From positions 1-53,600 of the IMG/VR virus record IMGVR_UViG_3300014060_000001: a stretch of 53,600 nucleotides of DNA; one strand, written 5' to 3'. The DNA comes from a virus. A program made the translations under genes and the position numbers. Every line of letters begins with the position of its first letter. Within the stretch, counting starts at the first letter, position 1. This document shows positions 1 through 53,600 of this stretch, piece by piece. The notes under the pieces are model-generated. The model saw only the letters and a program-made list of their open reading frames with translations, had not been told where the DNA came from and made no database searches.

Positions 1-18
1 CATCTAAAATTTAATAAG

Positions 19-381
19 ATGAAAATTGTAGATTCAAAAGAAACTATTGAATTTAAAAATAAGAAGTATCAATTATACAAAAAAGAAGAAACTAATCTTA
101 TAGGAGGTAATCAATTACAGTTCAGACAAGTAATGCCCATTAAGTATTTAGGAATTTCTATTATGTTAAACAATACTTTAGTGTTTTATAGGATGCATAA
201 ATCAAAACTGTCTCCTTTTAGTGCACCATTAATAAATACAGTAGGTGATTATGTAGAAGATTGGAGAATTCTACCGAATAAAATCAAAAATTTTAATCTT
301 GAAATGATCTCTTTATTATTAAGATCAACTAAGGTTAAACCAAACTCCGCAATTAACGCATTTTTAAATAAAATCAAATAA
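19..381 (+). CDS. Hypothetical protein, 120 aa
   Basis: I do not recognise this protein. It is basic and soluble-looking, without a signal peptide or membrane segment, and has Lys-rich N- and C-terminal ends. The start ATG follows an A/T-rich leader (taataagATG), the type of start used by most genes here. It ends 8 nt before the next ATG, so the two are probably co-transcribed. The upstream edge of its operon lies outside the window. A real gene is likely because the frame is open over its length and tightly packed with its neighbour. Confidence 0.7.
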   Translation: MKIVDSKETIEFKNKKYQLYKKEETNLIGGNQLQFRQVMPIKYLGISIMLNNTLVFYRMHKSKLSPFSAPLINTVGDYVEDWRILPNKIKNFNLEMISLLLRSTKVKPNSAINAFLNKIK

Positions 382-389
382 ATAAGACT

Positions 390-947
390 ATGATTCTTAA
401 ATTAAAAGCATTTGCTACAACTACCCTAATGGGTCACAATATTCCAATGTTAACAACAGGTGGAAAAGTTTTTAAAGCCCACACTGTAATGCATAACGAT
501 GATCCAGAATTTGGAGCAGAATTCAAACGGCCTCATACCCATAGTACTCCAATGTTTGGTGTAGTATATGGTATGGCTCCAACTGAAGACATGAAAGGAT
601 ACAAAGTTACTGTTATCATTACCGATCAAAATTTCCAACCTTTAGCTGAGGGTACAAATGCAATTACTACTTTTGAAGTAGCAGCAGATACTTTATTTGC
701 TGAAGGAGTTTGGACTGATAACAAAGATAATGTTATCGACCTTTGTGAACGCTCTAATAAAGAGAGTATTGCAGGTATGAAAAAATTAATGGATGTATTA
801 CAGGCTAAGATTGATTACAATCGCAAAGCTGCCGGTATTACCAAAGAGGCATTAGAAGATTGCCTAAAAGAATCAAATGAATCTACCATATTAGTTGGTG
901 GAAAAAAATCTGCGAAAGACGACTACTTTGTAGAAAAGGAGGACTAA
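390..947 (+). CDS. Hypothetical protein, 185 aa
   Basis: I do not recognise a family. The N-terminal half is His- and Met-rich and looks like a compact beta-rich domain (residues 1-100, including KRPHTHSTPMFG). The C-terminal half is helical and charged and ends in an acidic tail (VEKED). It follows the preceding gene by 8 nt. The last codons encode a sequence that also reads AGGAGG (937-942), which would be a Shine-Dalgarno site for the tiny frame starting at 948. No catalytic signature is convincing, although the HxH histidines might bind a metal. Confidence 0.75.
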   Translation: MILKLKAFATTTLMGHNIPMLTTGGKVFKAHTVMHNDDPEFGAEFKRPHTHSTPMFGVVYGMAPTEDMKGYKVTVIITDQNFQPLAEGTNAITTFEVAADTLFAEGVWTDNKDNVIDLCERSNKESIAGMKKLMDVLQAKIDYNRKAAGITKEALEDCLKESNESTILVGGKKSAKDDYFVEKED

Positions 948-989
948 ATGACTCTTAAGGTTAGAGCTGCGCCTGTTATATTTATATAA
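948..989 (+). CDS. Possible 13-residue leader peptide
   Basis: A 13-codon frame (MTLKVRAAPVIFI) starts one base after the preceding stop codon. AGGAGG lies 5 nt upstream of its ATG, one of the few strong Shine-Dalgarno-like sites in the window. Its 3' half lies inside the hairpin at 968-1001, so translation would interfere with that hairpin as in a translational attenuator. The Shine-Dalgarno match may be an accident of the upstream acidic C-terminus (Lys-Glu-Asp), so this is tentative. Confidence 0.25.
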   Translation: MTLKVRAAPVIFI

Positions 990-1001
990 CGGAAAGGCGC
1001 A
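968..1001 (+). terminator. Nested hairpin between genes
   Basis: TGCGCC (968-973) pairs with GGCGCA (996-1001). Inside it GTTATA (975-980) pairs with TATAAC (985-990) around a TTTA loop. The sequence after it (CTCTCCTTGTCTTT) is pyrimidine-rich without a clean U tract. It may be a weak terminator, an attenuator or an RNA-processing hairpin. Confidence 0.4.
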
Positions 1002-1049
1002 CTCTCCTTGTCTTTATCTTAATATTAATAATTTCAAAAACTTATCAGA

Positions 1050-1538
1050 ATGAGCACTAAAGAAAATAAACAAGAGGCTACTAAAAAGCCTATAATTGCA
1101 ACTTCATCAAACTATCTTGCTACAAAAGACAAAGTCAAAAATGTAGTAAACGAAATCGAAGGAGGCCTGGGTAATATTATTATCGGGGAGCTACAGTCAA
1201 AAGAAACAGACAGGCTCATTGGTAAAATAAAGACCATAGGGTTAGAAGCACACGTCGTAATAGGTGAAGTAGCTAAAAAATTCTACGCTATTAAAGAAGG
1301 TGACATTATTCAACATGTTGCTGTAGATGAAGACTCCCTGGCTACTTCTGAAGTGAAAGCATTTAGCGCTGAAAGAGCTAAGCTTAGGCCAAGAGTTCAA
1401 GAAGCCAACAATAAACTCGTCAATGCTTATGATGAAGCCTTCTCAGCTAATACTGAAGCCTCGTGGGATTTAGTAGATAAAATGGTTAAAGAGACCAAGA
1501 AAGTAATTGAGGATGTAAATAAGCACCTTAAATCTTAA
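1050..1538 (+). CDS. Hypothetical helical protein, 162 aa
   Basis: This is an unrecognised soluble protein. Residues 1-20 are Lys/Thr-rich and probably disordered. A middle part containing GGLGNIIIGEL and GLEAHVVIGEVAKKFYAI may be a small alpha/beta domain. The C-terminal 80 residues are charged and mostly helical. There is no signal peptide or catalytic motif. It is preceded by a structured gap and followed after 3 nt by the next gene, so it probably opens a new transcript or is separated by RNA processing. Its start has no Shine-Dalgarno sequence (ACTTATCAGAATG). Confidence 0.75.
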   Translation: MSTKENKQEATKKPIIATSSNYLATKDKVKNVVNEIEGGLGNIIIGELQSKETDRLIGKIKTIGLEAHVVIGEVAKKFYAIKEGDIIQHVAVDEDSLATSEVKAFSAERAKLRPRVQEANNKLVNAYDEAFSANTEASWDLVDKMVKETKKVIEDVNKHLKS

Positions 1539-1541
1539 GCA

Positions 1542-2033
1542 ATGCTGAAAACTAGCTTTTTTAGTAACTTGGCAATAAAACAAGCAACTGAAAAGTTCTT
1601 TGAAAATGGCAAATTTATTAAGAAGTTAGTAGAAGAAGCCATAGAAGAAGAACAACGAAGAGTACAATTGTTATATATCAAATACAATTATCCAGAATTC
1701 AGTTTGAATATTGAAGCACATAAATTAAAAACTAATTTTAAAAATGCTACAGATTCAATTGGATGTGGATGCGATCTTTGTAGAAATAGATTTTACTATG
1801 TTGCAGCTAAAAGAAATATAAAATGGTTTGAGAAATGTTTCCTTGAAGATACTTATTATGGGTACTTTCAAGAAGTATATGAAAGAGAATCTTATCATAC
1901 AGGGTTCCCCGGAATATCAGAAAATGCTTTTTATGATTATAAAATGCACGATCTCCAAACTGTTTTAAAATCTTATGAAATTGCTTATAAAAAAACAGAA
2001 GTAAAATTTAAAGAAATAGGCTTAAACAATTAA
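1542..2033 (+). CDS. Hypothetical protein with Cys cluster, 163 aa
   Basis: I do not recognise this protein. A short Cys cluster (GCGCDLCRNR, C-x-C-x-x-C) near residues 75-85 could bind a metal, but there is no second Cys/His cluster to complete a classical zinc finger. The rest is helical and rich in Lys, Glu and aromatic residues. It starts 3 nt after the preceding stop, so it is coupled to that gene. A structured 221-nt gap follows. Confidence 0.7.
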   Translation: MLKTSFFSNLAIKQATEKFFENGKFIKKLVEEAIEEEQRRVQLLYIKYNYPEFSLNIEAHKLKTNFKNATDSIGCGCDLCRNRFYYVAAKRNIKWFEKCFLEDTYYGYFQEVYERESYHTGFPGISENAFYDYKMHDLQTVLKSYEIAYKKTEVKFKEIGLNN

Positions 2034-2254
2034 CCTATTAAATCAAGTAAATTCAGTAGTAGAAGCTAGTACGCTAGTGTGAAACTGCAGCTATCAGATG
2101 ATACCAAATTATATCAGACGTTAGAATCCTGCATACTATGTATAAAATAGAATTTTAATATTCTACCTGATTCTTATAATAAGGAATAAAAAAGATAGGG
2201 CGCCTTGCTAGAGGTGAATGAACTAGATTTTATCAGAAACTTAACAGAATCAAA
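2034..2254 (+). other. Non-coding gap with small hairpins
   Basis: No gene is visible on either strand. The stretch contains several short AT-rich self-complementary segments (for example TAGAAT/ATTCTA near 2150-2170 and CTAG repeats near 2070 and 2210) but no cloverleaf that I can close and no clear terminator. It may be a 5' leader for the gene at 2255. Confidence 0.35.
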
Positions 2255-2752
2255 ATGAGAATATACATATATTTATTAATCTTATTCTTCTTTGGTTATT
2301 TAGGATTCAATTCTATAACTAAAGATGAAGATAAGCAAGAAGTGCAATGCTTCCACCTACCCTATACACATGCTGTACAGGAAGACTCGTGCAATCGCAC
2401 GTTTATACAATTAAATATTAAGCAGATAGCTAGACCTGGCCCCATTTCATTTAGTGAGGTCAAATCTTATGTGAATAAGAAAGAGATATTTTTGTATAAG
2501 GAGTCCATACATTTTAACATCCGTTACTTATGGGATATAAATGACATTGCAGACTCAAATTATTTAACCTTGCTACAATCTACTAAGATTGCAATTAAAA
2601 ACAAAGAGCCTAGTATGTTGTATTTACAAGGTTCTAATAAAGCATCCCCTATTCTAGGAAGTATAATTAGGTCCAAACTAATTAGAGATCCCGTACTGTA
2701 CACCTACGAAGGTCCATTTACCTTCATAGAGGGAGGCAGAAAATATGGGTAA
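2255..2752 (+). CDS. Membrane-anchored hypothetical protein, 165 aa
   Basis: The first 20 residues (IYIYLLILFFFGYLGF) form one hydrophobic helix, with a single basic residue before it, and should act as an uncleaved signal anchor or a signal peptide. The remainder is mixed alpha/beta with two Cys in the segment QCFHLPYTHAVQEDSC, which could form a disulfide outside the cytoplasm. No enzyme motif is recognisable. The stop overlaps the start of the next gene by 8 nt. I infer a periplasmic or envelope location; function is unknown. Confidence 0.65.
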   Translation: MRIYIYLLILFFFGYLGFNSITKDEDKQEVQCFHLPYTHAVQEDSCNRTFIQLNIKQIARPGPISFSEVKSYVNKKEIFLYKESIHFNIRYLWDINDIADSNYLTLLQSTKIAIKNKEPSMLYLQGSNKASPILGSIIRSKLIRDPVLYTYEGPFTFIEGGRKYG

Positions 2753-3002
2753 ATTAATTATAATGGTTCCTACTCCTAAAGGGGTAGTGAACCTTTTAAG
2801 TAGATCAGAAGATAAAATTGAAATTAGGGTTTATGATTTTAAATCAGGTGGCCATACTTACAATTTTAAAACATGCACCGATTTCACCGTTGAAACTGAT
2901 GGTATTCATTTCAAATTGCTTAGTGACGACATCGTTATACCCTTCTCAAAATTCGACAATATTCATTTAGATAAAATTGAAACTCATGAATTTTTTAAAT
3001 AA
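2745..3002 (+). CDS. Hypothetical beta-rich protein, 85 aa
   Basis: This is a small protein of predicted beta strands (MVPTPKGVVNLLSR, IEIRVYDFKSGGHTYNFKTC) without a recognised family. Its start overlaps the preceding gene by 8 nt and is preceded by GGAGG (2732-2736), 8 nt from the ATG, an unusually good Shine-Dalgarno match for this genome. The C-terminus overlaps the next small gene. The three genes 2255-3210 therefore look translationally coupled. Confidence 0.6.
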   Translation: MGKLIIMVPTPKGVVNLLSRSEDKIEIRVYDFKSGGHTYNFKTCTDFTVETDGIHFKLLSDDIVIPFSKFDNIHLDKIETHEFFK

Positions 3003-3210
3003 AATATCAAATGCCTTTCAAAAAATATTTCATCAGGGGACCGTAACTCATCCAGAAGTAACTGTTATCACAACAGTAGAAGAAAGATTTGAAAAAGTAT
3101 TGGAAGTAGGTAAATCCGGGCTAGTAGCTTTAATTAGTTGCAGTAATGAATTACTTAATTACCACTTTCGGGAAATATGCCGATATAACAGCCCTGTTAT
3201 GGCAATCTAA
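2986..3210 (+). CDS. Small hypothetical protein, 74 aa
   Basis: I chose the ATG at 2986 (MNFLNKISNAFQKIF) rather than the in-frame TTG at 2977. It overlaps the previous gene by 17 nt. The N-terminal 15 residues form an amphipathic helix, followed by a Thr/Val-rich stretch and a helix with Cys (LVALISCSNELLNYHF). No family is recognised. The final codons lie in a self-complementary segment (ATAACA/TGTTAT), so the 3' end may also be structured RNA. Confidence 0.5.
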   Translation: MNFLNKISNAFQKIFHQGTVTHPEVTVITTVEERFEKVLEVGKSGLVALISCSNELLNYHFREICRYNSPVMAI

Positions 3211-3233
3211 AGTATAGGTCTAAGCCCTACATT

Positions 3234-3256
3234 GGGGGTTGGAGTCCCCCGCTTTT
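3234..3256 (+). terminator. GC-rich hairpin resembling a terminator or T arm
   Basis: GGGGG (3234-3238) pairs with CCCCC (3246-3250) around the seven-base loop TTGGAGT, followed by GCTTTT. This fits a short intrinsic terminator ahead of the gene at 3287. The 5-bp stem and 7-base loop also have the size of a tRNA T arm, but the loop has G where tRNAs have the conserved C (TTC), and no acceptor stem closes convincingly. Confidence 0.45.
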
Positions 3257-3286
3257 CCAGTCTGAACTCAATTTAACAATAATAAG

Positions 3287-4756
3287 ATGGAAAATAATGC
3301 AAAGAAGGCACTAGAGGCTGGAGCAATAGACTTTAAAGGTAAATCTTTTTGGATTAAATGGTATAGTGACAAATGTAATTTATATACTGATGCCAAGTCT
3401 ACAAATGAAAATATGTGTACTACATTAAATAGATTACACAAACAAAAATCAAAAATTGACATTAAAATAAACGAAGTAACCTATTCACTGGACTACTCTA
3501 AAGCTGTTGAGTTGCCAGAAGCAAAAAATACTGAATTTAAAAGGTATACAAATGATACCTTAATTAGACCTTTATTAACTAAAGAGGAACTAGATCTTGC
3601 AAGTGAGACTTTAGAAGTAGGTATATGGAAAGAACTTTTATACTTATCTTATGGTGGGGTATATTATGCACATCCTGAACTATTTAAAACAGTTAAATCT
3701 AAAGATACTGTAGTTGCAAAACCTAGCAAATTCAAACAAACAGTTAATAAAATATTCAAACCTAAAGGCAAAAAACGCCCTAAAGTTAATAATCAATTTA
3801 ATACTCAAATGCCAAAGCCTAAATTAGAGGCAAAAGAGCCTGTTTTAAGGACCCCAAACAAAAAGGCAGTAAAGAGTATGCTATTAGAATTTAAAGCCTT
3901 TAAACTGCCTAAAAAGGCTATCTACGGGCATTCTACAAAAGCTGAGCGTACTCATATGCGTATTGAAGACTTGGAACAGATAAGATTGGAAAAAATTGAA
4001 AAGGCTAGAGTTTCTTCTATGCTTATACAAGAAGCTAAACTACTAAATAAGAAAAAGACTCCAGTTGTAATTATTCCTAAAAAAGTACAAGAAGAAACTG
4101 TAAGACCTTTAAAAGTAAAAGGTAAAAAAACTAAGCATCTTAATAAAAGAGACCATATTAAGCTTAACAAAACATTTGTAAAAGCTCCTTTACAATCTCG
4201 TAGAATATACGATAATCAAGAAGATGCGTTAGCTGACTTAGCTATCAATACTAAGTTCAACAAGTTACTTGTAGAAAACGTTAACGAAAAGAAATGGGAA
4301 GTTGTAGTTTATTATAAAAAATCTCGTAAGTATAAATGTACTAACGAGGAGGTAATTACTAAAAGAAAAAAACTTAAGAAAAACATGAATTATGTTATTC
4401 CTAAATCTACTGTTAAAAAAGCCACAATAGTTAAAGTACCTAAAACTCCACTAGTATGCGTAGAGTATAAAGGTATTGTGTACAGATTAGAGAAGAAGTA
4501 TGCTGCAGAAGCAGCTGTTAAACTTCCAGGAGACTTCAATTTTGTAAATAAATCCAAATGGAAAGAAGCAAGATTAGAAGGAAAAACTTCATTTGTACTA
4601 CCTATTCCTACTGTAAAACTTGTTCAAAAGCTTAAAAAAAAGTCTAAACGCAATAAACTTAAAGCTAAGAAGTTAAAGGCATACATGGAAACTCGTAAAC
4701 ACAAGGTTAAAAAATCAATAACCGAACCTAGTAACATTACTACAACAAACTCGTAA
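3287..4756 (+). CDS. Very basic hypothetical protein, 489 aa
   Basis: This is the largest unrecognised protein of the left arm. Residues 1-130 form a mixed domain with aromatic residues (SFWIKWYSDKCNLYTD, LLYLSYGGVYYAHPELF). From about residue 140 the protein becomes extremely Lys-rich with runs such as KPKGKKRPK, KKKSKRNKLKAKKLKAY. Short beta-like units recur (VTYSLDYSKAVELP, KWEVVVYYKKSRKYK, GIVYRLEKKYAAEAAVKLP). The composition suggests binding to nucleic acid or to another polyanion. The next gene, 11 nt downstream, encodes an equally basic protein. No known family is identified. Confidence 0.75.
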   Translation: MENNAKKALEAGAIDFKGKSFWIKWYSDKCNLYTDAKSTNENMCTTLNRLHKQKSKIDIKINEVTYSLDYSKAVELPEAKNTEFKRYTNDTLIRPLLTKEELDLASETLEVGIWKELLYLSYGGVYYAHPELFKTVKSKDTVVAKPSKFKQTVNKIFKPKGKKRPKVNNQFNTQMPKPKLEAKEPVLRTPNKKAVKSMLLEFKAFKLPKKAIYGHSTKAERTHMRIEDLEQIRLEKIEKARVSSMLIQEAKLLNKKKTPVVIIPKKVQEETVRPLKVKGKKTKHLNKRDHIKLNKTFVKAPLQSRRIYDNQEDALADLAINTKFNKLLVENVNEKKWEVVVYYKKSRKYKCTNEEVITKRKKLKKNMNYVIPKSTVKKATIVKVPKTPLVCVEYKGIVYRLEKKYAAEAAVKLPGDFNFVNKSKWKEARLEGKTSFVLPIPTVKLVQKLKKKSKRNKLKAKKLKAYMETRKHKVKKSITEPSNITTTNS

Positions 4757-4767
4757 AACTTACTCCT

Positions 4768-5103
4768 ATGCGTAAATCAAGAAGTTCTACTCGCAGAAGG
4801 CGTTTAGAAAAAAGAAATAAGATAAAAGTGCAAAACCTTATCAAATTAGAAGGTAAAGACACTAAAAATATAGTTACTATTACAGTAAAAAAAGTCACTT
4901 ATGACTTTCGACCTTATTCTATTTTAGAATTTAAACCTGAAAAAGGAAAACAAAAAGTAAATATAAAGATAAGAGTAGGTGATAGTATCAAGCAAGTTGA
5001 AGCTATTGCAAAAATACATACTTATCCTCTTATTATTATTAAAGAAGAAAGAGCCGCTGAATCCTCTGCCGTCAATAAAGGTACACGAAATCGGGCACAA
5101 TAG
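4768..5103 (+). CDS. Basic hypothetical protein, 111 aa
   Basis: The N-terminus is Arg/Lys-rich (MRKSRSSTRRRRLEKRNKIK), followed by beta strands in which VTYDFRPYSILEFKP resembles a unit in the preceding basic protein (VTYSLDYSKAVELP). The two adjacent genes may therefore share a small domain by duplication. The arrangement suggests a nucleic-acid binding pair expressed together. No catalytic motif is present. Function is unknown. Confidence 0.65.
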   Translation: MRKSRSSTRRRRLEKRNKIKVQNLIKLEGKDTKNIVTITVKKVTYDFRPYSILEFKPEKGKQKVNIKIRVGDSIKQVEAIAKIHTYPLIIIKEERAAESSAVNKGTRNRAQ

Positions 5104-5162
5104 GTGCTTTCTAGAGGTAATCCTATTCACTGTAGCTAGTTACAGTAAAGTAAATACTAGTA

Positions 5163-5188
5163 CCCCTGTATAAGGAATTCTACAGGGG
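5163..5188 (+). terminator. Intergenic hairpin
   Basis: CCCCTGTA (5163-5170) pairs perfectly with TACAGGGG (5181-5188) around a 10-base loop. The following sequence is ACCCTATTTATATT, without a continuous U tract, so termination is possible but not certain. It lies in the 123-nt gap between the genes at 4768 and 5227. Confidence 0.45.
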
Positions 5189-5226
5189 ACCCTATTTATA
5201 TTATACAATCAATTAAATATAAAATC

Positions 5227-5442
5227 ATGAGTAGAAGCTATAAACAACCAATAGAGAAAGATAATAAATATCGTAAATATTGGAAGTCAGTACGCAGTGT
5301 ACAAAAGCAAGACCTTATAAGATCTGCTAGTTTAGTAGATACTGAAGAAATTGAAATAAGGCCTGCTAAATCTATAGTAAACGATTATGATTATTGTGAT
5401 TATATATTTAGAGATTGTGGTATAAAATACAAAAGAAAATAA
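5227..5442 (+). CDS. Small hypothetical protein, 71 aa
   Basis: This is a short charged protein: a basic N-terminal half (SRSYKQPIEKDNKYRKYWK) and a Tyr/Asp-rich C-terminal half (NDYDYCDYIFRDCGIKYK) with two Cys. It is not recognised. It is flanked by hairpins on both sides, and its stop codon lies within the 5' arm of the terminator-like stem at 5441. The frame is short, so it is called with moderate confidence. Confidence 0.55.
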   Translation: MSRSYKQPIEKDNKYRKYWKSVRSVQKQDLIRSASLVDTEEIEIRPAKSIVNDYDYCDYIFRDCGIKYKRK

Positions 5443-5504
5443 AGCGGCATGAACTACGGTTGAAATACCAGCTATTTTATAGTTAAAATAACCATGCCGC
5501 TTTT
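5441..5504 (+). terminator. Long-stem terminator with internal structure
   Basis: AAAGCGGCATG (5441-5451) pairs perfectly over 11 bp with CATGCCGCTTT (5493-5503) and runs into TTTT. The 41-base interior is itself folded (GGT/ACC and TATTTTA/TAAAATA). This is an intrinsic terminator with an elaborate loop, and it separates the small upstream genes from the phosphoesterase. Confidence 0.7.
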
Positions 5505-5531
5505 AACTTATCTCAATTTAATATTATTAAT

Positions 5532-6017
5532 ATGGCACAATTATATCATTACTCTGATCCTCACTTTAGTCATTTAAATATAGCAATTAAAAGAGGATTT
5601 CAAACAGTAGAAGAACACGACGAATACATTATTCAACAATGGAATTCAACTGTAAATAAAAACGATAAAATCTTTTTACATGGAGACATTACAATGGAAA
5701 AAGATAAATACTCTATTCTAAAAAGACTTAAAGGTCAAATAGTAGTGATAGGAGGAAACCATGATAAACCTGGACATGCTAAAGAAATGCTTAAATATGT
5801 AAGCGGATTTGCAGGAGCTATCAAATATAAAGGCTTTATCCTTACTCACATTCCCATTCATCCTATAGAGTTAGATGATAAGAGGTTCATAGCTAATATA
5901 CATGGGCATTTTCATTTAAAAGTATTAGATGATAAACGTTACATCAATGTATCAGCTGAAAATATTAATTACAAACCTGTACTATTTACAGAAATAAGCG
6001 CCCAATTCGCTATATAA
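5532..6017 (+). CDS. Calcineurin-like metallophosphoesterase, 161 aa
   Basis: The full metallophosphoesterase signature is present: D9-x-H11 (YSDPHFSH), G51-D52 (HGDI), G-N76-H77-D78 (GGNHDK), and H124-G-H126-x-H128 (HGHFH). These residues bind a two-metal centre that hydrolyses phosphomono- or diesters. The length is that of a compact single-domain enzyme of the YfcE/phage phosphoesterase type. The substrate cannot be read from sequence; cyclic nucleotides, nucleotide signals or nucleic-acid ends are all possible. It begins just after the terminator at 5441 and is followed by a structured RNA region. Fold and catalytic class are secure; the role is not. Confidence 0.9.
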   Translation: MAQLYHYSDPHFSHLNIAIKRGFQTVEEHDEYIIQQWNSTVNKNDKIFLHGDITMEKDKYSILKRLKGQIVVIGGNHDKPGHAKEMLKYVSGFAGAIKYKGFILTHIPIHPIELDDKRFIANIHGHFHLKVLDDKRYINVSAENINYKPVLFTEISAQFAI

Positions 6018-6066
6018 AAATGAGTACTATGCAATGAGTTAAGCTAATGTTTTGAACGCATTAAAT

Positions 6067-6129
6067 TTATTACTGGCCTGGTCACAAGACCTTAGCTAAT
6101 ATAAACTAAGCTATAAGTGCCAGTAATAA
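6067..6129 (+). ncRNA. Structured non-coding RNA segment
   Basis: TTATTACTGGC (6067-6077) pairs perfectly over 11 bp with GCCAGTAATAA (6119-6129). The interior holds two smaller hairpins, GGTC/GACC and CTTAG/CTAAG, giving a three-way-junction-like fold. It directly abuts the tRNA-like element at 6130. A further hairpin, TAAGCC/GGCTTA (6188-6204), follows. The 241-nt gap 6018-6258 has no gene and appears to encode one folded RNA or a structured leader for the peptidase gene. Confidence 0.5.
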
Positions 6130-6186
6130 TGAGGGCAGGGAAGAAGTAATAATAGCTTCAAGCAGGTTCGACTCCTGCTCCCTCAA
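6130..6186 (+). tRNA. tRNA-like element lacking a D arm
   Basis: An acceptor-like stem pairs TGAGGG (6130-6135) with CCCTCA (6180-6185). A canonical T arm, GCAGG-TTCGACT-CCTGC, occupies 6162-6178. An anticodon-like arm GAAGT-AATAATA-GCTTC (5 bp, 7-base loop) spans 6143-6159. Only six bases (AGGGAA) stand where a D arm should be, the loop lacks U33, and the seventh acceptor pair is mismatched. I infer a tRNA-like structure or a degenerate tRNA rather than a standard decoding tRNA. CCA is not encoded after A6186. Confidence 0.45.
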
Positions 6187-6258
6187 CTAAGCCAAACAGG
6201 CTTAAAGGCATCAGTATTCATACTGCTCTGTCGATTATGTTGAACCAATTATTATAAT

Positions 6259-6942
6259 ATGAAAAAATGGCTTATGGTCCTCTTTTTATCCCTTATGGGG
6301 TATTTGCCGAGTCAGCCTAAATCATTTCAACAGCCTATCATATTAATATCAGAAAATATAGACGAAATAGAGGATTTAAAAATTACCATTTCAGGATTTA
6401 ATTACTTAAACAAAGTTCATAATATAGAAACTTTAAATATACCAAACGGCTGCCCACTAAATTTAAGCGGACTAAAGTATATAAGTGATTATTATGGAAT
6501 ACGATTTCACCCGATTAATAAAAAATATCAAAAACATGAAGGTATAGACCTATCAGGTATTAAAGGGACTGAAGTGTATTCAACTGGAGATGGAATAGTA
6601 GATAAAGTGTATCGTTCTAGAGGATATGGTAAACTAGTAGTAGTAGATCATGGACATAACATTAAAACCTTTTATGCTCACCTTGACGACTTTAAAGTGG
6701 TAGAAGGCCAGTTTATTGCTAAAGGAGGTTTAATAGGTAAACTAGGAAATACAGGAAAATCTACAGGCCCTCATTTACATTATGAGGTTAGAATTAACGA
6801 TAAAAGTATTAACCCTTTACTCTTATATTCTGACACCGCAAACTTAACAGAATCTAATATCATAAACATATTTAAAATCAAATACGATGTCACAAATAGA
6901 ATATCACACGATAAAGATACCTACGCATTTAACGGAGAGTAA
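6259..6942 (+). CDS. Secreted M23 (LytM-type) peptidase, 227 aa
   Basis: This is a peptidoglycan endopeptidase of family M23. The zinc ligands are H93-x3-D97 (KHEGIDLSG) and H174 of the motif H172-L-H174 (GPHLHYEVR), with H141 (YAHLD) as a further active-site His. The N-terminus (MKKWLMVLFLSLMGYL) is a signal peptide or anchor, so the enzyme should act in the periplasm. The likely role is wall degradation at lysis, or wall remodelling early in infection, since the gene lies in the replication arm rather than among tail genes. Its 3' end overlaps the next gene by 56 nt in another frame. Confidence 0.9.
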   Translation: MKKWLMVLFLSLMGYLPSQPKSFQQPIILISENIDEIEDLKITISGFNYLNKVHNIETLNIPNGCPLNLSGLKYISDYYGIRFHPINKKYQKHEGIDLSGIKGTEVYSTGDGIVDKVYRSRGYGKLVVVDHGHNIKTFYAHLDDFKVVEGQFIAKGGLIGKLGNTGKSTGPHLHYEVRINDKSINPLLLYSDTANLTESNIINIFKIKYDVTNRISHDKDTYAFNGE

Positions 6943-7417
6943 GAATATATTCTCCAATTACGTAGACCAAGACTTAACAGCTTTACCTACTATAATTAAA
7001 GAATACAGTTTAAAAGAATTACTTAAACTAAGAGACGAACTTACTTTAAAAAGTAATAATATTTCTAAAAGATTGTCTACAGTTAAAAAATTGACTTTTG
7101 AATATTACCAAAGTCAAATGATTATTGTTAGGGCAATTCATCATAATCTTGCTATAGTAAAAGAAGTTTTAAGTATGGCTAATACTTACATTCAAAGTAC
7201 TATATTCAATAAATCAAATCTTGAAGCCCAACGGCATACCTATATCAGCGTATGCAACTCTTTAAAAAACAACTTTCAGGCTGTATTTAAAAAGGGAGTA
7301 GAGAAAGAGATTGAGGATATAGGAATTAGTATAAAACAATGCATTGACGATTTAGAAGCTTATAATGAAAGCGTTAAAGTAACGGTGCAATTAATCGAAA
7401 TAGAATATGGAAAATAA
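6887..7417 (+). CDS. Hypothetical helical protein, 176 aa
   Basis: This is an unrecognised, almost entirely alpha-helical protein with coiled-coil-like segments (YSLKELLKLRDELTLKSNNI and the C-terminal 60 residues). The annotated ATG overlaps the peptidase gene by 56 nt. A later start would shorten the overlap, but no downstream Met comes before the helical core begins. It overlaps the next gene by 11 nt. It sits between the peptidase and the polymerase, so its role could belong to either module. Confidence 0.6.
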   Translation: MSQIEYHTIKIPTHLTESKNIFSNYVDQDLTALPTIIKEYSLKELLKLRDELTLKSNNISKRLSTVKKLTFEYYQSQMIIVRAIHHNLAIVKEVLSMANTYIQSTIFNKSNLEAQRHTYISVCNSLKNNFQAVFKKGVEKEIEDIGISIKQCIDDLEAYNESVKVTVQLIEIEYGK

Positions 7418-7757
7418 ACTGCTTGATAAAAGAGCAGTAAGTCTAGAAGTTGGGGATGTCGTTAATTTTAATATAATTAGCAGTTCTACACTTCAAACAA
7501 TAAGTACTGAGTACGCTGTAATAGGATACTCCACAAGTACACATAAAGATAGGAGAGTAGTTGTAAAAGGCACTCTCCTATTTTCATCTTTGAATAACTT
7601 AAAACCTTTTGAAATATCTAACATACGTGTATCAGGAACTAGAATACAATTATTAGAGGTAGAAAAAAGGAAGTATAAATGGTATTTTACTATTCAACGA
7701 ATAAAAGATTTACTGAAGATTCCTTTTACAAACCTATTGAAAATATTCAAGAAGTAG
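7407..7757 (+). CDS. Small hypothetical protein, 116 aa
   Basis: Residues 10-90 look like a small beta-barrel (VSLEVGDVVNFNIISS, KDRRVVVKGTLLF), and the C-terminus is basic and amphipathic (YKWYFTIQRIKDLLKIPF). No family is recognised. It overlaps the gene before by 11 nt and the DNA polymerase start by 79 nt. A polymerase accessory role is possible by position only. Confidence 0.55.
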   Translation: MENKLLDKRAVSLEVGDVVNFNIISSSTLQTISTEYAVIGYSTSTHKDRRVVVKGTLLFSSLNNLKPFEISNIRVSGTRIQLLEVEKRKYKWYFTIQRIKDLLKIPFTNLLKIFKK

Positions 7758-8785
7758 TAAAGGATCTAATGAAAGAGGAAGTATTAGCATTAGATACTGA
7801 GACCAATGGTCTTAATCCTTTAGAAAATAAAATTATAATGCTACAGATTGGTACAAAAACTGACCAGTATGTATTTGACACTAGGGGCCTCGATTTAAAA
7901 AAACACTTTCGTTGTCTACTTGAGAGAGAAGACATACAATTTGTAGGTCACAATATTAAGTTTGATTATAACATGCTTAAGCAATATAGTATCATTTTAC
8001 AAAATGTATACGATACAATGCTAGCAGATATGGTTATTTATAATGACGAATACTCGCCCAAATGGGTTATGACTAATAAGAGATTTTCTTTAGGTGGAGT
8101 GTACTATCATCATTTTAATAAAACTGTAGAAAAAGAAACTAGATTAGAATTCACAAATTGGGGAGCTACCCCATTCACTGATGAGCAGATTAAATATGGC
8201 GCATTAGATGTAGTTTACCCACTCAATATAAAAGAAAAACAAGATGTACTTACTGCCGAGTTAAATACTAGTAGATGTAACAGACTTGAATTTGCAACAT
8301 TACTCAGTGTTGGGGATATGGAATATAATGGATTCTATTTAGACCCTAATAAATGGAAAGAAGCTTATCTATTTCATAAAAGAGAATTAGAAGCTTCATT
8401 TCTTAAACTTGATAAAACACTGATTAAAGATTTTCCTACTTATGAACAGAAAGCATATCAGCTGAGTTTATTTGAAGTAGTAGAAAGAAGTAGATTAACT
8501 GATGTTAATTGGAATAGCTCACTACAAGTTAAAACGTTACTTAATAAAGAATACAATATATACCCTGAAGATAAAGACGGTAAAGCCTCTGTAGGAAGAG
8601 ATGCTTTGAACTTATTGTTTGAAAAGCCAGATATTATCTTAGAATTAATTACTTTTAAAGAACATGAGAAAGCAGTTAGTTCATTTGGGGAGAAGTTCCT
8701 TAATAAACACTTATACAAAGATAGCAGATTAAGATCAAATTTTAACCAGATTGTAGGAACTGGTAGGATGTCTTCTAGAAGCCCT
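7679..8785 (+). CDS. polA: Family A DNA polymerase, exon 1 (proofreading part)
   Basis: Exon 1 codes for residues 1-369 of a 677-residue replicative polymerase. It holds the complete 3'-5' exonuclease: ExoI D-x-E in ALDTETNGL, ExoII N-x3-D in VGHNIKFDYNML, and ExoIII Y-x3-D in YGALDVVYP. The start of the polymerase core, GTGRMSSRSP, ends the exon. The open frame runs on into the intron (to 8854), but the conserved family sequence stops at Pro369 (CCT, 8783-8785). The last exon bases AAGCCCT (8779-8785) pair with the intron guide GGGGCTT (8794-8800), ending in the U-G pair typical of group I 5' splice sites. The ATG at 7679 overlaps the previous gene by 79 nt. Confidence 0.92.
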
Positions 8786-9724
8786 AAAAAATTGGGGCTT
8801 TATGTAGTGATACATAAAGAAAATTGGGTGAATTGCTGGAAAGCTGTGTCGTAAGATATGCCAATCAGCAGCCAAGCTAAACTTAGGTTAAAAGAGTTTA
8901 GAAGGTTCAGAGACTAGGAAGTGAGCCTAACAATAAACTTCCCACGAGTGCCCAATATCTGTAACCTTTAACCATTTGTTGTGTATAAGAATTAAAATAC
9001 TTATACATATGCAAACAGGAGATTTTAAATATAAAATAAACTCAAATAAAATAAATATACAAAACCCTATTTATTGTTATTTGATAGGTTTAATTTCCAC
9101 AGATGGTTATATAGACAATAAAAATTCAAGAGTATGTTTAAGAATGAGAAATGAAGATTCTGAAAGAGTATTTAATTTATTAAAAACTTATTTAGAATTT
9201 ACAGGTCCTATTTTTACATATAAAAAAGTAGATAAAGAATTAAGAATTTCTTCCTTAGAATTAATTAAAAACTTAACTGAATTAGGATTAAATACCAATA
9301 AAAATAAAATTCCATTTCTTAACTTTGAACCTTTAACATGTATGAAAATGTATATAAGAGGATTACATGATGGGGATGGAAATGTTAAAAGAGCAAATAA
9401 AAAAGGAAAATGGTCAGGAGGAGAATTTAGATTTACTAATAATAATTTAGAATTTCAAACTAACTTTTTTAATTGGATAAAAAAATCTTTTAAAGGTAAT
9501 ATTAATCTTAGAACAGTTTTAAGAAAATCAGAAGAATTTTATGAAATATCTACAAGTACACATCTTGGAAAAGAATTTGTAAAATGGTTTTATTCAAATT
9601 ATACAGAATATAAACTTAATTGCAAGTACAAAAAATACATGTCTATTATAGATAATGATATAGTCCGAACTATAGAGAAATCTATAGAAGTAAAGGATAA
9701 AGAGCCTTTACGATAACATAATTG
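8786..9724 (+). mobile_element. Group I intron in DNA polymerase gene
   Basis: This is a 939-nt self-splicing intron. P1 forms between exon bases 8779-8785 and guide 8794-8800 with a terminal U-G pair. The P/Q region lies near 8822-8877 (AATTGCTGGAAA, CAGCAGCC). The R element is GTTCAGAGACTA (8905-8916) and the S element GATATAGTCCGAAC (9657-9670), so P7 forms from GACTA and TAGTC. The intron ends with the expected G at 9724. Splicing joins CCT to AAT and restores SPNLQQIP of family A polymerases in frame. It carries a LAGLIDADG endonuclease gene. Confidence 0.93.
9009..9716 (+). CDS. LAGLIDADG homing endonuclease in intron
   Basis: The 235-residue protein has two LAGLIDADG-like helices, LIGLISTDGYI and YIRGLHDGDGNV, so it should work as a monomer that cuts intronless polymerase alleles near the insertion site. 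The acidic catalytic residues are the Asp closing each motif. I chose ATG 9009 (MQTGDFKYK), since the in-frame upstream codons start from TTG. Its C-terminal codons overlap the intron S element at 9657-9670, so coding and ribozyme core share bases. The gene is more AT-rich than the exons, which fits separate acquisition. Confidence 0.92.
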   Translation: MQTGDFKYKINSNKINIQNPIYCYLIGLISTDGYIDNKNSRVCLRMRNEDSERVFNLLKTYLEFTGPIFTYKKVDKELRISSLELIKNLTELGLNTNKNKIPFLNFEPLTCMKMYIRGLHDGDGNVKRANKKGKWSGGEFRFTNNNLEFQTNFFNWIKKSFKGNINLRTVLRKSEEFYEISTSTHLGKEFVKWFYSNYTEYKLNCKYKKYMSIIDNDIVRTIEKSIEVKDKEPLR

Positions 9725-10651
9725 AATTTACAGCAAATTCCAAGTAGTAAGGAGTATAGAAGTGCGTTCATTGCCCCTAAAGGTAAAGTAATTATCACAG
9801 CAGATTATAGCAACCAAGAAGGCCGAGTTATGGCTGACATGTCTAATGACAAGTCTTACATTGATTTTTTCAATGGGGATACAAGTATAACCTTTGGAGA
9901 CGCTCACTCATTTATCGCAGAGAAGATGTTTTCAGCTTCTAAAGGAGAACATGTAGAAGTGCCACCTAAACCTCCAGAAGATAATACACCAGAAGAAAAA
10001 GAAGCTTTAGCATATTTTAATTCCCATCCTAATAAGAAACTTAGGCAGATGGGTAAAATTCTAAACTTCATGATCTCATTTGGAGGAAGTGCATTTACTT
10101 TATCAAAGACATTAAAAATACCTGAAAAAGAAGCCCAAGATTTAATTGATGCTTTTTATAAAGGATTCCCAAGTCTTAAGATAATGTTTACTAAGTTCAA
10201 AAATGAAGCTTTAAAAACAGGTTTTATTAGAATGAACACTGTAGTAAATAGAATAAGAAGACTGCCCGAATGGAAAAGGTACAAAGAACTAAGCAGTAAA
10301 GATTTTTATGATCTTACTAAAGAAGAAAAAAGTCAATTAGGTAAAATAAAAGGAAGAATAGAGCGCAAGTCGATGAACAGCCCAATACAAGGAACGGCTG
10401 GTGACTGTACTAAAACAGCTTTAGTTCTTATACGTAAAAAATTATTAGCAGAAGGTATCAGACCTTTATTAAACGCACCTATAAAACTCGTACAATGTGT
10501 ACATGACGAAATATTACTAGAAGCTGATAAAAGTCACAAAGACTTAGCAGCTAGTATATTACAATCTTCAATGGAAACTGCAGGTACTTACTATGTAAAA
10601 CAAGTAAAGATGACCGCTAATCCTGTAATAGGACAGGTATGGGACCATTAA
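9725..10651 (+). CDS. polA: Family A DNA polymerase, exon 2 (catalytic core)
   Basis: Exon 2 codes for residues 370-677. Motif A is D396-Y-S-x-x-E401-x-R403 (ITADYSNQEGR). Motif B has the O-helix pattern R-x3-K-x3-F-x3-FG (RQMGKILNFMISFGG), with Phe at the position that excludes dideoxynucleotides in E. coli Pol I. Motif C is H629-D630-E631 (QCVHDEILLEA). The open frame could be read from TTG 9722, but a separate start is unlikely: the exon begins in mid-motif (NLQQIP), and only splicing to exon 1 gives the full palm domain. It ends with TAA and is followed by a structured 192-nt gap. Confidence 0.93.
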   Translation, partial: NLQQIPSSKEYRSAFIAPKGKVIITADYSNQEGRVMADMSNDKSYIDFFNGDTSITFGDAHSFIAEKMFSASKGEHVEVPPKPPEDNTPEEKEALAYFNSHPNKKLRQMGKILNFMISFGGSAFTLSKTLKIPEKEAQDLIDAFYKGFPSLKIMFTKFKNEALKTGFIRMNTVVNRIRRLPEWKRYKELSSKDFYDLTKEEKSQLGKIKGRIERKSMNSPIQGTAGDCTKTALVLIRKKLLAEGIRPLLNAPIKLVQCVHDEILLEADKSHKDLAASILQSSMETAGTYYVKQVKMTANPVIGQVWDH

Positions 10652-10689
10652 ATAATATTATTTACAAGAGATGTGCATATAAAAATGTA

Positions 10690-10748
10690 CTACGATAGGC
10701 TGGAATTGCCACTAAATTGAAACTCGGGCCTTATATCGACTTAAGTAG
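10690..10748 (+). other. Structured intergenic RNA segment
   Basis: CTAC-GATA-GGC (10690-10700) pairs with GCC (10728-10730), TATC (10734-10737) and GTAG (10745-10748), interrupted by bulges, with a small inner TGG/CCA hairpin. There is no U tract, so this is not a simple terminator. It lies in the gene-free gap 10652-10843 and may be a processing site or 5' leader of the replication genes downstream. Confidence 0.3.
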
Positions 10749-10843
10749 AATTTAAAATTTGAATAAGATATATGCGTAAATAATGCCTAAATTTTTTCAT
10801 ATAATATCCTAAAAACTATGTGCATTTAAAATTAATTAAGCAT

Positions 10844-11404
10844 ATGGAAATTAGTATGAATATTGAATATTTGCTCAAGAATAAAATCACAGCAAATGAA
10901 TTTTTAATACTTCAGATGCTGTTAGAAAATCAAGAAACCAGACTTGCTGCTTACAAAAAAGTAGTAGGTAATAGTCACTATTTTGCTTGCTTAATTAGTC
11001 TCATTAATATGAACTTTTTAGAAGTAACAGGAAACGGATTAGAAATTACCACAGAATGTATGCGTACATTTAAAGGTAAAGGATTTTTTGAAGAATTCTA
11101 TATTGCCTACCCAGTGTCAGTTGTAAGACCTGATGGTAAAAGAGAATCTTTACGCACAGACCGTACACGGTGTGCAACCAAGTATAATAGACTTGCTAAA
11201 CGTAAAGATGTCCATGAGCATATAATGAAGTGCTTAAATTTTGAAGTAGAAGAACGCACACAGAGCGGATCTCTAATGTATATGAAAAAAATGCCAAATT
11301 GGTTAAGTTCAGAAGCTTGGAAAGAATATGAGGAGAAGATGAAAATCGACTCTATAATAGACAATTTAAAAACTAAGCTAGATGATGGAACCAAACTCTT
11401 ATAG
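10844..11404 (+). CDS. Possible helicase loader or replication initiator
   Basis: The N-terminal 70 residues are helical and resemble a winged helix (NKITANEFLILQMLLENQ). The C-terminal part has the layout of phage replication proteins that end in a DnaD- or loader-like tail: FEEFYIAYPVS, then a basic region that here carries an insertion, YNRLAKRKDVHEHIMKCL, MYMKKMPNWLSSEAWKEY. The W-L-x-x-x-x-W ending is the recognisable part. It overlaps the DnaB-type helicase gene by 23 nt, and that helicase lacks its own N-terminal domain, so a loader or adaptor here is reasonable. I chose ATG 10844; ATG 10856 is an alternative, and the upstream GTG at 10820 is less likely. Confidence 0.55.
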   Translation: MEISMNIEYLLKNKITANEFLILQMLLENQETRLAAYKKVVGNSHYFACLISLINMNFLEVTGNGLEITTECMRTFKGKGFFEEFYIAYPVSVVRPDGKRESLRTDRTRCATKYNRLAKRKDVHEHIMKCLNFEVEERTQSGSLMYMKKMPNWLSSEAWKEYEEKMKIDSIIDNLKTKLDDGTKLL

Positions 11405-12250
11405 TTCACTGCCTTATAGACATATTTCTAAAGCTGCAGATGAGATTGTAAGCTACATTAAAGATAGAAGAGAAGGAAAGAGCAAATCACTTAGTACCCG
11501 ATGGTTAAAGTTTAACAACTCTTGTATGGGAGGCATTGAGCCTAACATAGTAATCACAGTAGCAGGTATTAGTGGTTCAGGCAAGAGCTCTTTCGTTAAT
11601 TCGTTAGAATCTGATTTATTCGATTTAAACCCCGATGTTGATTTCTGTGTATTATCCTTTAACAATGAAATGTCTAGCTCTAAACAAGTGGGGCGTAAAT
11701 TGTCTTCAAAATTAAGCAAAACAACAACCCAACTTTATAGTGGTAATCCAGACTATAAACTTAGCGATAAAGATATAGAGTGTATAGAAAATAGTGCCAA
11801 TGCAATGAAGAAATATGAGATCTATTATGTAGATCAACCTGGCACAGTGGAAGAAATGAGGAAGACTATCGAGTATTTCCAAAATATTAAAGCTAAAGGC
11901 CGTTGGCTTTTAGTAATGATTGACCACACACTACTAATCAAAGGAAGAGCCGGTGAGCAAGAACGAATTATGCTTGCTGATTTAGAACGTATGCTTATGG
12001 CTGCTAAAAAGGCTACTGTTTGTAACACTACCATTATACAGATATCCCAAATGAATAGGGGTATTGAAAATTCCGATAGAATAAACAACCCTTCCTTACA
12101 TTACCCTAATCGAGGCGATCTATTTGGCGCAGATGCAGTTTATCAAGCATCAGATATAGTGTTAGTTATACATAGACCTGAAATACTAGGTATCAGAAGT
12201 TATGGCACCAACGCCTTACCAACTAAAGATTTTGTGTACCTACACCTCAT
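11382..12250 (+). CDS. dnaB: DnaB-type replicative helicase, exon 1
   Basis: Exon 1 codes for 289 residues plus two bases of a split Ile codon. It is a RecA-fold helicase of the DnaB superfamily consisting only of the C-terminal ATPase domain. Walker A is GISGSGKSS (about residues 62-70), FNNEM matches the H1a region, Walker B is LLVMIDH, and the H3-like segment is NTTIIQISQMNRG. The exon ends within YLHLI, just before the conserved K-N-R-x-G motif. The open frame continues to 12407, but those residues are intron-derived. It overlaps the loader-like gene by 23 nt. Confidence 0.9.
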
Positions 12251-12509
12251 AGAAATAAAAATTTGTGACTTTACTAAGCAATTAGTATCGAATAATCCAG
12301 TGAATTCAGAGAAAATCCTACGGGACAACTTTGAGCCAAGCCTACAGAATAACATTAAAGTAAGTAGGAAGGTGCAACGACTAATAGGTGAGGAGTTTAA
12401 CCAATAAACCTGACACGAGCGCTGGACATCCCTAGTGGATGATGACATAGTCTGAACTGTATAGTAATATACAGAAGTGATAATTAAAAAAGTCACGGTA
12501 ACACAATTG
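12251..12509 (+). mobile_element. ORF-less group I intron in helicase gene
   Basis: This is a minimal 259-nt group I intron. P1 forms between TCATAGA (12246-12252, containing the 5' splice site after U12250) and TTTGTGA with a U-G pair at the splice site. The R element is GTGCAACGACTA (12372-12383) and the S element GACATAGTCTGAAC (12444-12457), giving P7 from GACTA and TAGTC. The terminal intron base is G12509. Joining AT to A completes an Ile codon and reads IKNREGEPG, the DnaB C-terminal motif. There is no endonuclease gene, so it cannot move on its own. Confidence 0.9.
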
Positions 12510-12588
12510 AAAAAATCGAGAAGGGGAACCTGGAGTATTACAATTTAAAAACAATCTTAAGTACAACAAGATTGAAAACGTTAATTAG
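12510..12588 (+). CDS. dnaB: DnaB-type helicase, exon 2
   Basis: Exon 2 adds the last base of the split Ile codon and 25 further residues beginning KNREGEPGVLQF, then TAG at 12586-12588. The KNREG segment matches the end of DnaB helicases, where the K-x-R residues act in trans on the neighbouring subunit's ATP. Without this exon the hexamer would lack its arginine-finger region. The mature protein is 315 residues. The exon is too short for ordinary ORF calling and would normally be missed. Confidence 0.88.
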
Positions 12589-12616
12589 CTTCCTACAAGC
12601 TATAATATATAAGCAT

Positions 12617-13168
12617 ATGAAATTTGCTATTAAAATAGGAACAACAACACAAGACAAACAATTGGCTAAAGCAATCAAGAAACTTACAGAACATTTTCCT
12701 ACTCTAATTGTAGAAGGAATAAACCGTAAATTTCGTAAAGATACAGTAACAGATGTAAATCTTATTAACTTGTATCCTAATTTGACTTTGATTGAATTAG
12801 AAGTAAATAAAGCAGACTATTTAACATTTGGAGTATCTAAAGATTATGATATTTCTTTTGAAACTTTAGACTCTTTACCTAAATTGTTTGGAGTTATTCC
12901 AACAGTACCAGTGTACGATATTAAAAAAGATTATAATAAAGTTATCAATCTCTTAGGGGAATTCATTATTGAACTCTACCCTTTTGAAACTGTAGTAAAC
13001 GTATTAAATGGATGGAAAAAACCGCAACCTGCAAAACAAGTAGTTAAATATTCTACGTATGTTGAAGTTAACGGTGTACCAGTTTCTTATTCAGAATATA
13101 ACAGTTCTGTACAAGCTCCAAGTAAAATGACGTCTATTGATGCTTTATTACTTGCCTTGTTTGTATAA
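12617..13168 (+). CDS. Hypothetical protein, 183 aa
   Basis: I do not recognise this protein. It appears to be alpha/beta with several beta strands (NLTLIELEVNKADYLTFGV, VKYSTYVEVNGVPVSYSEY). I chose ATG 12617 (MKFAIKIG), because the upstream in-frame ATG at 12572 lies inside helicase exon 2. It sits between helicase and the RecA-like ATPase, so a replication or recombination accessory role is inferred from position only. It ends in a hydrophobic tail (IDALLLALFV). Confidence 0.65.
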   Translation: MKFAIKIGTTTQDKQLAKAIKKLTEHFPTLIVEGINRKFRKDTVTDVNLINLYPNLTLIELEVNKADYLTFGVSKDYDISFETLDSLPKLFGVIPTVPVYDIKKDYNKVINLLGEFIIELYPFETVVNVLNGWKKPQPAKQVVKYSTYVEVNGVPVSYSEYNSSVQAPSKMTSIDALLLALFV

Positions 13169-13203
13169 TACAAATAAGAATAAATCCTAAAAATTGTAAT
13201 TAA

Positions 13204-13902
13204 ATGGCAACTCCGATACTAGTGATGGGGGAGATTGGAACAGGGAAAAGCGTAAGTATACGTAATCTCGATCCCAAAACTACCTTCATTATAGCATCTG
13301 ATATGAAGCCATTAACTATTCCAAATAGTAAAACAAATTACAAAACAATTCTCAAAGAAAACGGCAAATTAGACATCGCAGCTACTAATTACTATGAGAC
13401 GAAAGATGCTCAAATAGTTAAAGCTTTATTAACTCAGATTTCTAATACAAGACCTGACATTAAGGTAATTATAGTAGATACTATAACAAGTATCATTACT
13501 GACGAAATAATGAAAAGATCACACGAGAAAGGATTCGGTAAATATACCGATGTAGCCTTAGATGCATATGAATTAATCACTATGCTTAGAGGCTTGAGAG
13601 AGGATCTTACCATTGTAGTAATGTCTCACACAGAAGACAACTACGATTCCGAAGGAGTACTTAAAACCTCATTTAAGGTTCCAGCTGGAAAAGCAATAGG
13701 CAATCAATTTAAACCTGAAGCCTATTTCCATATGATTTTATACACGGATGTAAGCATGGTTAGTAATAAACCTGAATACAGCTTTTTAACAGAGAATAAC
13801 GGCAAAAATACCTGCCGATCACCATTAGGATTATTTTCAGAATACAAAATCCCAAATGACTTGTCTTACGTGATTTCAGAATATCAGAAATACGAACAAT
13901 AG
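13204..13902 (+). CDS. RecA-like ATPase (Sak4/AAA_24 type), 232 aa
   Basis: Walker A is G9-EIGTGKS at the extreme N-terminus, and Walker B is VIIVDT near residue 95. A later Ser/His segment (IVVMSHTED) resembles sensor regions of RecA-fold NTPases. The length and layout match the Sak4-like phage ATPases (AAA_24), which promote single-strand annealing with a partner SSB. The next gene, 24 nt downstream, is an SSB, as expected for Sak4 systems. Fold assignment is good; the recombination role is by analogy. Confidence 0.8.
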   Translation: MATPILVMGEIGTGKSVSIRNLDPKTTFIIASDMKPLTIPNSKTNYKTILKENGKLDIAATNYYETKDAQIVKALLTQISNTRPDIKVIIVDTITSIITDEIMKRSHEKGFGKYTDVALDAYELITMLRGLREDLTIVVMSHTEDNYDSEGVLKTSFKVPAGKAIGNQFKPEAYFHMILYTDVSMVSNKPEYSFLTENNGKNTCRSPLGLFSEYKIPNDLSYVISEYQKYEQ

Positions 13903-13926
13903 ACTAACTCATTTTAAACTTGCTAT

Positions 13927-14631
13927 ATGTTATATAATATAAACGAAGAGGTTACTACATCTACCTCTCAAACCTATATCAATCCAGGGATTTCTGAAAA
14001 CATCGAACTTTCGCATAGAGTTGCGACTTCTCCAAACGGTAATGCATTCATTGAGTACACTTATACTAATGAGGCGGGACAAAAAGTAATCCGCACAGAA
14101 TGGGAAGTAAATGAATTGCCTCAGTTTAACGATATGACCCCTGGTCAACAAAATATGGTTAGTAAGCGTGCTGAAGAAAATAAAATCAGCGTCGAAGAAG
14201 CCCGTAAATTGATCACTGAAGGCAGTGTCAAAGCTCAAATGAAACGTATTATCAATGTAGCTAAATTATTTGTTTCCGAAGATAACCTCAAAGGACAATC
14301 ATTTAAAAGCTACCTTGATTTTATTACTTTCGTATCTAACAAAATAGGTACGTCTTGTAAAGATGTGAAACTTCGTGTTAAATTCGTATATGACAGAAAA
14401 GGATTTGTAAATACTCCTGAGTATGTAAGCGGTTCCAATATTTGGATCGAACGTGCGGATAAGGTTGCTAAAGAGGACTCCACTATTGAAGTCTTGGCTA
14501 CTGACAAAATGCAGCGTGATGCTGTTAATGGCAGTAGAGCACCTAGAACAGAAAACCCCTTGGAAGATAATTCTTCAACAACTACCCAACTAGGAAAACC
14601 TGGGACGGGGAAAGATGATCTTCCTTTTTAA
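13927..14631 (+). CDS. ssb: Single-stranded DNA-binding protein, 234 aa
   Basis: This is a phage SSB-type protein. It has a central beta-rich domain (about residues 25-180, with FIEYTYTNEAGQKVIRTEW and VKLRVKFVYDRKGFVNTP), then a Gly/Thr/Ser-rich disordered linker, and ends in the acidic tip DDLPF. That tip closely matches the bacterial SSB tail that recruits polymerase, primase and nucleases. It lies directly downstream of the Sak4-like ATPase and is closed by a strong terminator at 14651. The central domain is divergent, so the C-terminal tip and context carry most of the weight. Confidence 0.8.
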   Translation: MLYNINEEVTTSTSQTYINPGISENIELSHRVATSPNGNAFIEYTYTNEAGQKVIRTEWEVNELPQFNDMTPGQQNMVSKRAEENKISVEEARKLITEGSVKAQMKRIINVAKLFVSEDNLKGQSFKSYLDFITFVSNKIGTSCKDVKLRVKFVYDRKGFVNTPEYVSGSNIWIERADKVAKEDSTIEVLATDKMQRDAVNGSRAPRTENPLEDNSSTTTQLGKPGTGKDDLPF

Positions 14632-14650
14632 TTAACCCAATATATCTCCT

Positions 14651-14685
14651 GGGGCAGTTAGTAATAGCTGCCCCTTTTATTTTTA
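14651..14685 (+). terminator. Intrinsic terminator after ssb
   Basis: GGGGCAG (14651-14657) pairs with CTGCCCC (14668-14674) around a 10-base loop, followed immediately by TTTTATTTTT. This is a textbook rho-independent terminator separating the helicase-Sak4-ssb block from the primase block. Confidence 0.9.
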
Positions 14686-14689
14686 ATAT

Positions 14690-15658
14690 ATGTATGATAC
14701 TTCTAAAGTGATTAATATTACTAAAGATGACGTACTCAAAAAAACTTCACAATATGAAATTTACGCTACTTATTTAGGTTTTAAGCCTACAATAGGTGAA
14801 GTATACATTAGCCCATTTAGAAAGGATTCTAACCCTTCATTTGGCTTATATATGTCTAGAAAAAGCGGAAATATCATGTTTAAAGATTTAGGAACTGGTG
14901 AATCTGGAGACTGCTTTAAATTTGCAAGTCTTATAGAAAACGTATCAACTAAACAAATAATCAAAAATATTTACAAACAATATGTATCAAATAAAGTAAC
15001 AAGAAAACCAATCACTGTACCTATAAAAGAGTACAAAGATTTAGATATTGTAGTAGATGATATACCTTATACAGCTGAGGGTCTAGCTTTTTGGGCAGAC
15101 TTTGGTATTACAGAAAATACTTTAAAATTGTATAATGTAAAACAAATAAAAAAATTCTGGGTAAATGCGATTGAATACTGGACAGCTACCAAAACAAGTC
15201 CAATGTTTGCTTATTTTGTATACTCCAAAACTAAAATATACAGGCCTTATTATAAAAAGCAAAAGTTTTACACTAATTGCACTTCCATAGATATACAAGG
15301 ATGGGAACAATTAGATTACTCTAGGGATACAGTATATATTACAAAATCCACTAAGGATGTAATGTTACTACATGAACTTGGTTACTCTGCAATAGCTCCT
15401 AATGGAGAAGGACACGATATACCAGATAAAGTATTAAGTATACTTAGAGATAAATTTAAACGAATTGTTATTTTATATGACAGAGACTTGCCAGGTCTAA
15501 AAGCTAGTAGAAAATTATGGAGACTTAATAAAGATCTTGATTTTTTATTTATGCCTAGAAAGACTGAGAAAGACTTATCGGATTATTATAGAAAATACGG
15601 TAAAATTAAAACTCTCAAATTATTATCAGATTATGAAAACAAATCAAATAGAATTTAA
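14690..15658 (+). CDS. dnaG: DnaG-type primase, 322 aa
   Basis: The protein has the DnaG layout without the C-terminal helicase-binding domain. The N-terminal zinc-ribbon segment keeps the shape (SPFRKDSNPSFGLY, then KDLGTGESGDCFKF) but has lost most zinc-binding Cys. A middle segment leads to a Toprim domain near residues 215-285: YITKSTKDVMLLHELG, NGEG, and the D-x-D of ILYDRDLPGLKAS. Toprim proteins of this variant have K-S-x-K-D in place of the usual E-G-x-D. It should make RNA primers for the family A polymerase. It overlaps the next gene's start by 26 nt. Confidence 0.87.
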   Translation: MYDTSKVINITKDDVLKKTSQYEIYATYLGFKPTIGEVYISPFRKDSNPSFGLYMSRKSGNIMFKDLGTGESGDCFKFASLIENVSTKQIIKNIYKQYVSNKVTRKPITVPIKEYKDLDIVVDDIPYTAEGLAFWADFGITENTLKLYNVKQIKKFWVNAIEYWTATKTSPMFAYFVYSKTKIYRPYYKKQKFYTNCTSIDIQGWEQLDYSRDTVYITKSTKDVMLLHELGYSAIAPNGEGHDIPDKVLSILRDKFKRIVILYDRDLPGLKASRKLWRLNKDLDFLFMPRKTEKDLSDYYRKYGKIKTLKLLSDYENKSNRI

Positions 15659-16544
15659 ACCGATGATTGTACCTACTCTTAAAGGTATTGACAATCTAGA
15701 TAACATTCCAGATGAATTATTTCCATTGTATTATATGCCATTTTTTAAAGGTCTTCCTTTATATATTAAAGATGGACGTATAAAAGTAAATGGGACAAAT
15801 GAATTAGTTAAAAACTATGAATTAGGGAAGGAACTTAAATTTCTTAGGGACCTTACTCATAAAATAGGATTTGTAATACACCTCACATTTCAATATAAAA
15901 ACTTTAAAGGTAACAAACTTTATGAAGAGGTTTTAAATGAATATGGGCAATTACCTAAAGATTACAAATTACAATTTACAGATGTTGTAATTAAACATCC
16001 TAAAAGCTTAGTTAAAATGAAGCTAGACCCTAGAGATGCGAACATGTGGTTTATAGAAAATGCTCTTAAAAGAGAAAATAGTATAAAACCACATTGGTAT
16101 TTTAATAGAGCTTATATTGCACCTACTAATAAAGAATTGTATAATTATATTGAACCACGTTTAATATATGATAACGATATAGCAGGTGTAACTTTACACA
16201 AGCCTAAAAGTTCTTACCATTGTGGATTTGCAAATTCTGAAGTAGATATTATAAATATAGATTTACTAAGGGAAGAAGAGTTTACTATTATTAATTTAAA
16301 GTGTAAAGTATTACCTTATGGTAAAAAAGATAATGCTAGTATAGTAAGTGAACTTGTAATTTCTAAAGGCACTAGCATTTATATTTTAGATGTCTCTACT
16401 TTAGATATGCCCACTAGAAAATTAATGTGGGATAAAAGATCCCTTCTTTATAACAAACCTGCTATAATTGAAGTCTTAACTATTCCATCTTCAACGTCTC
16501 CAATATTTAAGCGTATTATTCGTTTAGGCGCAGAGATTAAATAA
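15633..16544 (+). CDS. DNA ligase-like protein without catalytic residues
   Basis: The 303-residue protein follows the ATP-dependent DNA ligase layout but has lost the chemistry. Residues 9-50 match the ligase start (KPMIVPTLKG, then FPLYYMPFFKGLPLYIKDGR), where motif I should read K-x-D-G-x-R. Phe37 replaces the nucleotidylated Lys, Lys39 the Asp, and Pro42 the Arg. Motif IV, normally E-G-V/I, is AGVTLHKPKSSY. The C-terminal OB-like domain is retained (KLMWDKRSLLYNKPAIIEV, IFKRIIRLG). The frame is intact, so it is probably a conserved pseudoenzyme that binds DNA or the replisome. I chose ATG 15633; the upstream extension lies within the primase gene. Confidence 0.6.
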   Translation: MKTNQIEFKPMIVPTLKGIDNLDNIPDELFPLYYMPFFKGLPLYIKDGRIKVNGTNELVKNYELGKELKFLRDLTHKIGFVIHLTFQYKNFKGNKLYEEVLNEYGQLPKDYKLQFTDVVIKHPKSLVKMKLDPRDANMWFIENALKRENSIKPHWYFNRAYIAPTNKELYNYIEPRLIYDNDIAGVTLHKPKSSYHCGFANSEVDIINIDLLREEEFTIINLKCKVLPYGKKDNASIVSELVISKGTSIYILDVSTLDMPTRKLMWDKRSLLYNKPAIIEVLTIPSSTSPIFKRIIRLGAEIK

Positions 16545-16550
16545 AAATAT

Positions 16551-16609
16551 AATACGGTTAGTGGTATAAAAGTCCGCTTTTAACAGGTGCTAAATCTGGC
16601 CGTATTTTT
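16551..16609 (+). terminator. Long-range stem terminator
   Basis: AATACGG (16551-16557) pairs with CCGTATT (16600-16606), followed by TTT. Inside are TTAG/CTAA and the small hairpin AAAAG-TCCG-CTTTT. It has the same plan as the terminator at 5441: an outer GC-containing stem with a folded interior. It ends the primase/ligase-like transcript. Confidence 0.65.
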
Positions 16610-16621
16610 AAATTAAGTATA

Positions 16622-17122
16622 ATGAGACCAACAAAAAGAATTGACAAGTTCTTTGAACACAATATTATAGACCGTTTACATGATGATGACGTGTTCTCAA
16701 ACGAAGAATTTAAGAATATAGCTGAAAACTTTGATAAGTTCAAAGAGTATTGGTATGCTAATCCAGATCAAAGATTTGGGCAGGTACTCATCAATCTAAG
16801 CTTAATTGAAGACAGTACTTTATTTTACAAAGAAGATTTAGATGTACTAATGCAGTATGAAGTGTATTTAGGCGACATCGTAGAATGGAAATCTTATTAC
16901 GATAAGAATGAAAAACTATTAGATAAGCCTATTACTAGATTTATTAAAGATTTAGATACAAGTTATTTACATGCAATTAAGAGATTTTCTTATAAGCATA
17001 TGAAAGATCTTCCTTCTGTAATTAAATATTGTATAGACCAAGAAATTGAAATAAGGAACGAAGAAGAAAAGATGCTTAAAATACTGAGAGCAAAATTTCC
17101 TGAACATTTTGAAGAATTATAA
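16622..17122 (+). CDS. Hypothetical protein, DUF1040-like, 166 aa
   Basis: The N-terminal third carries the pattern RPTKRI, then W-x-x-N-PDQRFGQVLINLSLI, which resembles small phage and bacterial proteins of the DUF1040 kind (R-x-x-R-I, then PDxRxGQLxxN). The remainder is helical and acidic. No catalytic residues are evident. It opens the operon of nuclease genes after the terminator at 16551 and is followed by the next gene after 2 nt. Confidence 0.65.
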   Translation: MRPTKRIDKFFEHNIIDRLHDDDVFSNEEFKNIAENFDKFKEYWYANPDQRFGQVLINLSLIEDSTLFYKEDLDVLMQYEVYLGDIVEWKSYYDKNEKLLDKPITRFIKDLDTSYLHAIKRFSYKHMKDLPSVIKYCIDQEIEIRNEEEKMLKILRAKFPEHFEEL

Positions 17123-17124
17123 TT

Positions 17125-17547
17125 ATGATTAAAAGGACTAAAAAGTCCGCTAATGCTAAAGTTAGAAACGCTACGCCAAATATAGTAGACGGGATTAGAT
17201 TTTTAAGTAAATTAGAATCTTATTGCTATAAAGCTTTAAAAGAAGCTGGTATTGAAGCAGAATATGAACCTCATAGCTATATCTTATTAGAACCTTTCAA
17301 ATACAATGGAGAATCAATACGTAAAATGTCGTACAAACCAGACTTTGTAGGAGATGGATTTATTATAGAATGTAAAGGGATGATGACTGAGACATTTCCA
17401 TTAAGATGGAAGATGTTCAAGTGGTATCTATTTCGTAATAATATTGAAGTAGACTTATACTTGCCAAGGAATCAGAAGCAAGTTAATGAAGTTATACAAA
17501 AAATTAAGGATAAAATAAATGGAAGACAAGAACTATTACCAACGTAA
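17125..17547 (+). CDS. DUF1064-type PD-(D/E)XK nuclease, 140 aa
   Basis: The start region FLSKLESYCYKALKEAGIEAEY has the conserved S-K-L-E of DUF1064 and Holliday-junction-type nucleases. The catalytic core is P-D73-F, then E82-C-K84 (YKPDFVGDGFIIECKG), the PD-(D/E)XK metal site. These small phage enzymes cut branched or Holliday-junction DNA and help remove recombination intermediates before packaging. The gene overlaps the downstream exonuclease gene by 29 nt, so the two nucleases are coupled. Family is well supported; exact substrate is inferred. Confidence 0.82.
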   Translation: MIKRTKKSANAKVRNATPNIVDGIRFLSKLESYCYKALKEAGIEAEYEPHSYILLEPFKYNGESIRKMSYKPDFVGDGFIIECKGMMTETFPLRWKMFKWYLFRNNIEVDLYLPRNQKQVNEVIQKIKDKINGRQELLPT

Positions 17548-18469
17548 AGGATACGTATCAAATAGCGCTCTAAACTGTCTCTTAAAATCTCCAGCAACTT
17601 TCAAAAAATATATAGACGGACTATTAGAAGAAGAATCTAAAGACTATTTTAGATTTGGACAATTAGTACATCTTAGGATATTAGAACCTAAAGAATTTGA
17701 TGATACAGTACTAGTATATGACTATACAGTACCTAAATCCCCTCAGCAGAAATCTTTTGTAGAAGATGTTTACAATGTATATGATGAAGATACTTTATCA
17801 GATATACTTACACAAAGTTATAAGCAAAATTACGCAACTAAAGAATCTGATGATAAGATACTTGATAAAGCCACGGTACTTTACGCTACTCTTAAATCAT
17901 ATGCAACCTTTCTTAGAATTAAGGATGTTAAAACTATAATCTCAACAAAGGAATTTGAAAAGATTAAAGATATGGAGTTAAGCTGTAGAAATCATAAAGT
18001 AGCTAAACACTTGCTATTTGATTTACCGCATCCTCTAGCTAAAGAGAATGAAGACTCTTATAATGAGTTTGAAATATTATGGGAATACAATGGAGTTAAG
18101 TGTAAAAGCTTGGTGGATAGAGTAGTTGTAGACCATACTAATAAAATAATTAAACTTATAGATTTTAAAACTACTGCTAAATTACATTCTTTTAACGAAT
18201 CGTATAAAAACTTTGGATATGATAGACAATTAGCATTTTATACTAAAGCCTTAGCACATAAATTAAATCTAGAAGACTACACGTTTGAACATTATATTGT
18301 TGCATGTGATACAATTACACATGAGACTAAAGTTTTTAAAATCGACAGCATACAAGATGCTACTGAAGAAATTGAGAAACTACTAGACAGAGCTAAATGG
18401 CATATAGATAATAACCAGTATGAGCATAGTATGGAATACTATACTAAAGATGGATACGAAACACTCTAG
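17519..18469 (+). CDS. PD-(D/E)XK exonuclease (RecE/RecB-like), 316 aa
   Basis: The N-terminal segment has the pattern YVSNSALNCLLKSPATF and FGQLVHLRILEP, typical of RecE-type phage exonucleases (VD13/DUF3799 group). The catalytic core is D200 (KSLVDRVVVD) followed by D215-x-K217 (LIDFKTT), then the motif IV-like DRQLAFYTKAL. It should resect double-stranded DNA ends to make 3' tails for annealing by the Sak4-like ATPase with SSB. Its start overlaps the upstream nuclease by 29 nt. Class is secure; direction of digestion is not. Confidence 0.85.
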   Translation: MEDKNYYQRKGYVSNSALNCLLKSPATFKKYIDGLLEEESKDYFRFGQLVHLRILEPKEFDDTVLVYDYTVPKSPQQKSFVEDVYNVYDEDTLSDILTQSYKQNYATKESDDKILDKATVLYATLKSYATFLRIKDVKTIISTKEFEKIKDMELSCRNHKVAKHLLFDLPHPLAKENEDSYNEFEILWEYNGVKCKSLVDRVVVDHTNKIIKLIDFKTTAKLHSFNESYKNFGYDRQLAFYTKALAHKLNLEDYTFEHYIVACDTITHETKVFKIDSIQDATEEIEKLLDRAKWHIDNNQYEHSMEYYTKDGYETL

Positions 18470-18851
18470 AACTAATACTACATTATTTTTATTACCATTA
18501 CTTGGAGATAGTAGAGATTATTTAACTAATCATAATAATTGGTTTATTAATTCATATTTAAAAGATGATTGTATAGTACTAATTTACAGTTATAACTCTG
18601 TAGAGGTACTAGAATACAAAATGCTTACCCCTGATGTAAAAGAAACTATCAAATATTTCACAGAGGGCTGTTACAGTCAAATACCAGGTAAACACAAACA
18701 GACAATACTTAAATTTTGGGACGCTAAAAAAGGCTCAAAATTACATAACATACTCTACCCTGAATATTTTCATATGGAGAATTATGGTAGACCAATAAAG
18801 GCTGAAATATGGCCTAAACCTAACATGGAATTAGAAACTTATAAACCTTAA
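18450..18851 (+). CDS. Hypothetical protein, 133 aa
   Basis: I do not recognise this protein. I chose ATG 18450 (MDTKHSRTNTTLFLLPLLG), which overlaps the exonuclease gene by 20 nt; the ATG at 18420 would overlap by 50 nt. It has a hydrophobic N-terminal strand (LFLLPLLG), several aromatic residues and a Pro-rich end (EIWPKPNMELETYKP). It follows the exonuclease and precedes a protein with an SSB-like tip, so it may belong to the recombination module. Confidence 0.55.
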   Translation: MDTKHSRTNTTLFLLPLLGDSRDYLTNHNNWFINSYLKDDCIVLIYSYNSVEVLEYKMLTPDVKETIKYFTEGCYSQIPGKHKQTILKFWDAKKGSKLHNILYPEYFHMENYGRPIKAEIWPKPNMELETYKP

Positions 18852-18854
18852 GAA

Positions 18855-19508
18855 ATGAACCCTTTCACAATAAATTTAATAAATAGGCTTCTTAGTCAAT
18901 TCAGTTTAGTGTGGGAAAATGAAGTATTATACTATGTACACCAATTACAACATGATGTTGTAAAAGTAGAAGTATCTCCTGACCCTGATGACGTATTAAA
19001 TTTATTAGGGCTTCCATCAGATATAGGTTACAATATAATATACGATTCCCACCTTATTGCAAGTAGCAGGTACTTTAATTGGAAAGTACTTAAAAAGAAC
19101 AAAGACGAAATAAGGCCATTTTTAGCCTTTTTAAAGGACTATAACTATAAAACTAGTACTTATACCAGAAATGGTATTAACGTCATTAAAACGCTTAAAA
19201 AGCACCTTAATTTGGATATTACATCTCTTATTAACTCCGTAGTACCTGAAGATTACGATTTTAAAGAAATCAGGAATAAATACAATGGCAAATTAGTAAA
19301 TAGATGGATAAAAGAAAATGAATGTAACGAAGTATTTTGGGTAGTAGATAAGGAATTTAAATCCTACATTATGAAATATAATGAAAGTAACTTTGACTAT
19401 TACCTATACAATACTTCAGCTAAACACATACGGATAGATTTTATAGATTTCATATTATTTAGAAAAGCGTTTTCAGAACAGTTAGAAAATCTAGATTTAC
19501 CTTTTTAG
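18855..19508 (+). CDS. Hypothetical protein with SSB-like tip, 217 aa
   Basis: No family is recognised. The protein is mixed alpha/beta, aromatic-rich, and has no catalytic signature. It ends in LENLDLPF, close to the DDLPF tip of the SSB encoded at 13927 and to the acidic-Pro-Phe tips of bacterial SSBs that recruit replication and repair enzymes. This may mean that it docks on the same partners. The gap to the preceding gene is 3 nt and to the next is 3 nt, so it is part of the operon. Confidence 0.65.
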   Translation: MNPFTINLINRLLSQFSLVWENEVLYYVHQLQHDVVKVEVSPDPDDVLNLLGLPSDIGYNIIYDSHLIASSRYFNWKVLKKNKDEIRPFLAFLKDYNYKTSTYTRNGINVIKTLKKHLNLDITSLINSVVPEDYDFKEIRNKYNGKLVNRWIKENECNEVFWVVDKEFKSYIMKYNESNFDYYLYNTSAKHIRIDFIDFILFRKAFSEQLENLDLPF

Positions 19509-19511
19509 ACT

Positions 19512-19676
19512 ATGAAGACAGAATTTAAATCTATTAAAATAGGTAAGGACTTTAAGTTATATAATGACAGTCCCATTACCTACACAAAGAAAACTAAGAA
19601 TGATGCTAAATGCAAGGATGCAGAATACGGCATCATACTAGCAATTGATCAAGTTGTTTTTGCACAAGACAAATGA
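19512..19676 (+). CDS. Small hypothetical protein, 54 aa
   Basis: This is an ATG-initiated frame of 54 codons ending in TGA, starting 3 nt after the preceding stop and immediately followed by the terminator at 19684. The sequence (FKSIKIGKDFKLYNDSPITY, then a Lys/Asp-rich middle and LAIDQVVFAQDK) looks like the short one-domain beta proteins common in phages, in which a small sheet is built around the G-x-x-F segment. Function is unknown. It was short enough to be missed by ordinary ORF thresholds. Confidence 0.6.
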   Translation: MKTEFKSIKIGKDFKLYNDSPITYTKKTKNDAKCKDAEYGIILAIDQVVFAQDK

Positions 19677-19683
19677 TTACCCA

Positions 19684-19717
19684 AAGCCTCAGCTATTAAA
19701 TTAGTTGGGGCTTTTTT
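19684..19717 (+). terminator. Intrinsic terminator
   Basis: AAGCCTCA (19684-19691) pairs with TGGGGCTT (19706-19713, one G-U pair), followed by a continuous T run to 19717. It closes the nuclease operon. The next gene's true start (ATG 19735) lies just downstream. Confidence 0.85.
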
Positions 19718-19734
19718 ATTTAAACACTATTACT

Positions 19735-20721
19735 ATGTTTAGAGTATCAGATACAAATGAGTACACCATAATGGGTGTAAAAGAAAAAAACATAAGTACA
19801 ACTTTACCAGCAGGACTATATTCTTACAAAAGAGTATCTATAGGATTTTCAATAAATGAAGAACTTAAAAGAATTGAAAGATACAAGGATTCAAGAAGAC
19901 CTAAATCTGGAATCTTTCAAGAAGCAGTTGAATATTTTGATAAATTCTTTGACGAAGACTATAAAACAATTCGTAAAGAAATGAAAATGTTTAACAAGCT
20001 GAACGTTATTTTTAATGGGGTCCCAGGTTCTGGAAAAACTCATATAGCATGCACTTTAGCTGAAGAATACGTAGCTAAATATGATGCAATTGGTCTAGTA
20101 ATAGACAATATTAATAACGTAGATTTTGGTAAACTTATTGACGATATTCGTATTAACGATAGAGATCCTAACAGGCTTATTGTTATTGTTCTTGACGAAC
20201 TTGAAAAAAATGGGTATAATAACTTGACTAATTCACGCTTTTTAGGTTATTTAGATGGGGCAGAGTCTAGGGAAAATGTAATCACTATTGCTACTTCCAA
20301 TGACATTTCTTCTTTGCCTGGTTTCTTAATCAATAGAAAAGGTAGATTTGAAAAAAAATGGGATTTCTCTTTTAAGGATTCACCTGATACTATACGAGAA
20401 ACTTCTATTACTTTAAACCCTTCTTTAGAAGATAAAAAGGAATTACTAGATAATATAGTGACTAACTGTATTAGTTTAGAAATTGAAACTGTAGACGATC
20501 TTAGATTTCTTATCTTAGAAACTATTTTTGAATTTAATAAGACAGGTAATTTAAATACAGACATTGAAAAAGAAGTTAAAGAAAACAAAAAAGAATTATC
20601 TATACCTGAGAAAATAAAGAAGTTTACTAAAGATTACAATGAAAAGCTTCAACATTCTTTTTGTTTAGATGTGGAAGAAATACAAGATCTAGAAGACTCT
20701 ATTATAACATCCTTACAATAA
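19735..20721 (+). CDS. AAA+ family ATPase, 328 aa
   Basis: The AAA+ core lies at residues 90-240. Walker A is G95-VPGSGKT, Walker B is VIVLD154-E155, sensor 1 is TIATSND, and the arginine-finger/box VII segment is RKGRFEKKWDF. The N-terminal 85 residues (YSYKRVSIGFSINEELKRIE) are family-specific, and the C-terminal region is helical and charged. Such a single AAA+ module in a phage replication arm could act as a DNA-remodelling or protein-unfolding motor. I chose ATG 19735, because the upstream in-frame start lies inside the terminator. The substrate is not evident. Confidence 0.82.
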   Translation: MFRVSDTNEYTIMGVKEKNISTTLPAGLYSYKRVSIGFSINEELKRIERYKDSRRPKSGIFQEAVEYFDKFFDEDYKTIRKEMKMFNKLNVIFNGVPGSGKTHIACTLAEEYVAKYDAIGLVIDNINNVDFGKLIDDIRINDRDPNRLIVIVLDELEKNGYNNLTNSRFLGYLDGAESRENVITIATSNDISSLPGFLINRKGRFEKKWDFSFKDSPDTIRETSITLNPSLEDKKELLDNIVTNCISLEIETVDDLRFLILETIFEFNKTGNLNTDIEKEVKENKKELSIPEKIKKFTKDYNEKLQHSFCLDVEEIQDLEDSIITSLQ

Positions 20722-20731
20722 AATATACATT

Positions 20732-21418
20732 ATGATTAAAGTAAATAAAGAAGTAGTCGGACAGGCTACAGAGTCTAAAACAGCTGAAGCTGTACTTAAT
20801 ACATCTTTACAATTTTCTAAATCTTTAGACAAAGTTAATGAGAAGCGTATTGGAGATGTAGAAAGATATACAGAAGAGATTACAGATCTTAAAGTTGAAA
20901 ACACTATTCTTAAGAATCAGGTTGAAAATCTTAGAGTTGAATCTGATAAGATTTTAATAGGCAATGCTGACCCTTTTCGCTCGACTACGTTTATTAAACG
21001 AGATCTGAATGACAGTCGTGTAAAAGATTTATTAGACAAGTCTCTTACAGATGAAATTAAAGAACTGAAAGATAAACTAATTGCAAAACAAAATTATTTA
21101 GAAATAGTTGAAGGAGAAAACAGAAGCCTTAACAATTTAAGTAAAATAGCAGAATTTAAACATAAGGAAAAAGAAGATGAAAGTTTAAGATTCTTTGAAA
21201 ATAAATTACGTAAGAAAGAACTTGAAATTCTTAATTTTAAACAGACTTATGAGTCTGAAATTGCCAATTTACGTACAGCGGCTGGTATTGCTAACAAAGC
21301 TTTAACTAGATTTAAAAACCAAGTTAATACAAGTTGGTTATTACGTGTATTCAATAAAAACCTAAATGAGCTTAAACCTCTTTTAAACAATATTGATGTA
21401 GTAGCTTACCGAGTATAG
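20732..21418 (+). CDS. Coiled-coil protein, 228 aa
   Basis: The protein is dominated by long heptad-like helices (VERYTEEITDLKVENTILKN, and residues 100-190 with KELKDKLIAKQNYLEIVEG). There is no membrane segment or catalytic motif. It lies 10 nt downstream of the AAA+ gene and may be its structural partner or adaptor. The C-terminal 40 residues are less charged and may form a small globular tip. Confidence 0.7.
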   Translation: MIKVNKEVVGQATESKTAEAVLNTSLQFSKSLDKVNEKRIGDVERYTEEITDLKVENTILKNQVENLRVESDKILIGNADPFRSTTFIKRDLNDSRVKDLLDKSLTDEIKELKDKLIAKQNYLEIVEGENRSLNNLSKIAEFKHKEKEDESLRFFENKLRKKELEILNFKQTYESEIANLRTAAGIANKALTRFKNQVNTSWLLRVFNKNLNELKPLLNNIDVVAYRV

Positions 21419-21423
21419 TAAAT

Positions 21424-21458
21424 AAAAAAAGCAGTGTGGATTGAACCCTACACTGCTT
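21424..21458 (-). terminator. Minus-strand terminator inside the left arm
   Basis: AAGCAGTGT (21429-21437) pairs with ACACTGCTT (21450-21458). On the minus strand the hairpin is followed by a run of at least seven T residues (complement of 21424-21430), a good intrinsic terminator for leftward transcription. On the plus strand the sequence after it has no T run. It would stop late transcripts that read through the terminator at 22311. Confidence 0.7.
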
Positions 21459-21511
21459 ACTAAGTCCTACAGAGACTATTTAATAATTACTAACATTTTG
21501 AATTTTACAGT

Positions 21512-22195
21512 ATGAATACCAACTTAAAACAATTACAGCAATATAAAGGGTCTAAGAAAGAATTCGCATTTTTGAAACCCGTAACTGAATACATCGCAGA
21601 ACATTATGGTGAAATTCAGGATGACCTAAGTATTTCTAACATGCAAGAAATTCTTGAAGAAATTCAAGGTATTAACACTGAGTATAACGAAGTATTTGTA
21701 CATTACAGTACTCCAGAAACTATTTATTTTTTTAGTAAATATGGTTTACACCTTTACAAAAAAGAAACAGATAAAGAGGGGGTAGATAATACACTTTTTA
21801 ATTGTTCACGGAGCGTTAAATATGTCTCTATATCTAATTTATACTATATTGCAGATTTTAATCTGTATGAAGAGTATTTAGAAGAACAAAGACAAGAAAG
21901 AGTTAAAGAAAGTATACAGTACCATTTAGATGTCGCTAAAAAACGACAAGAAGAAGAAGATAAATTACAACTAAAGATCGTAGAGGATAAACGTCTACGT
22001 GCTAAATATGGCTTGAAACTAAATGAGGATACTAATAAAGCTAAAGCATTAGAAACTATTTTAGAATCTACTGATAAAGCTGCTCAGTATAAAGCCTTTA
22101 GTGAACTTCAAAATTCTAGAATTGACGAAAATTATATACGTGAAATAGCTAATGAAGAAGCTGAAGATGTGTATAGCGAACGTAACAATTGGTAG
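21512..22195 (+). CDS. Hypothetical protein, 227 aa
   Basis: This is the last gene of the left arm. It is acidic and mostly helical, with long charged helices near the C-terminus (residues 125-180) and an N-terminal domain containing aromatic residues (YFFSKYGLHLYKK). No family is recognised. It is isolated between the minus-strand terminator at 21424 and the 16-bp inverted repeat at 22214, so it probably has its own promoter or relies on readthrough from the AAA+ operon. Confidence 0.7.
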   Translation: MNTNLKQLQQYKGSKKEFAFLKPVTEYIAEHYGEIQDDLSISNMQEILEEIQGINTEYNEVFVHYSTPETIYFFSKYGLHLYKKETDKEGVDNTLFNCSRSVKYVSISNLYYIADFNLYEEYLEEQRQERVKESIQYHLDVAKKRQEEEDKLQLKIVEDKRLRAKYGLKLNEDTNKAKALETILESTDKAAQYKAFSELQNSRIDENYIREIANEEAEDVYSERNNW

Positions 22196-22213
22196 AACTT
22201 GATTTAAGGCTAT

Positions 22214-22295
22214 TTTAAGCCCATTTAAGCGCCTTTAACGTTCGTATGGTACATTGTATCCGCTGTCGTCTGTTAATGTCTTAAATGGGCTTAAA
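22214..22295. repeat. 16-bp inverted repeat
   Basis: TTTAAGCCCATTTAAG (22214-22229) is perfectly complementary to CTTAAATGGGCTTAAA (22280-22295), with a 50-base spacer. Transcribed, it makes a long stem below a large loop, but no T run follows. It could protect the 3' end of the last left-arm transcript or be a DNA-level recognition site. Confidence 0.75.
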
Positions 22296-22310
22296 TTGAA
22301 TATAATAGAA

Positions 22311-22354
22311 AAAGGGGCAGTACTCAATTAAGAATACTGCCCCTTTACTTTTTT
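22311..22354. terminator. Bidirectional intrinsic terminator
   Basis: AAAGGGGCAGTA (22311-22322) pairs perfectly over 12 bp with TACTGCCCCTTT (22335-22346). T tracts follow on both strands: TTTTTT at 22349-22354 on plus, and the complement of GAAAAAA upstream on minus. It should end transcripts from both arms. Confidence 0.88.
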
Positions 22355-22375
22355 ACACTATAAGGTACAACCTCA

Positions 22376-22405
22376 AGTATATATACTATTATTAGTATGC
22401 ATACT
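22376..22405. repeat. Paired 12-bp palindromes
   Basis: AGTATATATACT (22376-22387) and AGTATGCATACT (22394-22405) are each perfect 12-bp palindromes, differ only at the two central bases, and are separated by ATTATT. AAGGTA upstream and TACCTT downstream extend the symmetry. The layout is that of two half-turn-spaced operator sites or an origin-type element. Confidence 0.7.
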
Positions 22406-22515
22406 ATAACTTATACCTTTACGCCTTCCCCTCCATACCCTACGCTTGTAGAATGAAAAGGTTACGATTTTAACTGTATATTTACAAATAAGTCGTCCAC
22501 AGACTGACATGTAGC

Positions 22516-25500
22516 CTATTTTATGAAGAATGCTAGAGAATCTTCTATATCCCTAACCTTATAAGCCTGCTTTACAACTGGTGTTAAATTCATAATAGTC
22601 TTGAGAATCTTAGGATTACCTTTCCAATTTCCTCTTTCATATACTTCTGTAGGAGAAAACATCTGAACAGCTAGCTTGATTATGTTCTCTATAACAGAAA
22701 CTGATACAGCAGGATTACTTATAATAGTCATAGTTTCCAATGGGTAAGCAAAGAAAAGCATCTCAGATTTAACACGTAAAGTTAAATAAGCGCCTAATGC
22801 ATATGCATACTTTGCTTTATCATCATCTGACTCGCCTTTAAGAGTAAGGAATAGTCCTGACAGTGCAGTTAACAGCATTGCAAATCCAAATTCTGACGCC
22901 CCCCTAATTATATTAGACTGCTCTCTAGGAGATAACTCTTTCCAATTTTCAGTAAAAGCCGCAAATCCCAATGCTCTAGTTTCTTTAGTAGAATTAATGA
23001 CAAATTTAGCTATGCCTCTATAACTACCTTCTGTATAATCCTCTAAAAATTCATTAGTAATTTGCCTTTGAAATCTCTTCTTATATCCTGGTACAATAAA
23101 CTTTCTAAACATGAAAGCAGCTCTACCAACCATAGTCCTTTGTGCTGCATTTTTACCTAACTCAGAATACTCGCCATGTAGCCTAGCTAATAATCTCTTA
23201 GTCTTAGCGCCAAATAAATGAAAATCTTCTTCTGTCCAGTTAGATTTTACTCTATCAACTTTATCACTTAGAACTAGTTGTCCATCCTTTACTGAGTAAT
23301 GTTCGTAAATAGAACCGATATCTTCACCCTTACTATTTTTAGCTTTTACATTATTAAGCATAGCAAGCATTACACGAGTCTGCATAAAATGCTCCCCTAT
23401 ATTAGATATGAAGAATAAAGAACTGGTTTTCATCAGTCTAGCAAATTTGCTATTCTCTTTATAAGTTCCACCTTCGTATTCATTTAAGATATTAAACTGT
23501 TCATTCAAGTGAGTTATAACAGATTCACCTGTTACTTCTCCTACGTCGCCCATTATTACACCCATTTCTTTACCGTATTGTATAGAAGCTGTGTGTAAAT
23601 CTTTTAAGGTTATAAACTCTCCTGCAATAGCTTCTGTTACTTGTTGTAATTCCCCCATAGATACGTTAGATATACCTTGTATTAAGTTTAAACCTAACAT
23701 ATTATAAGCTGCATACTTGCCCAATCCGTCCACCATCTTAGCTTTATCTAACTTCCAACCCATTATATCCCATGAGCCTTCATCTATTTTAGTTTGGCCA
23801 AACATAGTAGATTTAACAAAGCTTTCCATCATACCAGGAAGGTTTGCATCTACCCCCTTAGTTACAGTTGAACCCACTTTGTCTTTACCTAAGGCTTTTC
23901 TAATAATATTACCATTAGCATCTTTCTTAGTATAATCACGTTGTTTAGATATATACATAACATGGTCTATTTCAGGTAATATATCACGCATAGTAACAAA
24001 TCTATCAGCCATTGTATGATACTTAGTGTATAAGTTCATCAAGTCATAAGACTGGTCAGCATCGTTCCATTCTATAGACTTTGAATGCGTTACCTTAATA
24101 GAGTTAACATCTATCCCTACTACATTAAGCATGGTTTTACTAATAGCCTCCTCAGCAGTATTTGCTTTTACAGTTCTAGTATGAGTTTTAAACTCTTTAC
24201 CTCTAGCCTCTGCTAACTTCTGCCTGTCCTCGTTGACTACTAGCTTATAAGTAACTATGTGTTCGTGTGTTTCAGCTGATCTGTTGTAATAGTAAGGAAG
24301 AAAGTCTATAGGTTTATCGTTCTCATCTGTATACTGCCCTCTTTCTATATCGTCAAGTCTACGCTGTGTCATATCCTTAAGACCTTCTTTCAAAGTTTTA
24401 CCAACAGGTTGACCATCTGTATACCTTTCTACTGAGTCTTTAAGTAGGAATGGTAATTGGTATGTTTTCCTTTTATCATGTGGTAATTCGGAATTCAGGT
24501 TTGTAAGAGTATCTGTAATAAGATTATAAAATTCAGCTTGTGCAGATTTAGGATTGTCTTTTAAAAACTTTTCAAATGCAGCCCATTTAGGGTTAACCCA
24601 TTTCTCAATTGGGTTTCTATAAGTATCTTTATTAACTCTTATCCATCTCATTACATCGTTAGCAGCCTCTATACTATCTATATCGAATACATCATATAAC
24701 TTAGGCCTATAAGCATATGGAATCTCTTGTGATAAGAAATACTTTTGCATATCTTCCTCGGTCATTCTATGTTCTGATATAAGAGTTTCCATATGAATTC
24801 TTAAAGCCTTATTATACTCTACTATATCTAAAGGGTTGTTTTCATTCTCCCAACTGTAATTAAGTTGAGCAGCGTCCTTATAAGGTAAATGTGCATGGCT
24901 TAACTTAATACGCTCACGCTCTTTATCCATTTCACTTATATGCTTATTTATAAAGTACCCAGTTCTTTTTCCTTCTTTATTAGTTTCTAACATGAATGAG
25001 TATACGTCAGCTACGTTAGTACTGCCATATACATACCCAGACTCTTTATAAAGCTTTTTAACTAGGCTCCAAGCCTTATTTTTAAACTCTACAGATCTTA
25101 CCCTAGTCTCACTATCTTTAAGTACAATAAGCTTAACAGCGGCCCCCATAACAGCGTCATTTGTATCTAACATGTTATCTAACCAAGCAGTTACTTTGCC
25201 TACATCCTCAGAAGCTAAATCCATTTCTGTTAATAGTAAAGTCTTAGTATCTTCTATTACAGCGTTTATATTCTTCTTCATGTAAGTATCAGCATAATCT
25301 TCTTGCTTCTTCTTTGCTTCTGCCCTTGAAAGTCCGTGATTTTTATTATTTTCACGCCACTCTTTCATTTTAAGGTTTTTAACCTCTATACTTACTTTGC
25401 CTGAATACCTTTTAAGTACATTAGAATTCATCTCGTTACCTCTTAATCTGTACTGAGATTTAAGGTCATTCTTTTTAGCTACTATCTCTTGAAGCTTTCT

Positions 25501-27072
25501 TTTCATACGGTTGAAAATCTTACCTTCAATCTTACCCTCTGTACCTAAGAAACCCTCATTTGTAAGCAAGTTAACTACATCATCAAGAATATCGTACGAA
25601 GACATTAAGTCGTTCCACCTACTCAGGTCTTGTAATTTAAACGCTTCATTATCTCCAGCTTCTAGTTTCTTTTGTTTAGTCTCGTATATAGAATACTCAC
25701 GATTAATAAAACTAGCTGAATTAGCTACAAATTGAAATATAGCATTCTTATCCCTATTATGCTCTTCTTGTAGTTCATATAGTAAAGCCCTTAGTTCAGA
25801 TAGTTCCTCTGCCCTACCTCCTGCTTGCGCTTTACTAATCCTAGTAGTTATAATATTAGTAGCTTTCTGCCTAATTTTTTGGTATTCATCTAATAGTTTT
25901 CTATCAGGTTTAATGAAGTCATAATCTCCTTCCGGGTCTTTTTCAAATGTTACATCCTCTTCCTCTGTAATATCCCCTAAAGGAACTGATTCTTGGCTAT
26001 ATACAGACTGTTTACCAGTGTATTTACTAGAGTCTAAAGGCTTACCTTTAAGTAGATCGTTAGCTAGCTTTCTAGCGTTATTCTTAGTAAGTCCAGTTCT
26101 AAACATTAACCATCTAAAGAATCTATTAAGCCAGGTTTCAAATTTAGATTGATTATTTTCCCTATCAAATATTTCTGCAACTTCCATACCTATTGCAGTA
26201 GCAAGTATTTCTTTCTTAATATACTCCTCAGTACGATCTGCGTAAGTCTCACGTACCTTTTTAGCCATTGAGGTACCTTCAAGCTGTTCTATACCATCTG
26301 CAATGAAAGAGTCGCTTAAACCGCCTCTAAGGTCTATTAAAAGGTGTCCAAACTCATGCCCTACAGTGTCTTTGGTCATAGTCTCAGGGTTGACACGTAT
26401 TACGTTTCCCGGCTCTAGTACACCTTTAGATTCTAACTTGTTATCGTACTTTACCTCTGATACCTGTGGGAGAGTAGATAGGAGAATTGTTTCTAATTCA
26501 GACTGTTGCTGTTCTTGAAATCTTTCTGTGGAGCTGTTTAAATTCCTGGACTTGCTATTATATAGAATATCGCTACTACTAATATGATTAATAGGGAGTA
26601 TATCTTCATTAGCTTCTTCTTCCCGCCGCTTAAATTCCTGATAGTTTTTGTATGCTTCCTCAGTAGCCATCGTATCATTAGCATCTGCTTGTGTTTCTTT
26701 AGCAAATTCTTCAACTGCTTTCCTAGGTAATGGGTAGCCTTCAATTTTAATACCGTATTCCCCTTTAGTATCAGGTGCTACATATTTAATAATATAATTT
26801 CCTACATAGTTTTCTCTTATTTGCTTTACCAAGTCTGCGGCTTTATCCCTACTAAATCCTTTATATAACTTAGTACGCTTACCGTTATCACTTTTCCAAT
26901 TTAATAATTTTAGCTCATTCTCTACATTCCATATGAACTGGTTTTGCTCCCTACCTTGTAGATAGGGAACAGTTTCACCATTTTTCATAAAGATATAGTA
27001 CGCACCGTCTTTACCAAATTTGTCAACTAGATCACTCCAGTCTTTTAAATTAATATTTGGACATTTTGCCAT
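22516..27072 (-). CDS. Large virion protein with HEFGH motif, 1518 aa
   Basis: This is the last gene of the late arm, 27 nt after the giant polymerase protein. Near the N-terminus, H239-E-F-G-H243 (TVGHEFGHLLIDLRGG) is a zinc metallopeptidase signature. A long helical, Lys/Glu-rich middle follows. The C-terminal 200 residues contain hydrophobic stretches (FAMLLTALSGLFLTL and FAYPLETMTIISNPAV) that may insert into membrane. In crAss-like phages the genes here encode virion cargo proteins carried with the RNA polymerase. I infer an injected protein with possible protease and membrane activity. It stops at TAG; 17 in-frame sense codons follow before TAA. Confidence 0.8.
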   Translation of the reverse strand: MAKCPNINLKDWSDLVDKFGKDGAYYIFMKNGETVPYLQGREQNQFIWNVENELKLLNWKSDNGKRTKLYKGFSRDKAADLVKQIRENYVGNYIIKYVAPDTKGEYGIKIEGYPLPRKAVEEFAKETQADANDTMATEEAYKNYQEFKRREEEANEDILPINHISSSDILYNSKSRNLNSSTERFQEQQQSELETILLSTLPQVSEVKYDNKLESKGVLEPGNVIRVNPETMTKDTVGHEFGHLLIDLRGGLSDSFIADGIEQLEGTSMAKKVRETYADRTEEYIKKEILATAIGMEVAEIFDRENNQSKFETWLNRFFRWLMFRTGLTKNNARKLANDLLKGKPLDSSKYTGKQSVYSQESVPLGDITEEEDVTFEKDPEGDYDFIKPDRKLLDEYQKIRQKATNIITTRISKAQAGGRAEELSELRALLYELQEEHNRDKNAIFQFVANSASFINREYSIYETKQKKLEAGDNEAFKLQDLSRWNDLMSSYDILDDVVNLLTNEGFLGTEGKIEGKIFNRMKRKLQEIVAKKNDLKSQYRLRGNEMNSNVLKRYSGKVSIEVKNLKMKEWRENNKNHGLSRAEAKKKQEDYADTYMKKNINAVIEDTKTLLLTEMDLASEDVGKVTAWLDNMLDTNDAVMGAAVKLIVLKDSETRVRSVEFKNKAWSLVKKLYKESGYVYGSTNVADVYSFMLETNKEGKRTGYFINKHISEMDKERERIKLSHAHLPYKDAAQLNYSWENENNPLDIVEYNKALRIHMETLISEHRMTEEDMQKYFLSQEIPYAYRPKLYDVFDIDSIEAANDVMRWIRVNKDTYRNPIEKWVNPKWAAFEKFLKDNPKSAQAEFYNLITDTLTNLNSELPHDKRKTYQLPFLLKDSVERYTDGQPVGKTLKEGLKDMTQRRLDDIERGQYTDENDKPIDFLPYYYNRSAETHEHIVTYKLVVNEDRQKLAEARGKEFKTHTRTVKANTAEEAISKTMLNVVGIDVNSIKVTHSKSIEWNDADQSYDLMNLYTKYHTMADRFVTMRDILPEIDHVMYISKQRDYTKKDANGNIIRKALGKDKVGSTVTKGVDANLPGMMESFVKSTMFGQTKIDEGSWDIMGWKLDKAKMVDGLGKYAAYNMLGLNLIQGISNVSMGELQQVTEAIAGEFITLKDLHTASIQYGKEMGVIMGDVGEVTGESVITHLNEQFNILNEYEGGTYKENSKFARLMKTSSLFFISNIGEHFMQTRVMLAMLNNVKAKNSKGEDIGSIYEHYSVKDGQLVLSDKVDRVKSNWTEEDFHLFGAKTKRLLARLHGEYSELGKNAAQRTMVGRAAFMFRKFIVPGYKKRFQRQITNEFLEDYTEGSYRGIAKFVINSTKETRALGFAAFTENWKELSPREQSNIIRGASEFGFAMLLTALSGLFLTLKGESDDDKAKYAYALGAYLTLRVKSEMLFFAYPLETMTIISNPAVSVSVIENIIKLAVQMFSPTEVYERGNWKGNPKILKTIMNLTPVVKQAYKVRDIEDSLAFFIK

Positions 27073-27099
27073 TATACTATATTTTAATTAATTATATTA

Positions 27100-30000
27100 T
27101 TAACATTCTTCTATACGCTTATTAACCTCTTCTAATGTAGGGGAGATTGTAGTCCTACTAGACACTGTATACTGGCCATTACCCTGATTCTCCAAGTGAA
27201 TCATTTGCTTATTAGGTAATGAATAAACCCCTGTACGTATTTCCATACTCATGCCCACTTCACCATCTAATTCAGTCAGCATTTGTATAATACCTTCTGT
27301 TATCCCTGGTACAGCTTGTATAGGATTAGTTGCCCTAGCTGTGTATAGTTGATCAGAACTCTTGTTATTTTCTTCTTCTTTAGTATTCACAATTCTATCG
27401 TTTTTAGAATCTACCTGTATAGCACCTGCAATAACTTCATTTAAGAATCTACCAGTAGATTTACTAGTTTGTGTAGCCATTTGTAAGAAAGTACTTTCAT
27501 TAATATTATAAGGGATATCGTAATTCCTCTTCTCTGTACTACGAGATAAGCCATTCTCTACAATATTAAATACCCTATCATACTTAATGCTCTTTTTAGG
27601 TATACGGTAGTAAATTAACTTAGTTTCGTCACCTGTTACAGTATAACCACCAAACTTATATAGTTGTATATCTCCTTCCACCATATTCTTAAGGTAAGGT
27701 TTACCAAATACAGTACCATCTCCAGTTCCAATTCCAAACTTAGCATAAGGAAGTGTAATCATACTATTCTGTCCTATACCTTCTTGTATATCGCTAGACT
27801 TAAAGTTAGAAACAATCTCTTTTTCTGACCAAGAGTTTACCATTATCTCGTCCATCATATATGCAAATGCACTTGACTGTCTAGATGCTACTTTCTTCCT
27901 CTTTATAAAGTCATTATATCCTGTATCAATAAGTATCTCAGCAGGAACTAGATTATGAAAAGAGTTGGCACCTGATTTAAATCCAGATGTAAAGTAAGAA
28001 TACTTAAATAAATCTAAAGCAAATTGCCTTGTATCTTCATTTACATATAATTCTCTCCATCCTGATACTATACTATTGATATGAAAAGGATCTTCTGGCT
28101 TTCTAACTGATAAGAAACTAGGGCCATCCTGCCTATATACAGGTGTAAATATAGAGAATATAGCGTTACCTTTAGCTTGTGGCCATTTAGTACCCATTTG
28201 TATCTCCTCTATAATCTTAGGAATTGAAGTATTACCTTTAAATAGTTTATCTACTTCTTCACGCTTCATGCCTGTAGGATTAGTATTAGCATCAAATACA
28301 AAGAATTCAGAAGCTACTTGTGTATAGATAGCACTAGATATCTTATTAACTAGCTTTTCATCCGCTACATAAGTCATACCAGTTATATCTAATATCTTCC
28401 TATGCAATTCAACAAATGCAGGAGAGCCTTCTAATAGAGTTGCTCCTACAGAGTCTTGAACCATACCTACTGAATTGTCTGTCATAGTGCCTAAGAATGT
28501 ATCACTGAATAGCCTGTCAAAATTCCTAATACCAGACCCTGAATTAGATTCAATACTAAGTTTCTCTATCTTATTCCTGAATAAATTAACCGCTGAAAGT
28601 TGAGATCCAAACCTCTTAGTATCCACCCTACTAGCAAGAATAGCTTGCTTTAAGGAGTCTGAGAAAGTCAGTAAGTATTCAAATCCATTATATATAGTTA
28701 ACTGAGTTCTATAGTAATCTATATCTAAAGGTATGCCATTCTTCCTGTTCTCTCCTGCTTTTTTAGCTTGTTTTACTAAACCTTCTTGGTTATGTATCAT
28801 GCTTTCAAAAGCCAACTTTCCACTAGGTATAGAATCTATATTCCCACCGAGCCTTATGAACTCTTGTTTATACTTTTTAAGAACTTCTACTTTAGCCTTT
28901 TTAGCATCTATACCTAATTTGTTGTCTTTATTACTTTGAGTTTCTGATACATCTTTAAGTATAGGCTGAGCTATAAATCTGAATGTTTCTCTACCACCAA
29001 CTCCAGCTCTAATGAGTAGGGTAATGACGGGATTTGTATAAGCATTTGCATTCAAATATGCAATCCATGGATCAGCACCAATATCCATGTGGGCATCTAG
29101 TAAAGCTGAGAACCATTCTGTTATATATTCGTTATCTTTACCTTTAAGTCCTGATAATGAAGTAAGTTTTTTTACAGAGGATGGAGGAGTTGTATTCCAT
29201 ACGCCAAGTAAATTTTCATCAACTTCTATTTCAGTATAAGAAACCCCTAAATTCTCTAAGAACATTTTTAATTTCTTTTCTCCAATATTATAGGAGTTAC
29301 TATCTGTATACTGTATATTATCAGTAATTAAAGCTGCTCCACCTTTTAAAGCCTTTCTAACTTCGGCAATAGTTTTATCTATAGCAGGCATATAAACATC
29401 TTCCCCACCTCTTTTTCCAGGTACAGAAACAAATACTACGTCTTTAGAAGTATAATTACCAGTATTAGCCAATTCTTTAGCCTGTTCCGCATAAGTAGCA
29501 GTGCTACTCAAAACCTCACTAGGTCCGAATCCTGCATACTTAGTAGATATTTTAGCTTTACTTTTAGCTTTAACATCTACTTTCTTAATAGGGTTGACGC
29601 TAAATATGTTTTTAATATTTAAATCCCCTTCAAATACAGGGAAGGAAGTTTCTACAATATTCTCTTTAGTAGTATTACCTGCCCCAATATCTTCAAAAAG
29701 ACCTAGATCCACAGATTGACTGAGTATATGATGTGCTCCAGCCAATGCATTAGGGCCAATACCTCTTGCACCAAATTTAAACCTAGATTTAACATCTACT
29801 TGTTCCTCTGGTGATAAATAAGCTAATGGAGAACCTGATATGTCTTCTTGTTGTTCCCATGTATTTCTAACTTCATAAGCTAAATCTTTAAGGATCTCTG
29901 TACCATAACCTAAAGGCTGTGTTCTATGTATTAAATGGCTATCACTATGCCATACTGTAAAGTACATATCTAGTAACCTATTCTGTACAGCTTCTGTAGT

Positions 30001-33000
30001 ATTTTGTTTTATGATAGGCCCCTTTTCAAATTCTGCTAAGTTATCTTTTACCCATTGGTCTTTAATACCTTGAATTTCTAAATTCATGGAATCTTTATGA
30101 GATTTACGTATTATCTTAAGAGTTTCCTTATAATCTTCTGTGTCTATCCCTTCTACTGCAATTCCTGCCTTTTCACGGTACTTTTTATTTATTTCTTTTA
30201 ATTCACTCTTAAGTGCAAGATCAGTATAAGCATTAGCTCTTTCTATAGACGATGAATTGTCCAATGTAAGATACTTAATTCTCTTGCCGTCCTTATAATT
30301 ATGACGTACAACAAACACTTTATCCACATCATAATCTGAACCTGTAACTACTGGGTTTTCTTTAGGTAATACAATGATATCCCCCATATTTTCAGGTAAC
30401 CATTTTTTAACTTTAAAGGTCATTGTAGAGTTCTGAGCCTGTGTAGGTACTCTATACCCCATAGCAACGCTATTAGGATTAGAATCTAACCACTCTACCC
30501 TCTGTTCATGAGTCTTAGTTGCAAAACCTGGTATAATATGTTTAAATAAATTAACTGAAACAAATGTCTCAATAAATCCATCTTTATCGCCCCATTTTAA
30601 CTCATCAGATTTATCTATACTTCTTAAACCTAAATCAGACATTTGTATAAATGATCCCCCTGGTAATTCTGTGTCTATAGTAGCCTTTTTAATTAAAGAT
30701 ATAATCCTAGATTGAATCCATTTTCTAGCATCTGGCATAGAGTCTAAATCTAAATAGAAGTTGTTACCGTCACTATTTAACTTTAACGAATCTACAATAT
30801 GCTGAGGCATATTAGCTTTTCTAGCCTCTACCTTTAACTTATTTATAAACCCTGCCTTATCTGAAATCTGGAAGTTATCGTCTAAATACATATCCTTTTT
30901 GAAATCTTCTACTCCTCTATCTGATAATTCACTTATTACACTATGTACCTCTTCAACTACTTGTCTGCCATTCATTGACTCTTTATCGTCAAATTTATTA
31001 ACATAGTCAGCTTCAAAGTCCACATTACTTATTCCTATCTTCCTCATCTGGCTACCTAAAGCAATATGAGAGGTCTCGTGAGGCGCAGTATTCAACTGCT
31101 TACGTAAGTTCTTAAAGTCTTGTTTATACACAGTTACTAAACCTAAATCTGTAAATTCTTTTTCTGTACCATCTTTAAATATATTACGTCTATCTTTATT
31201 ACCCGATTTCTCAGCTGTATGAAATTTAACTTGATGAATAGGGTCCAAACCTTTACCTTCGTATTTACCCTTAAGTTCCATTCTATCTACTAGTTCCTCT
31301 AATTGAGTACCTTCAACAAATGGTCTATAAAGAGTAGCTAAGGACATTTTATCAAATACAGAATATGATTGTTTACCATTTTGGTAAGTCTTCATATAGG
31401 TAAGCTTCAATGGCTCTGATACTAGATTATATAAACTGATCATCTGAGCATGTTTCAATTCTTTACCGCTAGTAAGTAATTGATATGCTTGCTCTTTAAG
31501 ATCGTTCCATTCTCCTAGTTTAACAGCTAGAGCTCTATACATCTCATTAGTAATGTAAGTTTGAGCATCTGTCTGGTCAGTAGCTTTATAACTGGACAGC
31601 TTCTCTTCTGCTCTTTCTATTGCATCCTCCTTTGAAATACCGTCTTTTTCTACATAGTATTTTGCATGTCTTTCTACTAATTCATCGTATAGAGAAGAAG
31701 ATACAACATGCGAATTAAATGTAGTAACATTATATTGATCTGCTATAATTAATTCATCGTTCTGGTAAGTGTTAGCAGGTATCTCTGTAGCTAAATTACT
31801 ACCAGTAGAAGTATACCCAGTAATACGCTTAATATAATCATCGAAAGATTTAAACGATGCAATATCAGAAGTAAGCATTTTAGACATTTCCAAGCCTGCA
31901 ACTACAGTATTAACTGTATTATCTGCTATTATATTTCTAATTGCACTATCTACTGTAGCACCCTCTTCTCTTAACTTAGATTCTATTATAGTACTAGGGA
32001 TAAGGTTATTATAATATACCCCATTAGATTCAGTTATTATACCATTTTCAACAGCATAGTCTAAAGACTTCTGTATCCTCTCTTTAAGTATGCCTTGCAT
32101 GTAAGCTGGCACCGATTTATACCCAGAACGATTAGTAAAGGTTATAAACTTAGCTCCTCTACCTGCATATTCCCAAGTAGCCTCTCCTTTATCATTTACC
32201 TTTTCAGTCTTAAGCAGCTTACCATTACCATGTATTGCTTTACTACCAACTGGTACTCTAACCCATTCTCCAACTTCATTAGTAGCTATTACAACTTCTC
32301 CTTCTTTTACAACATCCCTACCTTTATAAGGATCTTTCATTGTAAAGTGTAGGTTCTCTACTAAATCAGTTGCATCAAATGCTTCCGAACCGTCTGCCCC
32401 ATCTATAGCATTAAGTACGTTTTCTACTTGTGATTTAGTAAGTATAATACGTTCTCTTTCATCTTTAAAGTAGTTTACAAATTGTTCAATAACATTATCG
32501 CTAACGTTACCCTGTGAATCCAATTGTACTTCCACTTTAGGAACCCCTTTCAAATACTGATACGAACTACGGTCAGCGGGAGTAGGTAAAGTAGTGTAAC
32601 CATTAAAGTTAGCTGAAAGTCTTATAAGATATTCCTCAATATTAGTTACATCTTGGTATCCCCTACCTTCGTCTTGTTCATTCTCCTTATATATAGAAGC
32701 TACTGTCTTTAATTGTAATTCTGAAATCTTAGAAGGATTCTCTCTAAAGTAATTAATCCATGTTGAATTTGTATTATAAACAGCTTTCTGTTTTTGTGCA
32801 AATGTTTCTTCTGGATTCTTCTTAAAGTCATTAATCTGATTAGTTAAGTTTGTATGCTGAGTAACTAAATAGAACATCTTACCTTGGTGCGCTAACAGAG
32901 ACTCCCCTAATGACATTGGGTCTAATGCAGATATTTGGTTAGCAATATAAGCAACTCCTTTTTCATCTCTAAGTACATTATTAAATGTAACCCCTTTATT

Positions 33001-36000
33001 AACAGGCAAGTCATTCATAAGCTTATATACAGAGCCAGAGTCACTAAATATATGCTGAATTTTGTTGCTGATGAAGTCATCAAATGCAGTGTCCTGATTT
33101 TGGCCTTTAGAGCTCATTATAGCCCCTAAATTCTCTTCGCTGATAGTTATACCCACTTCATTAAGTAATGCCTTTAAATCGCCTAAAAGCACTGCATAAT
33201 TAGATATCTTATTATACTTCTTCATCTGGAAGTCTACCTTATCTTTTATGATATTGTACTTCTTCCTAAGAGTATTAAAATAGTCTGGATTTGGTATAGG
33301 GTCTTTACCTTGATTAAAACTAAATAACTTACTGTTTCTTGCAAAGTTCTGATTCCAAGATTTAACTTCTTCTGAGGCAGCAGTCTTAACCATTGCATCT
33401 CCAAAGTGTATATTGATTTCAAAATTCTCTTCTGTAATATAGCTGTTAATAAAGTCTAATCTAGCTTGAGATACTGTATTCCATAATTGTATTCTAAGGC
33501 TATAATCTTGTTTAATATACTTAAGTAAAGTTTCAAATGTAAAACTACCTTTAGCTTTTTCTTCCAGTATATCCATAAGATCCTGAGTAGTTACCACGTT
33601 GGTACTAGACCTTAATAATTCAGCCCAAACTGGTGAAAACTCTGCAAATGCTGGTAAACCAGTTTTAGTATTATTAGATTGATGGTCTGGTAATATAGAC
33701 AGTAATAGTTTAATATTAGCTGCTACGTTATCTTTAGCAGAAGACTCAAATGAAGGTATACCAAAGATCTCAGCCTTAGCCACTACCTCCCCAGATTCTT
33801 CGTCTATCTCTTGACTATCGGCTCTTCTCCTTATATTAAGGTTATTCAGATAGTTCTCCAGATCTTGTTTAATAATATCAAAATTTTCATCTACTATAAT
33901 CTCACTAATCAAATCTCTAAACTTAGACGCTTTGATCTGCTCAGCAGTATTTGTACTTAAAGCGGCTACATTATTATATTGACCTTTAAGATTTATAAGT
34001 CTTTCTTTAAGTAGTGAATAAGATAACTTACTAATATCTTGAGTACCTTCTTTAAGATTTATACTTATAACCCCCTTACGTGTCTGTATGTCAGAGGCTG
34101 CAGTTACTAGTCCGGAAGCTTGCATTAAATTCCTAAATAAGAAATTAATTACTTCTCTGTACTCTTCCCCTGATTGAATATTACTAAACGCCTTACCTCT
34201 TATCTCATAGTTAGCGTACTTTCCTTTTAAAGATTCTAGCTTAGTTTTATCTACTTTTTTATATCTAAACCTGCCTTCGTCAATGTATCTAAACAGTTGT
34301 TGTATGTCAACTTCTGATAGTTTATTTGCTCCGACAAATATAGTTTTAATATAGTTAAATATATTGTTAAAGAACCTTTTAATAGTAGGGATAATACCTT
34401 TCTTTTCAAACCCTTCTTCTTTTAATAACATGAAATTCCTATACTCCTCAGCTAAATGTTCTTCTACTATTTTATCTGTAGCATCTTTTAATTTATACTG
34501 GATTCTAGCTTTTTTGTATATCGCTTGTCTATCCACCTCATTCATTAAGAATAGGGATACTCTGTGAAACGCTTCGTGATACTCTGTACCTATTTCAGCT
34601 GCATTTGATAATAATATAGAATCTACTCTAGCTTGTCCAAAGGCATGCTTATCTTGAGCCAACTCTATTAACCCATCTACAATTTCAATATCGAAGTCTT
34701 TACCTAATTTACTTCTAAGCCATTTTGTAGCTTTAGTAGGATTGTAAGGTCTTTGATCTATAGGAGAATCTGGTACAGTTCTAAAATAAGTATCTATATC
34801 TTCTAAACTTGTAGGCCCATTAGGATCTATTTCGTTAGATGTATTAACACTCTGGTCTTGTAACTCGTCTCCTTTTACTTCAATAACTGGATTAGCTTCA
34901 TCTATAACAGACTCGGCAGTAACTACTTTAGCAGCTTCATTCTCTTTCTCTACTACCTCTACAGTAGTGGCAGGTAAATCAGCATGTAATAGATGTTGAA
35001 AAGCGCTAGCATCTTCTTCTATAATCTTAAACGATGCAGCATCTGTTAAATCTATAGCGCCTAGTTTAGCAACTCTGTCATTTAGATTTTCAAGTACACC
35101 TTCAAACTGAGTTTCTAATATAAATTTACCATCTTCAACTGTACCTAAATAGTATTTAGTATTAGATACCTGAGGATTATAGAAGTACACTGTAGTACCG
35201 CTTCTTTGTATCTTAGCTATATTACTAACTTTAGCAACTCTAAGTTCAGTAGTCTTTTTAGTTGCCTGTTGATTGGATTCTTTTGCAGTTTCTACAATCT
35301 CAGGTTTAGTAATAGGGGCTACCTGCTTTTTAACAACCTTCTTCTCAGTAATAGAAGGGGCAGTTTCGTTAAGTATAATAGTAGGATTATTAGTAATAGA
35401 CTTAGTACCAGGAACTACTCTTAATCTAGTCATTAATGTATCAGAGTTAATCAAGAAGCTTGCATAGTTATCAGTCTCTACATTATAAGACATTGTAGAA
35501 CCAATAGTAAAGTCTTCTCTAGCTGCTAATTTCTTTCCTAAAAAGGGTTTGCTCACTGGATAATTCTTATTGATACTAGCCCATTCTATAAAAGCCTTCT
35601 CTTGCTCTGCAGTAATCTTATTTAGATCAATTAAAGTTTCACCAAATTTAAGGCCTCCTTCTGGAGTAGTCCATAACTGCTTTTGGATATATCTAGATTT
35701 AGACTTGTTATTAGCAGGTACTTCAGTTACATCTTTACCATGAGTAATTAGATGCTTAAGTACATCCTTAACTCTAAGTCCACCTGTAACTCCTACGCCT
35801 ACAAACTTGTCATTACCTTTACCCTTAACCTGTTGTTTAAGAGCTTCTAGTACAATCTTAGCATGTTCTTTTGAAATCTTACTTGGATTTAATTTAACTA
35901 TTACAGACTCTCCATTAGCCGTACGATTAGTACGCCAATAAATATTACCTTTAGACCCTTTACCTGCTCTACGCTCATCTCCTGCAATATATATATTACC

Positions 36001-39000
36001 GTCAGTTAAACCTAGTCCTATCTCTTGGCTAGTTGCCGCATCCCCGAGTTGTTCAAGGAGTTGGGATAAGGAAATGTTAGTATTAGGATCTGTATTGTAA
36101 TGGCCGACTGTTTTTCTTTCTACAGGAAATGTTATAGAATTACCTTTTAACTTCTCAGTTAAAATCTGTCTTCTAGTATTTCTCATAGCCATCATCTTAT
36201 CTTTCTTAGAAGATAATCTAGCATCCATAGCCTCTTTTTCGCTAAGGCCTATTAATTCCCCTGCTTCTACTGTAAGGTGTTTGTAATTAGATTGGTGAGT
36301 ATATATGCCATTTTCAAATACTACAGTACCATCTTGATATGTATACTTAATAGGAATCATGTCTACAAGTTTGTTAAACTCCTTGTATTCATTACTTAAT
36401 GCTTCTAGTACTTTAGAATCTGTTATATCTTTATCTAACGTCTCTTCTATTTTATCTATAGGTACTGACCCTGCTTTTATAGAAGCCTCTAGTCTAGGAT
36501 ACGCATTCCAAAATTCTCTGTAGTCATAGTCTATCTCAGCAGTAACAGTTGCATTACCTACAGCATTGTTAATAGCATGAGTTAAGAACTCGACATTGTT
36601 GACTTTAAACTGTTTAGAATCCCTATCAAAATGTATGTAAGCTAAGGCATCATTAGAATTAATTACACCAGAGAAGAACTCGTCATCTTTACTTTGATCT
36701 TTAGATTCTGACTCATTCATCGACTCTACAGTATCTCCACTCTTAACTGTATTGTCAAATTCGGTAGCTTCTTCAGTTGCCGTCTCTTGCTCAGTTAATC
36801 TACGTTGTGCCTCTGCTTCTATAGCTGCTTTCTCTTCTACAGCCTGTCTAGCTTCTTCTTCTAATTGCTTAGTGGTCTTTTGTTCTACCTCAGTTGTTTG
36901 TTTCTCTGCTGCTTCTGGCGCCACTCTCGGAGAACTTGAAACCTCTGATTGGCTGGGGATTGTAAGAGCTTCTCCTGCAGTTGCGGGTCTAACATCTTTA
37001 ACATTTGATCTAACTTCATTTTGTATTTCTTTAAGGGTTATAGCTTTAGATTTGCTTGTAGCATCTATAGCTTGGTTAATTAAACTTCTAGTTTCTTTAG
37101 TTATCCTATTATAAATTAAACCTTGAGGCTTAACTTTCTTATAACCTTTAGTAGCTTCTCCTTCTCTTAGGTAGTATACTTCATACTGCCCATTAGATTT
37201 ATACACAGCGTAGTCTACACCAGTCTTAGGATCACGAACTATTAGGGCATCAGATTCTGTACCGAAGACTAGATAATCAAATATCCTTTCCTCGACAGCT
37301 TCGTTTACCTCAATGAAGTAAGCTACTGGTTGTACTACAATATCCTCTGTAAAGACGTGTTTAACGCCATTTACGTCCACTAGAGTAACACTGACTGGTA
37401 CACCATTGCGAACCTTAATAGAGTCGCTAGGATTGCCGTAAAATGGGTTTTTATAATACCTGCCATTAATAAGTATAGGATAGGCTCTGCGATCTGTTTC
37501 ATACTCGACTCCTATAGAAGTATGTGATAATGGACTAACTCCCAATTCTTGAAATGACAAGCTGGACTCAGTACCTCCTATTATATATTCCTTGTTGCCT
37601 TCCTCAGTAGATACAAATACAGTACTACCCTCGCTCTGTTTAATGTACCCTAGTTTATCATTATATTCAGCAGGAACATATGTATCCCTACTTACTTCAA
37701 ACAACTCTTTAGGAGTCATCTTCACTACACCGTATACAGCATTAGTATTTTTAACATCCTTAGAAGCAACCTTAGCATCTTCCTTACTCCTTGTAGTAAC
37801 TTCCTGAGCCAGACTTGTAATAGCAGCTTTAGCATCATTTCTATGTTGCTCTAAACTTTTCTGTTGTATTTCAAAGTCCCCTAAAGCATTTATAGACTCG
37901 TTAGATATAGTTGATACTTTATCTTTAGTATACTCTTTACCACCTAATTGAGGCATAATATTATAGAATACCATAGCAGAATCAGACACTTTTGCAGGTC
38001 TACCTAATGTTCTTTCTATTCTATTTAGATCATGATATTCAACCTCCCCAGTTTCAAAGTCAGTAGTATAAGCCCTCTCAAGCTTATCTTGCATGAAATT
38101 AAGAGTAAGTCTACCCCTATTACCTGTACCATTACTTTGAACTTCTTTGGCTATCAGGGTACGCTCATTAACTATATTTCCCTCTTCAGTACCATCAGTA
38201 TATATAATATGTACACTGCCATCTTTCTCATTCTTCTTATAGAAGTACGAAGGATTAGTAGAATCCATATCTCCGTTAACTACTTTAGATTTCTCTAAGT
38301 CAGCTACGTAACCATTGTCTTGTGCTTGAGCAGGTGTAAGCGTAGTTGTAGAGAGAGTAGGAGATAGATTAGTTTTGACTGGAGTATCTGATTTAGTAGT
38401 CGCTGCTTTAGTTGCAACAGAATCGTTATCTTCTGCAATATTTCTACCTTCAGATTCTTCTTTAAGTATACGCTGTTCTTCTATATACCTATCCTTTTGC
38501 TTTTTAAAGCTTAGCAAGTCTTTTAGCTTTAACTCTGAATTAGTCAGTTCAGATTTAGCCTGCTCTAATAACTTAGCGGCTTTTTTACCTTCTTTAATCT
38601 CCTGTTCAGAATTCAGATTCTTTAAAGCTTCTACACCTGCTATTCTACCGTTACCAGCAGCTTCACCTTTACGTACTGTATCCTCTAGTTCTTTTATTTT
38701 CTCACTAAGGAATAACTGCTTAGAAGCTTCTTGGTACTGCTCAATAGTAACTAACTCTTTGCGAATTCTATCCCCATTGCTTTTACCAAAATTATTAAGA
38801 CCGCCGTAATTATTCTTTATAGATCTGTATATCTCATCTAAAGATTTAGCAGTCTTAGAATATTTATCTTTTAAACCATTTATATAATCTTCTTGCTCCT
38901 TATTGTCTTCTGTTATAAATCCAGCCTCAGTAAGGTCTTCAACTTCCCTAGCTGCAAATTTATCTATAAGACCTTGTACAGCATCAGTATCTCCGCCTTC

Positions 39001-40638
39001 ATTGAATACTTTAAATGCGTAGTCTGAGAACGTATCATGCTTAATAAAATCATGTGCCCCTTTATTACCACCAGCTAATGCCTTTAAACTTTCTAAGTAC
39101 CTAACATATTGTATTTGAGAATTACCATACTTAGCTTTAACCTTTTCAGGATCTAATTGTGGATACCCTTGCTCGTCAATTTCATACTGCCCAGCTTTCT
39201 CTACTACATTACCGTCTGCATCCCTCTCTGTTCTAAGCTTAAGCAAATCATTAATACCAGTAGAAGCCATGTCCATATACTGGGCCTTAGCGTTAGCTAA
39301 TCTAATAGTAGCAGCATTCTTACTTTTAGCTTCTTGTATGCCACCATAACCTCCTGGACCTATACCTATAATAGACCCTAATACTATTGCCTTTTGTCCT
39401 TCATCAGTGCCAAAATTCTCGAACCAATTCCTCATCAAGCCTTGAACTAGTCCTGTATTCTCTTCTTTACCTTCGGCTTTAGCTTGCGTATAACTTTGTA
39501 AAGCAGACTGCATATTCTCTTCATACGCACCTTCAGTAACAGAAGAAAGCAAAGCATCTTTAGCAAATGTACCAGCCATCTGCTTTTTAGTTAGAGCTGC
39601 AGGAATATCTTTTATAATCTCCTTACCAGTCTTACCAGCTGTTGCACCTTCTTTAAATACTCTATCTAAACCTACATTTTCTGTACCTTTAAAGAACATA
39701 CTAGTCTCTAATAGATTAGATGGAGCTAATAGTGCCATGTTAGTCCAGAACGTAGTCTTAGCTGCCTCAGATGCTCTTATATTAGCTTCCTCTGCAGATA
39801 ACTCTCCTAGTTCTACTTTCTTTTGCAATGATGCAAGCACACTGTCCTTAGTATCCTTAGCTTCAAATGCAGCCTCACTAACACTGTTAAAAGTAGAGAT
39901 AGTAGCTAAAGTAGATGCGTCAACAAATTTCTGCATAGGTACAGTAAGCAATTCAGCGGCTTGACCTGTCTTAGCAGCAGTAGTAGCTTTTGAAAAGGCC
40001 TTTGCAATTTTACTATAAGTACCTGCCCCTTTAGCAATTGCACTCATGCCTTTAGCACCTATCATAGAAGAAATCATAAAAGCAGTACCGTCCACAATAT
40101 CATCAAACCAGAATCCAGGAGTGGCCATCTGTTCTAAGATATTACCGTCTAGGTATTTCTTAGTTTTATATATAGGCATTGCTTCTTTAGCAGTCTCTTC
40201 TAAGCTATTGAAAGCTGCAGAAAAGCCGTTATCAAGCATGGTACTCATATCACCAGTCATGATAGCTGGTACAGCTGACCCTAAATAACCAAGTCCTGCT
40301 AAGAATTTAGTTGCAGTAGAGGTAACAAGCCTCCCTGTACCTTTAGCAAGCATGCCAATAACAGATTGGTCTTGTGCCCTTAATTCCTCGTTATCCTGAT
40401 TGGGCTTTAATTGAAAGTCAAATTCGTCAGGATCCAGGCCAAGGTCCCCCTTGCCTAAAACTGCGTTACTTTGGGAATCTGTAATCTTGTTAATTAACCC
40501 AAACTCCTCTAAAGACAAAGAGCCAGACTTTTTAGATCCGGCTCCTGTGTTTTCGGGAAGGTTAGTAACAGGATTAATTTCAGCAGAAGACATTTCTCCA
40601 GCTAAATCAAATTCCTCTTTAGTTAAACCTTTCGACAT
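27100..40638 (-). CDS. Giant virion RNA polymerase polyprotein, 4512 aa
   Basis: The polymerase signature lies at residues 3387-3439: YRVPTQAQNST, then DIIVLPKENPVVTGSDYDVD, with D3435-Y-D3437-V-D3439. This is the D-x-D-x-D metal site of the single-chain RNA polymerase of crAss-like phages, related to eukaryotic RNAi polymerases. HETSH (3187-3191) lies in the same region. A separate HEAFH (2021-2025, IGTEYHEAFHRVS) looks like a zinc peptidase. The N-terminus has hydrophobic Gly/Ala-rich segments (FLAGLGYLGSAVPAIM). Low-complexity linkers near residues 720-770, 1240-1330, 1766-1800 and 1890-1950 divide it into blocks. A domain near 3690-3810 (GKRGGEDVYM, GGAALITDN) is unrecognised. It should be packaged and injected to transcribe early genes. 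Confidence 0.9.
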   Translation of the reverse strand: MSKGLTKEEFDLAGEMSSAEINPVTNLPENTGAGSKKSGSLSLEEFGLINKITDSQSNAVLGKGDLGLDPDEFDFQLKPNQDNEELRAQDQSVIGMLAKGTGRLVTSTATKFLAGLGYLGSAVPAIMTGDMSTMLDNGFSAAFNSLEETAKEAMPIYKTKKYLDGNILEQMATPGFWFDDIVDGTAFMISSMIGAKGMSAIAKGAGTYSKIAKAFSKATTAAKTGQAAELLTVPMQKFVDASTLATISTFNSVSEAAFEAKDTKDSVLASLQKKVELGELSAEEANIRASEAAKTTFWTNMALLAPSNLLETSMFFKGTENVGLDRVFKEGATAGKTGKEIIKDIPAALTKKQMAGTFAKDALLSSVTEGAYEENMQSALQSYTQAKAEGKEENTGLVQGLMRNWFENFGTDEGQKAIVLGSIIGIGPGGYGGIQEAKSKNAATIRLANAKAQYMDMASTGINDLLKLRTERDADGNVVEKAGQYEIDEQGYPQLDPEKVKAKYGNSQIQYVRYLESLKALAGGNKGAHDFIKHDTFSDYAFKVFNEGGDTDAVQGLIDKFAAREVEDLTEAGFITEDNKEQEDYINGLKDKYSKTAKSLDEIYRSIKNNYGGLNNFGKSNGDRIRKELVTIEQYQEASKQLFLSEKIKELEDTVRKGEAAGNGRIAGVEALKNLNSEQEIKEGKKAAKLLEQAKSELTNSELKLKDLLSFKKQKDRYIEEQRILKEESEGRNIAEDNDSVATKAATTKSDTPVKTNLSPTLSTTTLTPAQAQDNGYVADLEKSKVVNGDMDSTNPSYFYKKNEKDGSVHIIYTDGTEEGNIVNERTLIAKEVQSNGTGNRGRLTLNFMQDKLERAYTTDFETGEVEYHDLNRIERTLGRPAKVSDSAMVFYNIMPQLGGKEYTKDKVSTISNESINALGDFEIQQKSLEQHRNDAKAAITSLAQEVTTRSKEDAKVASKDVKNTNAVYGVVKMTPKELFEVSRDTYVPAEYNDKLGYIKQSEGSTVFVSTEEGNKEYIIGGTESSLSFQELGVSPLSHTSIGVEYETDRRAYPILINGRYYKNPFYGNPSDSIKVRNGVPVSVTLVDVNGVKHVFTEDIVVQPVAYFIEVNEAVEERIFDYLVFGTESDALIVRDPKTGVDYAVYKSNGQYEVYYLREGEATKGYKKVKPQGLIYNRITKETRSLINQAIDATSKSKAITLKEIQNEVRSNVKDVRPATAGEALTIPSQSEVSSSPRVAPEAAEKQTTEVEQKTTKQLEEEARQAVEEKAAIEAEAQRRLTEQETATEEATEFDNTVKSGDTVESMNESESKDQSKDDEFFSGVINSNDALAYIHFDRDSKQFKVNNVEFLTHAINNAVGNATVTAEIDYDYREFWNAYPRLEASIKAGSVPIDKIEETLDKDITDSKVLEALSNEYKEFNKLVDMIPIKYTYQDGTVVFENGIYTHQSNYKHLTVEAGELIGLSEKEAMDARLSSKKDKMMAMRNTRRQILTEKLKGNSITFPVERKTVGHYNTDPNTNISLSQLLEQLGDAATSQEIGLGLTDGNIYIAGDERRAGKGSKGNIYWRTNRTANGESVIVKLNPSKISKEHAKIVLEALKQQVKGKGNDKFVGVGVTGGLRVKDVLKHLITHGKDVTEVPANNKSKSRYIQKQLWTTPEGGLKFGETLIDLNKITAEQEKAFIEWASINKNYPVSKPFLGKKLAAREDFTIGSTMSYNVETDNYASFLINSDTLMTRLRVVPGTKSITNNPTIILNETAPSITEKKVVKKQVAPITKPEIVETAKESNQQATKKTTELRVAKVSNIAKIQRSGTTVYFYNPQVSNTKYYLGTVEDGKFILETQFEGVLENLNDRVAKLGAIDLTDAASFKIIEEDASAFQHLLHADLPATTVEVVEKENEAAKVVTAESVIDEANPVIEVKGDELQDQSVNTSNEIDPNGPTSLEDIDTYFRTVPDSPIDQRPYNPTKATKWLRSKLGKDFDIEIVDGLIELAQDKHAFGQARVDSILLSNAAEIGTEYHEAFHRVSLFLMNEVDRQAIYKKARIQYKLKDATDKIVEEHLAEEYRNFMLLKEEGFEKKGIIPTIKRFFNNIFNYIKTIFVGANKLSEVDIQQLFRYIDEGRFRYKKVDKTKLESLKGKYANYEIRGKAFSNIQSGEEYREVINFLFRNLMQASGLVTAASDIQTRKGVISINLKEGTQDISKLSYSLLKERLINLKGQYNNVAALSTNTAEQIKASKFRDLISEIIVDENFDIIKQDLENYLNNLNIRRRADSQEIDEESGEVVAKAEIFGIPSFESSAKDNVAANIKLLLSILPDHQSNNTKTGLPAFAEFSPVWAELLRSSTNVVTTQDLMDILEEKAKGSFTFETLLKYIKQDYSLRIQLWNTVSQARLDFINSYITEENFEINIHFGDAMVKTAASEEVKSWNQNFARNSKLFSFNQGKDPIPNPDYFNTLRKKYNIIKDKVDFQMKKYNKISNYAVLLGDLKALLNEVGITISEENLGAIMSSKGQNQDTAFDDFISNKIQHIFSDSGSVYKLMNDLPVNKGVTFNNVLRDEKGVAYIANQISALDPMSLGESLLAHQGKMFYLVTQHTNLTNQINDFKKNPEETFAQKQKAVYNTNSTWINYFRENPSKISELQLKTVASIYKENEQDEGRGYQDVTNIEEYLIRLSANFNGYTTLPTPADRSSYQYLKGVPKVEVQLDSQGNVSDNVIEQFVNYFKDERERIILTKSQVENVLNAIDGADGSEAFDATDLVENLHFTMKDPYKGRDVVKEGEVVIATNEVGEWVRVPVGSKAIHGNGKLLKTEKVNDKGEATWEYAGRGAKFITFTNRSGYKSVPAYMQGILKERIQKSLDYAVENGIITESNGVYYNNLIPSTIIESKLREEGATVDSAIRNIIADNTVNTVVAGLEMSKMLTSDIASFKSFDDYIKRITGYTSTGSNLATEIPANTYQNDELIIADQYNVTTFNSHVVSSSLYDELVERHAKYYVEKDGISKEDAIERAEEKLSSYKATDQTDAQTYITNEMYRALAVKLGEWNDLKEQAYQLLTSGKELKHAQMISLYNLVSEPLKLTYMKTYQNGKQSYSVFDKMSLATLYRPFVEGTQLEELVDRMELKGKYEGKGLDPIHQVKFHTAEKSGNKDRRNIFKDGTEKEFTDLGLVTVYKQDFKNLRKQLNTAPHETSHIALGSQMRKIGISNVDFEADYVNKFDDKESMNGRQVVEEVHSVISELSDRGVEDFKKDMYLDDNFQISDKAGFINKLKVEARKANMPQHIVDSLKLNSDGNNFYLDLDSMPDARKWIQSRIISLIKKATIDTELPGGSFIQMSDLGLRSIDKSDELKWGDKDGFIETFVSVNLFKHIIPGFATKTHEQRVEWLDSNPNSVAMGYRVPTQAQNSTMTFKVKKWLPENMGDIIVLPKENPVVTGSDYDVDKVFVVRHNYKDGKRIKYLTLDNSSSIERANAYTDLALKSELKEINKKYREKAGIAVEGIDTEDYKETLKIIRKSHKDSMNLEIQGIKDQWVKDNLAEFEKGPIIKQNTTEAVQNRLLDMYFTVWHSDSHLIHRTQPLGYGTEILKDLAYEVRNTWEQQEDISGSPLAYLSPEEQVDVKSRFKFGARGIGPNALAGAHHILSQSVDLGLFEDIGAGNTTKENIVETSFPVFEGDLNIKNIFSVNPIKKVDVKAKSKAKISTKYAGFGPSEVLSSTATYAEQAKELANTGNYTSKDVVFVSVPGKRGGEDVYMPAIDKTIAEVRKALKGGAALITDNIQYTDSNSYNIGEKKLKMFLENLGVSYTEIEVDENLLGVWNTTPPSSVKKLTSLSGLKGKDNEYITEWFSALLDAHMDIGADPWIAYLNANAYTNPVITLLIRAGVGGRETFRFIAQPILKDVSETQSNKDNKLGIDAKKAKVEVLKKYKQEFIRLGGNIDSIPSGKLAFESMIHNQEGLVKQAKKAGENRKNGIPLDIDYYRTQLTIYNGFEYLLTFSDSLKQAILASRVDTKRFGSQLSAVNLFRNKIEKLSIESNSGSGIRNFDRLFSDTFLGTMTDNSVGMVQDSVGATLLEGSPAFVELHRKILDITGMTYVADEKLVNKISSAIYTQVASEFFVFDANTNPTGMKREEVDKLFKGNTSIPKIIEEIQMGTKWPQAKGNAIFSIFTPVYRQDGPSFLSVRKPEDPFHINSIVSGWRELYVNEDTRQFALDLFKYSYFTSGFKSGANSFHNLVPAEILIDTGYNDFIKRKKVASRQSSAFAYMMDEIMVNSWSEKEIVSNFKSSDIQEGIGQNSMITLPYAKFGIGTGDGTVFGKPYLKNMVEGDIQLYKFGGYTVTGDETKLIYYRIPKKSIKYDRVFNIVENGLSRSTEKRNYDIPYNINESTFLQMATQTSKSTGRFLNEVIAGAIQVDSKNDRIVNTKEEENNKSSDQLYTARATNPIQAVPGITEGIIQMLTELDGEVGMSMEIRTGVYSLPNKQMIHLENQGNGQYTVSSRTTISPTLEEVNKRIEEC

Positions 40639-40669
40639 ATTTATTATTATAAATTATTATTTATTAAGA

Positions 40670-42781
40670 TTACTCTTTGGGATTTCTTGTTGCTTTTACT
40701 TTTCTGAAATTAGCTATCCATGTATCTAATTCTGCTTTACTATTAAACGTTACTTCAGTAGGCTGTCCTTCTACTGTAACTGTACCCGTAATCCTTTCAT
40801 CACCCATAGATGTATCTCTACGTATTTCTATTGTAGGTACTGGATTATCATTAGAGTATTTGCCCTCATAAGAATAAGGATCTAAACTTAAAGTTTGATT
40901 GGTAATAAGATTACCAAATGCTTTAGTCTCCCCAGATACTTCTGCATTAACCATATAAGCAAATTCATCCATTAATCCTTTTTTAAATAAATCTTGAGTA
41001 AAGGATTGAGGAGCATCTATAGCTACTTTATCAACAGGTTTATTATCCGCATCTTTTACAGTATAAACTAGTTTACCTTGCCCTTCAGAATTAACCGTAT
41101 ACCCTTCAAATACAGGGGGTGTATCTTTGCTAATTGAGATCTTTTTAAAATCTTCTTTACCATATACTTTACCCTTATTCTGGGAAAGAATACTTTCTAT
41201 TTTACCTATACTAGTCTCTTTGTTAGCATAGTTAGAAAGGAGATGATTTTCAAGATTAGAACTTAAAGTTTTAGTTAATGGTTTAACACCTACTATAAAT
41301 GAGCCAGATTTGTTTTCTTTTTCTAACCAGTCTTTCCATTCTGAATACCCTTTAACTCCTGTTCTTTTTACTCCTTTTAATCTTTCTACAGCAGTGTCTT
41401 CAATCTCCTCACTTGTCATAGTAAGATCTACCTTTTGGCCTTGGGTAATTCTAGGGTCAAATAACATTGCATTTCTATCAGAAATAACTTCCTCTTTAAT
41501 ACGTTCAAATTCTGGTAATTGTTTTATTTCAGAATCTGATATATTTATAGGATCTATAAACCCAACTTCTTTTTTACCCCTTTCTTCAAACTCTTTTAAA
41601 CTACCTAATTTCACATTTGCAAGTCTAATTGGTTCTAGGTAGTATTTCCTAATATAATCTGTCTTATCTACTCCATTAACCTTATAGTCAGCAGGCATCC
41701 CATTCTCAGTTACTTGTAAACCTTTTAAGTTCTCATCTGTTAGCATCTGTTCCTTATAGGATTGAATCTGAGTAGTAACTGCTTCTTTACCTTCTGCTAA
41801 CTTAGCTGGACTAGCTATACCGCTGCCAGGTTTAAAAGTAGCTACATCAAAGCTTAGTAAATTATCTATTTCCTCTTGCTTGTCCATTCTCCTACTATAA
41901 GAAGGATCAGTAGTTAAACTAGATTTTATATCGGATTTACTAAATACCTGCCCCATTATATCAGCATAAGATTTAATTAAATCCCCAGGTGTAGTATTAA
42001 TTCCCTTCATCTGATCAAATTGTGATTGTAAACCTATTTGAGTCTTAATCATGGGATCAGTAGTCATATATTCTAAAACTGTATTTGCTATTTCTTTAGG
42101 GTCTATTTTACTTCCCTGCAGTTGTTGAATTACCCCATCAAATCCTTGTACACTTCTTATACCAGGAACTCCTGCTTTCTCCCCATAGTTTTTAAGTAGG
42201 TCAGTAAGTCTTTCTGAAATATCAATATCTTCACCGGGAGCACCTGATAAATCTAGTTTCTTTATATTACCATCCCTAGTGTCTAGTTCGTGCTGCTTAA
42301 GTGCATTAATAAAGGGTACCATCTGTGGCGAATTGGCCAACTTAGGGTTATCCCTTAACATCTTGTTAAAATTATTAACTACATTTAAATTATGAGCTGC
42401 TATACCTGCTGTACCATTGGGTCCTAATTGCCTCTTCATATCCATTGCTATAGCTCTAAGTTTAGCTGTACGTTCTGGTGAGGAAGCATCTGGAATGCTG
42501 CTGGTTACCTCTTGTAATTGCTGGTCCCATTTATCTTGTAAAGATTTAACTGCATTAAGGTCCCCCATCTTAATACTTTGTCCTGATAGTCCAGGGAGAT
42601 TTACTTTATCAATTGCATCTAATTGCATCACTTGATTAGATAAATCTGATTCTAAAGTTTGATTTTCTACCTGCCTAGCTTGCGTCATTGCACCTGCTTG
42701 CACCATCTCCTGAAATGGGATTGGGGTAAATGTATCCATTATAGGCTGTTGCGCAGGTCTGTCGTATGGTGTTATTGCCAT
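40670..42781 (-). CDS. Virion cargo/ejection protein, 703 aa
   Basis: The N-terminus is Gln/Pro-rich (ITPYDRPAQQPIMDTF), followed by a long helical body with coiled-coil-like stretches and a C-terminal beta-rich part (PVPTIEIRRDTSMGDERITG). Its place between the Gly/Ala-rich protein and the polymerase gene matches the second cargo protein of crAss-like phages, which is stored in the capsid or tail and ejected with DNA. I see no catalytic motif. The assignment rests on gene order and general architecture. Confidence 0.65.
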   Translation of the reverse strand: MAITPYDRPAQQPIMDTFTPIPFQEMVQAGAMTQARQVENQTLESDLSNQVMQLDAIDKVNLPGLSGQSIKMGDLNAVKSLQDKWDQQLQEVTSSIPDASSPERTAKLRAIAMDMKRQLGPNGTAGIAAHNLNVVNNFNKMLRDNPKLANSPQMVPFINALKQHELDTRDGNIKKLDLSGAPGEDIDISERLTDLLKNYGEKAGVPGIRSVQGFDGVIQQLQGSKIDPKEIANTVLEYMTTDPMIKTQIGLQSQFDQMKGINTTPGDLIKSYADIMGQVFSKSDIKSSLTTDPSYSRRMDKQEEIDNLLSFDVATFKPGSGIASPAKLAEGKEAVTTQIQSYKEQMLTDENLKGLQVTENGMPADYKVNGVDKTDYIRKYYLEPIRLANVKLGSLKEFEERGKKEVGFIDPINISDSEIKQLPEFERIKEEVISDRNAMLFDPRITQGQKVDLTMTSEEIEDTAVERLKGVKRTGVKGYSEWKDWLEKENKSGSFIVGVKPLTKTLSSNLENHLLSNYANKETSIGKIESILSQNKGKVYGKEDFKKISISKDTPPVFEGYTVNSEGQGKLVYTVKDADNKPVDKVAIDAPQSFTQDLFKKGLMDEFAYMVNAEVSGETKAFGNLITNQTLSLDPYSYEGKYSNDNPVPTIEIRRDTSMGDERITGTVTVEGQPTEVTFNSKAELDTWIANFRKVKATRNPKE

Positions 42782-42790
42782 TTTATATAA

Positions 42791-45031
42791 TTAAAAAGTT
42801 TGGTTTGGAAACCATTTCCTAAGCATGTCTATACGTATTCTATCCGCATCTTGCATTCCTGCATTCTTCTGTCCTTGTTGGACAAGCCCACTAACTTGAG
42901 ACAGACCTTCTTGTAAATAGCCAGTCTGTGCAGAACGTGCCCTAGTATTGTAGTCTTGAACTCTTCCCATGTTAGCTGCTTCCCCCGCCCCTACTTGCAT
43001 AGCTGCACTGGCTGCTTCACCTTGGTATTGATTGTTCATATTCTGCTGTTGTGCATACGCTTGAGAGTCTGCTATTCCCTGCTGAGCTGAAGTAGCTGCA
43101 TATCCTGATAATAACTCCCCTCTAGTCCTTGCTCCTCCTGCTATATTTCTTCTACCTATAGCAGCTGAACGCCTGTTAGCATCTAGCATAGGGTCTACAT
43201 TAAATCTTCTATTTTGTAACTTATTAACTGCTGCTAATCCTGCTACATTTGAAGTGGTCTGCGGATCTTGTACATCAGGCTTACCAAATAGGCCTTGTGC
43301 TATATTAAATATCGCTGGAGCTGCAGTGGCTAATCCACCAGCTACCCCACCAACTTTACCTAATGCGCCACCAATACCCCTTAAAGCATCTCCTGCAAAA
43401 GAACTACTGTCTGCGAATTGTGGACTAGTAGAAGCCATTCCTACCTTCTTGGGATTAAACGCTGCTAAATCTCTTTGGCCACTAGTTTGCATTAAACCTG
43501 GAACAGGTCCACCAAAAGGCATTTTAAATTTAGACGGGAGCGTTCCTTTATTAAACTTTAACCTTTCCTGGTCAATAAATAAATCTTTCTGCTGCCCTTC
43601 ATATCTTTTAAGCATTCTTTCTGCAGTACGTTTAGATATACCAGTTGATTCAGGATCTTCCATTGTCTTTTTAAACTTAGACATTTTATTAGAGATCTGC
43701 TTATTTAAATCTGAGTAAGTCTTGTTAGTTCCTTTCTGCTTAAGTCTATCACTAAACACATCTGTACCCTCAGGTAATTCCATTGGTACGCCACCTTGAG
43801 CATGGCTGGGGCCCTCAACGTTGAAGTCTTGACCATTAGGCATTATACCTGATTCACCACCTTCTAACTCTACTGGTACCTCATTACCTGGAATATCTCC
43901 TCCCATAGCATATTTTATCATTTCATCTTTTAAGAATGGCTTAATCATGTCTACATTGTATTTATCTACAAACTCTGGATTATATTTTTCTAAGCTGTCT
44001 ACGTCATTTTTATAAAATGGTATATTCTTAGCTGCTTTTGTTTTATTGTATATGCCCTTTAAAGAATTGTTACCATCTAATAATGTAGTTATTTCTTCTG
44101 GAGACATCTCTTCACTAGCCATCCTTTTAGAAAGATTGCCAAAGTAATTTAACTCGTTCTGGTCTCCTTGATTTAAGTATCTAGAATTTGTCAATAGCCC
44201 ATTTAAAGCCTCATTACCATACTTAACAGCAGTTTGAGTACCTTTCTTACTATTAGAAAGTAGTTTACCTGTAGCAGCATTAAAATTGGAGGTAAGGTCA
44301 TTCTTTTTCCTAACCATTGAACCGTAGCTTACAGGGCCACCATCTGCAAATTTATTCTTAGTATAATCAATAGCTGGACCATACTTCTTTAATTTCTTAA
44401 TGCTAGCTGGATCAGGAGGAGTCCCATAACCATGGGTTTCCCCTCGTAATATACTTTCAGACATCTTCTTCCATATTTCAGGTGAAGATTGTACAGTCCT
44501 TAATTCTCCAGTGTCATTAATAACAGCAGATACTGTACTATCGTTTGGATTATACGTGACTGCATCTAATCCGTGTCTTTTTTTATATTCAGCTAACGCC
44601 CCTTTAAGAGTATATCCTTGAATACCTAACTCGTCTATTTCTTTTTTAGTATACTTTTTCTTTCCAGTAGTACCCCCATTTTTAAACAAGGAGTTGTATA
44701 CCTGTCCTTCAGGTTCGTATGCAGCAAAAGCAGCCTGTTTATCTAAAGCTGCCTCTTGAGCTTTTTTAGCTGCAGCTTCTGCTTCTTGCTTTTTCTTACT
44801 ACCAATAAAACTAGCAACCCCCCCAACTAAAGCTCCTATTCCTGCCCCTACAGGGCTAAATGCCATACCAGCTGCAGCTCCACTAGCTACCCCACCTAAC
44901 GTATCCCCTCCTAAACTATATTCGGGAAGTCCGCCATTTTTCATATTAAATGTCTTAGGCGTAATCTTCAAAGGGGAAGCACTGCCTCCCCTATGTTTAT
45001 AAGATTTTTGTACCCATTTCTTTTTAGCCAT
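42791..45031 (-). CDS. Virion cargo/tail protein with Gly/Ala-rich N-terminus, 746 aa
   Basis: After a basic start (MAKKKWVQKSYKHRGG), residues 40-85 are Gly/Ala-rich and hydrophobic (GAAAGMAFSPVGAGIGALVG), a pattern of membrane-penetrating ejection proteins. A second recognisable block is VPVELEGGESGIMPNG, VEGPSHAQGGVPMELPEGTD and FSDRLKQKG, a segment I know from crAss-like and related Bacteroidota phages. The C-terminus is Gln/Ala-rich and helical. It follows the tail nozzle gene by 3 nt. I infer a cargo protein crossing the tail into the envelope. Confidence 0.7.
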   Translation of the reverse strand: MAKKKWVQKSYKHRGGSASPLKITPKTFNMKNGGLPEYSLGGDTLGGVASGAAAGMAFSPVGAGIGALVGGVASFIGSKKKQEAEAAAKKAQEAALDKQAAFAAYEPEGQVYNSLFKNGGTTGKKKYTKKEIDELGIQGYTLKGALAEYKKRHGLDAVTYNPNDSTVSAVINDTGELRTVQSSPEIWKKMSESILRGETHGYGTPPDPASIKKLKKYGPAIDYTKNKFADGGPVSYGSMVRKKNDLTSNFNAATGKLLSNSKKGTQTAVKYGNEALNGLLTNSRYLNQGDQNELNYFGNLSKRMASEEMSPEEITTLLDGNNSLKGIYNKTKAAKNIPFYKNDVDSLEKYNPEFVDKYNVDMIKPFLKDEMIKYAMGGDIPGNEVPVELEGGESGIMPNGQDFNVEGPSHAQGGVPMELPEGTDVFSDRLKQKGTNKTYSDLNKQISNKMSKFKKTMEDPESTGISKRTAERMLKRYEGQQKDLFIDQERLKFNKGTLPSKFKMPFGGPVPGLMQTSGQRDLAAFNPKKVGMASTSPQFADSSSFAGDALRGIGGALGKVGGVAGGLATAAPAIFNIAQGLFGKPDVQDPQTTSNVAGLAAVNKLQNRRFNVDPMLDANRRSAAIGRRNIAGGARTRGELLSGYAATSAQQGIADSQAYAQQQNMNNQYQGEAASAAMQVGAGEAANMGRVQDYNTRARSAQTGYLQEGLSQVSGLVQQGQKNAGMQDADRIRIDMLRKWFPNQTF

Positions 45032-45034
45032 ATC

Positions 45035-48000
45035 TTATCTAATAGAACTCCGATAGCCCACATTGATGTATGGCACAGAGAATGTTATGTTATCTTTATT
45101 TTCATACTCTAAATCTAGTATGATGTATTTATCTCGTATTCTACGTGCAAAGGACTGTCCAGGTTGCAGGTTATCGTTATCGAAAATGTCTACATTACTC
45201 ACCAATTCTGAAGTATTAACCCTGTCCTTTGGTATTACTGTATTGAATGTACGCTCTTTTCTTTTCCAGCTAATAGGTTGCCAATCAGTATTTTGGTAAT
45301 CGTTATATATTCTATAATTTGAGAACGTATCTTCATATTGATTTACACCGTCTAATAAAGAAGTTGAATGCCAATTTAATACGTCAAAGACTTTAGTACT
45401 AGAAAAGTCTTTTACAAATATATGTTTAATAGATGAATTATTATCTACTCCATAGAATTGCCCTCTTCTTACATTATCAGAATTATGCCTATAGATAGTT
45501 TCACTATCACTACTTGATAATACATTACCATCAAATTCAGGGATAAACCAATTAGGGTAGTAATACGTTTCTGTCAACTCGTCATAGCTTGTATAGTCTC
45601 CTGTAAACTTCTTAGTCATCCAATCATATACTAATATCCTAGTACCTACTTTAAATAAAGTCTCGTTTGATTTAAAATCGCTAACTGATATAGGATTAGT
45701 AGTAGGGTTAAGCTTTAGGAAGTTAGATACTCCTTGTGAAGTACTAAGTTCTTGAAGTTGACCGTTGTACATGTATATACAATTCTTTGGAGAATACATC
45801 CAATATATAGCATCTTCAGAAGTTGATATACTATACTTATCTACATTGCCTACTTCATTGGATATATAATCATATCTTTCTAATACACCCCCTGTACCTA
45901 AAGCTAATTGAGCACCGCTAGAGTCTGTAATAAGTGACCTATCATTTACCGCCAGTTTACCAAAAGCTAATTGAGCACCGCTAGAGTCTGTAATAAGTGA
46001 CCTATCATTTACCGCCAGTTTACCAAAAGCTTTGTCTTGCCAGAAGTATAACTCTGTATCTTTAGTCTTTAAGTCATTTACTCCACCGTATGCGGTATCT
46101 ACTTCTATAAAGTTATTAGGCAAAAATGTAGTCCAATTATCTTCATTCTCCCCATTACTTTTCTTTTCAGATGCTATAATTTTAGTATTTAAATCTACAG
46201 CATTAGAAAAATCTAAAGGATAAGAATAATACACTTCTCCAAAATCAGTATTAGAATAAACAGGATTATATCTATATAAATCTCCTACAGCTGTATCATA
46301 TAAAGTACCTTGGTACTCAATACCTTCAACTACCTTTTCTTGTAGCATCATACTTTTATCTTGATTTATATAATCAGTGGAGAATATGCCAAATTCGTTA
46401 ATTCTATCTAACCTATATCTTAAATCTAGGGATGTTTCTACTGGAAACGTAATTCTTTCTTGTACTGATTCTAAACTATTGTCAACATCATCCCAAAATA
46501 ATTGGTTAATAAAAGAAAAAGGTGTAGTATACATATCTCCGTATATACATTCTATAGATTGATTTAATAAAGGAGACCCTTCAATTTTATATATTTTAGA
46601 AAATGGTACGTATTCTGTATTTCTTATAGCAGAATAACTATTTCCTCCGTATCTAGTAGTATCTACATCTTGTATTAAAGATGCATACATAATATAATAC
46701 GGATTAAGCAAAGCCTCATCGTCGACTTCCATATCATTATCTACTTTTATAAATAAGCTAGAACATGCTCCAGATTTTAAAGTGCCATTAAAAAAATCAG
46801 GGAGGTGCGTTTGATTTAATATCCTTTCCGTATCTATATTTTTAAAACTCTCCTTTTTACCGTTTTGACTATGTTGAGGAGCAGAATAAGCATAATCTAC
46901 TATAGAATTTAAATTCTTTAAAGTATTTACTTCAGATGCCCCGATTAAAGAATTGTATTTTGAATCTGTTAAAAAATGTTTTTCGGTGCCATAAATTTTA
47001 CCACGATTTACTTTAGAATTTATAAAATTATACATCCTAACTTTATACTTATCTATGCCCCCTTCAATTGTACCATTATTATTAAATATTAAATCTGGAG
47101 ATATAAATTTAAATAATTTTTTATTTATAGAAGAATATTCTGCATCTAAAAATATAGAGTACCTACTAATAGGTAAAAATGGGGTTACTTTAGTAGGATC
47201 AGAATGTTGTACTTCAGTAGTACCTGTATATTCGCAGAAAGGCCTATGAAAATCTTCAGCGCCACGTATAGCCATGGTTTGTAATATACCACTAGCTTTT
47301 ACTGATTTATCAGCCTTAGTTCGTCTGGCTCTAACTACTTGCCACCCTGCTATACTATCATCTTGAGGTAAAGATTTTAATGTTACTTTTAACATTTTAA
47401 TCTTATTTTTAGTAACATTTCCTTCTACTACACTCATTTGTACTTTAGAGGAATCTAAAAGTTCTTCCCATAAAACATCTCCAATCCACTTTACAAAACT
47501 AGACTGTCCTTTGTTATTTATAAATCTTATACCAACTCTATACACTTCCCCGCTTTGACATTCTATAACATTATCCTCAAATAAAGAAGCTGTGTATTCA
47601 TTATCTTTGTTAAGTTTAGCAGATCCAGGATTTAAAGAATCTGTATCTATAATACTTTCTGCCTCTACAAATTCATATTTTACATTTTCTCCTTCTCCTC
47701 CTATTGACGCCCCATTTCCAACATGTCTGTAACCTCCAGATAAATCCCCCGCTCTAGAAAATAATGAACTGTTATAAATAGAATTATAGTAATTGACACA
47801 ATCAAATTGTAAAGGTACCCTCTCCCCTTGAAGAGTAAGGTCTTCATCAAAATCTGGATTGTTATTGTCTGTTACCCCATATACTTTAAAAGGAGTAGCC
47901 TCATTACTTCCATATATTCGCATAGTATAAATACCATCAGAAGTAAACACTTTAGAATAGTTACCACTATCATCAAATCTATAAGCTCTAGCATCCCAAT

Positions 48001-49015
48001 AATTAGTATTATTAAAATCATCTAAAACAGAACTAGTAAAAGATTTCTCTTTTACATTTCCTAGAAATAATATATTATTCTTACTTTCTATTGCTTTGGC
48101 ACTATATGTAACTTGTTTAAATGTAAGAAATTCTTCATATGTAAGTTCACCAACTACATTACCTATATCTAAACATGTAAAAATACCACCTGTTAACTCG
48201 TATTCACCTACTATATTTATTTTAGGAAGTGACGAGTCTTCAGATACATATAATGCTACTACTCTAATTCTATTAAAATCAGAACTTAAAGGATTTTCAA
48301 TTGTACCTATTTTTAAAGACACTGCCTTATTTGTATTTTCATCTTTTTCATTTCCACCTTCTAATTGTCCTGAATACTCACTTAATTTAACAGGGAAGGA
48401 TAAAGTACTAAATGTAGAAGACGTTCCGTTTACATTATAAAGTTGATAGGAATATCTAATTACCCCTGTTTTATAATTTCCACCAGACCTTAATATTGTT
48501 TGTATATTAACCAAAGAATTATTAATGGGTACTGCATCAAAAGCAGTAGCTTCTTTTCCAGTGTAATCTTTACTTAAATCTATATATCTAAATTCATTTA
48601 AACTGTCTGCCCAATATACTTTACTAATAGTGTCAGTCTCCTGCCTGCCTACTGCAACTATTCTATACTTAGGATCTAAACTGAAATTCAACTTAGAAGT
48701 TGAAGCTGTATCAGAATACTTTAAGCTAAGTGTATTATTGGAGTAGAGATAAATATTAGAGTCTGTACCATCAGTAGTGAAATATGCCACATCTCTAACT
48801 ATATTAGCATACCCAACTATCTTATGTCCTGCAGCAAATACTATACCTGATATCAACTCGTTACCTTTAACATTCACTAGTGCCCCTAGAGTATTACCGC
48901 CAGTTGGAGTTGCTGTAAAATTTGTAGCCTGTAAATATGTATTACCGTCATAGAACGCTTTGTCCATATCGGTATTAATACCACCACTTAGCCCCAGAGT
49001 TCCTATTTGTTGCAT
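45035..49015 (-). CDS. Tail nozzle/muzzle protein, 1326 aa
   Basis: This is a long beta-rich protein of the kind that forms the distal tail tube in podoviruses (P22 gp10 / T7 gp12-like). The start TLGLSGGINTDMDKAFYDGN, with a later ATPTGGNTLGALVNVKGN, is a typical opening of these proteins, where a G-G-I-N-x-D segment precedes the beta-propeller-like body. The size fits the enlarged crAss-like muzzle protein. Residues near 997-1038 are an exact tandem copy of 21 residues (KLAVNDRSLITDSSGAQ repeated), from a 63-bp duplication. The gene start overlaps the ring protein gene by 41 nt. Confidence 0.75.
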   Translation of the reverse strand: MQQIGTLGLSGGINTDMDKAFYDGNTYLQATNFTATPTGGNTLGALVNVKGNELISGIVFAAGHKIVGYANIVRDVAYFTTDGTDSNIYLYSNNTLSLKYSDTASTSKLNFSLDPKYRIVAVGRQETDTISKVYWADSLNEFRYIDLSKDYTGKEATAFDAVPINNSLVNIQTILRSGGNYKTGVIRYSYQLYNVNGTSSTFSTLSFPVKLSEYSGQLEGGNEKDENTNKAVSLKIGTIENPLSSDFNRIRVVALYVSEDSSLPKINIVGEYELTGGIFTCLDIGNVVGELTYEEFLTFKQVTYSAKAIESKNNILFLGNVKEKSFTSSVLDDFNNTNYWDARAYRFDDSGNYSKVFTSDGIYTMRIYGSNEATPFKVYGVTDNNNPDFDEDLTLQGERVPLQFDCVNYYNSIYNSSLFSRAGDLSGGYRHVGNGASIGGEGENVKYEFVEAESIIDTDSLNPGSAKLNKDNEYTASLFEDNVIECQSGEVYRVGIRFINNKGQSSFVKWIGDVLWEELLDSSKVQMSVVEGNVTKNKIKMLKVTLKSLPQDDSIAGWQVVRARRTKADKSVKASGILQTMAIRGAEDFHRPFCEYTGTTEVQHSDPTKVTPFLPISRYSIFLDAEYSSINKKLFKFISPDLIFNNNGTIEGGIDKYKVRMYNFINSKVNRGKIYGTEKHFLTDSKYNSLIGASEVNTLKNLNSIVDYAYSAPQHSQNGKKESFKNIDTERILNQTHLPDFFNGTLKSGACSSLFIKVDNDMEVDDEALLNPYYIMYASLIQDVDTTRYGGNSYSAIRNTEYVPFSKIYKIEGSPLLNQSIECIYGDMYTTPFSFINQLFWDDVDNSLESVQERITFPVETSLDLRYRLDRINEFGIFSTDYINQDKSMMLQEKVVEGIEYQGTLYDTAVGDLYRYNPVYSNTDFGEVYYSYPLDFSNAVDLNTKIIASEKKSNGENEDNWTTFLPNNFIEVDTAYGGVNDLKTKDTELYFWQDKAFGKLAVNDRSLITDSSGAQLAFGKLAVNDRSLITDSSGAQLALGTGGVLERYDYISNEVGNVDKYSISTSEDAIYWMYSPKNCIYMYNGQLQELSTSQGVSNFLKLNPTTNPISVSDFKSNETLFKVGTRILVYDWMTKKFTGDYTSYDELTETYYYPNWFIPEFDGNVLSSSDSETIYRHNSDNVRRGQFYGVDNNSSIKHIFVKDFSSTKVFDVLNWHSTSLLDGVNQYEDTFSNYRIYNDYQNTDWQPISWKRKERTFNTVIPKDRVNTSELVSNVDIFDNDNLQPGQSFARRIRDKYIILDLEYENKDNITFSVPYINVGYRSSIR
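45900..46025. repeat. Exact 63-bp tandem duplication in tail gene
   Basis: Two adjacent 63-bp copies, 45900-45962 and 45963-46025, are identical apart from the boundary bases. 63 bp is 21 codons, so the reading frame of the nozzle gene is kept and the protein gains a 21-residue repeat. Identity at the DNA level points to a very recent event or to an assembly artefact. Confidence 0.9.
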
Positions 49016-49811
49016 AACTTAAATTTGTTTGATTATAAATTTCCTGTCTTTGTCCTGTATTAGAGAAGAATCCTGCATGTTCCCCCATCTCTGGTATTAA
49101 CCTGTTCCAAGTATTCTTAATAGATTCCATCATATCAACTGAAGGCATCATTGAATTACCGTAGGCTTGTTTAGAATAGTAGTTCCAAGACTGTCTAGCA
49201 TTGTAATATACTGCATCCCTAACTTGCCCTGCTGCCCATTTAGGGTACAATAACTTCATTGTTAAATACCAATATACTGCATCTTCAAATCCATGGTCAT
49301 CTGGCATATAAGGGAATCCTTCGAGATCTAATGGTATAGACCTATAAGCAACTCTTAAATACCCTTCTTTAATACTAGTATTTATATACCCAGGTTTAAG
49401 TGTGTATGTTAAGTCTTGATCATAAGATCTAATACTATCTATCTCATCTCCAGCAGTATATACTGGATTCAATGGGTCTGTATTGTCTACTTCAGTAGTT
49501 CCCTTAACCGTGTCGAAGTTACCACTAGACATACGCATAGCTATATAAGGACCTTCTTCTACATTAGCCATGGCTACTTGTATAATAGAATGTAGACCAG
49601 ATGGTAAAGCTGTTTGATGATTTACTACTTCTAAAGCAGGTTCGCCTCCTTTACCAGATACTTTATGATCTAGTTCTAGGAATGCACCTATACGAGCTAA
49701 CGCTTCTGCTGACCACTCGATTAGGTCATTAATACGCAATGTATCTTCTTGCATATCGTTATCAGCTAAGACCTTAGCAATAACTGTTTTTATACTTACT
49801 CTATTAGTCAT
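48975..49811 (-). CDS. Tail adaptor/ring protein, 278 aa
   Basis: The N-terminus RVSIKTVIAKVLADNDMQED and the helical segment INDLIEWSAEALARIGAF are followed by a beta-rich body and a C-terminal helical part with PKWAAGQVRDAVYYNARQSW. This is the layout of podovirus head-tail adaptor or tail tube A proteins (T7 gp11 / P22 gp4 type). It lies just upstream of the nozzle gene in transcription order and overlaps it by 41 nt. Assembly role is inferred from gene order in crAss-like phages. Confidence 0.65.
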   Translation of the reverse strand: MTNRVSIKTVIAKVLADNDMQEDTLRINDLIEWSAEALARIGAFLELDHKVSGKGGEPALEVVNHQTALPSGLHSIIQVAMANVEEGPYIAMRMSSGNFDTVKGTTEVDNTDPLNPVYTAGDEIDSIRSYDQDLTYTLKPGYINTSIKEGYLRVAYRSIPLDLEGFPYMPDDHGFEDAVYWYLTMKLLYPKWAAGQVRDAVYYNARQSWNYYSKQAYGNSMMPSVDMMESIKNTWNRLIPEMGEHAGFFSNTGQRQEIYNQTNLSYATNRNSGAKWWY

Positions 49812-50274
49812 GTTGAAAATAGTTATAATCGCCAGACTGTATTATCTTAGCTAATCTACGTTTATTGTCCCTAGTAAAAACCAACCTGTAGTCTGTCTTA
49901 TGTTTTATATGTTTGTCTTTCTTAGACCAACTGAACCTGAATTTAAAGTGGTTACTGTGATCATTTAAATGGTATACCCTCTTCCCTATCTTATTAGTCT
50001 CTTCCCAGTTTATAGTTAAAGTACGACTATTGAAATTCTTAGGCCTCATACCCTTGATAGATATTTCCCCAACATTATAAGGGAAGATATATAATCCTCC
50101 TGCAAATATGTATTCCATTAGTTCTTTATAATACTCTTCACATATATCACGATAAGTTTCATAGGAGACTTGATAAGGCCCATCGCTTTCCTCTACTTCC
50201 CTAATGTAGGCTTCATAAAAATCTGGCATTGTATAGGGATTAACTGCACGGTTTTTGCCACGGCTAAAGTACAT
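49804..50274 (-). CDS. HU/IHF-like virion ring protein, 156 aa
   Basis: The middle of the protein has the HU/IHF pattern: a helical segment (YRDICEEYYKELMEYIFAGG) leading into LYIFPYNVGEISIKG, where the Gly-(I/V)-P and G-x-I strands of the fold sit. The C-terminus is basic (KHIKHKTDYRLVFTRD). Crassvirales tail modules contain an IHF-like gene at this place that forms a ring of the tail rather than a nucleoid protein. It overlaps the downstream gene by 8 nt. The fold is suggested, not proven. Confidence 0.6.
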   Translation of the reverse strand: MYFSRGKNRAVNPYTMPDFYEAYIREVEESDGPYQVSYETYRDICEEYYKELMEYIFAGGLYIFPYNVGEISIKGMRPKNFNSRTLTINWEETNKIGKRVYHLNDHSNHFKFRFSWSKKDKHIKHKTDYRLVFTRDNKRRLAKIIQSGDYNYFQHD

Positions 50275-50278
50275 ATAT

Positions 50279-50905
50279 CTAATTTATATTGTGAGCACTA
50301 TCATTGGTATTATCATTAGGAGCTTGGGACATTATACCTAATTCCCCTTTAAGTACCATTTCCTTAAGAGTAGGTATAAGATCAGCAGGTATTGGATATG
50401 GAAAGTCCATATTAGCAAGTGGGGTAATAGACCTAATCACTTCCATTGGATTTTCAAATACTCCTCTAACTTCTATATTCTCTGGCTTATTAGTATAAAG
50501 TTTATTAGACTTTAAATACACAAAGGGTTCTTCACTAGTATATTTTCTATGCTGGCTCCATGTACTTCTCTGTTCGGTCATATACTGATACTCTTTACCT
50601 TCTAAATTACCTATCCAAGTAAAGCCGTCTTCATAATTACGAAATATAGTATTAGGCAACTCTATTGAGGTTACATACTTATCTGTGCCCGAAGCTACTA
50701 AAGAAATAGTAGGTATTACTTGTACATAGTCAGGATTAATAAGTTTACCTTTATCAAGGTCTTGCTTAATTAACTTGGCCCTGTACTGGTGTACCCAAGA
50801 CTCAACTTGAGTCTTTGGTATAGGCTCAGTCCTAACTGGTTCCCCGCCCCGTATCATTTCCAACAGGTCGGTAATTATATTATTAAGTGTTGTAAATTTT
50901 ACCAT
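50279..50905 (-). CDS. Head-tail connector/ring protein, 208 aa
   Basis: The start TTLNNIITDLLEMIRGGEPV and the segment VESWVHQYRAKLIKQDLDKG look like the N-terminal helical part of podovirus tail-stabilising or adaptor proteins; a beta-rich domain with aromatic residues follows (EDGFTWIGNLEGKEYQYM). It ends with TAG. The ATG overlaps the stop of the upstream gene (TAATG), so translation is coupled. Its place beside the HU/IHF-like gene supports a ring or adaptor role. No catalytic motif. Confidence 0.6.
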   Translation of the reverse strand: MVKFTTLNNIITDLLEMIRGGEPVRTEPIPKTQVESWVHQYRAKLIKQDLDKGKLINPDYVQVIPTISLVASGTDKYVTSIELPNTIFRNYEDGFTWIGNLEGKEYQYMTEQRSTWSQHRKYTSEEPFVYLKSNKLYTNKPENIEVRGVFENPMEVIRSITPLANMDFPYPIPADLIPTLKEMVLKGELGIMSQAPNDNTNDSAHNIN

Positions 50906-51564
50906 TATCTTTTACCTTTACGTCGTTGAAAATTAATATGTATAGCAGATTTTATTTCTGCCTTTTTATCATCTATTACATTCTTAGCCGAGTACTCATA
51001 CCTAGGATTAATCCATCTAGCAATAAAGAATCTCCTTTTACCATTATCAGTAGTCATATCTACCTCCCTACTCACTACGGTATTCAGTTTAGCCTTGTAT
51101 TTATGACTAACTAAAACAGTATCTTTCTTCACATCAAATGTGATCTCTAGGTGCTCTGTTTTGATAGGTTTAAGCGCTTTTAAGGACTTATCTTCGTTGT
51201 AGGTAGGTATAGATACCAGGGAGTCATTAGACACGCTTAAATCGACTATATTGACACTCTCTACGTCCTTAGCTTTAATCCTTAGATCTTTAATAACTTC
51301 ACTAGCCTCCCTCAATTGTTTTTGGATATAACTTAGTTTAGTAGAATCTAGTTTAGCTATTTGTTTTAACTCCTTATTAGTAAACCTCAATTCAGATGCC
51401 TCGGTAACTAATCTGCCTTTTTCATCCTGCCACTGGGTGGTAGTAGAGGTAAGATTAGTAGTTAGCCTATCAATTTCTTTGCCCCCTTTAAATTTAGATA
51501 CACCTAACCATATTGTAGATACTATTGCTAATAGAGATATTACATTTCTTATAGTATTTATCAT
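50905..51564 (-). CDS. Membrane-anchored coiled-coil protein, possibly spanin-like, 219 aa
   Basis: One N-terminal membrane helix (VISLLAIVSTIWLGV, about residues 8-22) is followed by a coiled coil (LTTNLTSTTTQWQDEKGRLV through residue 110) and a beta-rich C-terminal domain ending in a basic tail (FQRRKGKR). A membrane helix plus a periplasmic coiled coil is the layout of an inner-membrane spanin, but the added C-terminal domain and the position among tail genes also allow a virion role. No Rz1-like partner gene is seen nearby. Confidence 0.6.
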   Translation of the reverse strand: MINTIRNVISLLAIVSTIWLGVSKFKGGKEIDRLTTNLTSTTTQWQDEKGRLVTEASELRFTNKELKQIAKLDSTKLSYIQKQLREASEVIKDLRIKAKDVESVNIVDLSVSNDSLVSIPTYNEDKSLKALKPIKTEHLEITFDVKKDTVLVSHKYKAKLNTVVSREVDMTTDNGKRRFFIARWINPRYEYSAKNVIDDKKAEIKSAIHINFQRRKGKR

Positions 51565-51569
51565 TACTT

Positions 51570-53105
51570 TTAAAAATTAGTTACAAAGTTATACTGGTTA
51601 GAGGAAGGTATAGTAATACCAACTATATTAAATGTATCAACTCTTGCAAATACAATATTACTAGCATAGCTAATCCCTTGAGAATACATAACAGTTAACC
51701 CTCCAGATACTTCTATGTTAGACATGTAAATATTAATATTATGATTAGCTTCAAAAGATAAACTGCCTGCTATAATATACCCTGAGGTAGTATCGGCAAC
51801 AGTAGTTCTTTGTATACTAAAATTATTAAAATTTATATTATTAAAATGTCCTTTTAACAGCTTATACTTTTCAATGCTGGAAAGAGTTAAATTAATAATA
51901 GAAGTACTAGAAGTATCTCCTATTATAGTAACAGAACGTCCAACTGATGTAGATGTATCTGTTCCAAATATAACACACTCATTATTATTAGCAGTATCTA
52001 TATTTATATTAGCAGTGTAAGATCCTAATTTTATTACAACTTCGCATTCTTTATTTGGTAATACCATAAATACCGTACCACCAGAATTAAAAGTAAATCC
52101 ACTTAATGTAGATAAATCTATTATTACAATACCGTTATAAAATTTACTAAGATTTAAAAATTCACGGGTTAAACCTGCTCCTTTGAAAGTACGGGTTCCT
52201 GTGCCAAAATTAATATTTAATATTTTATCATTTAAATTAGAGTCCAAAGCATTAAAGTAATCCCGTATATCTTCGTTAGTTTCAGATGGTAAAAAGGATT
52301 TCACCGTACTGGATCTAGTATAGGTACTTACATTAGTTAATTTGACTTTATCAGAGGATGTCATTGCTCCAGCTAAAGAAATAGTAGCCGCATTCAAGAT
52401 TACATCAGAACCTGTACTAGAATTTATATTTACTGTACTTGCATTGTGAGTAATAGATAAATTAGTTCCAGTCGCCCCTCCTGAAGGAGTTGTCCAAGTT
52501 ACATCATAATTACTGGAGGTATTTTTAGAAAGTACTTGTCCAGTAGTTCCACCAATTGGAATTCCAACTTTATTTGTATTAGCTACTACGCTAGTATTTA
52601 ATGAAACTCTAGAATCCGTATAGTATTTATTTATAGCTCCTTCAGATAAAGAATCTGTATTAGAGATATTTACTAGACCGTTCAGCTTTTCCTTGTCAGA
52701 AGCATTCATTAAACCAGCAGATGAGGAAGTTGCTGAAGGTATAGAGTACTGATCAGATATATCAGATCCTTCTACTTGTATTCCTATCGTAGTAGAACTT
52801 ACCCCACTAGATATAATCCTAGGTCTTGTCCATTGCCCGTATTTTCTTACGTACGAATATGCTCCTACTGGAACTTCCTCTATTCCTGTAGAAGACTCTA
52901 TTTCAGACCATACTGCATTTCTCCTACCATACCTCTTACCATCTGATGGAGCGTCCACTATGTAGTTACCTAAATCAGTTATATCATTCTCAGTATGGGT
53001 ATGCATTAAAGGAGCTGCTCCGATGCTTGTACTATTTAGTACAACAGTACCAGTAAGCCCGTTAACAGACTGTACTGGTACATGTATAATTGTTGTATTT
53101 GCCAT
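51570..53105 (-). CDS. Fibre-like structural protein, 511 aa
   Basis: The N-terminus contains the phage fibre motif VNGLTGTVVLNSTSIGAAPL followed by MHTHTENDITDL, a hinge found in many tail and head fibres. Ser/Thr/Gly/Asn-rich repeats follow (SSAGLMNASDKEKL, GAMTSSDKVKL), then a beta-helix-like C-terminal region without a recognised enzyme. It should be a receptor-binding fibre or a head decoration fibre. It starts 35 nt downstream of the DUF1353-like gene. The fibre class is well supported; attachment site is unknown. Confidence 0.8.
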   Translation of the reverse strand: MANTTIIHVPVQSVNGLTGTVVLNSTSIGAAPLMHTHTENDITDLGNYIVDAPSDGKRYGRRNAVWSEIESSTGIEEVPVGAYSYVRKYGQWTRPRIISSGVSSTTIGIQVEGSDISDQYSIPSATSSSAGLMNASDKEKLNGLVNISNTDSLSEGAINKYYTDSRVSLNTSVVANTNKVGIPIGGTTGQVLSKNTSSNYDVTWTTPSGGATGTNLSITHNASTVNINSSTGSDVILNAATISLAGAMTSSDKVKLTNVSTYTRSSTVKSFLPSETNEDIRDYFNALDSNLNDKILNINFGTGTRTFKGAGLTREFLNLSKFYNGIVIIDLSTLSGFTFNSGGTVFMVLPNKECEVVIKLGSYTANINIDTANNNECVIFGTDTSTSVGRSVTIIGDTSSTSIINLTLSSIEKYKLLKGHFNNINFNNFSIQRTTVADTTSGYIIAGSLSFEANHNINIYMSNIEVSGGLTVMYSQGISYASNIVFARVDTFNIVGITIPSSNQYNFVTNF

Positions 53106-53139
53106 TTTAATTTATTAATTTTATTGTACTTATAGTATA

Positions 53140-53481
53140 CTAAGTTAAATAATACATCCATCCAAATACCCTTACACCTGCATAATATAACCAATACAAT
53201 CTGAATTGGTGTTTTTTAAGTAGGTATAAGAACCATCTGTCAGCTACTAACTGCTTTAACCCTATTACTTTACCATATTGATATAACGCATCGTGTACTA
53301 AACTAGCATAATATGTTTTAGATGTATCAGGAACTCCAGTACAACCATCCCATGCATACCCTTTTTTAATTGTACAGTGTCCGTATTCACATGTAAAATA
53401 AGCAGTTATAAGATGTTGTCCAGTTAGTTCTGGTACATATAATTTATAATCCTCTTCTAATACATATTTATACTTTCCCAT
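53140..53481 (-). CDS. DUF1353-like protein, 113 aa
   Basis: The conserved DUF1353 features are present: GYAWDGCTGVPD (usually G-x-x-x-D-G-x-S-x-P), ASLVHDALYQYG (H-D-x-L-Y) and ADRWFLYLL (A-D-x-x-F). The family is widespread in phages, is often placed near lysis or tail genes, and has no settled function. The Asp/His pattern hints at a metal site. The start ATG overlaps the stop of the preceding gene by 14 nt. It ends with TAG. Confidence 0.75.
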   Translation of the reverse strand: MGKYKYVLEEDYKLYVPELTGQHLITAYFTCEYGHCTIKKGYAWDGCTGVPDTSKTYYASLVHDALYQYGKVIGLKQLVADRWFLYLLKKHQFRLYWLYYAGVRVFGWMYYLT

Positions 53482-53600
53482 TTTCTATAAATGCATTTAA
53501 ATCGTCTAATTTATAAAATTTCACGTTAAAATCAATACGCTTGTTCGGTGCTTCTGTGTTCCAACTTTCAATAACTGCATCAAGCAACATTTCGCCTTCT
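53468..53600 (-). CDS. Partial unknown gene at window edge
   Basis: Only the last 43 residues are visible on the minus strand, ending in KFYKLDDLNAFIENGKV and TAA at 53468-53470. The gene continues past the right edge. The visible part is charged and helical, with no recognisable family. It overlaps the start of the DUF1353-like gene by 14 nt, so the two are in one operon. Confidence 0.6.
   Translation of the reverse strand, partial: EGEMLLDAVIESWNTEAPNKRIDFNVKFYKLDDLNAFIENGKV

Follow-up and report, generated by a model that had tools for sequence, protein, structure and literature searches.

The gene and its neighbourhood

What does a protein shaped like a DNA ligase, with its catalytic residues replaced, do in the replication block of a phage? 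This question is raised by a gene in the 53.6-kb virus contig analysed here (the window, meaning the whole stretch of DNA), which a first-pass annotation made from the letters alone described as an intact frame for a ligase-shaped pseudoenzyme. The frame is indeed uninterrupted and correctly placed in the contig, running over 303 codons from the ATG at 15633 to the TAA at 16542-16544. It lies directly behind the primase gene, whose end it overlaps. Upstream of the primase are encoded a DNA polymerase A, a DnaB-like helicase, a Sak4-like ATPase and a probable SSB, and downstream of the pseudo-ligase gene follow a small gene, a Holliday-junction resolvase and an exonuclease. The features of this block are:

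11382..12407, + strand: ORF of the DnaB-like replicative helicase (PHROGs match), which a group I intron cuts on the 3' side (RF00028 at 12247-12474, 97 bits; it overlaps the 3' end of the ORF)
13204..13902, + strand: Sak4-like ATPase (phrog_2872, 7.2e-48)
13927..14631, + strand: probable SSB-like protein of the replication block, so called for its acidic DDLPF tail and without a family match
14690..15658, + strand: DnaG-type phage primase, the overlapping partner (phrog_12622, 1.6e-39)
15633..15658, + strand: overlap of primase stop and pseudo-ligase start, 26 nt, from the coordinates of both genes
15633..16544, + strand: gene of the ligase-shaped pseudoenzyme, 303 aa (ORF, homology to ligases by profile, fold, six relatives)
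16622..17122, + strand: small gene downstream of the pseudo-ligase, without known family, with counterparts of 82-90 aa in the contigs L006, L008 and L178 and a conserved motif R-x-GQ-x-LINL-x-LI
17125..17547, + strand: Holliday-junction resolvase / endonuclease (DUF1064 match)
17519..18469, + strand: exonuclease of the exonuclease VIII type (phrog_412, 2e-32)

Besides the helicase ORF, the DNA polymerase A gene is also interrupted, at 8855-9721, by an insert which encodes a LAGLIDADG endonuclease ORF of 246 aa (8976-9716; PF14528, 3e-8). The break point falls into a conserved stretch of the polymerase family, SSSPNLQQIP in relatives. As Rfam called no intron at 8855-9721, the insert is either an unrecognised intron or an insert of another type. 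Upstream of the polymerase, 6259-6942 encodes a protein with a Peptidase M23 domain (PF01551, 9.5e-32), and 5532-6017 a calcineurin-like phosphoesterase. Two very large proteins of 1518 aa (22516-27072) and 4512 aa (27100-40638) are encoded on the - strand, at the place where crAss-like phages have their giant proteins.

Placement of the virus and members of the family

The best GenBank matches of the primase are primases of crAss-like phages with 39-44% identity. In a tree of primases the window and five metagenomic contigs form one clade (support 100/100), which adjoins the sampled subfamilies of the Suoliviridae and falls outside of them. Both the crAss-type primase and the gene block are present, and the virus belongs to the Crassvirales.

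A scan of IMG/VR with the single primase of the window confirmed nothing; this query was insufficient and the relatives were located through an alignment of primases. L006, L007 and L008 carry the protein at the same locus (phmmer E 6e-11 to 1e-7), and L178 and L179 match the family profile with E values of 1e-117 and 1e-113. The family used throughout comprises therefore six members, the window included, three of which come from one metagenome. A scan of the genome_contigs set with the family alignment was empty.

In all six members the pseudo-ligase gene starts inside the primase gene. The overlap measures 29-65 nt in the four complete relatives and, counted from coordinates, about 17 nt in L007, where the contig end cuts the gene. 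The overlap, present in all six, points to coupled synthesis of the two proteins and to a shared task, and it is the only direct evidence which links the pseudo-ligase protein to the primase.

Homology to ATP-dependent DNA ligases

Searches with the single sequence gave nothing significant in Pfam, NCBIfam, the PDB (phmmer), IMG/VR or, with tblastn, among 50,697 phage records, and its one match in PHROGs was insignificant. The curated cut-off of Pfam PF01068 is not reached by the pseudo-ligase, whereas ligases of the p-crAss type do reach it. With the profile of the six members the picture is a different one. Searched against the whole PDB at E<=10 it finds five sequences, all of them ATP-dependent DNA ligases: three of the Chlorella virus ligase (0.0011-0.0013), human ligase 3 (0.4) and T7 ligase (0.59). 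In hhalign the family aligns with a set of 12 diverse phage ligases at E=1.1e-6 (probability 91%, score 53.3), while the highest score among 40 column-shuffled controls of the family was 18.1. The diversity of this set was required for a significant result, as neither the four crAss-like ligases nor five short phage ligases taken alone gave one. Homology to ligases beyond chance is thus shown by the family profile and not by the single sequence.

The two domains are delimited on different grounds:

15708..16286, + strand: nucleotidyltransferase (adenylation) domain, residues about 26-218 (hhalign to phage ligases)
16263..16541, + strand: OB-fold domain, residues about 211-303 (predicted better than the rest of the model, with pLDDT values per block mostly of 73-88; full-length ligase matches in Foldseek)

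According to the first-pass annotation the protein could be followed along ligases from its first residues to the end of the OB domain. By sequence this holds for residues 26-218, the part aligned by hhalign; the OB domain is derived from structure prediction together with our reading of the C-terminal strand pattern. That annotation had also listed YIKDGR among the ligase-like segments, which turns out to be the hairpin following motif I and not motif I itself.

Predicted fold

AlphaFold2 was supplied with the first four family members. The models are weak, with a pLDDT of 56 and a pTM of 0.35 for the window protein, and 61.5 and 0.41 for that of L008. Nevertheless, the suggested comparison of the predicted structure with known ligases came out in favour of nucleotidyltransferase-type DNA ligases, with the low confidence of the models to be kept in mind. 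The 14 best PDB matches of the window model in Foldseek are all DNA ligases, with the Chlorella virus ligase matched over 294 columns (E 2.2e-5, probability 1.00), and the same is true of the 17 best matches of the L008 model (best E 4.5e-7). Among the first 29 matches in BFVD every entry that carries a name is a DNA ligase. The full-length Foldseek alignments of these low-confidence models place a nucleotidyltransferase domain before an OB domain, which is the order in ligases. Whole-chain TM-scores are 0.2-0.3 and the models do not fix the relative orientation of the domains. On the basis of the models a ligase fold is very likely. Profile, hhalign and Foldseek agree on the ligase shape that had been proposed from a single sequence without a match.

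The closest known proteins are the Chlorella virus (PBCV-1) ligase and other minimal viral and phage ligases, with which the pseudo-ligase shares a predicted core of nucleotidyltransferase and OB domain of about 300 aa and a profile alignment that runs through the regions of motifs I and IV. The Chlorella virus enzyme is the best match of the sequence profile and among the top four by fold, although structural alignments give an identity of only about 10%. In contrast to these enzymes the pseudo-ligase is without the nucleophilic Lys, the Asp and Arg of motif I, the DGE of motif III and the KxK of motif V. It also apparently has no long OB latch: by our reading, with an uncertain register, the corresponding stretch has about 10 residues in the window protein, compared with about 27-30 residues in the insert between OB strands of the Chlorella virus type.

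Loss of the active-site motifs

15741..15758, + strand: degenerate motif I, with F37-F38-K39-G40-L41-P42 instead of K-x-D-G-x-R (profile alignments)
15879..15887, + strand: degenerate motif III, with H83-L84-T85 instead of D-G-E (alignment; H83 invariant in the six members)
16182..16199, + strand: degenerate motif IV, with A184-G185-V-T-L-H instead of E-G-x-x-x-(R/K) (alignment)

In the window protein (MPFFKGLP) the positions of the Lys, Asp and Arg of KxDGxR are occupied by F37, K39 and P42, so that the replacement of all three, as first noticed, is borne out. The Lys which is nucleotidylated in active ligases is not conserved among the relatives either: across the six members its position reads F, K, N, I, S and A, and the lone Lys, in L008, is not accompanied by the Asp and Arg. 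These two residues are absent from every member covering motif I. All of the 12 control phage ligases have motif I in the form K-x-D/N-G-x-R.

For motif IV the replacement of the Glu proved true for only a part of the family. It is Ala (A184) in the window and Arg in L006, whereas L008, L178 and L179 have retained it. The losses go further than the original list, which lacked motifs III and V. The Asp-Gly-Glu of motif III is absent from every member covering this motif, its Asp position being occupied by the invariant H83, and no complete member has a pair of Lys residues at the positions aligned with the K-x-K of motif V. Because of the losses in motifs I, III, IV and V we consider self-adenylation by this protein very unlikely, as far as it can be judged from aligned residues. 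A K-V-N-G at residues 51-54 was considered as a relocated motif I and rejected, as no other member has it and its place is in the hairpin which follows motif I.

Selection and conservation

None of the six frames is broken (L007 ends with its contig), and at least five related phages retain an intact gene at the end of the primase gene, in agreement with the idea of a conserved protein of the replication block. Pairwise dN/dS values are 0.10-0.66 for the pseudo-ligase and 0.06-0.29 for the primase; dS is saturated, so that only their direction is informative. Selection on the pseudo-ligase is purifying, even though dS is saturated. The protein evolves faster than its neighbour: L006 and L178 are 60% identical in the pseudo-ligase versus 82% in the primase, and between the window and its relatives the values are 20-25% and about 50%. 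The invariant residues include P10, P14, K17, G18, F30, P31, G40, G48, N61, H83, L107 and P108. Among the relatives conservation is strongest in REGHPF..YPY.ILNTQFR.RFK, a stretch separate from the catalytic motifs.

Such a rapid divergence from relatives which share half of their primase residues might be expected of a decaying remnant without function, or of a merely chance resemblance to ligases. We regard this as very improbable and rejected it on three grounds, namely the six intact frames across a well-supported clade, amino-acid change well below synonymous change, and shuffled controls scoring far under the real comparison with ligases.

Origin of the pseudo-ligase

Intact ATP-dependent ligases are encoded one or two genes after the primase in other families of the same phage order, in the Intestiviridae (CrAssphage ZA, cr110_1, Rudgehvirus jaberico) and the Crevaviridae (cr127_1). 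They share with the pseudo-ligase this place in the replication block. They differ from it in that they retain KINGxR, DGE, EG and KxK and reach PF01068. They are also larger, at about 400-450 aa, carry an extension at the N-terminus and have no overlap with the primase. Suoliviridae with annotated genomes that lie near the window (cr118_1, cr115_1, cr10_1, cr7_1) have no annotated ligase next to the primase. PF01068 was absent from 31 crAss-like records, these four included, and in a second search the only records with it were the four phages that carry a ligase. Given the intact ligases behind the primase in other crAss-like families, the pseudo-ligase looks like the inactivated descendant of a primase-linked crAss-like ligase. 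This is the simplest reading, the alternative being replacement by a related gene. That the protein descends from ligases as an inactive enzyme is a conclusion in which we have high confidence.

Neither PF01068 nor PF01653 was found in the window and its relatives, including the 68-kb contig L179, although these genomes may be incomplete. Since no other ligase was found, nicks of the phage DNA are probably sealed by the host ligase.

A second set of proteins directly after the primase, called group B here, was found at L013:6051-7016, L016:7007-7942, L024:7003-7893 (L024/L026) and L045:7027-7944. They have a similar size of about 290-300 aa. Compared by hhalign with the window family (group A) they align over 231 columns with E 2.6e-5 and a probability of 75%, and the score of 43 stands against a shuffled maximum of 21. 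At the position of the motif I Lys they carry I, V, V and Q. A direct comparison of group B with ligases by hhalign was not significant, and the two groups were kept apart because a pooled profile (A5) lost the ligase signal. Judged from these alignments, group B is a probable distant relative of the window family. Behind each of its genes come two ORFs, of about 840-880 aa and about 400 aa; the larger ORF had no Pfam or PHROG match where this was tested (L013).

Possible functions

The homology to ligases, the fold, the loss of the catalytic set, the conservation, the coupling to the primase and the absence of another ligase from the sequences searched are supported by computation. To the explanation as a whole, which joins descent from the ligase that some crAss-like phages encode behind the primase with a proposed non-catalytic, DNA-holding role in the replisome coupled to the primase, we give about even chances. 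A DNA-holding task is suggested by three things taken together: unadenylated ligases can hold DNA, DNA ligase IV has a structural role, and the gene overlaps that of the primase. Regarding the first, DNA binding was retained by Lig E K25A, a Lys-to-Leu mutant of T4 ligase and a truncated form of T7 ligase (PMC6144786). Regarding the second, ligase IV of vertebrates is reported to act structurally in end joining, where it binds DNA ends (PMC10858965, PMC9638927). This is a precedent for a ligase working through the binding of DNA ends, but ligase IV is catalytically active and has the structural task in addition, whereas the pseudo-ligases lack the active site throughout their lineage. Against DNA holding speaks that the long latch with which the Chlorella virus ligase grips DNA is apparently missing, and that this enzyme requires adenylation for nick sensing (PMC6144786). 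The role as a clamp-like, DNA-holding subunit next to the primase falls by itself, in our estimate, somewhat short of an even chance.

According to this DNA-holding reading the protein would retain the two-domain body of a ligase, nucleotidyltransferase domain and OB fold, with self-adenylation lost, and would be produced in step with the primase from the overlapping genes. Behind the fork it might then occupy duplex DNA that is primed or nicked, contact the primase, and position or protect the junctions of the lagging strand, which could afterwards be handed over to the NAD-dependent ligase of the host for sealing.

Strict adjacency and overlap with the primase gene would also suit an adaptor that binds the primase and has given up contact with DNA, with the ligase body serving as a scaffold which joins the primase to helicase, SSB or polymerase. 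The acidic OB domain of three of the five complete members and the location of the best-conserved stretch outside the catalytic motifs fit such a role, yet this stretch could equally be a surface in contact with DNA, and we consider the adaptor rather unlikely. Net charge helps little at this point. The nucleotidyltransferase domain is basic (+2.7 to +7.8), but as active ligases are equally variable the charge was dropped as an argument for DNA binding, and it does not discriminate among the functional readings. An effect on the host, either as a regulator or inhibitor of its NAD-dependent ligase or as a decoy which occupies nicks and delays host ligation, is improbable in our view. The ligase shape would suit it, and the phage, for which no ligase of its own was found, presumably relies on that of the host; but the phage would damage the sealing of its own lagging strand, the gene is linked to the primase rather than to early genes of host takeover, no LigA-binding element is evident in the sequence, and none of the present findings favours an inhibitor.

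Two further explanations would keep some ligase chemistry, and to both we assign a small probability. The pseudo-ligase could belong to a ligase of two subunits, with the catalytic one encoded in an unsequenced part of the genome: at 53.6 kb the window may be partial, and the PDB entry 9hu3 bears the title 'PR1 phage heterodimeric DNA ligase'. Against such a partner speak the lack of PF01068 and PF01653 in the window and in the 68 kb of L179, and the fact that the pseudo-ligase itself already spans both nucleotidyltransferase and OB domains. Equally slight is the chance that the protein is still an enzyme, which binds or transfers nucleotides through a relocated Lys (K39, K46 or K51, for example) or performs another chemistry. 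The surroundings of motif I are rich in Lys, the window has K51-V-N-G as a pattern, and five of the six members, though not the window, have a Lys two residues before the Gly of motif I. But no other member has the K51 pattern, the Lys that the relatives have in common lies one residue off the position of the nucleophile with the length unchanged, and the residues of motifs III and V that hold AMP are gone as well.

Pseudoenzymes are common. In the open-access literature we found no report of a DNA ligase that has lost catalysis and is yet fixed in a viral replication operon. It is possible, and we propose it only tentatively, that a crAss-like lineage converted its replication ligase into a non-catalytic subunit of the replisome, a clamp or keeper of junctions made together with the primase, and the same conversion may also have taken place, or be shared, in group B. 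If the pseudo-ligase binds nicks or primed junctions, it would represent a natural separation of the DNA-holding function of a ligase from its chemistry. In any case, an orphan gene of an abundant phage order gains a name and, with the primase, a concrete candidate partner.
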